NCBI GenBank assembly: GCA_039654915.1
Contig: CM077599.1
Location: 68,168,001-68,232,000 of the forward strand
DNA from: Aquilaria yunnanensis
Lineage: Eukaryota; Streptophyta; Magnoliopsida; Malvales; Thymelaeaceae
DNA: 64,000 nucleotides
Direction of reading: 5' to 3'
In this document: positions 1-64,000 of the stretch, piece by piece
Layout of the letters: every line of letters begins with the position of its first letter
Numbering within the stretch: the first letter of the stretch is position 1
Made by a program: the position numbers and the translations under genes
The notes under the pieces: model-generated
What the model was told of the DNA's origin: nothing
What the model saw: the letters and a program-made list of their open reading frames with translations, nothing else
The model's database searches: none

Positions 1-595
1 TCCTTTATTGTCATGACTTCTGCCTCTAAAAGCATATGTCTAGCAATATCATTAAATTTCTTAATTTCACTATTGTGGCGCAAGTTGACCTTCATCAACT
101 GCCACTCCTCATCAAGCAGGGAATGGATTATGGCCTGCACTTGCTGCTCATCTGTGAGACCATGACCAGCTTCCTTAAGTTGAGAGATCATGCGTGACAT
201 CTCACGCAAATGAGTGACCATTGTATGGTCTGGCCTCTTCATATAATTATCAAACCTAAGAATCATAGACTTTTTTTTCTCTAAATAAACATCCCTAAAC
301 TTGGCCTTCGAAGTATCCCAGATTGCCTTGGTTGACTCAAGCATTGAGAAGTCTACCATGAACTTATCTAACATTGTTCTTAACAATGTGATGCAAGCCA
401 TGGTATCCTTCTTCTTATATGCCTCATAAGCACTGGGTCATGTCTATTGGCTGGTGGTTCTTCTACCTTTGTGAGCACATCAATTGCATCTTACTCAATT
501 AAAATGAATTGGACCTTTTGTTGCCAAATGGGGTAGTGATCCCCATCAAGCTTAAGGTCCTTATTTAATTCGGCAATGATATTCTTGCAAGCCAT
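1..595 (-). pseudogene. Copia retrotransposon gag (UBN2-type), broken
   Basis: Minus-strand reading from the ATG at 595 gives a start MACKNIIAEL, then LDGDHYPIWQQKVQF, the usual N-terminus of plant Copia gag. After one base shift near 430-440 it continues through WDTSKAKFRDVYLEKKKSM and LREMSRMISQLKEAGH, typical of the UBN2 gag family. It is broken by an in-frame TAA at 491-493 and by that frameshift, and it runs off the left edge, so protease, integrase and reverse transcriptase would lie outside the window. Gag would form the virus-like particle. Family assignment is by recognised motifs. Confidence 0.85.
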
Positions 596-1544
596 CTATA
601 CAATATTCAATATGTAAGTACACTTTAACCACAACAAGGCTAATTCAAGCACCAAGAAAACATAAATCAACTAATTCATTCTATAACATAACAAAAGCAT
701 GCATTCTAACACACAATTAGATATGTCATAACATTTTTCATTAATTCACATAAGCATGGTCTTAAATCAATAACAAGTATGCACAAATGGACAGACTTAA
801 ACATTCAATAACATCATGGCATTTCCCTATTAAATGTGACTCTTATTAGTGTCAAATTTAATATTTAGATCTTAGACACATTTATGAACATTTTGATATT
901 TTTCTTATAATTTTTTTAATTGCCTCAAAACTCAAGAATATTAAGTATGTTCTTAACTGTCCATTTTCTGGTTAAACTGCCATCTCCATAAACAAATTAT
1001 TAAAAGCCAATGAAACGGTGTCTAAAATACATGAAGTTTTCCAGAAACATACACAGCATGTCTGAAAAAGCATAAATTAAAAATTCACGAATTTTTGACA
1101 TTGTTTGCTATTTTAACCAACACAACTTTTTGGAGTTAACAAAACTGCCTCTCTATGACAGTCACCATACTGTTTCGAACACAAAATTCTTAAAATCAAA
1201 CAAAATTAATTCTAAAAATCATGAAACTATGACTATTACCTTATTAAATGTTTATAATTTTTTTTTAAATTTCATGATTTTTAGATAAAATTTACTATGT
1301 TAAAAAAATTTTAACATTTAATAACTGTAACTGTCAGCATGCTAGAATTTTTTGTCTATCCGAAAAATATTAATCTTAAACCTTAATCAAATAAACTCCA
1401 AAAATTATGAAAATTTCCAGATCAACTTAAGACATCCTAAAGAACATCATATTAAATTTTCACAATTTTTAGAAATTATTTGCTGCGTTTTGTTATATTG
1501 TTTGATAGAAAAACGTTTGCCATAACCTTCGCTCTAATACCATT
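596..1544 (-). other. Copia leader with primer-binding site
   Basis: Untranslated stretch between the LTR and gag of the minus-strand Copia element. Next to the LTR, on the minus strand, TGGTATTAGAGC (1542-1531) matches the usual Copia initiator-Met tRNA primer site TGGTATCAGAGC with one change, two bases from the LTR end. The rest is AT-rich with no ORF I can support. Confidence 0.75.
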
Positions 1545-2032
1545 TGAAAGTTTCAAATCATATGAACATTAAAAAAATTAAGGACATGCCTTAATTTTTA
1601 GAATGAGGAATGAAGAAACAAAAGTTGATCTTCTTGAAACCTTGAAACAAACCGATGCCAGATAGGAGTGAAGAGCTCCTATATTGTTCACACTTGAACA
1701 CACAATACTTGCTTCCTTTTTTTGTGATGATGAGAACAGAGGAGAATCAAAGTATAGGTCAAAAGGAGAGAGCCCCAAAGAGAAAAGGGAGTAGTTATGT
1801 ATATATACTCGTTTTAACTCAATAACTACCTCTTCTTATCTCTTATTGCCAAAACAATGTCTTTTCCAAAAGACATATCACTTCTCTTAATTATCCTGCA
1901 TGGTAAGATCCTTGTGCTCATTTGTCACATGGCACACATCCATTGGCCAATAACACAAATTATATATATTAACATATATCTAAGTACATTTTAAAAATTG
2001 TATTTAGCCACTTAAGCTAAATAATTCTAACA
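1545..2032 (-). repeat. Copia 5' LTR (minus orientation)
   Basis: On the minus strand this 488-bp segment starts TGTTAGAATT at 2032 and ends TTTCA at 1545, just before the primer-binding site. A TATATATAC box lies near 1806-1797. The opposite LTR is outside the window, so the target duplication (the right flank is GTTAT) cannot be checked. Confidence 0.75.
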
Positions 2033-3890
2033 GTTATAGCTCTAGTTTGGCGATCAAGCCCATGATTTGCATGGTTGACTACAGTAAGACTAGAATCAAA
2101 GTGGTGACAACCATAACCTGCTCATTCAATTGGAAGGTAAATTCAATGTTGTTGGTTGGGGATTAGATGATGGTATGCAGGGTCTCAACAATGTTGTCCA
2201 AAATGGGGGATCAATGAAGAAAGTGTAAGAAAAACCCTTGAAGAAGATAATGATGGTAATCTTGAAAAGGAAATCTTTCTTGAGGAAGTAGAAAAGGTTG
2301 GCATTGAGGATCGAAAGGGGTAAGGTGGGGAGTTGTCCATCAGTCACACTGTGCACTGCCTTTTGTTGACATTGATTTATAAGATTTTGTGCTTTGGCTT
2401 GGTTTTGGAGGTTGGTAAGACCACAGTAGTAGCATCTACAATACAAAATTTGAAAGGGAGGTAATTAGGTAAGAAACATGATTTTCCTTGGTAGACTGCT
2501 GTTTGAAATTATGCATGTACACTAGGAAGTAAGGAAACCATGGGAGAATGTTGATACAAAATGATCATGGATTCCCAATTAAGGGGATATGTTGGAATAA
2601 CAAGCTGTAAGGAATTTAGCAAGCAGGAATTTTGAAATGAAGCCATGGTGAAACTAGGGTTGGTTTCCTAAAATCGACAAGCAATAGAGGAAGGTGCCTC
2701 TAACTGGGGCACTAGAACTACTAATAGCAATTATGACATTGAAACCCCATATGAACTCACTGAATTATTACTACTTGTTGGTTTTTGGCAGATAAAGATA
2801 TATTCTGACCATTATTCTGTTCTATTTATTGTTCTGCTTTTCTAGTTTCTGTTAGCATTCATTCATTTGTTATGCAATTTGTTCTTTTTCTGTTCTTTTA
2901 GCTTTTCCTGTTCTTTTTGGTTGTTTTGTTGTGTTGGCTGCAATATGCATGCGTGATTGATTATTCATGAACTGCTGCATTATTGTGTTATATTTCTATA
3001 TTATTTGTTTTACAGGTTTAAGATGATCATTCTAAGGTTGGATGATCAATGATGTGTTTATTAGTGAGTTTTAAACTCACGTCACTGTTACTACCTTGCT
3101 AGTTTGAACTCGATTTTATGGTAAAATATTTACTAGCTTAACTATGTAACTTGCAGGTTAGCATTACTATTTAGACTGTTAAGTTCACAACTTTTTTATT
3201 GTTATTGAAATGAACTAAAACAAATGGTATTGGTCGGAGTGTCAAGTTATAGCTGTTGTGGCTAAGTAGATATATGGATGATGGAATAAGCTAACTTCTG
3301 GATGATAAAATGTGGGGAACTAAGTCTTGGATAAAAGCTTCTAAGCTTTAATCCGTATGGTGTAGATTGTAGACTATGAGTCCAACTTTCTGTTAGTGTT
3401 CTATAATAACAACTGATTTGTAATTGGTTATTTGAAGCATAAAAATGTTGATTTTGAATGTTGTTTATAATCTAGAACTTCTAGAAGTTAGTTTCTCTTT
3501 TGTAATCCATTGGTTTGTCTTGAAAAAAAATTGTCAACATTTGAACAATGTTTGACTTGTAGTTTGACTTCCTAAAAGAGGCTTGTGTTTTTATGCTAAA
3601 ATTTGGTATACAAGCTTTGAACTGTGTTTGGAACATGTCTAAATATTTAGACCTGTATACTTTTGATCAATCAATTAGAGTTTTGTTTATTAATATATAA
3701 CTCTTAAGTTAAAGGGATGGTTGACTATTTGAAGAGAAACCTTCAAATTTTTCATGGTAAACAACCTATTTAAAACATGTTAGACTTGTATGTGAGTGTT
3801 ACATGGAAAATCCCCTTCAGTTTTTTTAGTAAACAATGTAAGACCCATGTTGTCTACAATCATGTGTTTAGTACCTTCGGTATTGAATTA
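2033..3890. other. Intergenic, no gene recognised
   Basis: AT-rich DNA with T-rich runs. Short open frames exist, including one on the minus strand at about 2126-2446, but none shows a domain, splice context or composition that marks a gene. Confidence 0.5.
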
Positions 3891-3898
3891 TTACCAGC

Positions 3899-4482
3899 CA
3901 TGATTTTAAATCTCATACCAGATAGTGTACCATTTTTCTACCAATATGATACAGTACTAGTACCATATCAGATATACTAATTTTAGATAATTTAGACATG
4001 TATACATATAAAAAAATAAAATATATATAAATATAAATGTCAATACATAGAATGTACCAAAATTTGGGATTATAAGAGTGTAAAGTGTAGGTTATATGTA
4101 GCTAAATTAATTTAGATATTTTTTTTCATATAAAAAATATTCCACCATATGTAATGAAAACATAATTTTTAAGGTAGGAACAAAATAAAAGTACAATTTT
4201 TCATTCAAATATCATAAATATTTGTTATAAAATTAATTAATTACATATACTTATAGTATATTTTGCCTAAAAATATCAAAAAGTAAAAAGAATAAAAAAA
4301 AAATTTAGTCAGTATCGAGACGGTACAACCAATACGAGCTGAGATGACTAATGCACTCATTACCAACCGGTATAACCTGGTACAGAGGACAGATTTTGTC
4401 CCGGCTATCGCGTTTTATTCCTGCATTGGTATCGGTATGCATTGTCCATGCTGAGCGGTACAATATGTTATTCAAAATCATG
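3899..4482. mobile_element. Small non-autonomous TIR element
   Basis: Starts CATGATTTTAAAT and ends in the inverse ATTCAAAATCATG, giving terminal inverted repeats of about 13 bp with a mismatch. It is flanked by TTACCAGC (3891-3898) and TTACCAAC (4483-4490), an 8-bp target duplication with one mismatch. The inside is AT-rich with several GGTAC/GGTAT-type motifs and no coding sequence. The 8-bp duplication fits hAT; a 9-bp Mutator duplication is not clearly met. Confidence 0.6.
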
Positions 4483-4490
4483 TTACCAAC

Positions 4491-6417
4491 TTAATTAGTT
4501 TGGAAAAGCACTAGTTTAATTTAAGTGCTTGTGCTTTATGAGTGAGTGTAACGGTAAGTGCCATAATATATTTGCTTAGCCATGAAGGAAGCTCATGTCA
4601 CTAGCAACTTTGTGAATGTGTGACACATTGCTCATGCATTCTGAATATGTGACACATGACTTATACTTGCTCATATGACAGTGTGACACATATGACTTAT
4701 GTGATAAACTTGGTGTGTGTGTGTGATAGTGGCAGTAACTTCTCCAATAGGCTTATTTGAAGCTTGTTTGTACATAAAGGAGAGTCATCCATGAAATTTA
4801 ACAACACTTCAATGGGGAAGCGTCCTTATATTTAACCAATAATACTACTTTTTAGTCTGGCCTATTGTGGTTCAAGATTCGACAAGGAACATCATGAACA
4901 TGTGCTTGCCTTTGCTTTGAATCCAGTTGACTGCAATTCTTGACTTTGTTTGCTGTGTTGATTCACTCTCTTAAATCAAGAGTGTGTTTCATTAAGATCC
5001 TGGACTGATAGTATACTTTCTTAATTCTAAATTTCTTATTTGGTTTCTGTGTGAAATCCTAACATGCTGGTAGTATTTAAAGGTGCTTGACAATTCCATA
5101 AACATAGTAGGGCATACATGATATTAAATATGCCTAGTGCAAGTTGGAGCTATTTTTGTTAAGGAAGAGTGTTTGAAAATTTCATAAATGCACTAAGACA
5201 TATTTGATATTATACAATTGGTTTCATAAATTAGCTTAAGGAAGTAGCAAAGCGCTTGCAAGAGTTAAAGAGAGGTAAAGTCTAACTTAAATGAGCTAGA
5301 CTTAGCTCAACTCTAGCTAAGCTCCAATTAACCTAACTTAAGTCAATTGACCTTAACTCATTGCAACTTATTGGAGATAAACTCAACTGGGTGGCTGACA
5401 CTAGCTGCGTTAGCTAGAGGTAGCGAGGGGCGGACTAACACCATCTAAAGGTAATTAGGTTGATGTGGCATATGTGTGTGACACATCTGTACCTTGGAAT
5501 CAATAGGAAGATATCATATGGAGTATATGTGGTGTGTATATATACACCTTGGCATATAGAATAACTGCTCAATAACCACCTTATTACTACCCATATTATG
5601 AAGAGTAGTGTTCTTTAGATGAAAGTACATGTCTAGCCCAGCATTATGACCCTTAGTTAGTGTAAAATTTATTTTGCAGTCCCTAGCTCGAACACTTATC
5701 TTAAAGTGGTCATTTACCCTAATTTGTGTCATCATAAAGTACCATACATCATAGCACATGTCTCACTTAAGTCTTTTCCATTAGTTTTTTTCATTTTCTT
5801 TGATAGAACTTGGTAATGTGTTGTCTTCTAAGTTGATATGGCAATCCAAAATGTCACATGCCCTCCTTTTTCATAACAACAAAAGACTATACTGAAAAAA
5901 TAAAAAAATTTATGCTAAAATTGACACAAATACACAATTTTAGGACTTAAAATATGGATTAGCCCAAACTTTATCTTCTTCCCTAAATCCACTCTCAGCC
6001 ACCTCCGGACATCCACTACTCCTCCATCCTTTATACACACACGCGCGCACTTACGTGCACAAATATATACAGATGTAGGCACACGTGTGTGTGTGTATTT
6101 GTGATCAAAATGCAAAGTAACATAACTTCTTAATTTCACGCTTATTCTTAGTGTCCATCAACCCGTGTACAAAAACTCTTCAAATAGGAACACAATTTTT
6201 ATTTATATTGCCATTTACAAGAGTTCACCTATCTAAATTAAACTTGCCTATACCTTCACTTAATTTGTTCCTCATATCCTTGAAACTCTTTACATGGATA
6301 AAATACATGTTATTCCCCTCTGTTTCATTATTTTTCTGAATAGACCATTTAGAAAAAATATTGAGAGAGAGAGAGACGAAAAAAAATTCTTTTGCCTATG
6401 TGACTTTGGAAAATTTA
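4491..6417. other. Intergenic downstream of RBOH
   Basis: No gene recognised. It holds scattered TGTGACACAT-like repeats around 4550-4740, a run of short AGCT/CTTAA motifs around 5270-5420, a (GT)n tract near 6070-6100 and a (GA)n tract near 6362-6375. The RBOH 3' UTR and poly(A) site should lie in the part nearest 6418. Confidence 0.5.
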
Positions 6418-9400
6418 TTAGAAGTTCTCTTTGTGGAAGTGGAACCTGGTTGCCGTTTCTAAGCTAAATTCTTGGCAAAGCCCTTTTAGGGTTTTTGTTA
6501 ATGTGGCACTACCACAGTAGAATACACCTGTAAAAAGAATGTAAAACAAGAAGAGGTTAATTCTTTCTTATAATAATGTTCCTTCTACTTTAAAATAAAG
6601 CACATGAGGTTTGAGACCATTATATAATTTAGTTATTAGTAAAAATATTCACTGTTAATTAAAAACCAAGGTCTTTGATCTTATATGGTATTCTTACAAG
6701 AGAAGAGGGGAGGTTATGGTATTGAAAGAGGCTACTACTTGTCATGTCACTAAACCAAACCCTCCAAATTCCTTGGGAACAAAAGAAGAAAACATATGAA
6801 TGTGAACATTTCAAACAGTCTGAACAATTTATCACCTATTCGTGTACAAGGATGGTTGTCAGCCAACTGAGAAAAGACCTTTCTCCAGTTGGGTCTTGCA
6901 AAATGTGTTCTTATCTGCTCAATTTGTAATTACATATCAGAACACAATATCAGAAAAGTAGATTATATGCATGCATTTATATATATGTGTGCACGAGCGC
7001 ATGCAAGTGCATACCCGACTTTCTGACACTATGTCAACTCCATTCTTTGCTTGTTGCATCTTCTGAACCATGGCAATAAGTGCTGACCTTGCATCTCCTT
7101 CTTCATACACACTAGTCAAATAATTATGCATCTCGATTACTTTCTGCAAAACTCAAGGATGTTAGAGAACTTGAATCGTTGTTTATTGCTTATCAAGGAC
7201 TGATCAATTTGATCATTTTTATTGGCAACTCACATTCTTGTCGAATTCTGCAATGTCATCCATCACACCTTTGAACCACTCAAAGGAACCTTGCTCCCTT
7301 GTTACCCAATAAAAATAAGCTCTTTCGGGGCACCTTTGTTGCGCCTTGCCCATGGAAGAATCCCCATCTTTTGATGCATTTGGCTATTTTCCAAATGGAG
7401 GAAAAAAAGAGGAAATCAATTAATAGATTGAGAACTAAACACTTCTTTCTTTTTTTTTTGTTTCTCTTAATTTAACTTACACTTGAACTAGTTGGCTTCA
7501 TGTGGTACAGCAAATCTTTTATGATGCTAATAAAGGGAGTTGCTCCAATTCCTAACCCAATAAGGAAGAGAATGTCAAATTTTTTGTAGTTCTGTGCTGG
7601 TGCTCCATATGGTCCCTTGATCAAAATTTGTGGAAACCTGACAACAAAATTGGAAGCCAGGGCTATTAATACCAACTCTCAAAGCCATGCATTTCATAAT
7701 TTGCCTTGAACTTTTTTCTTACTCAGGGGGAGGTTCAGAACTGAAGTCGGCCTTCGTGTCGGGTCTCTTCGTTGCTCTCGTTTCAAGTCTTATAAGGCCA
7801 CCTTTTTGCTTCTTTTGATCTGCAGGATCACATGCCTGCAATTTTTTTTTAGCAGGAGCAAAAGGCTTTATTTTCTACATATCTTTGTATTTTTTTATAC
7901 AAAAATATCTTTAGAAGTCTACAAGGGTAGAAGCTATTGGGATGAAGAATGTCTGTTTTTTTGGAACTTGAAAGGCTATTGAACCAACAACATTGGGATT
8001 ATTGGGGAAATGGTTGGAAGCAAGAGTTGAACCCCCAACCTCCAACCCATGTCTTACACCATTTTCTGACCTGCATATCCTTAGAATGGAATCATGTAAG
8101 GAACAAAAATTGGCGGTACCTTTTCAAATATGTTCTTAAGTTCTGTTGTCCAGTCTCCTAGTGTCCTTATATGGACACTTAAATAGTCATCTTTTGGTGC
8201 AGAAGTGATGGAAAAAGGATGCCTGCAAATAGTTCCAAGTGATTAAACTTTGGGGCGTGAAGCTTAAAGTTGTTGCAAATAGGAAATTATCTGTACCATT
8301 CATATATTGATATTTGTGGGCATTTCACAAAAAGGTACATCCCACTTTTGTAAGTAAATCCTTGGGGCTTAGTCATGTACAGAGCTAGAACATTTCCTGT
8401 ATATATTACTGCCTGCAAATGGCCAAAGCAGGCACAAAGAATAGTTGGTTATGAGGGTATTCAATTGTAGGATTTCAATTTTTGACCAACCTTGATGACG
8501 TTCACTGAATGCTTCAGGTCTTGAATTTGTGTAAGCAACCTCTCACTTGCATAGAGTACCATCGGGATGAGGGCATACATCCATGTCTGGAATAAAAAAT
8601 AATTATTTGTAGTAGGTTAGCTATATATCTAGAGTAAAAAGCATCATTGGTCCCAAATTTTTAATTTCCATTGCAAACGGTTCCCCCAACCTTAAGTTTA
8701 TTGCAAATTGGTCTCAAATCTTTATACTTCATTGCATATTGGCTTCTAATTTTAGGAAGACACATAAACTCGATTTGCAGATAAAAAACCAGATAGTTTA
8801 AATTATCCATGAACTATTATAAAATTATAGTACAATTTAAATTTATTGAAAACAACTATTGAATAGTTTAAATTAAAATTTAAAAAGTTACTGTTAGATA
8901 ATTCATTAGAGTTACCGAATTCAAACTATTCGGTAGTTGTTTTCCAATAAATTCAAATTATACCATAATTTTTTTTATAATTAATGAACAATTTAAACTA
9001 TCAAGTTCTCTTCTCTCTAAATCGAGTTTCTATGCCAGCTTAGAGCTAGAGACCAATATACAATAAATTATAAAGATTTGGGATTAATTTGCTATAAAAT
9101 GAAGGTTATAAACTAATTTGTAATGGGCAGGGCAGATCTAGAAAACTATCTTACTGGGGGCAATCAAACCTAATTTCATGTACTTTTTAATAAATGAGGT
9201 TATCATATAAAATTCTATATGGTTGTAATGAATTTATTTTTTTTAAATCATATACCAATTACGTACATATTTTTCTCAAAATTTAGTGGTGGTAATTGTT
9301 ACCACTCAATCCTGCATGGTGCCGCCCTTGGCAATGGGAATTAAAGTTTTAGGACCAGTGCTTCTATTTACCCTATATATATGTCAAACATTTGTTGGAG

Positions 9401-11360
9401 AAGATTCATACCGTCTTTAAGTACCAAGGCTTTTGGACAATTAGCATGGTACCATGCATGATCAACAAGACATAAACAAGAGCCAGCAAATGGTGTGTGT
9501 ACCAGAAAGAGTTAAATCCTGCCAAATTGCTAAAAGGATATGGTAACTTGACCACATTCTTTCTGAAGTAGCTGGTTGCCAAAGTAAATGACACTGCCAT
9601 GATAAGGATGATAAGGATACCCGTGATGCCTACAGTGGAAGTTAAAAGGTCAAGGTAAGTCGGTTGCTTGTAATGGAAGGCGGGTCCAACAAGTTCCATA
9701 AATTCATCTTTAGGGCATGTGGACAATCTCGGATAGTTGCAGAGAAGGTGTGCTAGTGTGTGGAGAACAGTCCAGAACACGATAGCTGTCGCAATGAGCT
9801 TGTGGAAGTTGATGTTGTCATCAAAAGGGATTGCTTTGTAGAGGAATGTTGATCTGAGCTTGGTAAGAGTTTGCCTACATACTGGAAGTAGAATGAGGGC
9901 CATATTGAACTTGAGTGCCTCAGCAGAGCCCTTAGCAACAGTGAGACATTCACCTGATATCTTATATGTAGGTGTCCCTCTATTTTCATAGTACTTCCAA
10001 TAGAAGAGTGCCAAGCTTATGATTATCCATATTGAAACAACCCATATTCTTGGCCAATATTCTTGTATTAGTTCTTCCATCACTGATAAATGTTTGCTCA
10101 CCGGTGTTCGGTATCTCTTTGGAATCATAACTCTTGCAAGAGAGTGGGTTTTCTTCTCCATCTTGTTGTGGGGCTCATTAGAGGCTACCATTCCCCTAAG
10201 TAGGATTTCTAGCTGCCAAATCTGTTCATGTATATGGAACAAATCAATGCTTCATACCTGCTAAAAATCTTCTCTAAATTGTGATAGCAACTAGAGTTGA
10301 GAGAGAACTTGTTAACCTCAATATACCCTAGATGATCAGGATCAAGCTCCTCCATGATCAACCCTGCATATGTTGCTGCTTGTTGCTTCAGCTTCCCTAG
10401 CTTATTTGCAGAGGCACTTAACACTATAATCTTTTTTACACATAAACAAGATAACATCAAACATCAAACCACAAACATAAACAAGATACCATGAAATTCC
10501 ACTTCCTCACCTCCTTTACCTCCTCCTCCGATAGCCTCCCATCCCCATCCTTGTCACACCTGGTGAAAAGAATCATCAACGTTACATAATTCTCCCATCT
10601 CTTTGGTGAAACACATGAAGGTTGAAAGAGATATTATTGTTATAGTGCTCTAACATATCAAAGAATATCTGAAGTCGGGAATCAAGGTCTTGATTCGTCA
10701 TGTCTTTCCAGAACATCTTCAAGGTTTCCTTACATATCCCGTCATCTGCTTTTATGTTCCTTCGTCGCGCCAAGGCATCAAATACTTCCCCTGCAAATTC
10801 TTTGGAATCTCCCATTCCTGTCAAACCACATTACAGGACAAGGTGATTATTTGGCCAACAAGAAACCTGGAACTGAAATAAAAAATAGCATTAAACTCAC
10901 CAACACATGTGCCAAATTTATCCCTCTGAAGCTTTCCATCAACCGCAACTTGATCAAACCGCCTCTCAATGCCCTGCCACACATCCTGCTCCTTCCCGGT
11001 GGCTGACCTCTCAAGAAACCGCAGGCTCTGAAGCCCTTTCGACGCACATGACCCCGTCCTATTAATTTTCGGCATGTTTGGTGGGGGGCCATTTCGCTTC
11101 CTGGCGCTGCTCATTAGCCTCCTGAAGGACGAGACCCTGCTGGCATTTCTGAACATGGATGAGCCACTCGAAGTGCTAGTATTCCTAGAGACCATTCCTG
11201 CAGCTTTGCTTGTGATTCGGCTGAAGGTTCCAAACCCGCTTGATGTGCTTGGACTTTTCTTGATATCTGGATCAATTTCTGGCTTGTGATTGCTGTCATT
11301 GTTGTTGGCTTGTTCGATTCGAATGTTTTCAAGACTTGGTCCTCTGGATTTTCTTGACAT
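6418..11360 (-). CDS. RBOH: Respiratory burst oxidase homolog (NADPH oxidase), 14 exons
   Basis: Plasma-membrane NADPH oxidase that moves electrons from cytosolic NADPH through FAD and two haems to apoplastic oxygen, making superoxide. Exons on the minus strand: 10901-11360, 10655-10817, 10511-10559, 10317-10430, 9412-10221, 8491-8586, 8297-8412, 8120-8222, 7723-7835, 7481-7637, 7234-7383, 7015-7143, 6836-6914, 6418-6527. They sum to 2649 bp (882 codons plus stop), all introns are GT-AG and the frame is kept throughout. I start at ATG 11360 (MSRKSRG) because the frame upstream has only a TTG. Seen: [16 protein letters not shown] at 101-116; EF-hand loop [12 protein letters not shown] at 210-221 and a weaker second loop at 254-265; haem histidine pairs H402/H416 and H505/H518, with the 14 and 13 spacing of NOX enzymes; FAD motif HPFSITSAP at 604-612; NADPH motifs [10 protein letters not shown] (683-692) and GLGIGATPF (702-710); C-terminal FHKENF. 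The short N-terminus recalls pollen RbohH/J, a weak inference. The usual Pro after CGS is Ala854. Confidence 0.96.
8640..9125. mobile_element. Foldback/MITE-like element in RBOH intron 5
   Basis: The intron between exons 5 and 6 holds an imperfect palindrome. Its outer arms (about 8655-8765 against 9030-9125) share ATTGGTCTC-, AATCTTTATA- and CTCGATTT-type words in inverse order. The inner arms (about 8798-8865 against 8935-9003) pair over about 68 bp, including GAAAACAACTA with TAGTTGTTTTCC. There is no coding sequence. Exact ends and target duplication are not resolved. Confidence 0.55.
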
Positions 11361-14283
11361 TTGAGCGCTACACGTACCAAATGATGATAATTGTATCAGC
11401 TTGCACAAATCAATTCTGGTGAACACTTTCAAAGGAATTTCAGGCCATGCATAGAAAAGCGGAAGAGGGTTGAAGATTGATTAGGACAAGTTTTGGTTGT
11501 TGGTTTTATGAAAATCTAAAAATAGGAAACTTTAGGAGCCTGTCAATCTAACAACCTTAGACAGGGAACTCTTGATTTTGTTGTTGTTCGTGTTCTTTGT
11601 GTTTCTTGGTGATAATTAATCAAGTCTTAATTATAATTTTTTTTTAAATACGATTAGTTGGAATCTCAAAGTAGAATTACTATTGCATCAATTTCCAGCT
11701 GATTCACCATTATGGAAACACATTTTTAGATTAACTTGACTTATTATTTTTTAGCTTTTCCCCTAAAATTTACAAAAAAGGAAAAAAACACCTAAAAAAA
11801 AATTAAAAGAAGAGAAATTATATGAGCTATTTTGGGCTTTGCCAAAAAATCCCAATTATATTATATATCATAGACGTAATAGCGGATTTGGGCCATTCAA
11901 GTTTGAAACTTAGAGCTAATATTATACTTTCAACGGTTCAAATGTTTTTATTTTATTTGTTATTTGTAACATTATAATTTTCTTTACTAAAACTTGCAGT
12001 AAAGCCAGAATTTAATCGTAAGGCCAATATGAACAATTAAATTAACTACTTCTAACACATTAGAAGAGAAAACTGTAAGCCCAAGACCATTCATCTAACT
12101 AAACATGATGAAACTAGTTCGCTTTCCCTGTCTTGGGAAAATCATGACCATGCAAGTTTAGCTAAAAATGCATCACAATTTCTTCAAGTACAGAAACCCC
12201 GAAAAAAAAAATAGAGAATGAAGTTAGACTTCCTTTTAGTATACACAAAAATGTAGAATGCCCCAGGATCTGCTGAGTGTTTTGAGAGTTAAATGCCCAG
12301 CAATTTGAAGAATAATACTAATAAACTAATTTAAATACTAGACGTTGCCACGGAAATAAAAAAATTCGGAGTAAAAAGAAATGTAATAGTTGGTAAGAAT
12401 ATAATTCAACAAGGTAAACATGTTACTATTTAAATTAAACTATACATATAAGTAATATAACTATCACAAAAATAAATGACAAAACTTTCATTATGTTTTG
12501 ATTTATTAACATTAAAGCAATAATATTAGTCATTTTATGTAGGTTTGATAACGATCTCATTCTTTTTAAGTTAATTGATTTCTTTAAATTCTAAACATTT
12601 TCTTATGAGAGAGATTTGAGATCCTTGATTTGTACGTAATTTTATGAATTTGATTTTTAGAATTTTGGTAGTATTAATAACGAACCAGATTTTTTTATTT
12701 TCAGTTTATTTCTTCCTTTTTGTCTCCAAAACTCAATGTCAAACAATTAATAACCTAAATTTTATCCTAAAATTGATTACTCTTAACATTTTGATTAATG
12801 ATGGGTTTTTATGGGATTTCAATTTTATAGCCAATTTATTCACATTAACAACATAAAAAAATGGACACATGGCATATGACATAAATTTGATGAAAGAATT
12901 GACCAAGCAATTGTGTGAGTAGGCTTTTCATGAAAAAGGGTAATTTATCGACCTTCAAGTCTCATATATCTTTTGTGCACAAAATGTAAAATTAACATTT
13001 TCATCTGGTAAACATTAATACTTGAGAATATTAGTGTCAACTTCAAAAAATCTAGATAAAACAAATTGATTTTTTCTTTGGTAATAATGTAACAGAATTG
13101 TTTCCATGCATGATGCAGAAAACAAAATCTATTCTTAATAATCAAACCTCATGGATTCTGCTAAAACTTAACAGAGTAATTGTAATTGAGAAATAAAAAT
13201 AACAAAAAACATAGTAGCAAGAAATTCTGCTTAGCATGTTATTATGAACAGAAGACGACAACACATAATGAAAAATAATCATATGATATAAGATATAATT
13301 ATCTAGGTTCCATAAAAACTAACACAAATAGGTATAAAAATGACCAAAAAAAAATTCTAAATAGGAGTAAGTTGCCTTCTAACCTGTGAGAAAATAAAAT
13401 AAAAAATCAACTAATTTCTCAATTTTATCACAATTAAGTTCACATTTCATTAGTGAAATAAGTTTTGGACAAATAATTATATAAATATTATTTTAGTACA
13501 ACAATATTTTTTTTCAATACTATAGGTTTATAAATTAAATGGGGGTAGATCATAATTTCATTTAACAATTTGGGGATTTCATGCCAAAAAAAAAAAAAAC
13601 AATTAGAGGTTTTAATAATTAGCCCATCAGATTTTCCTCGCCTAACATTAGCAGTGAAGGGAAGATACGCGAAGATCAAAGTTATAGCTCTACTCTTCTA
13701 TTTTAAAAACCTACTATGCCATCTCTTTATTCCCTAGAACCTCTAGTTAGACTCGTAAAAGATTAACTTCATTTGGTCAAATGGTGAAACAAAAAAAAAA
13801 GTATCATTTACATTTGCTTTAAATTATCTTTAAGTATATAGAATAATATAGTAGAGAGATAAAAAATAGTTACACCAATTTTTGACACAATTAAGGATGG
13901 CCCCATATATATTTCTAGTACTTAAATCAATATATTGTAAAAACATGTAAATTATAACCATAAAAGTAGAAATTTAAAAGCCATTGGTAACACCACGGTC
14001 ATGAGTATCATCAATAAACTCATGCATTAATATCAAAACATTTCTCTTAAAAATCTTAAAATTTTAAGTAGAAAAATTCTTATTAAAAATAAATAATTGT
14101 CTAATAAATGTCAAACATATAAAATAGAATGAATTATTTAAATATATAAATAGTGAATGACGGTTATTTTTATAATGATGTGGAATTGTATCCATTGTTC
14201 TCAATTTTTTCATGCAACCTCAAATTTAATACTCTCTTTATCCCAAGTCCTTTGCAACATTTACTATTACCTGCATTCGCTAA
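11361..14283. other. RBOH upstream region, non-coding
   Basis: AT-rich DNA holding the RBOH promoter and 5' leader; a TATA box could not be chosen with confidence. About 11655-12330 is a diverged direct copy of 49418-50140 (listed separately). Nothing recognisable as a gene lies in 12330-14283. Confidence 0.5.
11655..12330 (+). repeat. Direct repeat, copy 1 (other copy 49418-50140)
   Basis: Shared words in the same order include AGAATTACTATTGCA, TGATTCACCA, GAAACACATTTT, AGAAGAGAAATTATAT and TATTTTGGGCTTTGCCAAAAA, then the block around CTTCCTTTTAGTA/ACACA/AATGTAGAATGCCC. The copies differ at many positions and by indels. No ORF. Either a dispersed element or an old segmental duplication of RBOH-flanking DNA. 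Confidence 0.7.
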
Positions 14284-14299
14284 ATTAACTAGAAAAACC

Positions 14300-15735
14300 G
14301 CTATTAGCGACGGTTTAATTAGCGACGGCTAAAAACAGTCGCAAATTAGCGACGGCAAATAGTCACTAAAAGTCCGGTGAAAGTTTAGCGACGGCTGGAA
14401 GTCGCTAATTTTTAGCGACGGCTTACCGTCGCTAATTTAGCGAAGGCAGGTAGTCGCTAAAATTAGCGACGGCTTGCCGTCGCTAATTAGCGAAGGCAGG
14501 TAGTCGCTAATATTAGCGAAGGCAGGTAGTCGCTAATATTAGCGACGGCTTGCCTTCGCTAATTTAGCGAAGGCAGGTAGTCGCTAAAATTAGCGACGGC
14601 TTGCCGTCGCTAATTAGCAAAGGCAGGTAGTCGCTAATTGGCTTTAAGTTGTTCAAAAATTACATACAGCTTGCCCTTGCTAATATTCCAAAGACTAGCG
14701 ATGACTAATTATGACTGGCTTTTTATGAGATTGTTCATTCTCTTTTTTTTTTCATTTGTTTTGATAATGACAAATTTTAATTGCTTTCAGTTTATTTTTC
14801 AATGAAAATGTATGGATCGATGTATCCATGTGTGTATAAAAAAAACTGTAATTTAGACTAAATTTTGTTTTATGGTTACAAGATTTTTCATTTGTTTTAA
14901 GTAATTAACAAAAAATATAGTAACTAATTAGTGAAGTGCCAAGTTTTCTCTCCTGTTAGTGACGGCTTGCCGTCGCTAATTAGCGACGGCGTGCCTTCGC
15001 TAATTTAGCGAAGGCAGGTAGTCGCTAAAATTAGCGACGACTTGCCGTCGCTAAATTAGCGAAGGCAGGTAGTCGCTAAAATTAGCGACGGCTTGCCGTC
15101 GCTAATTAGCGAAGGCAGGTAGTCGCTAATATTAGCGACGGCTTGCCTTCGCTAATTTAGCGAAGGCAGGTAGTCCCTAAAATTAGCGACGGCTTGCCGT
15201 CGCTAATTAGCAAAGGCAGGTAGTCGCTAATTGGCTTTAAGTTGTTCAAAAATTACATACAGCTTGCCCTTGCTAATATTCCAAAGACTAGCGATGACTA
15301 ATTATGACTGGCTTTTTATGAGATTGTTCATTCTCTTTTTTTTTTTCATTTGTTTTGATAATGATAAATTTTAATTGCTTTCAGTTTATTTTTCAATGAA
15401 AATGTATGGATCGATGTATCCATGTGTGTATAAAAAAAACTATAATTTAGACTAAATTTTGTTTTATGGTTACAAGATTTTTCATTTGTTTTAAGTAATT
15501 AACAAAAAATATAGTAACTAATTAGTGAAGTGCCAAGTTTTCTCTCCTGTTAGTGACGGCTTGCCGTCGCTAAATTAGCGAAGGCAGGTAGTCGCTAATA
15601 TTAGCGACGGCTTGCCTTCGCTAAATTAGCGAAGGCAGGTAGTCGCTAATATTAGCGACGGCTTGCCTTCGCTAATTTAGCGACAGCAGGTAGTCGCTAA
15701 AATTAGCGACGGTTTGCCTTCGCTAATTTTATGAT
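14300..15735. repeat. CACTA-1 left subterminal repeats with a 593-bp tandem duplication
   Basis: Dense TTAGCGACGGC / GCCGTCGCTAA and TTAGCGAAGGCAGGTAGTCGCTAA motifs. A block including GGCTTTAAGTTGTTCAAAAA and GTGCCAAGTTTTCTCTCCTG occurs twice with an offset of about 593 bp (for example 14941 and 15534), nearly identical, so the left end was recently duplicated in tandem. Confidence 0.85.
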
Positions 15736-16243
15736 TAATGGGGGCAAACCGTCTCCATAAGTTACTGACAGGTAACCATCACTCTTAAAACTTTCTTATT
15801 TAGTCTAAATTATAGTTTTTTAATACACACATGGATACATGGATATATACACACATGGATACAACTAGTCTTTGAAATATTACCAAGGGCAACCTGTATG
15901 TAATTATAACTTGGGTAATTATAATTTTTTTGCATCTTACTGAGCTAAACTATTTTACGAAATATTAGGTAATTTAACAAAAAATCATGTTACTTAAAAT
16001 TAAAATTCTTTTACACTATTTTATGTAATTTAACAAAAAAACATGTTAATTAAAATTAAATTAATTTGAATACATTTATTGGCACAAGAGGCTTAGCCAT
16101 TTTATAATATATTGGAATCTAATTTAGCCAAAATTTATTACAAGTATGGTAAGGAGAATGTTTAGCCTAAATATAGCGAAGGCCACACGTCGCTAGTATT
16201 AAGCGACATATTGCCGTCGCGTTTAAGCGACATATTGCCGTCG

Positions 16244-17040
16244 CTACTGCAAATTAAAATCCCTTCCACGCCTCCTCACTCCACAATCACCTCTCCGATT
16301 CCTCCCTTCGTTCACATTGGGTCGTCGCGTCAGGTTCCTCAACAGGGACGGCGGTTTGATCGCCGTTTCTCCTCGATCGGACGGCCACCAACAGCTCTCT
16401 CCTCGATCGCCCTCTCTCCTGTCGTTTCCGGTGGTCTCTTTGGCATGGATTTGTTGGTCAATCCGCCCGGGAATCACCTCCGTTCGTCGCTCCAGAATCG
16501 TGACAAAATCATGCCGGTGGCCACCGCCGCTGCACCTCCTCGTGCCTATCGATTTCGTCACACCTCCGATTGACGGTCGCTGCACTTCGATCCCCTCTCC
16601 GATTCCTCTTCTGGTCCCTCTCCCTTTCTCCGATTCCTCCTCCCTCTCGCTCACCGGTCCCTTTCCCTTTCTCCGATTCCATCTCTCCGATGCCAGCGGA
16701 GGGGCGCCGAGCTGATCAATGCTTGGATCGGCGTCGGCGGCGCCGGAGGTCGTGGAACCTGTGCGAGGACGGCGAAGCGAGGCCAGCTTCGCTCGCGGAT
16801 TTTCTGGAGGTGGAGAGGAGGTTTGGGGACGCGGCATTCTATAGCGTGGCAGTGGAGCTTGAGGGCGTGACGGGGAATAATCAGTCAGAAGCTCAAGGTA
16901 GGAACGGACGGGAGCTGTTCGCCGACGGGAGGGTGTTGCCGCCGGCTGATGATGCAAGTGAAGGAGAATCGACGGTGCCTCCGCTGTGTAGATTCCCGGT
17001 TTCGCTAACTGGGATCTGTAGTGGCTGAGGAGGATAAATA
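16244..17040. other. GC-rich captured segment of unknown origin in CACTA-1
   Basis: Composition jumps from AT-rich to strongly GC-rich, with CTCTCCGATTCC-type repeats, unlike the element's own ends. Long open frames exist on both strands, but those in 16250-16700 look like a by-product of GC-rich low-complexity sequence. The plus frame around 16715-16900 (reading LADFLEVERRFGDAAFY) is the most protein-like piece and ends close to a possible GTAGGA donor near 16898. I cannot name the source gene. Probably captured first-exon or 5' UTR DNA. Confidence 0.45.
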
Positions 17041-17149
17041 AAGGTGATTTTCTGTGCTTATTTTTTTATTCTGGTGCAGAAACATGCATGGTTTGTTTCT
17101 ACTAGAAACATGCAATGTGGTATACAACTGTTGCTTTCTTTAAGTACAG

Positions 17150-17365
17150 AACAAAGCCGGAGGGAGGATCTTGAATCTCTTGGTTATGTGCTGATGTATT
17201 TCCTACGTGGAAGGTTGTAATCCTATGATGATATGTTTTTGAAATTATTGCTTCTTCTGATGTGAAAGTATTCTGTATTTACAAGTTGTCTGAGCTTGCT
17301 TTTGTCCGCAGCCTTCCTTGGCAAGGTCTAAGGGCGGGGAACAAAAAGCAGAAGTGTCAGATATG
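17150..17365 (+). pseudogene. Casein kinase I fragment (two exons) captured by CACTA-1
   Basis: Exon 17150-17213 reads [20 protein letters not shown], then a GT-AG intron, then an exon from 17312 reads SLPWQGLRAGNKKQK. This is the conserved C-lobe stretch of plant casein kinase I (CK1-like) Ser/Thr kinases. The intron with intact GT and AG shows capture from genomic DNA. The match breaks after KKQK (CQIC then TGA), and no catalytic loop is present, so it cannot be an active kinase. Next to it on the same strand is an HSP90 fragment from a different gene. Confidence 0.85.
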
Positions 17366-17420
17366 CTGAGCGGCTTCTCCCTTGGTTTTACTTATTGGTT
17401 TATATGTTCTTTTGTGCCAG

Positions 17421-17733
17421 TAATGCGAGTGATGCTTTAGATAAGCTCAGGTTCTTAAGTGTGACGGATCCCTCCCTGCTCGGAGATGCTGGGGAGCTGG
17501 AGATACGCCTCAAACCCGATCCAGACAATGGGACCATAACTATCACGTACCGCAGTTCATATATTTGCTTCAGTTATTGTTTCCTTAGTATGTTGACTTG
17601 GTAGATAATTGATATAACTGTGCTTCAACTTACTGACAGGGATACTGGCATCGGGATGACAAAGCAAGAGCTAATTGACTGTCTTGGCACAATTGCCCAG
17701 AGTGGAACTTCAAAGTTCCTCAAGGCTCTCAAG
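17421..17733 (+). pseudogene. Organellar-type HSP90 N-domain fragment (two exons) in CACTA-1
   Basis: Exon 17421-17546 begins NASDALDKLRFLSVTDPSLL and reaches PDPDNGTITIT. A GT-AG intron follows, then exon 17640-17733 reads [20 protein letters not shown] to KFLKALK. These are the N (NASDAL) and D-x-G-x-G ATP-binding motifs of the HSP90 GHKL ATPase domain. The wording around LLGDAGELEIR fits the plastid/mitochondrial HSP90 clade rather than cytosolic HSP90. Only about 73 codons are present, so no chaperone function is possible. The retained intron shows DNA-level capture. Confidence 0.9.
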
Positions 17734-17906
17734 GTATTGATGTTGTTCTAACCATCTTGATACTCTGAAACCTGTCCTTTTTCTCTTTACATATGTGGTT
17801 TGAATCTTGATACTCTTTCATGTTTACGTGAGGGGAAAGTTATCCTGTCTTGCCAGTTATTCATATGTGATAATTCCAATGTCTCAAGAGTTGTATGTTG
17901 TGGCAG

Positions 17907-17978
17907 GTGGAGCTTTTCCGTAGTGACCAACGCCGGCTTAGGATTGTCGTGGACAGCGAGAATGAAGTGGACTTAACA
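17907..17978 (+). pseudogene. Unidentified captured exon in CACTA-1
   Basis: A 72-bp open segment flanked by a TGGCAG acceptor and a GTACAT donor, phase 0 on both sides, reading VELFRSDQRRLRIVVDSENE and ending VDLT. It does not continue the HSP90 sequence as I know that family, so a third donor gene is likely. Source not recognised. Confidence 0.4.
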
Positions 17979-18224
17979 GTACATCCCTCAATTCTTTACT
18001 CAAGATAGAGTCAGAATACTTGGAGAAAGTTGAACAGGAGGCATCAGATTATTTGTTATTAGGTTTGAGGTCTGCTTGCTGTCTCCCAATAGTTCTTGTT
18101 TTCATGTACTAGTTTAGTTTTGTGTTTGAGAAGAGTATGAGATGTACCCAATTGTGTAATGAAATATTAATTTCATTTTTATAACTAAAATGATGGGCAA
18201 ACACTACTAAAAAAATATGATTTT

Positions 18225-18765
18225 CCAACTGCCATTTCCAACTGCCAGCCGTTGGAAATGGACTGTTTCCAACGGCTGGCCGTTGGAAAATAGTCAGTTG
18301 GAAAATCATTCGTTGGAAGCTAATTTTCCAACTGCCCAGGAGTGAGCAGTTGGAAATTCCAACTGTCAGCCGTTGGAAAAAAAGCAGTTGGAGAATTTCC
18401 AACGGCTTTATTAATTTTTTTTTTTTTGGTTTCCAACTGCCTGAGCAGTTGGAAAAATTTCCAACGGCCTGAGCAGTTGGAAATTTTTAAGCCATTGGAA
18501 AAATTTCCAACGGCGTGGGCAGTTGGAAATTTTTAAGCCATTGGAAAATTTTCCAACGGCCTAGGCAGTTGGAAAAATTTCCAACTGCTCAGACAGTTGG
18601 AAATGTGACAGTTGGAAATTTTCCAACTGCCCAGGCCGTTGGAAAATTTTCCAACTGCCTGACAGCTGGAAATTTTTTAAGCCATTGGAAAAATTTCCAA
18701 CTGGCCAGGCCGTTGGAAAATGTGTAATATTCCAACAGCCACAGCAGTTGGAAAATTTTCCAGAT
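18225..18765. repeat. CACTA-2 left subterminal repeat array
   Basis: About 20 copies of TTTCCAACTGC/TTTCCAACGGC and their inverse, often as facing pairs that can form hairpins. Most pairs are mixed (CAACTGC facing GCCGTTGG). Confidence 0.85.
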
Positions 18766-18779
18766 TTTTTTTTTTTAGC

Positions 18780-19075
18780 TTCGAAATATTTTTTTATTTA
18801 TATTATTTATCTCTATACTGTCCATTTCCAATCGAATGTATTATTTAAACGTTAACCTCGTATTATGCGGATACTTATATCGTTTGTAGTCAATTTTTTA
18901 AACTCGCAAAATTTCATAAATTTTAATTACTAAGTGAATGTGTGTTAAAACAAACATACAGAATCCTTAAACTTACTAAGCCAAGTTGGAAATTTACTAC
19001 TAAATCCACATGAGCATGATATACCAGTAGAGTTTAAATTACATGCTTTCATAATCGAACTAAGTGAATGTTTGT
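18780..19075. other. Non-coding spacer inside CACTA-2
   Basis: AT-rich, nothing recognised. It probably corresponds to the 3' flank of the TNPA-like gene. Confidence 0.4.
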
Positions 19076-20783
19076 CTATAAATACATATAGTAGCATGAT
19101 ATACCTGATCTATGCGTCATCCGATCCGGAGTCATCATCATCATCATCATCTGCAGGTGGTGCGGGGGGGGGGGGGGGGGGGGGGGGGGAATGCCAAGTG
19201 AATTGCATATGTGGGATATGTCAGATCGTTGTCTCCTCCTCAGACGTTCTAGCTTCCGCTCATAATATGATGCTTGCTGTGCAGTTTGCTCCGCTACGAC
19301 TCGCTGTACTTGTTCAGCGAACTCCGGAGTCTGCATCACATCAACATGTGCTGCATGAGTAAGCCCTGGTCGCCGTCGTCCAGGCACGACATGTTGTTCT
19401 GATCCAAGCCCAAATACACGCCCTTTCTTCCTGCCCCCAGCACAGCGGCACTTATGATCGCAACCTCATCTATGTCAGGTGCGCCACCTGAATCATCCGT
19501 TTGCTGCGTTGCTTCCTCGATCTCAGCAGCTACTATTGCCTGCATATAACAGTACAGAAAAGTCTTTAGTAACAAGATCAGAAATTATACTTAAGCATTA
19601 TGTAACTATTACTTACCGCAAGTTCTTCAGTACGCCTGTTAACGTAATCCCCGCTCTTTTTCTTATGCGTTTGCTGCATCACCTTGAACAATCCTGGGTC
19701 CCTCTTCTCCGGATCTTTATCACGCTACATTTGAAACATAGTCACATTAATTGATTGCCCAAATAAAGTTACATGAATTATGTGTAAAAGATTATGAATA
19801 TTTTACCATTCGTTCTCGATGTTCAGTAATGGAAACCGAACCTCCTGCATATGTAGCACTGCATGCACCTGTGGAGTTAGATGACTCCGATGATGATGCT
19901 CGTATCGTCTTACCCCTTGCCGATTGCTCGTTAAACTCCGCGGTGTCCCACCATGCTTCCATTTCTGCATACTGCGCGTCGGTCATAAAAGATGCCCTTG
20001 CTCGGCGTTTCTCCGGATTCTTTTCTCGGCGGATGTCCCCCAGCGTTTGTCGGTAATGAGCAGCCGCCAACATATGCCAGATGCGGTAGACCTCATTATG
20101 GTGGGCTGCATCCCACTCACATAATCCCTGCACGTTATGAACGAAATAAACTTACCTAAAAAGGATCTATAGATTCAAACATATATAGATAAAGGCGAAA
20201 TAATTATAACAAGTATCTAACCTCAAATACGCGCCACCATGCCTGAATATCTGCTGGACTCGCGCTCGTCCAGTTATGATGTCCCCTGAAGTGTGTGGTG
20301 AAGCATCTAGTGACCAACCTTGTTGCTCGTGATGGAAGGAAGCTACATGAAGTGGATGTTTCACAGAATTCATGAAATTAGTCTTACTGCGACTTCAGAT
20401 ACTACATGTTAAATAAACTAATTTGGTACAAGCGGGTGCATTACTTACGTGTTCCCGTGAGGTACTATCCGTAAACGAGACTGCAGGGAGGCTTGGGATA
20501 CCGTGTTCTGACCATGTGAACTCCCACCATCCGGTGAGACTACAGGGGTCGGGATAGACCGACTACCACTGCCACGTCTCGGACCAATGTGAATACCACC
20601 TGTGGGAGGGTGAGGATGATGAACAGGTGTTTGTTCTGTTGATGGCTGTGCATCCGAATCATGGGAGTGTGATTGGCGTGCCCGCTCATGTCTACCTATT
20701 GGTTCAGCTAAAACTTCTTTCATTTGCTGAAATAGCCCTTTCCCTGGGCGACGTGTATATGTTTGATCTCCTTTTGGTGGCAT
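19076..20783 (-). pseudogene. TNPA-like / Transposase_24-type gene of CACTA-2, decayed
   Basis: Pieces in order on the minus strand: first exon with ATG 20783 (MPPKGDQTYTRRPGKGLFQQ) to a GTAAGT donor at 20448; a piece at 20214-20378 with LPSRATRLVTRCF and WWRVFE in a frame interrupted by stops; 19792-20133 (RREKNPEKRRARASFM, MEAWWDTAEFNEQS); about 19619-19735 (RDKDPEKRDPGLFKVMQQTH, then NRRTEELA); and 19076-19575 (GRKKGRVFGLGSEQH, VMQTPEFAEQVQRVVAEQTA, then a coiled coil). This layout is that of the plant Ptta/En/Spm Transposase_24 family, whose products bind subterminal repeats. At least one frameshift (near 19440) and a 26-bp G run break it. Confidence 0.7.
19164..19189. repeat. Poly-G run (26 G)
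   Basis: Uninterrupted G run inside the TNPA-like remnant; on the minus strand it would read as polyproline. Its length may be unreliable in sequencing or assembly. Confidence 0.9.
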
Positions 20784-20963
20784 CTACATTATTATGAAAT
20801 CCCATACAAAAGTTTACATAACGTAAATTCAAACATTGAAATAAAACTTGCTCAATCATATTGTAGGCACCAGGTTAAAGTTTCAGTTGCTCTTTACATA
20901 TATATTAAAAGTTAATTACTAAACGAGAATATTACATAATACAATAACATATGCACGTTTACA

Positions 20964-21731
20964 TTATTCTGAGTTTCCAAGTTCATCTGAATTTGATTTC
21001 TCTGATTCGCCACTATCAGTATCCCCTGATTCAAAATCATTTTCGTCATCACTTCCTTCAAGGGACTCCTCATTTTCAGAGAAGTCGTCATCTCCCAAAG
21101 TTTCATCCCTCAATGCCATGTCTTCCTCCACAGCTTCCCATACACCTGTTTCAGCTAAATTGTCGATTGGGTCATCCATAATTATGGGAGAACTGTTCAC
21201 CCCGGCCTGCAATTCTTCCTGATATGCATCTTCGACATCAGCTACATCATTATGAATAATGCGTCTAGGTTTGATTTTCAACACCACCAACCAACCCGTT
21301 TTGTCACGTGACTTTGTGGGATAATGAGTGTAGTAAACTTGATCAGCTTGGGCAGCAAGAATGAACGGGTCAAACTTCCCATATCGACGACCATCACAAA
21401 CCTCAACTATCCCATATTGTTGGTGAACCCGAATGCCACGATTTGGAGTAGGGTCAAACCAAGCACACTTAAACAATACTACTTTTTTATGTGGCCACCC
21501 AGGATATTCCAGTTGAATGATTTCTTCTAACACCCCATAAAAATCACATTCAACCTCACTTGATCCTGAAGTCCTAATACATACTCCACTGTTAAATGTT
21601 GCTTTGTCGCGACCCCAGTCGCTAATGTGGAACTTGTACCCATTTATGAAGTAAACAGGCCAACTCTCAAATCCAAAAAAATGTACAATTACAATGGGTA
21701 CCCCAAATACTTCACATTCCACCATCAACAT
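20964..21731 (-). CDS. DUF4216-containing remnant of CACTA transposase gene
   Basis: ATG at 21731, 255 codons, uninterrupted. It reads FGFESWPVYFINGYKF..., then VVLFKCAWFDPTPNRGIRVH, DPFILAAQADQVYYTHYP and WLVVLKIKPR, the DUF4216 domain found near the C-terminus of plant En/Spm TNP2-type transposases. A strongly acidic Asp/Glu/Ser tail follows. The upstream Transposase_21 and DUF4218 regions of a full TNP2 are absent (only about 400 bp lie between its start and the right subterminal array), so it is the preserved end of a truncated transposase. Confidence 0.8.
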   Translation of the reverse strand: MLMVECEVFGVPIVIVHFFGFESWPVYFINGYKFHISDWGRDKATFNSGVCIRTSGSSEVECDFYGVLEEIIQLEYPGWPHKKVVLFKCAWFDPTPNRGIRVHQQYGIVEVCDGRRYGKFDPFILAAQADQVYYTHYPTKSRDKTGWLVVLKIKPRRIIHNDVADVEDAYQEELQAGVNSSPIIMDDPIDNLAETGVWEAVEEDMALRDETLGDDDFSENEESLEGSDDENDFESGDTDSGESEKSNSDELGNSE

Positions 21732-21734
21732 CTA

Positions 21735-22185
21735 CATCTCAAATACTAATCACATATTTCAACCCAAATAAGCATGAAAAATTCGGATTTAAACTAATTA
21801 ATAGGGAAAAAAATTAAACTTTCGGATTAAGTAAAAACTAACCTCAAATCCGTAATACAAGTTGCTTCAAATGGCTGGGAATAGGTTCGAATCACCTATG
21901 TTTTGCAAGAAATTGAAACCCAGAGTAAAAAAAAAAAACGCATCATCCGAAAAAAAAAAAATTGAAAAGTCTCTAAAATAACGTACTAACCACCAAATCG
22001 AGCAAATTGAGGCCAGATCCACGTTAAAATCAGCTTCACGACGTTGATAAACCCCTTAATCGAGACAAGAAACGTGCTGTGTGTGCGTGTGAAGGATTTG
22101 TAGTGAGAGAGAGGAGCACAGCGTAAGGGAGAGAAAGCTGGAGGAAGAAGACGAGTCCGCTGTGAGGGGGGGGGACTTTTTAAAA
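21735..22185 (-). other. Upstream/promoter-side region of CACTA-2 genes
   Basis: No ORF supported. It contains A runs, a GAGAGAGAG tract near 22107 and a G run near 22167. By position it would hold the promoter of the minus-strand transposon genes. Confidence 0.4.
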
Positions 22186-22189
22186 GTAA

Positions 22190-23790
22190 TTTTCCAACGG
22201 CTTAAGCCGTTGGAAAAAAAATTTCAAAACTCAGCGTTTCATAAAATGAATTTCCAACGGCGAAAGCCGTTGGAACTAATTTTTTTGTTCTTTTACACAT
22301 TTTCCAACGGCTGTAGCCGTTGGGAATTTCATCTAAATTTTGTTTATTTCCCATTTTTTTGTTATTTTTCACATTTTCCAACGGCTGTAGCCGTTGGAAA
22401 CAATTTTTTTTTCTTATTTCACGGCTGTAAATTAAAATTCTTTGTCTCTGTCCCATTTCCAACGGCTATAACCGTTGGAACATAACTATTTGTTGTTTTC
22501 TTCTCTGTCCCAGTTATTGAAATCATTTTGGATATAATTTTCTTGAATTTTGTGAAGATGTAGCTTATTTTACATATAATTTTAAGAACGTTTGTAAATA
22601 TGTTGCTTATTTTATGAAACTTTGTAGACATACTATATTATATATACAAAAATTTATATATTTTACGCAAAAGATCCATATTTATATATTTATATATTAT
22701 ATTATGTTTATATATCTAAATTTTAAGAAAGTTTGGTAATATGATATATTATGTAAATTTATATATTTAACTTAACTATATCTTTTTTTTCCTTTCAGCC
22801 GTTGCAAATATCATCTATATCTACATTTGTATAATTAACATTCAAAAATCTATAATTAATATAACTTATATAATTTAACCAACAAAATCAATATTAATTT
22901 TTTTTTCCTGGGTTTTCCAACGGCTTCAACCGTTGGAAATATTATATATGAATACATTTATATAATTGACGCAAAAAAATCTAGATTTTCCACATTATCC
23001 AACGGTGTTAGCGGTTGGAAATATTATTTATGTTATTATTTATAGAATTTACTAGGTAAATCCACATTTTCGAACAGTTTTAGCGGTTGAAAATATTATA
23101 TATGTCTACATTTATATAATTTCTGCACAAAACTCTTTATTTTCCAAAGTTTCCAACGGTCTTAGCCGTTGGAAATATTATATATGTCTACATTTATATA
23201 ATTTCTGCACAAAATTCTTTATTTTCCAAAGTTTCCAACGGTCTTAGCCGTTGGAAATATTATTTATGTTATTATTTATAGAATTTACTAGGTAAATCCA
23301 CATTTTCCAACGGTTTTAGCCGTTGGAAATATTATATATGTCTACATTTATATAATTTCTGCACAAAATTCTTTATTTTCTAAAGTTTCCAACGGTCTTA
23401 GCCGTTGGAAATATTATATATTATCTAGATTTATATAATTTTGGAAAACACTCCATATTTCCTCCGTTTTCCAACGGCTTAAGCCGTTGGAAATACCATA
23501 TATATTATGTAAATTAAATACTCTAAAAGTTTCCAACGGTCTTAGCCGTTGGAAATATTATATATTATCTAGATTTATATAATTTTGGAAAACACTCCAT
23601 ATTTCCTCCATTTTCCAACGGCTTAAGCCGTTGGAAATACTATATATATTATGTAAATTAAATACTCTAAAACTTCCAACTGCTAGGCAGTTGGAAAAAA
23701 TTTTCTCCTCGTTCCAACGGTTTTGGCAGTTGGAAATTTCCAACTGCTTGACCGTTGGAAATGAGGGCAGTTGAAAATAAAGGAATTTTT
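22190..23790. repeat. CACTA-2 right subterminal hairpin repeats
   Basis: About 16 palindromic units of the form TTTCCAACGGCTTAAGCCGTTGGAAA or TTTCCAACGGTCTTAGCCGTTGGAAA, spaced by AT-rich linkers. Several units and linkers are duplicated in tandem (for example 23140-23420, and 23390-23520 against 23520-23650). Confidence 0.9.
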
Positions 23791-23914
23791 AGTAGTGAAA
23801 TTAATTTCCGGTGCATTGTATGTTTCATTCTTTTATTTTTTCCTTGATAACTATTTTCAATCACCGCGAACCTCCAGCTTAATCATAGAAAATAATGAAC
23901 AAAAAAAAAAATAA

Positions 23915-24480
23915 ATACTAGCGACGGTTAAGCATCATTAACTAGCGACAGCTACGCGTCATTAATTGGCACTAACTAGCGACGGCTACGCGTCACTAAC
24001 TGGCACTAACTAGCGACGGCTACTAACTAGCGACGGTTATGAGTCACTAATTAGCGACGGCTATGCGTCACTAACTAGCACCGACTGCGTCGCTAACTAG
24101 CAACGGCTATGCGTCACTAACTAGCACTAACTAGCGACGGCTATGAGTCACTAACTAGCAATGGTTACGCGTCACTAACTAGCGACGGCTATGTATCACT
24201 AACTAACACTAACTAGCGACGGTTATGCGTCACTAACTAGCGACGGTTACGCGTCACTAAGTAGCGACGGCTACGCGTCGCTAATGCGCCGGCAGACACC
24301 GTTACCGGAAAATTAGTGACGGCCTGTTTTGCGACGTTTAGCTGTCGCTAATTAGCGACGGTAACCGTCGCTACAAAATTAGCGGCGAGTGAATTGGCGA
24401 CGGGCGTTTTAGCGACGGTGTGCCGTCGCTATATCATGTTTAGCGACGGCAAGCCGTCGCTAATGACCGTCACTAAATGC
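23915..24480. repeat. CACTA-1 right subterminal repeats
   Basis: More than 20 copies of CTAGCGACGGCTA(C/T)GCGTCACTAA-type motif in tandem, ending in inverted TTAGCGACGGC pairs before the right terminal inverted repeat. The motif has drifted from that of the left end (TAGTCACTAAC instead of the AGGCAGGTAGTCGC series). Confidence 0.85.
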
Positions 24481-24496
24481 GGTTTTTCTAGTAGTG

Positions 24497-24860
24497 TAAA
24501 GAAATGTGTTGATAGAGCTTTACTCCACAACAGTATATATGCGCGTAGAGCTACAACAAGAAAATTGAGCTGTTTTATTTTAAAGATAGTGTGATTAAGG
24601 TTGCTGTATCAGTATGACACGAAACGTCTAAAAGAGAATAAGTAGACCTGTAACTCATTCCAACTCATTCCAACTCATTCTTGATATATAGATGATATTT
24701 TTCCTATTCTCTACCTATTTTATTATTTATTATTTACTAATTTTATATTAAAAAAATGTCTATTTTCATGTTGTCGGTAAGATCAAAATTTGATCTAAAT
24801 TTAATATTTTATTATTTGTGAATTTTTTAACATTTTTACGGTGCAGGAACAAAATTGTTT
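24497..24860 (+). repeat. Dispersed repeat, copy 1 (other copy 48366-48700)
   Basis: Shared with 48366-48700 in the same orientation: GAGCTTTACTCCACAACAGT, TATGACACGAAACGTCTAAA, AGTAGACC, TTCTTGATATATAG and AATTTAATATTTTATTATTT, with many point differences. CACTA-1 ends exactly at the start of the similarity. Element class not recognised. Confidence 0.75.
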
Positions 24861-26909
24861 TGACATTTTGTCTTGTTTGAAAAATATGTGAAAAATTGAT
24901 TTTGTATTAACATTTGATATAGCCATATGAGTTTATATTGAGTCAATTTACATTGGTTTATGTTTTGAATTTACTCGGTGGATTTTAAAACCATATCAAT
25001 AGATTTTCTGATCTAGTGTCTCTGCTAGCATCTAATTAATTTTTGGTTTAAGAATGTTTACTATATTTGGAACCAATATTTTTATTGGATATTAATTGGT
25101 TTCTGTGGAAGCAAAAATTGGATAGTTCACAAATATGCTTGAAAAATCATGGTGGAAAAAAAAAAAAGACTTCCAGGTGACATGTAGAATCTTGAAACCC
25201 AAAGTTTTGTTGATTTCGTGAGAAATATCTTTGATTAAAAATATTTTTTTTATTTATTACTTGAAGATTCAATTATTTTTCTTTTCTTGGCACATGCCGG
25301 GTTGGAAAAACTCTTTATTTTGATGGTAAATATTTTCTGATTTGCTTGGATTTATCATGACAAACCAAAGTTTCGATTATGGATTGCAAGAGAAAAAAAG
25401 AATTTTGGGATCATTTAGGAGAAATTACCCTTTTATTACCAATTGTTTTACATAGTTTTATGGTTTGACCATTAATATTTCTATGGATTTTATGAATTTG
25501 CTTATTTTTGGCATGCGGAGTAAAAGACACATTTCCTTTTCTAATCCCAGTTTTCATTACTAGCTTTGGTTAAAGATTGAAAAATGAGATCAATTTTGCT
25601 TTTGCAGACAGGTTGAAAAAAGCGGCATACTTGTTTGAAAGTTTCTCAAAATTACATTCTCTTGGGGTTAATGGTTTTAGTAAAAAATATGATTGATGAA
25701 TTTGTAGAAATAGTTTTGGGAAAAACATTCTTGGTGCCACAAATGACATTTTGACAGGGGAGAATATTTCTTTTTTTCTTTATTGAAGGGTGGAAAAGAA
25801 AAAGTAAAAAGTAAGTTTTATTAGAAATTTTTTTTGAAATCCCGTTTGATTCAAATTTTGGTGCTTACTATAGCCGAAAAGATCTCTCTGAGAAAGAGAA
25901 ACATTTGTGGGCTTGTACTTAGGAAATAAAAAAAAAGTCTCTTTGAGAGATAAAAATATTTGTTCCCTCATATTTCAATTTTGGGAATCAAAATTTGTTG
26001 CCTCATATTCAAGTTGCGGGAACCTAAAATTTGGTGCCTTAGAAAAAATTTTGTGGGAAAAAATTAGTTAAAAATTTAGACTTCAATATATGTCTAAAGC
26101 AAGGCATCAAAGTGGCAAATTATGAAATATCACTGTGGGATACTATGCCATGTATAAATTATATTTGTGGCATAGCCTTATCACAAGCCACAAAGACCCC
26201 AAAATAGTTGTCATATATGACATACTCATGTCCTGAGAAATGTGAGAATGAGATGAATTTATATTCAATTGAGAAATACACATAACGTGAGAGAAATATA
26301 AAGAAAAAAAGATGGGCCCCTAATTATGCTATTTGAGAAATGCACATCGACCCAAACAACTATTCAAAATAAGATAGACCCCAATTCACATGTGTGCATA
26401 CTTGTTGAGGCATATTCAAATATCCCATAAAATGGGATATCATAAACATGTGCATTATTATTGAAGCATATTTAAAATCCCATGAGATGAGTGATGAATA
26501 CTCATAACTGTATTGCTATTAAGGGTTTAAATCATCATTATACACTTTGAATATGATTAATTTCTATATTCTGAGCATTTTTTCACCGGGTTACTATTCA
26601 CACATTTTCACTATTCATAGTTACTATTTACCGACTTATTGTTCATATGCGTATTTCACTGTGCATATGCAATTTTACTGTTCATTAATATTAAAATATA
26701 TATTAAATAATTATTTTTTTTATATAGGTAAAAACATCACTTTGTGACTGTTCACGAGAAAAATCATATCTAAAGCTGTAAATGTCAGAACTGAGTGATT
26801 CCAAATTTATCTGAAAGCCAATACATAGATCTTCAACAATGCTTCATTCTATGAGCTAGTTTGATTGTTTTCATTGCCGAAATCTGATTATAGATGAGAC
26901 CATTCATTC
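24861..26909. other. Non-coding; probable left part of an older LTR element
   Basis: AT-rich, no gene. The end (AGAAAAATCATATCTAAAGCTG near 26756) resembles AGAAAAATCATAACTTGAGCT just beyond the 19-kb retrotransposon (46200), so the big element appears to have inserted into an older LTR or related repeat whose right part is 46168-47190. Boundaries unresolved. Confidence 0.4.
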
Positions 26910-27233
26910 TGTTGACACCCAATTTCGTCCGACCATTAAAAAAAAAATTTTAAAAAAAATTAAATAAAAATTAATTAAAAAAAATTATTATTATTACTAT
27001 TATTATTATTATTATTACTAAAATTTTTTAATTAGTTTAAAATACATTTTTTTGTTTTGTTTTGTGAAGATGATATATGTGTGTATATGTGTATGTTTGA
27101 AAGAAAAAAAGAAAACTCCATAAAAATGACAAAATTAAAAAGTTTGAGGTTAAAATTACAAAATTGAGAAGTTTCGGGAAAAATTGATAAAATTTGAAAG
27201 TTTCAGGAGCATTTGGTAGTTTGTCACATCAAT

Positions 27234-27263
27234 TTGGGGCCAGCATAACCGTTCTGGCCCCAA
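27234..27263. promoter_or_regulatory. Perfect 10-bp inverted repeat in U3
   Basis: TTGGGGCCAG, a 10-base loop, then CTGGCCCCAA, about 155 bp upstream of the LTR TATA box. It is retained in the 3' LTR (about 42211-42240). GC-rich in an AT-rich context; could be a protein-binding palindrome or DNA hairpin. Confidence 0.6.
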
Positions 27264-27419
27264 TTAACAGAAAACGACAAAATTGTCAAAATCAGAAGCT
27301 TCAGGAACTTATCCAGAGTCTGAGAGACGTAAAGGACTGGAACTGTCATTTTACCAAATTAAAAGATAAGTTTGAATTTAATTAATTTTTAATTATGAAC
27401 AGTCCAGCACCCATTCCCC

Positions 27420-27427
27420 TATAAATA
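27420..27427 (+). promoter_or_regulatory. LTR TATA box
   Basis: TATAAATA within CCCCTATAAATAGGGG, also in the 3' LTR at 42397-42404. Likely the RNA polymerase II core promoter of the element; the start site would be near 27450. Confidence 0.75.
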
Positions 27428-28652
27428 GGGGTCCAAATCTGTGTGTTAACACAGAAAGAAAGACAGAGAAAATGAGAAAAAAAACTTAGAGCTCCGTTTT
27501 GAAAAAAAGAAAAAAATTAGCCTAGGTCCCTGGCCCCCTTCTCTTCCTCTCCAGAAAACCTAAACCTTCTCTGACTTACCCCCCCCCCCCCCCCGCCCGT
27601 CTGCTCCGGAATTCAAAATTCATTTTCAAAAGGTACAACCTCATTTTTATCCTTCATCTTCTCATATTTATTCATTTTAGTCACTAACCTTTTATTTATT
27701 TCTGCAGAATTAACTAATTACTAACTCTCTTTTACATTTTATTTGTTTATTATTGTTATTATTACTAACCTTTAATTATTGTTGTTATTATTATTATTAA
27801 CTTACTAATTTACTAACTTTACTAACTTTTATCATTATTATTGTTAACAACTAACCCAACTAACTTTACTAACTTTTATTATTGTTATTATTATTGTTAT
27901 TAACAACTAATTCTAACAACTAACTTTTATTATCTTTATTATTATTATTATTATAATAATTCATGGAAGGTTATACCTCCTATTTATTTATTTTTAGTGG
28001 ATGGCCAAAAAGCCCCACTTTATTTATTTGCTTACTATTTATTGATCTTTAACTTTCCTTTATTTACTTTATGTGCTTTTTATTTGTTTATTTATTTATT
28101 TGAATATGTTATTTAATTTTTAAAAGTGGATGGTCAAAAAGCCCCACTTTATTTATTTATATGTTTTACCTTTACTTATTTACATGTGTTATTTTATGCA
28201 TTTTTTTATGGATGTCTAAACTAAAAAAAATCCCCTTTTACTTTACTTTATTTAATTTTCCTTTATGCCAAAATTTTACTTTATGATAAAAATTTATTTC
28301 ACTTATTTAATAATAAATAAAATAAATAAGTAAATAATAATTAATTAAAAAAAAAAGAAGTTTTTATGTGAATAATTAACTTTCTTCATTTTTAAGGCTA
28401 TCAAAAAAAATCTTTTTTCAAACAAAAATCCCCATCCGTCGTTATTTCAAATCTTCATTATTTTGAAACATCAATTTTTATTTTTTTCATTTTTTTAAAA
28501 AAATTAACCTTTTATTAAAATTATTAAAAAAATTATAATTGAATAATTCTAAAAATAGAACAAAAAATCAATTCTGTTTTTTTTTAAATATATTTTTTAA
28601 AGTAATAATAATTAAATAAATAATTAGTAAAAATTAAACTCCATGTCCAAAT

Positions 28653-30958
28653 GATCCGCCAGGATCCATGGCTTGGAAAATATTTTTTAAATAAAGTATA
28701 TAAAATATATATTTTTTTTACATAAAGTATATAAATAATTTTTTTTTTATTATTAAAAAATAAAAACTTTGGGCTAATATTTTACTTATCTCTTTATCCA
28801 GCAATATATTACTTATTTATTAAGTATAACTTTTTAGTTTCTTTTTTAGTAAAAAGAATAAAAGGATATAAAAACTTCAGGATTTTATTCAGTAATATTT
28901 TACTTTTTTTGATTGAAAAACTTTGGGATAATATTTTACTTATTTATTTCTATTCAGTAATATTTTAATTTTTTATTGAAAAACTTTGGGATAATATTTT
29001 ACTTATTTATTTTTATTCAGTAATATTTTACTTTTTGATTGAAAAACTTTGGGATAATATTTTACTTATTTATTTTTATTTAGTAATATTTTACTTTTTT
29101 GATTGAAAAACTTTGGGATAATATTTTACTTATTTAGTTTTATTCAGTAATATTTTAATTTTTGATTGAAAAACTTTGGGATAATATTTTAATTATTTAT
29201 TTTTATTCAGTAATATTTTACTTTTTGATTGAAAAAACTTTGGGATAATATTTTACTTATTTTTTTTATCCAGTAATATTTTACTTATTTCTTTCAAACT
29301 AATAAAAAGATATAACTTTTTGTTTCCTTTATTAAACAAAATAAAATTTTACCCAAATAATTTCAAATAAAGGTAATAAAAATAAACAAGAAAAAAAGAA
29401 TTAAATTTTTTAAATATTTTAGACTTATTAATTAGATGTATTTTTAGACTTATAAAAAAAGAACATAAAAATGAAATATAAATATCAAAAACTTTCCTTT
29501 ATTTTTAAAATATACATATAAATCTTTGATTTCTTTATTAAATAATCACTTTTTTAATAAATTATAAATATCAAAACTTTTCTTTTTGTTTAAAATATAC
29601 ATATAAATTTGTGGTTTTCTTTATTAAATATACATAAAATCTTAATTAAATAATTACTTTTGATTAATCTTTTATTAAAAATAAATTAAATAAATATCAA
29701 GACTTTTCTTTTTTTTTTTATATTTGGTTTCTTAATCAAATAATTACTTTTGGTTAATCTTTTACTAAAAATACTAAAATATTAAGTCTTTTCTTTTATT
29801 TTATATACATATAAAATCTTGTTTTCTTTATAAAATTTTGATTAAATAATTAACTTTTAATTCACCTTTTATCAAAAGAAATATCAAGACTTCTTTTTTA
29901 GTTGCTTTATTTAATAAATAAAATTTTGATTAAATGAAATATTAAGATTTTTTTATTATATATACAAATTTTTTGTTTCTTTATTAAATAAATAAAATTT
30001 TGATTAAATAATTAATTTTTTTATCAAATCAAATATTAAGACTTTTCTTTTATTTTGGTTTCTTTGTTAAATGAATAAAAATCTTGATTAAATAACTATT
30101 TTTTTTATTCATCTTTTATTAAATAAAAAGAATAAACAAAACATAATATATAAATTTTTATTTTAATATAAATCCATAATTTCTTTAAATGAAACTTCGA
30201 TTAAATAATTTATTTTTGGTTATTCTTTTATCAAATAAATAGAATAAACATAAATAAATGTCGAGATTTTTCTTAACTCTTTATTTTCTTTAAAGATTTT
30301 TTATGTTAAATAATTAAAAAGAAATTATTTTTGAATTGAGTAATTATTTAAATAGGTAATAAATATCTTTCATTAAACAAGAAAAAAAACCAAAAAAAAA
30401 ACAAAACAAAAACTGAAGAAAAAGAATAAGAGAAAGTAAAAGAAATGAAAAGAATGAAAGGAAAAGAAAACTAAAAATAAAAGAATAAGAAAGAAAGAAA
30501 AGAAAAGAAAGTAAAAGAAAAGTAAAATAAAAAATTAAAAATAAATAAAAAGAAGAAAAAGAAAGAAAGAAAAAGATGTAAAAATATAAGGAAAATAAAC
30601 AAAAGAGATAAAATTTTTTTAGTTAGTATTAAAAATCATTGACAAAAATCTAAAAAAGATTTTTCATAAGCAAAAAGAATTAGCATTTAGTAATTAAACT
30701 AAAAATTAATTCCATAATAATAAGAATTAAATAATTACGATAAATTAAAATAATTTCCATATCCGGATGAGCCTGCAGGATCTACGGTTTGAAAAATATC
30801 AACCTTTAAAAATAAATAAATTAAATAAAAAGGTAAAAATCCATATTTATGATATGGATTAAATTATTTAAAATTTCATCAAATTCCGTGTCCGGGTGAC
30901 TCGGCAGAGTCCATGGTTCGGAATCAAATCTTCCGTGTCCAAATGACTCGGCAGAGTC
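28653..30958 (+). other. Four copies of a 5-bp-stem tetraloop hairpin in the LTR leader
   Basis: Related ~40-bp blocks each contain a stem-loop: GATCC-GCCA-GGATC (28653-28666), GAGCC-TGCA-GGATC (30769-30782), GACTC-GGCA-GAGTC (30898-30911 and 30945-30958). In the 3' LTR the second copy is GATCC-GGCA-GGATC (45693-45706). Stem bases change together (ATCC/GGAT against ACTC/GAGT) while the GGCA/GCCA loop is kept, which suggests an RNA structure. Confidence 0.55.
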
Positions 30959-31246
30959 CATGGTTAGGAAGTATAAAATTCTATACAAATTAATTACCAA
31001 AAATTCACATCCGATTAATTTAGTTAAAATTTCTAGTTTGAAAATTAACTGAATATTTTCTAAAAGCAAAGTAAAACAAAAATTAAAATCAACTAAGGTG
31101 CCAATTTTGGGCGTTTTAACAATATTGTTTTAGCGTAACCGTACTCCCGATCCCTGAACTCTCGCAGACCATATTTTAGGTGACCAATCGACCTAAGAAA
31201 AAAACCGATTGGTGGCGACTCCAGAAAACCCGACGTTGCCACAGCT

Positions 31247-31285
31247 TTGCGACTCCACTGGGGATCGAACCCAGAATCTCTGGTT
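31247..31285 (+). other. Primer-binding site, extended tRNA-Arg complement
   Basis: TTGCGACTCCACTGGGGATCGAACCCAGAATC... is the reverse complement of a tRNA 3' half. It includes a complete T-arm (CTGGG, TTCGATC, CCCAG on the complementary strand) and an acceptor strand ending GAGTCG. As I recall plant tRNA-Arg(ACG), the match is close, with the complementarity running some 39 bases rather than the usual 12-18. tRNA-Arg priming is typical of Ogre-like elements. Confidence 0.7.
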
Positions 31286-31289
31286 AGTG

Positions 31290-32224
31290 AGTTAAGCCTA
31301 AAAGTTGAATTATTTTGTTCTGTTTTGTTTATTTTTATGTGGATTTATATGTTACATTTACTTATTCTAAACATGCATAATGCATTCACAATATGAAGCT
31401 CTATACCCGAGCTTCCTCAAATCGAACACAATTCTTTCTAAGCGGAATTGGTGTTGTTGTCCTTGTGAGGCCATGGTCTCCAAGCCTTCACCGGTTTCAA
31501 AGTAGCAAAGTAGTGTATTGCCTTTTGAGACGGTTAGTCTCTGCATGGGCCCACGAAAAGCTACGACTCGAATTAATCCATTCCTTACATAAACCCTAAA
31601 GGGTAAGGAATCGGGCTGTCACTATAATTTAGTGACGGGATTCGGGAACTATCCCTTGCCTTTTTGATAAGCCACCTTGTGCATATAGAACTCCCCACTT
31701 AACCATAGAACTGACCATAGAATTTCTACCATTTTACCAACGCCATAAGCATATCCTTGTTATGCTGTGTTGTTACTCTACACTTTTCTTCGTATGGTTT
31801 TAACTTGTTTATCCATAATACTTCATGAGTTGTTAATTGCTATTTAACTTATTAATAACCTTATCTTTCTTGTGCAATTATTCTTCATGCATCAAAACCA
31901 CGCATCAAATTATGCTAACTTTTTGGTCTTAATAATGACAACTAAAAGTTTTGAAGTTCCACGATAGTGGATAATCAAAGTCACTCATCGCATGCATTAC
32001 ATTAATCACATGCATATAAAATCTGATAAAAATAATCTCATTGCATGCATTCCATTACATCAATCACGTGCATATAAATTTTGATAAAAACATAATCTCA
32101 TTATGTATTGCATGCATCCATTGCATCAATCATATACATGTAAAGTCTAATAAAATGAATCTCACTTTAAAAAGGTAAAATTGGATCTCAACACCAATAT
32201 CCAACTCGGCTCCAAACAAGACTA
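31290..32224 (+). other. Leader between primer site and gag
   Basis: Untranslated. A run of about three ~55-bp repeats with GCATGCATTACAT/ATCACATGCATATAAA lies at 31988-32165. It would hold packaging and dimerisation signals; none can be named. Confidence 0.5.
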
Positions 32225-33480
32225 ATGGCACAGCAAGCCGAAGGTCGTCTCACAGATATTGAGTCCAAGATGGAAAACATGACAGAACAAATAAAACAAC
32301 TAATGGAGTTGATTAAGGGAAAAGCAACTCAAGTTCTTATCAAAGAACCACAAGATCTAACCTGTCCTCCCAGATTCACTCAACAATAGGTCTCAATTCA
32401 AGAGAAACCCTTTCACGACCCAGGCCCATCTGATAACACTCATTTAAGGCACTATCCAATTTTTGAAGAAAAGAAGCCCCCTATTTAAAGAAGATGAGGA
32501 TACTCAAAAACTCGAGACCATAGAAAAGACACTTCGGGCCATTAAAGGAGGCACTGTATTTGGATCTCTTTCGGTGAACGATCTTTGCTTAATGCCAGAC
32601 GTTGTGATTCCTTCAGAGTTTAAGATGCTAGACTTTGTGAAATACGTTGGAACGAGTTGTCCCATTACTCGCATTACACTATTTCTATGAAAAGTACAAC
32701 CACTCTTAAAAGACGAGAATGTGTGGATAGCACTTTTTCAAGAAAGTCCTACAAAGTCAATACTACAATGGTATCTAAGTCAAGGCCCAAAGAACATTAG
32801 AACATGGAATGATCTCGCCCAAGCTTTCATCAGAAGTTACAAGCATGTTATGGACTTGGCCCCAGATCGCCGAACTTTCCAGAATATGGAGAAGAATGAA
32901 CAAGAGACCTTTAAGGAATATGCACAAAGGTGGAGAAATATCTATCATAGAAAGAGAACTGATCACCCTGTTTATCCAAACATTAAATAGACCATTTTAT
33001 GAAAAACTATTTGGGAACACTTCAAGTAGCTTTTCAAATATGGTATTATCCGGAGAAAAGATTGAATTTGGAATCAAAACAGGAAAGTTGGTTGATTCTT
33101 CAATTGGAGGGTGTTTCAATGAAAGAAGCGAAGCTGTCCAAAACATCATCTCCAAGTCCTATGGCCTACTACCACTCATGTTATGAGCGAAATGATATCC
33201 TATTGAGACTGTAATCTTCAAGGCTCCCTTATCAGCACCACATACCACTTATGGGAAGAAAGCTACTCAAGTCGATTCAATTTCCACAAGCTACAAACCT
33301 ACTATCACCCATACCAATGGTAGCAAAAATCAAGTAGCATCTTCTTCCAAGTTGGAATGACCCAAATGCCAAATGTGATTACCAAAAAGGTTCAATTGGG
33401 CATTCAACTGATAATTGTGTGGCACTGAAACTCAAGTTGGTCGAGTCCAAGTTGCTAGGCCATAATGTGATTGATAATTG
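32225..33480 (+). pseudogene. Gypsy-type gag, multiply broken
   Basis: ATG at 32225 (MAQQAEGRLTDIESKMENMT) runs to an in-frame TAG at 32387. After frameshifts and stops, 32719-32990 reads WIALFQESPTKSILQWYL, then ARTW-like NIRTWNDLAQAFIRSYKH and QETFKEYAQRW, the core of the Ty3/gypsy Retrotrans_gag domain. Near 33370-33450 a CDYQKGSIGHSTDNC zinc-knuckle-like stretch follows. At least three frame breaks mean no functional capsid protein. No protease or polymerase follows. Confidence 0.85.
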
Positions 33481-35880
33481 AAAGTGAAGATTTTGAACTG
33501 GAATTACATTGATTTTGGAAGGGCTCCAAGTCAGACCCGACCTAACAGTTCACACACACTTTTGAATAACAGGGAATCCTTTGAATAAACTTGTATCTTT
33601 GAGAGCTTGTCAAAGTAATCTAATAGTAAAAACCTCCTAGATTTAGTCCAAAATCTAGGGTGTAGTCTTTGTGAAATGGACACCTGGTATTCTTTTTCTG
33701 GTACAACAAAAAGATGTAATGTGTGCATTCTACCACTTTTTACCAAAAATTCCATTTTTACATCCACATATTCTACCACTTTCTACCAAAAATTTCATTT
33801 TCTCACATCTATCTCTCATTCATTGCCATTACACTATCCATTATTACCATCACACTTTACTTTGTAAACAATACTACTCGTGGGTGAAAATGAAAGTTAA
33901 GAAATATTTGATAGTAGTGATCTTCAAGAGAATGATTTCAAATGTTGCACCTCAACTAAAAAAAAAGAATTCACAGTGGTTATCAACATCCTTGCAAGAA
34001 GTCTTGGGTTAGCTTCCAAAGAAGGTAGCTCTTATATTAAATGACTTCAGTGGCCTCCCAATTCTCACAAATGCTAAAAAAAAAAAAAAGTTCTCAGTTT
34101 TACGCAACACAAATTCTCAAAAAAAAAAAAAAAAAAGGAAAGAAGTTCCTCCCTTTTATCAAAAGACAACAAGGGAAAATTCAAAATCCAAAACAAAAAG
34201 AGACTGAGAGCAAGCACGAGCAAGTAAAGCCACTTGAGTCATCTCACTTCAAAAGGGCTATAATCTCGGTTCTCTACAACACAAACTCTAAAAAGAAAGA
34301 GAAGTTCATCCCTCCCATCAAAAGGCAACAAGGGAAAATTCAAAACCAAAAAGGACTGAGAACAAGCACGAGCAAGCAAGGCCACTTGAGTCATCTCACT
34401 TCAAGAGAGTTATCAAGTATGTTATCACCATAGCTCACACAAAAAAAAAAGGGAAATAAAAAAAAAACAAGAAAAGAAAAGAAACGAAGCTCAAGTTAGA
34501 GCCAAAGAAAGAAAAAGAAAAAAAGTGAGCTATGGATTCTAGACTGAAAACCTGCAAAGGCGGTTTAGAAGACAAAAGCAACCCTCAAGCCAAGCGTACA
34601 TAAAGATTACGATAGTTGGGGGGCAACAGATGAGGTCCAACTTTCTAGAAAACGTGGCAAGTTTGAGGTCATCACTATTAAGTTTTTTACCATAATCAGA
34701 TCTGCTCACGAGTAGTATTAAAAGACCCTTCTTTCACACCACTCAAACTTAACTTTACTCAGACCTAATATTTACCTCTTAATATCATTCTCATTCAGCT
34801 AAAAGACTGCAACAAAACAAAAAAAAACATTCAAACTTAATTTTCCTCACGCCTAACAGTTACCTCTCGATATCATCCTCATTCAGCTAAAAGGCTATCC
34901 TTGTGAATCATGTTTATACCTTATTGCCTTGCACAGTTTATGTCTTCGAGTTGGAAAGGGAAGAATGGCAGGATATTTTAATTAAAAACAAAGACCGTAA
35001 ATTACTTTGTCAAGCTTTGCAAATTGATGAAAGTTTTTCTTTAAGGCCAAACCATTATTCATTAATGTGTGTAGACTTAAAAGTGAGGAGATAACTTGAG
35101 ACTTTCTTTAAGAAGATGTGGTTCTTGCAAGAGAAATTCATGATCAAGAACCATCACAAAGGTCTAGAAATGCTCGATCTTCTTTTAAATCAAAGGCGAG
35201 CTGATACCTTTTATCCACATAAACACCATATTCAGGGGGCAAGGTACTCTTTGCGAAGTGTAAGAAGAGTACTGTCAACGAAGAAGCTCAATAAACAAAT
35301 GGGGCAAGTCTTATCGAGCAAAACCTGAGTTTAAAGAAGAGTAATCATTCAGATTGTAACATGGGGATAAGTATGTGTCAGCCCGGACACAAGAAAAAGG
35401 ACAGACATTGAAAGTTAAGCCTTTGATGCTATGAAATCCATGACAAGGGATGAGTACCCAAAGAGACATAAAGTATGAGGCGGGCAAACATTAAAGAAAT
35501 TGAAGCCAAAATTCAAGAACAAGTCAAGGAAAGGGGATTTTGAAAAGAGTCGGGCTTTTGAGGCAATGAACAAGAGCTGAGAAGCATAAAGAGATTCAAT
35601 GATAGTCCAAGAAGGCAATCACAAAGAAGATCCAGTAAAGCAAAGACATGAAAAACTAGATCCATAAAAAAAAAAAGAAAAAAAACATCAATTCCACATG
35701 CTCTGCATTCATGCATTTCACATCATGCATGCATGACTTTTACATAACAAGGACCAAACGGGAATCACATTCACAGCACAGTTACAGCAGTATAAGCTGA
35801 GATCTCAATGTCACCAGCTCTTACCAATCTATCACTGGATACACAGCTAATATGCGGGACCAACCCGCATCAGAAATTTA
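33481..35880 (+). other. Retrotransposon interior without recognisable genes
   Basis: This is where pol is expected, but no reverse transcriptase (YxDD), RNase H or integrase motif is visible in any frame. It holds internal duplications: about 34085-34260 against 34260-34430 (ACAAGGGAAAATTCAAAA, GAGCAAGCACGAGCAAG, CCACTTGAGTCATCTCACTT) and about 34735-34800 against 34825-34890 (ATCAT(T/C)CTCATTCAGCTAAAA). Confidence 0.6.
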
Positions 35881-36410
35881 AGGATAAGGTAGACAATATG
35901 TCAAAAGCCTGGCAATCGATTCAATAATCGAGACTACACCTGGAAGGACAGGATTGACGTCAGCTAGTAGTATCCAAGATAAGAGATAGCTATAGCCAAG
36001 GATAAGGCAGATATCAAAAAGGATAAAGTAGACAATATTGTCAAAAGCCTGGCAATCGATTCAATAATCGAGACTATACCTGGAAGGACAGGATTGACGT
36101 CAGCTAGTAGTATCCAAGATAAGAGATAGCTATAGCCAAGGATAAGGCAGATATAAAAAAGGATAAAGTAGACAATATTGTCAAAAGCCTGGCAATTGAT
36201 TCAATAATCGAGGCTACACCTGGAAGGACAGGATTGATGCCAGCTTAGCAGCATCCAAGATAAGAGATAGCTGTGGTCAAAGATAAGGCAGACATCAAGA
36301 AATATTGTCGTTGAAAATTTGTCAAAAGCGGACAATGGATTCAATAATCGAGGACTGGATCGATGTCAGCTCGATGGAATATCCAAGATAAAAAATATCT
36401 ATCACATCAA
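35881..36410 (+). promoter_or_regulatory. ~140-bp tandem repeats with TGACGTCA sites
   Basis: About four units (key phrase GTCAAAAGCCTGGCAATCGA near 35900, 36041, 36181, decayed at 36318). The first two contain ATTGACGTCAGC, a palindromic bZIP/TGA-factor type site; the later ones have ATTGATGCCAGC and TCGATGTCAGC. Placed directly upstream of the first zinc-finger ORF, they could serve as an enhancer array; this is inference. Confidence 0.6.
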
Positions 36411-36538
36411 AATGAAGTAGGATCCACTTTTCCGGTTAAGTGGCGGATACGGTACTCCGTGACTCTCAAGTCGGTTCTCTCAGTTGCCCATAATAACTGA
36501 TTCTTTCCTCTCTTCTTTCTTTTACTTCCCTCTAGAAA

Positions 36539-37087
36539 ATGGATCCTACTCTTTCTGTCTTACGAAAATATTTTCCTTCTCTCCCAATGAACATTCTTAA
36601 AAAGATCTACCAAGTTCGCTGTGAACGATTAAGAGTTCTGATGCACAAAGGAATCCTTGAAGATGTACGATGGTTAATCGAAGCTAAGGTTCGTCTGGCA
36701 GGTGAAATCCCAGAGGCATTTGTGTCTCACATGCCTGGTATAGGCAGAAGCTCTTATGCCAAAAAGCGAAGAGCGAAAAGGTTACGAGTCTGCCACAAAT
36801 GTGGACGGTGGACTTGTAATACTAAATGTCGTTCTTTAGGAATGATCTCCGATAATCGAGAAGATAAAATACGATTCATCAAGAATGGCCTGAGTAAGGA
36901 CTCATTGGATGATATCCGATTGACTCTTGAGACACATTCTTGTGGATCAGTGCAACGCGAACTTCTTGGTTTATGGAGTATTTTTCATGAAGAACGAGAG
37001 CGTTACAGTCCCGGGAATCTGACTTTAAATGACCATGTTTGCCAGCTTGTAAGAAAGCTGGATGGGAAGCAAACCCTCGACTCATAG
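36539..37087 (+). CDS. Basic C4 zinc-finger ORF, copy 1 (virus CRP-like)
   Basis: ATG at 36539, 182 codons, uninterrupted, starting MDPTLSVLRKYFPSLPMNIL. The N-terminal third is basic and probably helical. A basic cluster (SSYAKKRRAKRLRVC) at 71-85 runs into a C4 motif C-x2-C-x4-C-x3-C (C85, C88, C93, C97), then a charged C-terminal domain. The arrangement Ser-x-Tyr-Ala-x2-basic cluster-x-Cys-His-x-Cys resembles the cysteine-rich nucleic-acid-binding proteins of carlaviruses and relatives (Pfam Carla_C4 type), which are known as nuclear/RNA-binding regulators. This is a motif-level similarity, not a proven homology. It sits inside the retrotransposon, downstream of the enhancer-like repeats; two diverged tandem copies follow. 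Confidence 0.75.
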   Translation: MDPTLSVLRKYFPSLPMNILKKIYQVRCERLRVLMHKGILEDVRWLIEAKVRLAGEIPEAFVSHMPGIGRSSYAKKRRAKRLRVCHKCGRWTCNTKCRSLGMISDNREDKIRFIKNGLSKDSLDDIRLTLETHSCGSVQRELLGLWSIFHEERERYSPGNLTLNDHVCQLVRKLDGKQTLDS

Positions 37088-37249
37088 AAGCCGTTAATGC
37101 TGTTACTAGACGTAAAGCCAGTGGAAGATGTGAGCCACAGTCACAATTACTGTACATACAGTTTGTTATATTTGGAAAAGTTTGCATTTTCTTTTGACAG
37201 ATGTACATGCTCCCCTAAGTGTAATCGACACGTTATCCCTTTTCATCAC

Positions 37250-37257
37250 TATAAATG
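37250..37257 (+). promoter_or_regulatory. TATA-like box before zinc-finger ORF 2
   Basis: TATAAATG in the phrase CATCACTATAAATGCGTGTT, 127 bp before the second ORF. The same phrase recurs before ORF 3, as part of the duplicated gene cassette. Confidence 0.5.
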
Positions 37258-37376
37258 CGTGTTCTTCCTTCTGATTAGGCAGCGGATAAGATACCCCGTG
37301 ACTTCTAAAGTCGGTTATTCCAGTCTCCTACAATAACTGATTCATTTCCCTCTCCTCTCAAATTCTTCTCTCATCA

Positions 37377-37925
37377 ATGGATTCTACTCTTTCTGCACTG
37401 CGAAAATACTTTCCTTCCCTTCCAATAAAAGTCCTTAAAAAGATCTACCTTGCTAGATGTGAAAGAATCAGAGTTTTTACACGCAAAGGCATTCCCGATA
37501 ATGTGCAGTGGATAATTGAAGCTAAGGTCCGTTTGGCGGGTGAAGTTCCAGATGCATTTATGCCCCGCATGCCCGGTTTAGGTAAAAGCCGTTATGCCAA
37601 AAGGCGAAGAGCAAAGAGACTAGGCGTGTGTTATAAATGTGGGCGATGGAATTGTAATACTAAATGTCACTCTTTAGGATACATCTCCATAAATCGTGAA
37701 GATAAAAGAAAATTCATTAAGAATGGCCTGCGTAAGGAATCTCTGGAAGATATCCGAGAGACTCTTGAAACGCATTCTTGTGGAAAAGTGCAAGGTGAAA
37801 TTATCAGTTTATGGAGGACTTACCATAAAGAACGAAACCGTTACAGTCTTGGGAATGTGACTTTAAACGACCCTGTTTGTCAGTTTGTAAGAAAACTGGA
37901 TGGGAACCAAATCCCCGACTTATAG
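37377..37925 (+). CDS. Basic C4 zinc-finger ORF, copy 2 (virus CRP-like)
   Basis: ATG at 37377, 182 codons, same length as copies 1 and 3 with no indel. It starts MDSTLSALRKYFPSLPIKVL; basic KSRYAKRRRAKRLGVC then C85, C88, C93, C97. Against copy 3, codons 6-14 (SALRKYFPS) differ at five positions, all synonymous, which suggests selection on protein sequence after duplication. The leader and trailer are also duplicated (TAGAAGGCATTGAAGCCATTACTGG after the stop). Function as for copy 1: a likely nucleic-acid-binding protein. Confidence 0.75.
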   Translation: MDSTLSALRKYFPSLPIKVLKKIYLARCERIRVFTRKGIPDNVQWIIEAKVRLAGEVPDAFMPRMPGLGKSRYAKRRRAKRLGVCYKCGRWNCNTKCHSLGYISINREDKRKFIKNGLRKESLEDIRETLETHSCGKVQGEIISLWRTYHKERNRYSLGNVTLNDPVCQFVRKLDGNQIPDL

Positions 37926-38075
37926 AAGGCATTGAAGCCATTACTGGACATAAATCAGTGGAAGATGAGAGCCACAGTCATGATTGCTGTACATATAAGC
38001 TGTCATTTGTCTTTTCTTTTGATAATAATGTACTTGCTTCTGCAAGTGTAATTAACGCATTATCTCTTTCATCAC

Positions 38076-38083
38076 TATAAATA
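38076..38083 (+). promoter_or_regulatory. TATA-like box before zinc-finger ORF 3
   Basis: TATAAATA in CATCACTATAAATATGTGTT, 74 bp before the ATG of copy 3. Confidence 0.55.
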
Positions 38084-38149
38084 TGTGTTAGTTATTTCCA
38101 TTTCCTACAATCACTAATTTCTTTCTTCTCTTAAATACCTCCTTCATCA

Positions 38150-38698
38150 ATGGAGTCTTCTCTTTCCGCCCTACGAAAGTATTTTCCTTCCTTCCCAATA
38201 AATGTTCTTAAAAAGATTTATCAAGCTAGATGTGAACGATTCAAAGTATTTATGCACAAAGGCATTCCTGATAATGTGCGGTGGCTAATCGAAGCTAAGG
38301 TTCGTTCAGCTGGTGAAGTTCCAGAAGCGTTCTTTCCCCGTATGCCCGGCTTTGGTAAAAGCGCTTATGCCAAAAAAAGAAGAGCAAAGAGGCTAGGCGT
38401 TTGTCATAATTGTGGATGGTGGATTTGCGGCAATAAATGTCGTTCTCTAGGAGTGATCACCAGAAATCGTAATGATAGAATAAGATTCATTAAGAATGGC
38501 TTACGTAAGGAATCTCTAGAAGATATTCGAGAGGTTCTTGAAGCGCATTCTTGCGGAATAGTGCAATTTGAGATTGTTGGATTATGGATAATTTTCCAAA
38601 AAGAACGAGATCGTTATAATCTTGGGAATCTGACTTTAAACGACCCAGTTTGCCAGTTTGTGAGAAAACTGGATGGGATGCAAATCGCCGATTCATAG
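38150..38698 (+). CDS. Basic C4 zinc-finger ORF, copy 3 (virus CRP-like)
   Basis: ATG at 38150, 182 codons, uninterrupted, starting MESSLSALRKYFPSFPINVL. Basic KSAYAKKRRAKRLGVC leads into the C4 motif with the same cysteines (85, 88, 93, 97), here in CHNCGWWICGNKC. The conserved C-terminal stretches (RFIKNGLRKESLEDIRE, NLTLNDPVCQFVRKLDG) are shared by all copies, so the whole length is under constraint and not only the finger. It lies 74 bp from a TATA-like box and upstream of ~75-bp repeats and the LOG-like pseudogene. Confidence 0.75.
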   Translation: MESSLSALRKYFPSFPINVLKKIYQARCERFKVFMHKGIPDNVRWLIEAKVRSAGEVPEAFFPRMPGFGKSAYAKKRRAKRLGVCHNCGWWICGNKCRSLGVITRNRNDRIRFIKNGLRKESLEDIREVLEAHSCGIVQFEIVGLWIIFQKERDRYNLGNLTLNDPVCQFVRKLDGMQIADS

Positions 38699-38734
38699 AA
38701 GGCATTGAAGCCATTACTGGATGCAAAATCAGTG

Positions 38735-39035
38735 AAAGACGTGAACCAAAGTCACGATTACTGTACATGCTAGCTGTCGCTTTTGAAATTATCCTCCCAA
38801 TAATGTACCCACTCCTGACATGAGATACAGTTATGACTACTGTATATAGCTGCCACTTTTAAAATTTTCCTTCTCTTCCAACAATCACGTACCTACTCCT
38901 GACGTAAGCTACAGTAGTGACCACTGTACATGCTAGCAGCTATTTTGAAAATTTTCCTCCTCTTTTAACGATAGTGTACCCATACCTGACCAGAGTCATA
39001 CCCGTGATTACTGTGAATAGCTGGCAATAATGTAT
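38735..39035 (+). promoter_or_regulatory. ~75-bp degenerate repeats upstream of LOG-like gene
   Basis: Four diverged units sharing GATTACTGTACATGCTAGCTG, TTTTGAAAATTTTCCTCC and TGTACCCACTCCTGAC. One contains CTGACGTAAGC (about 38902), an as-1-like TGACG motif. Similar sequence follows each zinc-finger ORF, so the units appear to have grown from the cassette's own flank. Confidence 0.6.
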
Positions 39036-39077
39036 CCATTCTTGAAAAATAAAATTATTGCCTTATATTTTCATCTC

Positions 39078-39085
39078 TATAAATA
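39078..39085 (+). promoter_or_regulatory. TATA-like box before LOG-like gene
   Basis: TATAAATA in TCATCTCTATAAATATATCC, 48 bp before the ATG at 39126, comparable to the boxes before zinc-finger ORFs 2 and 3. Confidence 0.5.
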
Positions 39086-39125
39086 TATCCTCTTTTCTTC
39101 TTTTCTCACATGGGTAAGGATAGGA

Positions 39126-39755
39126 ATGGAGAAAACCTCCACTCGTAAACCCCGAAGTATTTGTGTATTTTCTGGAGCTTTTCCTGGAGAAGATGAAGAG
39201 TACTTAAAGGCAGTCAACCATTTGGGTAGTGTATTAGCTGAGTGAAGAATACACTTAGTTTATGGAGGAGGTAGTGTCGGATTAATGGGAGCTGTAGCAT
39301 CAGCAGCATCTTTAGGAGGAAGCCAGGTTCTGGGTATTATCCCTGCATCTCTGAAATCGGTTTCTGGGGGCATGATTGGAAAAGAGCTAGTGGTTAAAAA
39401 TCTGCAAGAGCGCTTGTTACAAATGCTTTTTAATGATGATGCTTTTATCGCTCTACCAGGTGGCTTTGGCACATTAGGAGAAGTCTTCCAAATCACTTCC
39501 ATGGCCCAACTTAATTTGCATCAAAAACCCATTGGGCTGTTAAATGTTAACTATTTCTTCGCAGGTCTATTATCTTTTATGAATCGTGCTGTGAAGCAAA
39601 AGTTTATCCCTGAGGTGGCACGACGAATCATAATATCCGCAACAACTGCTGAAGAATTGCTAGATAAAATGTAAGCTTTTGTTCCTGAACCAGATCCAGC
39701 AATGATCCAAATAGACTGGGCACGACAATCTTTCCCAACCAGTTCCGTCCCATAA
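39126..39755 (+). pseudogene. LONELY GUY (LOG)-like phosphoribohydrolase, intronless pseudogene
   Basis: LOG enzymes release active cytokinin base from cytokinin riboside 5'-monophosphate in the cytosol and nucleus. From ATG 39126 (MEKTSTRKPRSICVFSGAFP) the frame keeps LVYGGGSVGLMG, DDAFIALPGGFGTLGEVF (the PGGxGTxxE signature) and QKPIGLLNV. It is broken by TGA at codon 40 (39243-39245, in the position of a usual Arg, so one CGA-to-TGA change would explain it) and by TAA at codon 183; the frame then continues to TAA at codon 210, the normal LOG length. The N-terminal CGSS-type motif is changed (FSGAFPG) and the usual RK pair reads RL. Plant LOG genes have several introns; this copy has none, fitting capture through RNA. 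Confidence 0.88.
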
Positions 39756-40295
39756 TTGTCCTTTACCCGGCCTGTTAAAGCATTGTGGAAGAAGAAGCGA
39801 TCTGATCCATTTTTCTTGTCCTTTCGTTTTAATTATCAGCATTTTTTTTTGTATTTCAGTTTTTCTTTTCAGGGAATTTCGTTATCTTATAAGATAGTTT
39901 CATCCATGCTGATATTAAAACCATGGGACAATGCCTTTAGGTTGGAATGGCTGAGTAAAGAGTAATTTTTATTACTCTTGAGACGCATCCTATTAGGTCT
40001 ACTAGGCATAACATTTTGGGGTAGTTAAGCTTTAACCTAATTTGGATGACATATCTCACAAGGGAATCTATATTTACTAAAGAAAATATTAGATGAACCT
40101 TGGATATTGATTCCAAACATCCGTTCCCTTTACATAATTTGTCAGTGTTATTGTCATCATCAAGATTCACTCATCTTATCGAAGTCTAAATTTCTGCACT
40201 CACCTATTATGAAAATTCACACTTCCGAATAGAACATTTCAACTTCGATTGTCTGAGGTACTTAAAAAGGAGGAAAGAGTATTTCTCCACAATCA
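39756..40295 (+). other. Retrotransposon spacer, no gene
   Basis: Mixed composition, nothing recognised between the LOG-like pseudogene and the hairpin repeat arrays. Confidence 0.5.
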
Positions 40296-40296
40296 A

Positions 40297-40560
40297 TTTC
40301 AATTTCAACGAGGTTCTAAGGACGGAACCTTTGCCTCGTAATCAATCAATTTCAATTTCAACGAGGTTCTAAGGACGGAACCTTTGCCTCGTAATCAATC
40401 AATTTCAATTTCAACGAGGTTCTAAGGACGGAGCCTTTGCCTCGTAATTAATCAATTTCAACGAGGTTCTAAGGACGGAACCTTTGCCTCGTAACCAATC
40501 AATTAATCAATTTCAATTTCAACGAGGTTCTAAGGACGGAACCTTTGCCTCAATCAATCA
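40297..40560 (+). repeat. Hairpin tandem repeat array A
   Basis: Five units of 50-70 bp with CGAGGTTCTAAGGACGGAAC followed by CTTTGCCTCG. Each can fold, pairing AGGTTC with GAACCT and the outer CGAGG with CCTCG. Units are separated by AATCAATCAATTTCAATTTCAA. Confidence 0.85.
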
Positions 40561-41790
40561 GTCCATCTTACAACGATAGGAGCTTTCCTATCGTAGAGGT
40601 TCTAAGGACATTTCCTTAAACCTCAAACAATCAATCAATCAGTCCATCTTACAACAATAGGAGCTTTCCTATCGTAGAGGTTCTAATGACCTTTCCTTAA
40701 ACCTCAAACAATCAATCAATCAGTCCATCTTACAACGATAGGAGCTTTCCTATCGTAGAGGTTCTAAGGACCTTTCCTTAAACCTCAAACAATCAATCAA
40801 TCAGTCCATCTTACAACGATAGGAGCTTTCCTATCGTAGAGGTTCTAAGGACCTTTCCTTAACCTCAAACAATCAATCAACCAGTCCATCTTACAACGAT
40901 AGGAGCTTTCTTATCGTAGAGGTTCTAAGGTAGGGCCCTTAACCTCAAACTTGCAATGATAGGAGAGTTCCTATTGTCGAGGTTCTAAGGAGAGTTCCTT
41001 AAACCTCAAACAATCAATCATCAATTTTTCTTCAAACGATAAGAGAGTTCTTATCGCAGAGGTTCTAAGGTAGGGCCCTTAACCTCAAACTTGCAACGAT
41101 AGGAGAGTTCCTATCGTCGAGGTTCTAAGGAGAGTTCCTTAACCTCAAACAATCAATCAATCAGTCCATCTTACAATGATAGGAGCTTTCCTATCGTAGA
41201 GGTTCTAAGGACCTTTCCTTAAACCTCAAACAATCAATCAATCAGTCCATCGTACAACGATAGGAGCTTTCCTATCGAAGAGGTTCTAAGGACCTTTCCT
41301 TAACCTCAAACAATCAATCAATCAGTCCATCTTACAACGATAGGAGCTTTCCTATCGTAGAGGTTCTAAGGACCTTTCCTTAACCTCAAACAATCAATCA
41401 ATCAGTCCATCTTACAACGATAGGAGCTTTCCTATCGTAGAGGTTCTAAGGACCTTTCCTTAACCTCAAACAATCAATCAACCAGTCCATCTTACAACGA
41501 TAGGAGCTTTTCTATCGTAGAGGTTCTAAGGACCTTTCCTTAACCTCAAACAATCAATCAATCAGTCCATCTTACAACGATAGGAGCTTTCCTATCGTAG
41601 AAGTTCTAAGGACCTTTCCTTAAACCTTAAAACCAACCAAATCAATTTCTTTTCGACGGTAGGAAGGTTTCTATCGTAGAGGTTCTAAGGTAGGGCCCTT
41701 AACCTCGATCAATCAATCAATTTTTATTTAACGATAGGAGAGTTCCTATCGCAGAGGTTCTAAGAAAAGTTTCTTAACCTCAGGATTTAG
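40560..41790 (+). repeat. Hairpin tandem repeat array B (two stem-loops per unit)
   Basis: About 16 units of 55-80 bp. Each has stem-loop 1 (ACGATAGGA, short loop, TCCTATCGT) and stem-loop 2 (GAGGTTCTAAGG, loop, CCTTAAACCTC), joined by CAATCAATCAATCAGTCCAT. At 41036-41058 stem 1 is CGATAAGA...TTCTTATCG, changed on both sides, so pairing is kept. The array ends about 80 bp before the polypurine tract. Tandem repeats in the 3' untranslated region are known for Tat/Ogre elements. Confidence 0.88.
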
Positions 41791-41873
41791 GCGGCGAGAA
41801 AGTTTTCAATGCCTAGCTAAGCCGGACGAAATTTGGTAACGACTTTGCATACATCATGTCCCATGAAGCATGC

Positions 41874-41886
41874 AAAGGGGGGCAGC
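41874..41886 (+). other. Polypurine tract
   Basis: AAAGGGGGGCAGC directly before the 3' LTR start, the expected plus-strand priming site. Confidence 0.8.
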
Positions 41887-44800
41887 TGTTGACACCCAAT
41901 TTCGTCCGACCATTAAAAAAAGAATTTTAAAAAAAATTAAATAAAAATTAATTAAAAAAAATTATTATTATTACTATTATTATTATTATTATTACTAAAA
42001 TTTTTTAATTAGTTTAAAATACATTTTTTTGTTTTGTTTTGTGAAGATGATATATGTGTGTATATGTGTATGTTTGAAAGAAAAAAAGAAAACTCCATAA
42101 AAATGACAAAATTAAAAAGTTTGAGGTTAAAATTAGAAAATTGAGAAGTTTCGGGAAAAATTGATAAAATCTGAAAGTTTCAGGAGCATTTGGTAGTTTG
42201 TCACATCAATTTGGGGCCAGCATAACCGTTCTGGCCCCAATTAATAGAAAACGACAAAATTGTCAAAATCAGAAGCTTCAGGAACTTATCCAGAGTCTGA
42301 GAGACGTAAAGGACTGAAACTGTCATTTTACCAAATTAAAAGATAAGTTTGAATTTAATTAATTTTTAATTATGAACAGTCCAGCACCCATTCCCCTATA
42401 AATAGGGGTCCAAATCTGTGTGTTAACACAGAAAGAAAGACAGAGAAAATGAGAAAAAAAACTTAGAGGTCCGTTTTGAAAAAAAGGAAACAATTAGCCT
42501 AGGTCCCTGGCCCTCTTCTCTTCCTCTCCAGAAAACCTAAACCTTCTCTGACTGTTTCCCCCCCCACCCCCCCCTGCGCGCGCGCGTCTGCTTCGGAATT
42601 CAAAATTCATTTTCAAAAGGTACAACCTCATTTTTATCCTTCATCTTCTCATATTTATTTATTTTAGTCACTAACCTTTTATTTATTTCTGCAGAATTAA
42701 CCAATTACTAACTCTCTTTTACATTTTATTTGTTTATTATTGTTATTATTACTAACCTTTAATTATTGTTGTTATTATTATTATTAACTTACTAATTTAC
42801 TAACTTTACTAACTTTTATCGTTATTATTGTTAACAACTAACCCAACTAACTTTACTAACTTTTATTATTGTTATTATTATTGTTATTAACAACTAATTC
42901 TAACAACTAACTTTTATTATCTTTATTATTATTATTATTATTATAATAATTCATGGAAGGTTATACCTCCTATTTATTTATTTTTAGTGGATGGCCAAAA
43001 AGCCCCACTTTATTTATTTGCTTACTATTTATTGATCTTTAACTTTCCTTTATTTACTTTATGTGCTTTTTATTTGTTTATTTATTTATTTGAATATGTT
43101 ATTTAATTTTTAAAAGTTGATGGTCAAAAAGCCCCACTTTATTTATTTATATGTTTTACCTTTATTTATTTACATGTGTTATTTTATGCATTTTTTTATG
43201 GATGTCTAAACTAAAAAAAATTTCCTTTTACTTTACTTTATTTAATTTTCCTTTATGCCAAAATTTTACTTTATGATAAAAATTTATTTCACTTATTTAA
43301 TAATAAATAAAATAAATAAGTAAATAATAATTAATTAAAAAAAAAAGAAGTTTTTATGTGAATAATTAACTTTCTTCATTTTTAAGGCTATCAAAAAAAA
43401 TCTTTTTTCAAACAAAAATCCCCATCCGTCGTTATTTCAAATCTTCATTATTTTGAAACATCAATTTTTATTTTTTTCATTTTTCTAAAAAAATTAACCT
43501 TTTATTAAAATTATTAAAAAAATTATAATTGAATAATTCTAAAAATACAAGAAAAAATCAATTCTGTTTTTTTTAAATATATTTTTTAAAGTAATAATAA
43601 TTAAATAAATAATTAATAAAAATTAAAATCCATGTCCAAATGATCCGCCAGGATCCATGGCTTGGAAAATATTTTTTAAATAAAGTATATAAAATATATA
43701 TTTTTTTTACATAAAGTATGTAAATAATTTTTTTTTATTATTAAAAAATAAAAACTTTGGGCTAATATTTTACTTATCTCTTTATCCAGCAATATATTAC
43801 TTATTTATTAAGTATAACTTTTTAGTTTCTTTATTAGTAAAAAGAATAAAAGGATATAAAAACATCAGGATTTTATTCAATAATATTTTACTTTTTTTGA
43901 TTGAAAAACTTTGGGATAATATTTTACTTATTTATTTTTATTCAGTAATATTTTACTTTTTGATTGAAAAACTTTGGGATAATATTTTACTTATTTATTT
44001 TTATTTAGTAATATTTTACTTTTTTGATTGAAAAACTTTGGGATAATATTTTACTTATTTATTTTTATTCAGTAATATTTTACTTTTTGATTGAAAAACT
44101 TTGGGATAATATTTTACTTATTTATTTTTATTCAGTAATATTTTACTTTTTGATTGAAAAAACTTTGGGATAATATTTTACTTATTTTTTTTATCTAGTA
44201 ATATTTTACTTTTTTCTTTCAAAATAATAAAAAGATATAACTTTTTGTTTCCTTTATTAAACAAAATAAAATTTTACCCAAATAATTTCAAATAAAGGTA
44301 ATAAAAATAAACAAGAAAAAAAGAATTAAATTTTTTAAATATTTTAGACTTATTAATTAGACGTATTTTTAGACTTATAAAAAAAGAACATAAAAAAGAA
44401 ATATAAATATAAAAAACTTTCCTTTATTTTTAAAATATACATATAAATCTTTGATTTCTATATTAAATAATCACTTTTTTAATAAATTATAAATATCAAA
44501 ACTTTTCTTTTTGTTTAAAATATACATATAAATTTGTGGTTTTCTTTATTAAATATACATAAAATCTTAATTAAATAATTACTTTTGATTAATCTTTTAT
44601 TAAAAATAAATTAAATAAATATCAAGACTTTTCTTTTTTTTTATATTTGGTTTCTTAATCAAATAATTACTTTTGGTTAATCTTTTACTAAAAATACTAA
44701 AATATTAAGTCTTTTCTTTTATTTTATATACATATAAAATCTTGTTTTCTTTATAAAATTTTGATTAAATAATTAACTTTTAATTCACCTTTTATCAAAA

Positions 44801-46167
44801 GAAATATCAAGACTTCTTTTTTAGTTGCTTTATTTAATAAATAAAATTTTGATTAAATGAAATATTAAGATTTTTTTATTATATATACAAATTTTTTGTT
44901 TCTTTATTAAATAAATAAAATTTTGATTAAATAATTAATTTTTTTATCAAATCAAATATTAAGACTTTTCTTTTATTTTGGTTTCTTTGTTAAATGAATA
45001 AAAATCTTGATTAAATAACTATTTTTTTTATTCATCTTTTATTAAATAAAAAGAATAAACAAAACATAATATATAAATTTTTATTTTAATATAAATCCAT
45101 AATTTCTTTAAATGAAACTTCGATTAAATAATTTATTTTTGGTTATTCTTTTATCAAATAAATAGAATAAACATAAATAAATGTCGAGATTTTTCTTAAC
45201 TCTTTATTTTCTTTAAAGATTTTTTATGTTAAATAATTAAAAAGAAATTATTTTTGAATTGAGTAATTATTTAAATAGGTAATAAATATATTTCATGAAA
45301 CAAGAAAAAAAACCAAAAAAAAAAAGAAAACCAAAACTGAAGAAAAAGAATAAGAGAAAGTAAAAGAAATGAAAAGAAAGAAAGGAAAAGAAAACTAAAA
45401 ATAAAAGAATAAGAAAGAAAGAAAAGAAAAGAAAGTAAAAGAAAAGTAAAATAAAAAAGTAAAAATAAGTAAAAAGAAGAAAAAGAAAGAAAGAAAAAGA
45501 TGTAAAAATATAAGGAAAATAAACAAAAAAGATAAAATTTTTTTAGTTAGTATTAAAAATCATTGACAAAAATCTAAAAAAGATTTTTCATAAGCAAAAA
45601 GAATTACCATTTAGTAATTAAACTAAAAATTAATTCCATAATAATAAGAATTAAATAATTACGATAAATTAAAATAATTTCCATATCCGGATGATCCGGC
45701 AGGATCTACGGTTTGAAAAATATCAACCTTTAAAAATAAATAAATTAAATAAAAAGGTAAAAATCCATATTTACGATATGGATTAAATTATTTAAAATTT
45801 CGTCAAATTCCGTGTCCGGGTGACTCGGCAGAGTCCATGGTTCGGAATCAAATCTTCCGTGTCCAAATGACTCGGCAGAGTCCATGGTTCGGAAGTATAA
45901 AATTCTATACAAATTAATTACCAAAAATTCACATCCGATTAATTTAGTTAAAATTTCTAGTTTGAAAATTAACTGAATATTTTCTAAAAGCAAAGGAAAA
46001 CAAAAAGTAAAATCAACTAAGGTGCCAATTTTGGGCGTTTTAACAATATTGTTTTAGTGTAACCGTACTCCCGATCCCCGAACTCTCGCAGACCATATTT
46101 TAGGTGACCAATCGACCTAAGAAAAAAACCGATTGGTGGCGACTCCAGAAAACCCGACGTTGCCACA
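41887..46167 (+). repeat. 3' LTR (4281 bp)
   Basis: Same start, end and internal order as the 5' LTR. It has five rather than six ~63-bp internal units, which explains most of the 53-bp length difference. A CG-rich TGCGCGCGCGCG replaces part of the 5' LTR C run near 42575. It is followed by the duplication CATTC. Confidence 0.95.
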
Positions 46168-47190
46168 CATTCTTTATTGTGCTGAAAAATAGTTTCGGTA
46201 GAAAAATCATAACTTGAGCTACGGATGTCCAATTTGAATGAACAAGCTATCGATTTGAAGATAAAGAAGAGATCTACAAGTTCTGAGCTTTAAAAAAGAG
46301 TTGATTCAATGTCTACGATGGACAAAAAATTAAATGAAGTTGTAGCCCACCTTTGTTGATTTATATTTACCTACATTTTACTATTTTACCATTTCACCTA
46401 CCCTAAAACTCTATAAATAGGCACCTTGGGGGGGGGGGAATTTATGCCATTTCTTAGGCCTCCTTTATGTTCTTGTATCATTTTTAGCTTTTCTTCTTTA
46501 GTTTTGTTCTAGTTTTCAATACCGAAGTTTTGTCCAAGTGTTTTCTCATTCTTCTTCTTGTTCTTCCTTTGATCTTTCAATCCATGTTCATTTCATCTTT
46601 CTACATGTTGTTTACTTTTATCATGGCTAACTAATTTTCTTTTTGCTAAGGTTAAAGGGTGAAGCTTTTGGCATAAAGGTTATGATTGATTTGAATGGAT
46701 CACAACATTAACGATATTTTCTTCCTTAATCTATTTAACTTCTCTATTTGTTAAGTGGGAGTCTTGATTCATCATAGTCAATTATTGACACAAAAGCTAC
46801 TTGATTTCCTTTATAGAACATAGCTCTGTCGGCTATATTAGAATCTTGAGTTATTGTAGACAGAGGTTAGCATGATGAATACTTGAATCCATTAGCAAGC
46901 GTTAGTGTTTTAAGATCAATGAAAGTTAATACTAACTAAACTCCCCGATTGGGACATCCTTTATATGTGGATCCTAATTGAGTGGTAAGATGGGCTAAAA
47001 TTAATTATAACCGATATACTAAAAGTGGATCTCTTAACATTAGCTATTTTATTTGAATTTGAATATTTAATCAACACTTGTTCACATATTTCACGAAAAC
47101 CTTCCTTCACTTTTGTAATTTGTATTTCTTAATTCACTTCCCTGTGGTTCGATACTCGGACTCCCGAGATTTTATTACTTGCGACAACCT
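46168..47190 (+). repeat. Right part of an older LTR-like sequence
   Basis: Contains CTCTATAAATAGGCACC (TATA at 46412-46419), T-rich leader-like sequence, and near 47140-47185 the phrase TTCCCTGTGGTTCGATACTCGG...TTATTACTTGCGACAA, which I recognise as a common end region of plant Gypsy LTRs. The 19-kb element inserted upstream of the TATA box. The other LTR of this older element was not found. Confidence 0.5.
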
Positions 47191-48365
47191 ACATTTGGGT
47201 TACAATTGCTAGAGTGCAGCAATGAGAAACAAATTCGAGTATATGACAATTTTATTGACCATGTGATGTAGGTTGGTTGGGCATAAAAATTGTAGGAATT
47301 TAAATTTGAGCTTATTGCTCACCACCACCTATAAACATGGACATCATTGCTAGCATGTTGTGACATATGGCTAATACATCCTAACCTTTGTCACTTATAT
47401 TTTGTAAAATTTTTTATCAAAGTTAAAGGTTAAAAAGGTTACATCAAGGTGGATGGATTAAGCCTAAATTGAATGGAGCTTCATATGAGGATACCCAACC
47501 CAAAAATTAGGGATCCTAAGGCTTAGATTTTTAATGGGAAAAATGAATCATAGAGAAGTCATTAAGAGATGCATCACCTTAGATATTTATTTCTCTCCCT
47601 ATCCCTATGATGTAAATGCATATATCCTATAATGATTTAGGGTTGAGCATTTGCTCTAAATAAGAATCTGTAGCTCTTTATTGAGTAGGGTGTCAGAGTT
47701 ACAGGAGCACCTTTGATGGATTTTCACCTGTATAAGCATTGGAGTGATGCCACTCCTTGAGCTATTCTTAAAATCACTCATGAAAAGTCAGGATATGCAC
47801 ATGGTCATTAATACTACAGACTCATAAGCTCGATGGACACCTGGTTTATTATGTGTGTTAGGAGAACTTATATAAAAAAAACAACTATAGTTTAAGGTTG
47901 TACCACTATTAGTTGTGGAACGAGAGAGCTGATTCACTAAGTAAAGGTTCAAGGTATCACCACAATTATTATGCATAATAAATTATCTTTACCTATTTAT
48001 ATATTATTTTGGTTTTTTATTGAAATGGGGAGGGAATTGTTGGAGATTATTTCCATAAAAAATTTTGAAAAAAAATTTCTATAATTATTGCATTGTAGCC
48101 ATTTGGGATTTCAATGATTATGATATTTATTTCATTAAAATGTTTTATCGTAGCTAAAAGTTTTCTCATTCTAGCTAGCTAGCCGTTGCCAATGTTTATT
48201 TTAGTAATTACTTGTAACTAAAATGTTTTAGTCCTTATCTGGCTATATGTATGCATGTGTTCACAGGTTTGGAAAAATGCTCAATTTGTCGGCCCTTCTC
48301 TCTTCTATTTAGATTTTTCATCAACAAAAAGAATTATTTTTTTATGTGTCTTCAAATAGTAATGT
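47191..48365. other. Intergenic, no gene recognised
   Basis: AT-rich; short open frames only. May be interior of the older LTR element, but no coding motif is visible. Confidence 0.4.
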
Positions 48366-48700
48366 GTAAAAAAATGTGTGAGTGGAGCTTTACTCCACAA
48401 CAGTGTATGTGTGTGTGGAGCTACAATAAGAAGGTTGGGTTGGTTTATCTTAAGGGTGGTGTGACCAAGACCGCTGTACTGGTATGACACGAAACGTCTA
48501 AAAGAGAGTGAGTAGACCCGCAACTCAATCCAATTTATTCTTGATATATAGGTGATATTTTTTCTATTCTGTACCTATTTTACTCCGTATTATTTACTAA
48601 TTTTATATTAAAAAATACCTATTTTCGTGCCTCCAATAAAATCAAATTTTGGTCTAAATTTAATATTTTATTATTTATGAATTTTTTAACATTTGTTTGG
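48366..48700 (+). repeat. Dispersed repeat, copy 2 (other copy 24497-24860)
   Basis: Same order of words as copy 1, including GAGCTTTACTCCACAACAGT and TGGTATGACACGAAACGTCT. Same orientation, about 24 kb away (about 4.6 kb if the recent retrotransposon is removed). Confidence 0.75.
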
Positions 48701-49215
48701 TCTAGAAACAACACAGCCAAAGTTATCAAAAACCAATAATAACTGATTCTTGATATCTTAATATATTTTCATTCTCTATCTTCATCACAGCCTTCATATG
48801 AGATCTTAGGGCAGATCTTCTATGTGCATGTGGTGGCAATCTTTTACACAGTTACCGTAAACAAAAATAAAAAACCATTTTGCTTGATTTTCACAGCCTC
48901 TAAGAAGTATTTGTGTATCTGACCATAAAATAGCAAACATGATTGCATTGTTACCACCATAGTACAAGTACAATGGACGTGTTAATTCACATGAAAAAGA
49001 TACTATCACCCTTATCTCTCTCCCTTTCTCAAACACACAATGAAGATCCTTTCATCTACCTATCTATATAGCATGCAAAATAACATTAAATTCTAACAAA
49101 GAAATCATGAATATCAGATAAGGCAAATTGTAACAAGTAAGATTAATGATAAGAGTGTAAGATAACAGAAAGAACTCATAATTCTAGTCCGTATTCTGCA
49201 AGTACTCTGTTTTCT

Positions 49216-49278
49216 TTAATCAAGCAACTTTGTCCAAAGTCTCCTGATTTCATGAACTATTTTTTCATCGGCAGTCAA
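49216..49278 (-). CDS. Possible terminal exon of an unrecognised gene
   Basis: Behind a TTCTTTAG acceptor the minus strand reads LTADEKIVHEIRRLWTKLLD and stops at TAA. The piece is protein-like but only 21 codons, and I could not find a convincing preceding exon. Could be chance. Confidence 0.15.
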   Translation of the reverse strand: MTADEKIVHEIRRLWTKLLD

Positions 49279-49417
49279 CTAAAGAATAACAAAAAAAAAC
49301 CATTACAACATTAATATCCTTATTCTTATCCAAAATAATGAAGCATCTTTAACCAAACAAATAAAATTTCTCCATGACAATTTGATGAATTACCCGAGAG
49401 TTCTGTCAAGTTGCAAT

Positions 49418-50140
49418 ACGACTTGGACTCTCAGTATAGAATTACTATTGCACCAATTTTCAACTGATTCACCAGCAGGGAAACACATTTTCAGATTAAC
49501 TTAACTTATTTTTTAGCCTTTTCCCTTCACATTTACAAAAAAAAAAGGAAGGGGGGGGGGGGGGGGGGGGAAACCACACCTAAACATAATAAAAAGAAGA
49601 GAAATTATATAACCTATTTTGGGCTTTGCCAAAAAGAACTCAATTATATAACAGATCATTGATGTGATAGCGTAATCTAAATCATTTAATTTTGAAATTT
49701 AGAGTTAATATTATACTTTTAACAGTTCAGATGTCATTATTTTATTTGTTATTTGTTACATTAGAATTTTTTGCGTTAAAACTAGCAATAGAGCCAGAAT
49801 TTAATCATAAGGTTACTATGAACAATTGAATTAGCTACATTTAACAGATAAATTTAATATTTATGGTGGTTACATTGGAAGAGAAAACTGTAAACCCAAG
49901 ACAATTCATCTAACTAAACATGATGATACTAGTTCTCTTTCCCCGTCTTGGGAATATCTTGACCAAGTTCAGCTAGAAATGCATTGCAATTTCTTCAAGT
50001 ACAAAAAACCAGAAAAAAAAAAATAGAGATTGAAGTTAGACTTCCTTTTAGTACACATACAAATGTAGAATGCCCGGGGATCTGTTGAGTGTTCCAAGAA
50101 ATGCCTATCAATTGGATAAATAACACTAATAAATAATATT
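49418..50140 (+). repeat. Direct repeat, copy 2 of RBOH-upstream sequence
   Basis: Diverged copy of 11655-12330 in the same orientation, interrupted by a 20-bp G run at 49551-49570. No RBOH coding remnant is visible beside it. Confidence 0.7.
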
Positions 50141-50875
50141 ATGCAGAAAAATTTTACTGCCTACTCTGTCTCATATATTTTTGCACAATTTCAGTTTTTT
50201 TTATTTAAGTTTAACTAAGATTTATTTATATTAATATTTAATGTTTTTTTAAAAAAATTATATTTAGAAATTTGAAAATTTATAGTTTTTAATATGATTG
50301 TTTAAATAATTTTTAGTGAATATTAATATAAATAAATTTTAGTCAAAATTTTAAAGTGATACAAAGAACTTAGGATGAAGCTGGTATAATTTACTAATAT
50401 ATAAGAAAAAAATAATAGGAAAATACATTTTATAGTATCAAATTATGGTTCCAAGTTTCTCAAAGTTTAATACTTATTCAGCAAAACCAAGATACTCATT
50501 TCATGTCAAGACATTTTGGTTTTTGATCAAGTAATGAAAAATAGAAATAAAAGAAAAGAATCACAACAATTTTTAACCCAATCATGTTAACATTTGTGAA
50601 TTAAACTTTGTTGTTTGTTAAAACAAAAAGAAGGAAATAATACCAATATTCATGTTAAAATGTATGTCAATTACTATATCTTATCATTTTTATAGTACTA
50701 TGTTTATGAATATAATTTAAAATAAAATAAGAAAAAATAATTTTACCTCATTCCATATGTATCTTTTTGAATCTTCTCTCCTATGATTTTATTCCTGGAT
50801 TCTCTAAAAAAAACCCTAAATTATTATTTCCACAATTTCTCTCACCATTCTATCTATGAAACATTTATTTTTATA
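50141..50875. other. Intergenic, no gene recognised
   Basis: AT-rich, no ORF or repeat that I can support. Confidence 0.45.
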
Positions 50876-51627
50876 GATGAAAACCTGGTTTCATATAGTA
50901 GGAACCCAATTTCACATAGGCTTGATTAATCAGTTAATTCAGTTATAACTGAAACCGAATAATTGATTTATTTCAATTTCTATGTCAAGGGAAAATAACT
51001 GAATAGACCGAATTTTCCTTGAAAACTGAAAAAAACCAAAAACTGAATTAACTGTTCGGTTTTCAGTTATTTAACCAAATAACCAAAATTTCTGTTCCAA
51101 ACATGCATCATATATTTCAAAGTTCAAACCAAATGACAAAGAATTTACCAAGTTAAAGATTTTCCAGCATCCATCCAAATCCAAACTTTTAACAGATATT
51201 CCAAAGTGTAAACCAATCTTGAACATTCATTCCAAATCCAAACATAATACACCAAAGTTCTCCACACATAATACAACTAAATGCAAACTAAATCCAAGAA
51301 TCCATTCCAGTTGAGCCCATCCCTACTTTTAGTCCATACTCCATCCAATATCCATTGCTGCAACTTAAAAAAAAAACAACAAATACTACAGTATTAGATG
51401 TACATGTAATAGAACTTAACAACATACCTAAAATTTGCTTCAAATATCCAAGATTAGAGGATCTAATGTAACTTTGGAAATATCTAAAGTAAAGGAAAAA
51501 CGGAAACACAAAAAAAAAATGTTAAAGAACAAAATTTCAAGAAATCCAATTTTAAACTAATGATATTTCAAGTACCTTCTTCAAGTTTTTCTATATCTTC
51601 TAAGTCCTTCTCAACACCATGGATGAT

Positions 51628-53570
51628 TTATCTCCTAAGCCAATCTTGATTGCAAATTAGAGCTTGCACCATCTTAGGAGTGAATGAACTTCTAAATGCA
51701 TCAGGAACTCTTCCTCTAGTACTAAATGTTGATTCTGAAGCAACTGTAGATATCAAGACAGCCAACACATCACGGCCATTTCACTAAAAGCAGGCAAATG
51801 TCCACTATTCAACTTCCACCACTGTAAGATATCAAAGTCATCATCATCATCATCCTCACACTGCTCATTCAAATATCTAACTAAGTTTGACAAAGTCTTA
51901 TCATTCCCCATCAGTGGCCTAAACTTCTTTTTCCTTTTATTTGAAATTAGCCCTTTCCTGTGTTGGTCTTCAAATTTAAGTATGGTTTGTTTGGAGACAG
52001 GTTCTTTGTTTATACCACTTGACTCACCTGACTTTGGCTTCAAATATTGTTCATACCAACTAAATATCTCAATCAAAGAGTCTTTAACCTTTTGTATCAC
52101 CCAAAGCCCCCACATCATGCTTATGCTACCATATATCATTCAAAACAAACTCAACATACTTCAACTTGTGATGCGGGTCAAGAACAATAGCAATGTATAT
52201 CAACATATTCATCTTTTCAACATTACCCCAATATTTTTCATATTTTTCCTTCATCTTTGAAGCCATAAAGGCAAACTCAATGTCCTCACTTAGTAGCCAC
52301 TCTTGTAGGAGGCCATTAAGTTCAGAAATCTTATGAAAAAATGTATTTGATGTAACATACAATGAACCAGAAATCCTACAAGTCAACTCATAAAGGTTTT
52401 CCAGAAAAGTGACCAATCTTCTCACATTTTCCCAATCAACATCAGTGAGCACCCTAGTTCAAAAAATGAATCCTCCCCAGCATATGCCTCAAATGTTCTC
52501 TCAAAATTTTTGGCAGCATTCAACATCAAATAGGTGAAATTCCACCTAGTATTAACATCTAGGCATAACAAAGATTTACTTTCAATCTTCTCTTTTTCAA
52601 CACATTTTTTGAACTTAGAATATCTTTGTAGAGATTATCTCATAAACTTAACAATGGCTCTAACCTTTGACATAGAACCATGCATCTCATTTGCAAATAT
52701 TTGCAATTGACAACGCCTGTAGCCCAGTTGTTGATTTCTTTTTTCAACCACTCAATTGCTACATTATTTGAACTAGCATTATCAATTGTAATTGTGAATA
52801 CCTTATCAATACCTCAATTAAGAAGACAATTTTCAATAGCTCTTCCTATAATGTCATCCTTATGACCAGTTATTGGACAAAAATTCAATATCTTCTTGTG
52901 TATTTTTCAATTTTTATCTATGAAGTGAGCAGTGAGAGACACGTAATTCATTTTTTGTAAAGAAGTCCATGTATCAGTGGTGAGACAAACTCTTTGAGAA
53001 GTATTATTTAATAACTCTTTCAAATGTTTCCTCTCTTCCATATACCGATCAAAGCAATTTTAGCAATAGTATGTTTTGACGAAATACAAAATCTAGGACA
53101 TGCAACATTCATGAATTGTCTAAAGCCTTCATTTTCTATGAACTTGAAAGGCAACTCATCAACAGTTATCATGAAAGCTAGACCTCTTCTTACAACATTT
53201 TGTTCAAACTTTCAACATGTTAAACCCCCATAATCTTCTTCATTTTTTTCACCAAATACCAATTCAGATTACTTTGATTCCAATTCATGGCGTTAAAGAC
53301 AAGAGTTGAAATGATTCCTAAGAGTACTAGTTCCATTTCTTTCCAAATGACCTCTTAATAATCTTATACAATACTTGCACTTAGCTTTTATGCTCCCCTT
53401 ATTCAGTTATTACCTTTTCAAAGTGGCCCCACACATAAGACCTCTATTACATTTGCTTTCTCTTCCTTGATGTGGATTTTCCAACACCTCTAAATGTGGT
53501 TGCAGCCTATCTCGTTGCAACTTGTGGCTGGGCATGGTTTGTAGAGCGAGAATCAACAGTACTAGCTAAT
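51628..53570 (-). pseudogene. hAT transposase with BED finger, decayed
   Basis: In order on the minus strand: BED-type finger remnants near 53300-53470 (WGHFEKV, then KCKYC and a His region split by stops); a middle region at 52126-52452 (DWENVRRLVTFLENLYELT, KMKEKYEKYWGNVEKMNMLI, VLDPHHKLKYVEF), as in RICESLEEPER/DUF4413 proteins; and the hAT dimerisation region (FDILQWWKLNSGHLPAFSEM, then after a one-base frameshift near 51770 STVASESTFSTRGR and MVQALICNQDWLRR) ending at TAA 51628. Several stops lie in 52450-53570. It would have cut and pasted hAT elements; it now cannot. Confidence 0.88.
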
Positions 53571-55440
53571 TCCAGTGAATTCGGCAACCATAATGTTTAG
53601 GAGAAACCATTTGCACCAAAAAAGCAATAAAAAATATAAATAACAACATTAGTTAAGATGTAAAGTCCGTGCAATTTTTAAACAAGTAAATGAGGGATTT
53701 TCATTGATGTAGAAGAAAGTATATCCTTTATCAAAGGCTGGTCGGTTATGCAATTGATCTGTTGTGCAGTTGAATTGGTTAGTTATGCAATTAAATTGGC
53801 TGATCTTTGATCAAACGCTGAAATTAGCTAGAACCAAAGAGAGTGGGAGAATATAATACTGAAACTTTTGTTTTTTGGATACCAAAAGTTCTTTTTAGAA
53901 AATTTTTGGCTTTAGTGTTTTTTTTATTTTTTCTTTCTAATTAACCAAATGCCTAACTCAAGTATAAAACAAAAAAGTAGTTTCCTATCTTTAAAAAGTC
54001 AGTGAGTTCTAAACATTAATTTTAATATTAAATACATTTATCATTAACTGGTTGGTCATCTATTTAATGACCAAACCATATGATTTATAGACATAGAAGT
54101 TGAGTTATTAGGATAGTAAATAGATTTGAATTGTGTGTGACAAGAGTAATGTTTAATTGCTAGCATATTAATATATAAGTTAAACAAATCTGACTAATGT
54201 ATATAAGATCTCTTTCTAATTTACCAACTACCTAGCTATTCTATTAAATTTGATTCTCTTTTGTTGCTTTATTTAATCAAAACCTAAATAAAGGTAAATC
54301 TTACTTCCTTTATTTGTTATCAAGGTAGCAGCAAATCTGATTATATTCTTCATCAAAACTCTCTATTAACTCAAGAGCATTACTTGTTGCTTTACCAACT
54401 ACAAAGGAAAATCTTAGTTCCTTTATTTATGAGCACACTAATCAAAACACACCCAGATTAATCAAAACTTATGTATAGCTAACCTGAAATATAAGAACAA
54501 CATAGAACTTCCAGCTACAGTAACATACATTTGCTATCACAAACCTTTTGTTGGATATAGAAATAGTGAATAGCCTGAGAAAACAACTAAAGACTCAAGA
54601 AAACAATTAAACTTTACTAACATTTACTTGGCTTTAGTACATATACTGAACAAAATCCGAGCTTGCTTCTTTCCTTTATTTCTTTTACAAAATAGAAGAA
54701 AATTGTCTGTGACTTGGACTTGGATTTTTTTTTTTCAATTAATCTATTTGAGTTCAAATTTCAAAGAAAATTTACAAGGTAATTAAAACTATTTATTATC
54801 TAAATTATTGATTTGTTCACATGAGTGTTCTATGCACTAGACAAAATCCAACAAATCAACTGCAATTTCTTATCCACAACAATAACAAACTTTAACAAAA
54901 CAAAAAATGAAGAACCCACATAAACCTTGTCTTTATGGAAGAAAAACCTGCAATGAGAGATAAGGAGGACAATAGCCTGGAGGAAAAGGGCTATGAATTG
55001 AAACTTGGTAATGAAAACGAAAAAGAAGCAAAAATTTAGTAATAAGAAAAAAATAGACAGATACACAACACAAGCCACAAGTAAACAATAGGCAACAGCA
55101 AATCGCACCTTTGTGAAGAAGAAACCTGGAACAAGACAAGGAGAAGGCTGGATAACTAAGAGGCCTACAAATTGCTTAGAACCTTGTTTTCTTCCCCTAA
55201 TGAATAATCAGCTCAAGCGAACGAAAGAGAGAAGAATCATAAAAACAGATGACATGGGTAACTTAGCAACGTTGAGACGGTGAATGAGGGACGGATTCAA
55301 CGAAATTGAAGAGAAGAAAGTGAAGGAAGAAGAGAATTAGGAGGTCAAGTCTGAGAGTGTGTGAGAGTTGAATGAAAGAAACAACCAAACAGGAATGAGT
55401 TAAAGGAAATGAAAGGGAATACATCAAAACAACATCATTT
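53571..55440. other. hAT interior, non-coding
   Basis: AT-rich 5' part of the hAT element. Nothing beyond short open frames; probably promoter and untranslated leader of the transposase gene. Confidence 0.45.
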
Positions 55441-55640
55441 TACCTACAATAATTCAGTTTTTTAGGTCACCGAATTTTTTATGATTGCAATCGATAACCG
55501 AACCAAAATATTAAATCGGTTATCAGTTAAAACCGAAAACCAAATTTTTGGCTCTATTCAGTTAACGAAAACTAAAAAAAAAAATCAATTATCCAATTAT
55601 TTCGGTTAAAACCAAACTTCTGCTGACCCCTAATTTCACA

Positions 55641-56445
55641 TAATAAGAACTCAATTCCATACAATAAGAATTCAATTTCATATATCATCATCTTAATTTC
55701 ATATAAAAGAACTTAGTTTAGCATATCAACATTTAAATTTCATATAACAAGAACTCCACACTAGTAATTGTAGAACATGTTATTATTGATTATCCTTTCT
55801 TACTAAGAGCAATCATATTCATTGGACACTTCGACAAATGTTTAATTTCATATAATATTGAATATATATCATCATTTCAATTTCTTACAAAAAAGTAACC
55901 AGTTGCATACATCACAATTAAGTTCATACAATATGAATACAGTTTTATGTATCAACGCCTCAATTTTTGTATTATAGGCACTCCACACTCATACAATTGG
56001 AATCCAGTTGTGTACAACAGTAACACAATTTCATATAATAGGAATCTTATTTCTTACATCAGCATTTTAATTTGGTAAAGTATGAATTCAGTTTTGTACC
56101 TTAGTATTTCAATTTCATACAATACAAACTCATTTTGAAAATAAGAACTCACTTTGGTGTCGTAACAACTCAATTTTGTTTAAATATTATTTTGTGTAAT
56201 AGTAACCCAATGTCATAAAATAACAACCAATTTTATATAATAACAACCCAGTTTCCTATATCAGACTTCATACTTTCAAAACTCCACAACAATGTAATAT
56301 CACCTAAGTTTCATACAATTTATTTCTAGTTTTATACACCATTGAAACTCAAAACTCATATAATAAGAACACAGCTCTATACATATATGAACAAGTTTCA
56401 TATAGTAGCAACCCAAATTTCATGCAATAGTATCTCAATTTCTAA
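55641..56445. repeat. Degenerate ~23-bp minisatellite
   Basis: More than 25 diverged repeats of the pattern CAATTTCATATAATAAGAACT. The same pattern occurs left of the hAT element (about 50876-50916), so the hAT inserted into this array. Confidence 0.75.
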
Positions 56446-56460
56446 GGGTGGTAGAAATCC

Positions 56461-56502
<42 letters not shown>

Positions 56503-56520
56503 CTCTCTCTCTTTCTCTCC
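56461..56520. repeat. (CT)n microsatellite
   Basis: CTCTCTCT tract with a few TTT interruptions. It makes serine/leucine-repeat open frames that are not genes. Confidence 0.9.
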
Positions 56521-56559
56521 CCTCGTTCTTTCATTCATCAAAAAAATCTTTAAAACATA

Positions 56560-59500
56560 AATCCTACATTTCAAACTAATTCTTCACAAACCCTGCATGT
56601 CTTCCTCTGAATCATTGTCACCCTCGCACAAATCATACCTTTTCTTTATGTCTAAAGTAAAAACACACTATAGCCTCATCTAAAGCAAACCAATGGGTGA
56701 CCGTTGATCATATGAAGCACGGTTATTAAAAACACGACTTAAGTCATACTTGGTACAAATCTTAACTTTTTAGAGCCTGGTTACTCAACTGCAAGGCCCA
56801 AATTGAGAGGCCTAAATGGGGAATTGGTGCTTAGCAAGTGAAGCACATGTCTGTTATAACCTCAACTTTTTGTTTTCTTCTTTTATTCTTTCATTGTAGG
56901 ATCAAATCATCAAAGCAACTAATCATTCTCTTATTTTCTCCCTATGGCTATGAAAGTCGTTTAAGGAACTTCATGAAGACGATCAAAGATAGCCTTCTAG
57001 AATGTGTGACAAAGAAAATGATAGTTTTTCCCTTAGAGAAATTCAAGGCTTGGAAGCAACCTCCTCCACATATCATCAAACCTCCCTTGGAGAAATTCAG
57101 AGCTCGAAAGCCATTGTTCCATTTTTGGCAACAGTGTCTATTTTTTGGCATTGTTGATATTTGGGGAGGCTACCATAAAAAGGTGCCACAAAGGGGCGAG
57201 TAAGTACTAATGAAGAGTCGTTGGTGATGAGAGCTGCATTTTTCTCTTTTAGTAATTCAACTAGTTTATTTGGCCGGCGTTGCTATGGGATCCAAAAGTT
57301 TATTGAGCAAGCAATTGTATAAGTATTTAAATGTTTTGAAAATTTTACAATACCAACAATTTTGAGAATATTATAATAAAATATCTTAAAACAGCATCAA
57401 CAACAAAAATATTGCACCTATCAAAGTTTTAAGGCATAAATAACAATGAAATCAGGTGCACATATCAATATCATCCGGGTGTCTCTCTGCCACTAGGCCT
57501 TGCGGTAAGACACTGTAATTCCCGTAACATATAAAGGAATATGTTATAGATGACTACAAAAATTTAAGGGAATAAAAGCTGAACTTTTTATTTTTTATTT
57601 TTTGTAAAAGATATAAACTTGTGCTGCAACTCAATCAATTCATCATTTGATAATGAACCATTCATGATAAAAGTTATCGAATGATTACACAATTCAGCAC
57701 TATTGAAACACATATTCAATATTAGTTTCGGTTGAAAGAAATAATGTCATATGAAAAAGGGTAACAAATTTTAAGTGACCCACATGACATTTGCATACTA
57801 AGATTGTTGTGCTAACATTGGCTTTAGTGGATCTTCACTTGATGGAACCATTTCACTTGTGCTATCAATTGCAGTAGTATACAAATTAGACCCATTGTAG
57901 ATGGAGAATATAAAATAAAGTTTAATCTGAACAGGAAATGAACAATAATATGATAAAAAATTAAGAATACTATAAATACAATAAAAAAAATTTCAACACC
58001 TTTTATTGATTGTACTAGATATACTACTTATAGTGTCTATTCTAATTGCATTTACAACAGTGGCAAAACAATCCAATGCCTCATTCATCTCATTACACAA
58101 ATATGAATTTCTTATAATTAGTACTGCAACAAATTTATTAAAACAATCAATTGTAATATTGTGAAAATTGAACGGATTGTTGACCCCTAGGTAGCATTGT
58201 CGATTAGAAAGTTGAAGATTTGATCCTATTTCATTTATGGGTCATCTTTTTACGGTCAAGCTCCTTTTACCCAATATTTGAAACAGAAAATTATAGTAAT
58301 AACAATAACATTGTTACTCCTTACAAGTGATATATATGCAAGAAAATAATTGTATAGCTTAAGTGCTAATATATGGGCATTTGATACCTTGGAAAAGGGC
58401 TCGGCTTTCAGTTGACCAATTAACTTGATATACTTTCTTGACAATAAATGCAGAGTGTATGTTGTCACAATTAAACTTAGTTATCTGGACCTCCCACATA
58501 AATGAAATTCCCCTTAATCGACCAAAAATCTTCCTAAACTTTTCTTTCCCATCCACATAGTAATAGAGAAACAACAAATGAGGTTGACACTTATACAATT
58601 CATTTCTAAATCATTGTACCAATAAACAAATATGAACATAAATGCGAAAGAGCAAGTGATTTTGAAAGACTCACAATGTCTTTTGTCATGTATAAATCTG
58701 AAGTTGGGCATCCAAACAATTTTCAGCAACTTTGTAAAACATAATAAAATATGCCTCATACGAATGGTGTGCAACCCTCATATTTACTTTATACATACAT
58801 ATAAAAAATATTATCAAATAGGTTACAAAACTGTTACATGACAATAGTATTAGTAATTTTACTATAAAATACTATATGTAGTCATTAATGAGTACTTGAT
58901 GACACGGTTAGGAGTCACTGTATGATATCTGTCACAATAATACATCGAGACCCATGACTGTACTTTCCTCAAGCAAGCAATACATCCTTTATAATACCAA
59001 GGTTATTGTTCATTGACACACATAATTGTCGTATGACACACAAAAAGTTTGTTCTGTATCAGAACATAATAATTGTTATCATTAACTACAAATTCATGAG
59101 AATTTAGGTTTGTAAGATTCAAATTAAGTTCATCTCCATGATAGGGTCTGAGTGTCTGTTATCGATATCAAATATTGTCAAACGCACAATGACCTCCCTG
59201 TCTCTAGAGTGATCCATAACTTGTTGATTTTCTATCTCATAAATAACGCCGCCCGCCTAATGTCTTGCTTGAAAAATTTAGGATTGCATGATTTGAAGCA
59301 ATTGTATGCATCATATTATATTGAAAGTGACTTTAGATTTTTGCTATTTCTTTGTGTTCCTAATTTTTGAAAGTCATAATTCAAATGGAATGTAATGGGG
59401 AGTATCAGCATATTATTTTTAAATTTAAAATATGTTTAACTTTTTAACTTTTTCAAACAATAAGGAAAATTGCCTTGGTTCGGTAAAAGAGAAGTAAAGC

Positions 59501-61016
59501 TTGCTGTTACAGATATGTGTAACCATAAATGAGAACTAAAGTTAATGAGAAGTAAAGTTTGCTTTTGTAATCACAATCCAAAATTTAAATAGATCCTATT
59601 GCTATATTATCTTAAATTCTTTCAATGCCATCCTATGATAGTGTTAATATTGCCAACTACTATGTCAATAACGCAAGGATGTTCCTGAATCAAGGAATAA
59701 AATAGTAAGATTTGTGCAATAAAATGGAGGTTACGAAGTAACTCAAATTACCACGTCTTATTTAATAAGATGAAACATAACATTGAAATTAGATAACTTA
59801 GATATCAAATAAAGCAAGCTTGATGTTCTAAGCCACCTATTTTTGGCCTAGTATTACTATGGAATATTAAGCTTAATTTTTATTCCCAGCCTCTTGCTCC
59901 ATTTTCTACTGGATCTTCATCTTCCATGGAAGTACTTGATGGAATGTTATTAAGTTTAGCACTTGCTAGGGTGGCATTAGGTCCAACACGTATTGGAAAG
60001 TCTCTTACTCAAAAAACCCCCCTTCTCTTGATGTTGGTAAAGTCCCAAGGTGCACTTGATTCCTTGTGTGGAAACATGCACAATTCTGCTTCAGCTATTT
60101 GCTTCGCTCCGATCTCAGACTATCCATCGAATAAATGAAGCAAAATTATGCATAGACATAATCATTCAATGAAAAAAGTAAGTGCAAAAATATTATTTAC
60201 TCGAAGTATTCCGACTGTGATTCTAGTTCAATATTTCGTCGTTTAATTCTCTCATTTTCAATACAAATATGTATCAAACTACTCTCATTCTCTATCTCAA
60301 GTTGCTGCAAGCAAGCAAGTAATGCGCCATTAACACGTATGATATTCACATAGCATTCAAACAGTATATCTTTGGCCTCTATTAAAAAATCATGAACTCC
60401 AATATAAAGAGTTGGTGTGTTCAATGGTTTTTATAGAGTTTTGGACCAATATTAATTTATTTAACAAAATATGTTTTCGTCAAGTAAAATTAAGTCAGGC
60501 AAACATAATCAATTTACTTGTCAATTTACACCCAATTCGTTTCAACTTTAGCCAATTGACTACAAAATGTCTTTTTCTTATTTTTACATCTTTTTTACTT
60601 GAAACTAATTTTAATTAAAAGCCAATATTATGTAGCTACAATAATCAATTAAAAATATAATTTTTATAATCTTACTAATTTTTTATGAATTTTTCTAGTT
60701 TCAATTCTTAAAAAAGAAAAATTCATAAAAATTTAACAACATCCTAAAAATTTACTTTCAAATTGATTATTGCATCTACATAACATTAACTTTCAAATGA
60801 AATTGGTTTCACGTAAAAAAGATGAAAAAGTTAAAAAAAGTCAGTTGACTTTAGACGAAACGAATTGGCCCTTACTTTTTTCCTATTTCACGTTCGTAAT
60901 TCTAGGCACCATAATGGGAAACATTATTCATTTATACCAATGGGAAGGATAAAATGGTCTTGGAATTGCAAAATAGATGGATATTTTACCTTAAAAAGAA
61001 GAAGTGTCACTTGTCA
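56560..61016. other. Intergenic with unrecognised ORF fragments
   Basis: No gene named. Three minus-strand pieces look somewhat protein-like: 58359-58598 (KEKFRKIFGRLRGISFMWEV), about 59880-60130 (AEAELCMFPHKESSAPWDF, a stop, then a tail with SSTSMEDEDPVENGARGWE and stop) and 60197-60424 (IRVNGALLACLQQLEIENES, likely coiled coil). They might be remains of one decayed gene or element, but frames and splice sites do not join cleanly. Confidence 0.3.
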
Positions 61017-61024
61017 CATCCAGG

Positions 61025-62029
61025 CAGTGGCAGAATCAGAAATTTTCAATAGGGCGCGGGATTGGAAAATTTTGTCAAATTTATACAATCCTCATACAAA
61101 TAAAAATCCCAGAAGTTTTCATAATTATTCATTTTATCATAATTATTCATTATCCATAAGTATGTCAAAACTTGAAAAATCTCAGTAATTTTTTGCACAT
61201 TTTTTACTCACAAACCATGAATTTGAAAGCAACTTGTTCTGTTCTGTGTCTATTCCTGTTCGGTTATTATTCTTCCAGAGCAGAGTCAATACCATATAAA
61301 TATCATTTAAACAATTAGACAATCACTCAATTAGATAATGGTAAGACAAAATTCAAAGAAAATTTGACAAACAATAAAAAATTATTAAAACAGTTAATAA
61401 CTTAAGTTAAAGTTACCAGGCAAGTTGATTTGTGGTCGGGACTCGGGAGGGGAATTGAACGGAGGAACCAAGGAAGATGGAGGATGCCCGGCGGCAACGG
61501 TGGGCCTATTGGTCTATGTGTGTACTGCCGTCGGCTGTGCTGTGCTGTGCTGGTGCCGTGGTGCGATTCGTGAATATGGACAAACAACAGAATAGGGACG
61601 CGTTGCGGTAGCCAAGAGAAAGGCGCTCAAGTGGAGGCAGAGCTGCGAAGTGCAGAGGTTGTCGCGACGTCCATGTCGTCCAAGCAACTCGACTTGAGTT
61701 TCTCCTCTGGACTTCTGCGATTTTGGTCCTTGATTTGGACTAGCCGATACTGAGAGATTGGGATATTGGAATAGTGGTAACTCAAAAAACGTCATCGTTT
61801 CCTATATTCTAAGTAACTGCTTAAGGCTAAAGAGAGAACCACCAATTTGGTCCCTAATTTCTTAAGCGCCTGCCACATCTTTGTATTCTTCCATATTTTT
61901 TGGGGGAGCAAGAATACCTATCTAATCCCCAACTTCTCTCGATGTAAACAATTTAGTACCCTATATATCAAAATTTTCAAATTTTTCGGGGGGCAGCAGC
62001 ACCTCCTTCCTCTTCTTCATTCCGCCCTG
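61025..62029. mobile_element. hAT-like non-autonomous element with GC-rich passenger
   Basis: Starts CAGTGGCAGAATCAGAAATT and ends, inverted, CAGGGCGGAATGAAGAAG; both reach a GAAAATTTTG block. Flanks CATCCAGG (61017-61024) and CAACCAGG (62030-62037) form an 8-bp duplication with one mismatch. The middle (about 61400-61830) is GC-rich and open on the minus strand up to a CTGGTAAC donor-like site, so it may be a captured host first exon. No transposase. Confidence 0.6.
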
Positions 62030-62218
62030 CAACCAGGTTAGGCCTGTTAAGTGTAAAGATAATTTTACCCCTCTATGCAACAGGACTAGCAGGTATATGT
62101 GTAAATTGGCAATGTGAACACATAACTTTATTTCTTTTTCTTTTTTTTTTAAAATGTCATATGTCAACTTATTGTTTAGTCTATTAAGTAAAAAGACCCT
62201 TAAATCCTTAAGTGTATT

Positions 62219-62222
<4 letters not shown>

Positions 62223-62262
<40 letters not shown>
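62223..62262. repeat. (TA)n microsatellite
   Basis: About 20 TA dinucleotides directly left of the perfect inverted repeat. Confidence 0.95.
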
Positions 62263-62265
<3 letters not shown>

Positions 62266-62266
<1 letters not shown>

Positions 62267-62385
62267 CTCTACTTTTTCTTCTCTTCCTACTATAGCACAG
62301 TACATATATTATTAGCTAATAATATATGTACTGTGCTAATAATATATGTACTGTGCTATAGTAGGAAGAGAAGAAAAAGTAGAGT
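62266..62385. repeat. Perfect 45-bp inverted repeat (hairpin)
   Basis: Arms 62266-62310 and 62341-62385 are exact reverse complements, starting ACTCTACTTTTTCTTCTCTT. The 30-bp centre contains ATTAGCTAAT and a second copy of AATATATGTACTGTGCT, so the left arm can pair with either right-side copy. MITE-like; no clear target duplication because of the adjacent TA repeat. Confidence 0.85.
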
Positions 62386-62765
62386 CTGGGCATATTAGTT
62401 CAACCGCTTCAACAGGAGAACAACGTTTATTAAATTAGGTTAATAAATAATAAAATTCCTTATTATTTATAAGAAAAAAGTAATATTTAATTAGATATCA
62501 ATAAAATAATAGCTTACCCACCACTCATTTTGCCAAAATATTTTTTTTGACTAATATCATCAAGTAGTTTATTTGCTTTCATCTTGAATACGTCAGGTAA
62601 CGGCCCATAACCCTCTACTAAATTTTTATCCGACTTTAAGGTTCACATATCAACAACAGTACATATATTTTAAAAAATATATATTTATGTTAAAGAAGAT
62701 GACAAATTAGCATAAAAAATGACTAACATATGAGAATTATTACTATTTTTTTAGATTTTATTAAA
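62386..62765. other. Intergenic, no gene recognised
   Basis: AT-rich, nothing supported. Confidence 0.45.
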
Positions 62766-63122
62766 TTTAGCGACGGCTAACCGTCATTAAATTAGCGACG
62801 GTAAGACGTCACTAACTTTAGTGACGCATAACCGTCACTAAATTAGCGACGGTAAACTGTCACAAAATTTAGTGACACATAACCATCACTAATTTAGCAA
62901 AGGTAGGACGTCACTAACTTTAACGACGATTCACCGTCACTAATTTTAGCGACAATTCACCGTCACTAAATTAACGACGGTAATCCGTCACTAATATGTA
63001 GTGACTTACAGCTGTCACTAAAGCTTCACCGGACTCTTAGCGGCTATTTACCGTTGCTAATTACCGACAGTTTTTAGCCGTTGCTAATTTAACCGTTGCT
63101 AAATCATATTTTTCTAGTTGTG
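62766..63122. mobile_element. CACTA right-end fragment
   Basis: TTAGCGACGG/CCGTCACTAA subterminal motifs as in CACTA-1, ending with the inverted end CACAACTAGAAAAATATGATT (63122 leftward). No matching left end with subterminal motifs was found in the window, so it is a truncated end. The rightmost flank is GAA. Confidence 0.75.
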
Positions 63123-63125
63123 GAA

Positions 63126-63758
63126 CCTTCTACATGCTTGCTTTGGGTAGCCCCTCAAGCCTCCAATTCCCAATGCTGTAGTTTTCTCCGTGCATCATGT
63201 CCCCTTCTTTTCCACCTCTGTTTTGCATTCTTCAAGTTCAATGTTCAACAGCTAACCTCATAAAAGCTATCCAACTTGTTACTTATTATCATCCAAAATA
63301 ATCACAAAAATATTTCAAATGAAAAAAATTCATTTAAATCATAATTCATATGTTTTATGTTTATGATGTGAACTATATTCTTTGTGGTATTAAACGCTTA
63401 GTGAGTGAAATTGTTATGAAATATAAACTTCTAATAGCAATTTGGATGCTTATAATTTTTTATACTTTTAAGGGTTTTTTTTATAAAATTTTACAATTTT
63501 ACAATTTTTTATGACTTTACAACAGTAAAAAAATTGAAATGACTTTAGATAAAATCTCAATTTTAATAACCTTTATATGAAGTAAAAGGGCCATTGCTCG
63601 TTGTTTGGACTAACAACCAATTGTCATTAAAGGAGAAGTTCAAGGAGACTACCTTGCTGTTGATGATGACAACCATGAAGTCGAGCAAAGAGGCCTTCAT
63701 GAAGGCGAAGGAAGAAGCAGAGAAAGATTTTTTGGGAGCAAAATGGAAGCGAACAAAA

Positions 63759-63762
<4 letters not shown>
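63126..63762. other. Intergenic, possible promoter of right-edge gene
   Basis: No gene supported. Lies upstream of the (GA)n tract and the partial ORF at 63871. Confidence 0.35.

Positions 63763-63802
<40 letters not shown>
63763..63802. repeat. (GA)n microsatellite
   Basis: About 20 GA units. Such tracts are common in plant promoters and 5' UTRs; here it precedes the partial ORF by about 70 bp. Confidence 0.9.
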
Positions 63803-63804
<2 letters not shown>

Positions 63805-63870
63805 CCACCAACCACCAAACAGAAAAACACATTTCGAGTTCCGCCATGCCATAACCGACCGCCACCTCCA

Positions 63871-64000
63871 ATGACCCAAATTCACGCTGCTTCATTCTCG
63901 TCGTATAAACTCATTCACATCACTGCCTTCTCCCCACTTCCTCAAAACCCATCTACTCACTATCATCCCAGTCGCGATCGTCTTCTACTGAAGTTGGCGC
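63871..64000 (+). CDS. Partial ORF at right edge, possible organelle-targeted protein
   Basis: ATG at 63871 opens a frame still open at the window end (43 codons). It begins MTQIHAASFSSYKLIHITAF and is rich in Ser, Thr, Pro and His with few acidic residues, which would fit a plastid or mitochondrial transit peptide. Composition is less AT-rich than the flanks and a (GA)n 5'-UTR-like tract lies upstream. An upstream ATG (63845) is followed at once by a stop. Product unknown. Confidence 0.4.
   Translation, partial: MTQIHAASFSSYKLIHITAFSPLPQNPSTHYHPSRDRLLLKLA

Follow-up and report, generated by a model that had tools for sequence, protein, structure and literature searches.

The window, that is, the whole 64-kb stretch of the Aquilaria yunnanensis genome analyzed here, contains a 19-kb LTR element (26910-46167) bordered on both sides by the TSD CATTC (5 bp, read directly at the element ends, 26905-26909 and 46168-46172). 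Its genes and other features all lie on the plus strand. The 5' LTR (26910-31243, 4.3 kb, TGTTGACACC...CACA) gives a BLAST match of 96.2% to 41887-46167, a pairing that defines the 3' LTR; both have TG...CA termini and their K2P distance is 0.0142, that is, 60 substitutions over 4268 aligned sites. A PBS-like stretch, complementary to the 3' half of a tRNA as judged by eye, adjoins the 5' LTR (31244-31272), its motif being found at 31249 and also at position 1792 of the sister copy L063, and a polypurine tract reads AAAGGGGGGCAGC (41874-41886), so that LTRs, TSD, PBS, and PPT are all present. The gag (Retrotrans_gag, 32448-33211; PF03732, E-value 3.1e-5 near 32760-32954 with stops treated as X) is split by stops and frame changes, although open pieces remain. 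An LTR element with a stop-riddled gag is what the earlier note had described from the sequence, and its boundaries, polypurine tract, and PBS-like site bear this out. A Pfam scan of 31200-41100 (plus strand, E-value up to 0.1) matched no RT or integrase; nor did it reveal any caulimovirid movement, coat, or RT domain, which led us to discard an endogenous caulimovirid.

Three tandem, intact open reading frames, each of 182 codons plus stop as the earlier note had stated, encode cysteine-rich proteins (CRPs): copy 1 (c1, 36539-37087), copy 2 (c2, 37377-37925), and copy 3 (c3, 38150-38698). They are followed by an intronless LOG-type (cytokinin riboside 5'-monophosphate phosphoribohydrolase) pseudogene (39126-39674) and, between LOG and the 3' LTR, by tandem arrays with units spaced about 53, 60, and 80 bp (40290-41782). 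With a degenerate gag and no pol found, the window copy fails as an autonomous retrotransposon; it is a recent non-autonomous member of its family, in which LOG is broken and the CRP genes are intact.

Match of the CRPs to viral nucleic-acid-binding proteins

All three CRPs score above the curated Pfam cut-offs for both Carla_C4 (PF01623) and Viral_NABP (PF05515), two families that may share members: c1 with E-values of 1e-5 and 1.5e-5, c2 with 1.1e-5 and 1.7e-7, and c3 with 7.5e-5 and 8.8e-6, respectively. An extra copy, c2', in the locus L066 exceeds the cut-off for Carla_C4 (21.6 vs. 20.9) and falls just below that for Viral_NABP (21.9 vs. 23). Across the family, at an E-value of at most 0.1, Carla_C4 is matched by 74 and Viral_NABP by 72 of the 76 members, and the next-best Pfam family by only 8. 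The match thus exceeds chance, two viral families being above curated cut-offs in all three copies and most family members matching. As previously proposed, C85, C88, C93, and C97 are invariant in the three copies behind a K/R-RRAKR cluster, the C4 finger spanning residues 85-97. In the family alignment, these cysteines are kept in 116/122, 120/123, 121/123, and 118/123 rows, respectively (counting only rows with a letter at the position and including the three window copies). The proposed likeness of finger and basic approach to carlavirus-type CRPs is upheld by the profile search, which led to viral families and to no better one.

Could a zinc-finger protein of plant or retroelement origin, without kinship to viral CRPs, have come to resemble them by chance over a 45-residue basic C4 stretch? 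Such convergence would fit the confinement of the profile match to about residues 34-122, with its center at 57-97; residues 1-33 and 123-182 are unexplained by it, and residues 98-182 alone matched no Pfam family. It would also fit the structure comparison: an AlphaFold model built on 76 sequences was of low confidence (pLDDT 70.8, pTM 0.36) and gave no significant fold match in BFVD or PDB, and a PDB sequence search returned nothing significant. On the other hand, two viral families are matched above curated cut-offs, with the next family far behind, and the approach region contributes to the match, since residues 34-83, which exclude the finger cysteines, still reach an E-value of 8e-4 with Carla_C4. 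In the BFVD search with this weak model, moreover, CRPs of what we take to be betaflexiviruses held ranks 1, 2, 3, 5, and 8 among 12 matches, none of them significant (best E-value 0.43). Against convergence also stands that PF05515 matched none of 14 control genomes, a weak control because the identities of the genomes are not given. We consider convergence improbable.

Searches for viral homologs in other collections were negative within their scope. Two homolog scans of IMG/VR returned no CRP homolog, and two DNA-pattern scans gave 4 and 0 loci. The three of these sites that were inspected (L067-L069) carried no CRP-like open reading frame; the frames there look phage-like by eye. No protein named viral was among the best 120 of 345 matches to the CRP, nor among the best 120 of 571 matches to a 74-residue core query intended to favor short viral CRPs. 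Most of these 120 core matches had no telling name and two were named Parasponia; at least one relative among these best 120 of 571 (P0320, Parasponia) is annotated "Viral nucleic acid binding".

The LOG gene and TATA-like boxes

The window LOG is interrupted by an in-frame TGA at 39243 and matches Lysine_decarbox (PF03641) with an E-value of 1e-29; other loci have intact homologs of 210 aa. Both the window LOG and that of L064 contain PGGFGTLGE, an instance of the PGGxGTxxE motif, and the L064 protein matches Arabidopsis At2g37210 with an E-value of 2.7e-51. Judged by its sequence, this LOG is clearly of plant type. The earlier note had not mentioned it.

TATA-like boxes were read ahead of c2 (TTCATCACTATAAAT, 37242-37256), c3 (TTCATCACTATAAAT, 38068-38082), and LOG (TTCATCTCTATAAAT, 39070-39084), and TTCATCNCTATAAAT has only three occurrences in the window, ahead of these same genes. 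Among the copies examined, TATAAA lies at most 200 bp before c2 in 54/54, before c3 in 50/53, and before c1 in 6/53; in diverged loci, the box precedes c3 in 8/8, c2 in 3/6, and c1/c2 chimeras in 0/2. These motifs suggest that c2, c2', c3, and LOG are each probably driven by a separate TATA promoter, which would give small mRNAs apart from the gag-pol RNA. Because TATAAA is rare before c1 and inconstant before c2 in diverged loci, separate promoters would not extend to c1 and would not be a fixed trait of c2.

These boxes bear on a further explanation, in which the CRP is a nucleocapsid-like capsid or RNA-packaging helper that works with the element's Gag on its RNA, without any action on the host. 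The finger and its basic approach are apt for binding RNA, the available text of PMC11213338 describes viral CRPs as able to associate with virions, and L063 keeps an open gag (634 aa) along with its CRPs, no pol having been found there. Nevertheless, we hold a packaging role to be unlikely: boxes before c2, c3, and LOG speak against it, as does a neighbor that encodes a hormone enzyme with no packaging role, and the CRPs of the window are intact though its gag is dead, which may merely reflect recent insertion.

The family in the genome and selection on the CRP genes

A first look at the 842-Mb genome gave thousands of candidate places for the family, on which we reject an endogenous RNA-virus insertion at this locus alone. 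The CRP module comprises two to four tandem copies, with three or four in most loci examined, so that three is not a fixed number; the idea that a retrotransposon keeps and multiplies such a gene is thereby supported. The order c1-c2-c3 is unchanged in diverged subfamilies. In a full-length relative, a gag with a G-patch is followed by RT-RNaseH-aRNaseH-integrase frames, four CRP genes, one of them broken, and an intact LOG frame; its c1 carries an in-frame stop. The domains of the relative L065 (RVT_1 153-311, RNaseH 375-505, RVT_3 570-680, H2C2 770-827, rve 846-943), with RVT_3 taken as the second, archaeal-type RNaseH, follow the order RT, RNaseH, second RNaseH, integrase given for Tat/Ogre elements in the accessible part of PMC6317226, which points to a Tat/Ogre-type Ty3/gypsy family. 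We set aside an Athila affiliation for this genome, as the relative shows the Tat domain order. Athila had come into consideration because the protein P0102 fuses the CRP to an integrase end that looks Athila-type by eye, and because Steinbauerova is said to have reported LOG from Athila-like elements in 2011. Outside this genome, the best 120 of 345 protein matches include relatives with 55-62% identity named from Populus, Xanthoceras, Acer, Rhamnella, and Orobanche, which belong to the rosids and asterids; relatives in several plant orders have about equal length.

Pairwise dN/dS values among the three copies are 0.296, 0.202, and 0.284, that is, 0.20-0.30 and not near 1, the value named beforehand as speaking against the viral-type reading. 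The statement that c2 and c3 differ mostly at synonymous sites holds for codons 6-14, where 5/5 differing codons are synonymous, but not for the whole gene, with about 57.5 non-synonymous against 45.5 synonymous differences; constraint between these copies is thus visible in the rates (dN 0.149, dS 0.525) and not in raw counts. Among insertions, private variants have N/S values of 0.71, 0.84, and 0.69 of neutral, whereas variants common to at least three insertions have 0.25, 0.45, and 0.30, a contrast that is significant when pooled (Fisher P = 8.8e-7) and not for c2 alone (P = 0.18). Near-neutral private variants together with shared variants poor in amino-acid changes point to selection on the element's lineage. 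This pattern agrees with purifying selection that acts while the lineage replicates and is relaxed once a copy has inserted, and it appears that selection has maintained the CRP genes in working order as the element multiplied. That the genes are functionless passengers, either host genes picked up or endogenous RNA-virus fragments swallowed by the element, would agree with the plant type of LOG and with the transduction of genes by LTR elements (PMC9289625, available text), but is highly improbable in view of the constant gene order, the relatives of similar length in several plant orders, the thousands of candidate places, and above all the depletion of amino-acid changes among shared variants, on which we reject it.

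Interpretation and relation to known systems

These data support the earlier interpretation of virus-like accessory genes. The explanation that we regard as probable is, as a whole, that a Tat/Ogre-like Ty3/gypsy family of high copy number carries tandem CRPs and LOG, and that the three genes of the window serve it as accessory genes. How such helpers might act is more tentative and relies on analogy: separately transcribed, the CRP would counter silencing and/or activate host genes, with LOG at its side. The module occupies the site of known extra ORFs, between integrase and 3' LTR, and the basic region and C4 finger of its CRP fall by profile into the carlavirus/allexivirus nucleic-acid-binding families. 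This CRP may act as proteins of the carlavirus p12 class do: it would enter the nucleus via the KKRRAKR stretch, bind nucleic acid, and weaken RNA silencing of the element and/or switch on host genes. LOG would increase active cytokinin, and together the two could favor cells that divide, go on to form the germline, and express the element. According to the available portion of PMC7588395, chrysanthemum virus B p12 both activates transcription and suppresses silencing. As both LOG and gag are broken in the window, this copy does not prove that the module works.

The CRPs of the element share with those of carlaviruses and allexiviruses (e.g., chrysanthemum virus B p12) an arginine-rich basic approach followed by a C-x2-C-x4-C-x3-C finger, but they are 182 aa long, extend beyond the match by about 33 residues at the N-terminus and 60 at the C-terminus, and are encoded in tandem by nuclear retrotransposons rather than by an RNA virus. 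Like the extra ORFs (eORFs) of plant Ty3/gypsy OTA elements (Ogre, Tat, Athila), they lie between pol and the 3' LTR of a Tat-type element. In the available text of the survey PMC6317226, the most prominent eORF domains are the plant mobile domain, Transposase_28, and Athila ORF-1, and a viral CRP is not named; this survey applied a minimum eORF length of 250 codons, which the 182-codon genes do not reach, so that they are easily overlooked in TE surveys. LOG in plant gypsy elements is already in print: the accessible part of PMC9289625 describes gypsy elements with a YgdH/LONELY GUY domain from two Citrus species and, in unfiltered data, from Populus trichocarpa, with no CRP reported there. 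The same text describes large Phalaenopsis gypsy elements that keep a captured AlkB (m6A demethylase) gene, of a kind also found in flexiviruses, although AlkB is a different protein, whose nearest relatives in that work are cellular demethylases. Insect R1 LINEs likewise carry tobamovirus-like helicase domains, for which silencing suppression was proposed, but R1 is a non-LTR element with another viral gene; cucumoviral and pomoviral helicase sequences are close to plant LTR retrotransposons (PMC4686597, as far as its available text goes). We found no report of a viral-type CRP in plant LTR elements among the titles and abstract openings listed, in which subscription literature is thinly covered.

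It is possible, though doubtful, that the gene was exchanged, in either direction, between filamentous plant RNA viruses and the Tat/Ogre lineage and became half of a host-manipulation module, in which a silencing suppressor or transcription activator and a cytokinin-activating enzyme, under their own promoters, would sustain division and hold silencing low in the host cells during copying of the element. To our knowledge, the origin of plant RNA virus CRPs is unsettled, and a large nuclear family with a viral CRP domain offers a testable source or sink for them. If true, a retrotransposon in which element-level selection maintains a hormone-activating enzyme alongside a regulator of viral type would be a direct example of a plant mobile element that manages host development and defense.

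The CRP genes and their viral counterparts

The three tandem 182-codon ORFs reported in the earlier note lie on the + strand at 36539–37087, 37377–37925, and 38150–38698 (c1, c2, and c3), and C85, C88, C93, and C97 are indeed invariant in all three, downstream of a K/R-RRAKR cluster. Copies 1 and 3 share 70% and 74% protein identity with copy 2. The proposed likeness to viral proteins was borne out by profile comparison: all three copies score above the curated cut-offs of both Carla_C4 (PF01623; E-values 1e-5, 1.1e-5, and 7.5e-5 for c1, c2, and c3) and Viral_NABP (PF05515; 1.5e-5, 1.7e-7, and 8.8e-6). In a 76-member alignment (the three window copies and 73 relatives picked from the best 120 of 345 proteins), 74 and 72 members match Carla_C4 and Viral_NABP, respectively, at E ≤ 0.1, and the next-best Pfam family is matched by 8. 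Because residues 62–97 alone match Viral_NABP (E 4.4e-6) and Carla_C4 (E 7.9e-6), residues 34–83, which lack the finger cysteines, match Carla_C4 at 8e-4 and Viral_NABP at only 0.05, and residues 98–182 alone have no Pfam match, the part common to the viral families consists of the basic approach and the finger, weakly extended upstream. The structure model built from the 76 sequences is weak (pLDDT 70.8, pTM 0.36), and nothing significant was found in the PDB for the CRP. With this model as query, BFVD ranks 1, 2, 3, 5, and 8 of 12 are viral proteins, from Fig latent virus 1, chrysanthemum virus B, Cherry mottle leaf virus, and cowpea mild mottle virus, all of them betaflexiviruses. As the best E-value is 0.43, this ranking is no more than suggestive of a likeness to betaflexivirus proteins. 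An unrelated finger that came to resemble the viral CRPs by convergence is, in our judgment, an unlikely origin for these genes.

A profile of the three copies retrieved 345 proteins at E ≤ 10. Among the best 120 of these, named relatives come from Xanthoceras, Rhamnella, Populus, Acer, and Orobanche (55–62% identity to copy 2), 68 are exactly 182 aa long, and none is named after a virus, most rows being without names; each finger cysteine is retained in 95–98% of the rows of the relatives alignment. In an 84-row tree, in which 34 of 81 inner branches are well supported, the window copies join two database relatives, P0001 and P0002 (support 100/98), Xanthoceras groups with Acer, both Orobanche rows group together, and both Populus rows fall within one 11-row clade. 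This topology fits long vertical inheritance within plants, perhaps with horizontal steps, and tandem multiplication of the CRP in the window's lineage. In one relative, P0102 (Rhamnella rubrinervis, 265 aa), the CRP is fused, as judged by eye, behind a gypsy-like integrase C-terminal end, which could stem from a faulty gene model or point to a further carrier lineage.

The carrier element and its family

BLAST self-comparison of the window delimits direct repeats at 26910–31243 and 41887–46167 (96% identity including gaps). These LTRs start with TGTTGACACC and end with CACA, CATTC flanks the element at both ends, a PBS-like stretch lies directly 3' of the 5' LTR, and AAAGGGGGGCAGC directly 5' of the 3' LTR. 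The LTRs are long (4.3 kb) and both contain ~63-bp tandem repeats (28762–29298 and 43830–44272). Their alignment holds 27 transitions and 33 transversions over 4268 sites (K2P 0.0142), which at commonly used plant substitution rates (0.7–1.3e-8 per site per year) dates the insertion to about 0.5–1 million years; at this age, the intactness of the window copy alone is little proof. Besides the three CRP genes, the internal part contains tandem arrays. The gag, which the note found to be full of stops, is broken between frames (PF03732 E 3.1e-5 when stops are translated as X), a LOG-type gene (PF03641 E 1e-29) has an in-frame TGA at 39243, and no reverse transcriptase or integrase match was found on the plus strand of 31200–41100 at E ≤ 0.1. 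Elsewhere, the window contains part of a gene for a respiratory-burst NADPH oxidase (exons at 9409–11480, −; Ferric_reduct, NADPH_Ox) and an ORF bearing DUF4216 (20967–21731, −), a domain of plant CACTA-type DNA transposons.

A full-length relative (L065 and L066, C1:23135000–23152900) shares ~75% identity with the window element in gag and ~85% across the CRP region, and is thus a relative, not a near copy. Its ORF1 (1103 aa, L065:853–4164) contains Retrotrans_gag and, after it, a G-patch (PF01585 E 3.2e-9). Its ORF2 (1132 aa) contains RVT_1, two RNaseH models, RVT_3, Integrase_H2C2, and rve, and shows the RT-RH-aRH-integrase order that PMC6317226 describes for Ogre and Retand. Downstream follow c1 (one in-frame stop), c2, a further copy c2', c3, LOG, and the start of the 3' LTR; c2' and c3 are intact, LOG is an intact frame of 241 aa, and c2 is split over the two fetched stretches (ATG at the end of L065, residues 10–182 open in L066). 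A sister copy (L063 and L064, C6:95334000–95350000) encodes a 634-aa gag, keeps all three of its CRP genes intact, and has an uninterrupted LOG frame; no pol was found in it. The family therefore holds both gag-pol-CRP-LOG and pol-less members, and the window element belongs to the latter, its gag and LOG both being dead. That the CRP is a helper of Gag seems to us rather improbable. Beyond the 3' LTR of the sister copy, L064:5150–6100 is 97% identical to window 37042–37992 and lies within another family element, which would reflect nesting or recombination between elements.

We searched the 842-Mb genome (345 contigs), in which candidate counts do not represent confirmed copies. Copy 2 gave 8775 first-look candidates, and 149 of the 150 scored, which are the best by design, have no internal stop. 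In 30 loci chosen with this query, the unselected neighbours are intact in 21/29 c1 and 19/26 c3 (omitting four c3 cut by the locus end), and c2' is present in four. A spacer, a query not chosen on coding sequence, gave 1968 candidates (40 scored, 30 loci fetched); these loci, window included, carry 88 CRP copies, 60 of them intact. A PF05515 search gave 7046 candidates, all 150 scored exceeding the family cut-off, whereas none of 14 control genomes, a weak control set, was positive. At five loci (L010, L026, L027, L030, and L066), c2' lies between c2 and c3 and is ~79–80% identical to c2. Two minus-strand loci, L077 (C6:4078000–4080200) and L078 (C2:64586700–64588900), combine a c1-like start with a c2-like finger region, followed by c3; such chimeras would arise by unequal recombination between tandem copies, leaving fewer copies. 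At C5:95213513–95240048 and C4:8814440–8828456, same-strand CRP elements ~13 kb apart resemble head-to-tail arrays.

Selection and promoter-like boxes

The note held that copies 2 and 3 differ mostly at synonymous sites. This is true of codons 6–14, where five codons differ and every change is silent, and fails for the whole gene (~45.5 silent vs ~57.5 non-silent differences). Pairwise dN/dS between window copies is nevertheless 0.296 (bootstrap 0.20–0.47), 0.202 (0.11–0.32), and 0.284 (0.17–0.44), with dS of 0.53–0.87. Across 52–55 insertions per gene, about half of the loci being chosen by c2 and related insertions not being independent, the non-synonymous/synonymous ratio is 0.71, 0.84, and 0.69 of neutral (c1, c2, and c3) for variants seen once, and 0.25, 0.45, and 0.30 for those in at least three insertions; variants present in just two insertions were omitted, as were rows diverging from the window copy by >12%, among which heavily frameshifted rows would fall. 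Stops are rare among shared variants (2, 0, and 3 vs 10, 4, and 12 private), and the shared versus private contrast is significant when pooled (Fisher, p 8.8e-7; singly 0.0003, 0.18, and 0.009). The simplest reading is that the CRP genes are under purifying selection during element replication and drift after insertion.

The 64-kb window contains three occurrences of TTCATCNCTATAAAT (37242, 38068, and 39070), which precede c2, c3, and LOG, and a similar box precedes c2, c2', c3, and LOG in L063–L066 wherever these genes are carried. TATAAA lies within 200 bp upstream of c2 in 54/54, c2' in 8/8, c3 in 50/53, and c3' in 3/3 cases, and of c1 in just 6/53 and c1' in 0/6, counts in which the window locus enters twice and the spacer query itself included the c2 box. 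At eight more diverged loci, the box precedes c3 in 8/8, c2 in 3/6, and the c1/c2 chimera in 0/2; some of these counts speak against each copy having a promoter of its own. Because young copies resemble one another in any case, more weight falls on the retention of the box across c2, c3, and LOG and on its presence before c3 in diverged loci. The main reading of these genes does not depend on the boxes.

The LOG neighbour and a possible role

The intact LOG of the sister copy (L064) gave 3666 candidates, 150/150 scored being without stops, and matches Arabidopsis At2g37210 (E 2.7e-51) with PGGxGTxxE retained. It is a single uninterrupted frame, and plant LOG genes have introns, which would suit capture through RNA. 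In other records, homologues of LOG and of the CRP have three contig sizes >1.5 kb in common (8723, 4511, and 2128; jitter test on 53 and 46 sizes, p 0.02), and two >4 kb, a cut chosen after the data were seen (p 0.00035); shorter common sizes also exist, of which 734 is too short for both genes apart. The matching sizes suggest that the two genes may be carried as a pair elsewhere too.

Gypsy elements of Citrus and Populus are already known from the literature to carry LOG (YgdH) domains, and G-patch domains are likewise published (PMC9289625). A search of the open-licence literature, which lacks most subscription papers, turned up no description of viral-type CRPs carried by plant LTR elements. 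The plant-virus-like helicase in insect LINEs, described in PMC4686597, which also points to viral helicase sequences that are close to plant LTR retrotransposons, is a precedent for virus–retroelement transfer of this kind. In viral CRPs of this class, the nuclear signal is arginine-rich, and the proteins are usually silencing suppressors and pathogenicity determinants (PMC11213338); p12 of chrysanthemum virus B is presented in PMC7588395 as a transcription activator in the nucleus and a silencing suppressor in the cytoplasm. By analogy, the element's CRP would shield the element from silencing and/or alter the transcription of host genes, with LOG raising cytokinin levels; we tentatively propose that the two may act jointly in this manner, a possibility to which we give modest probability.
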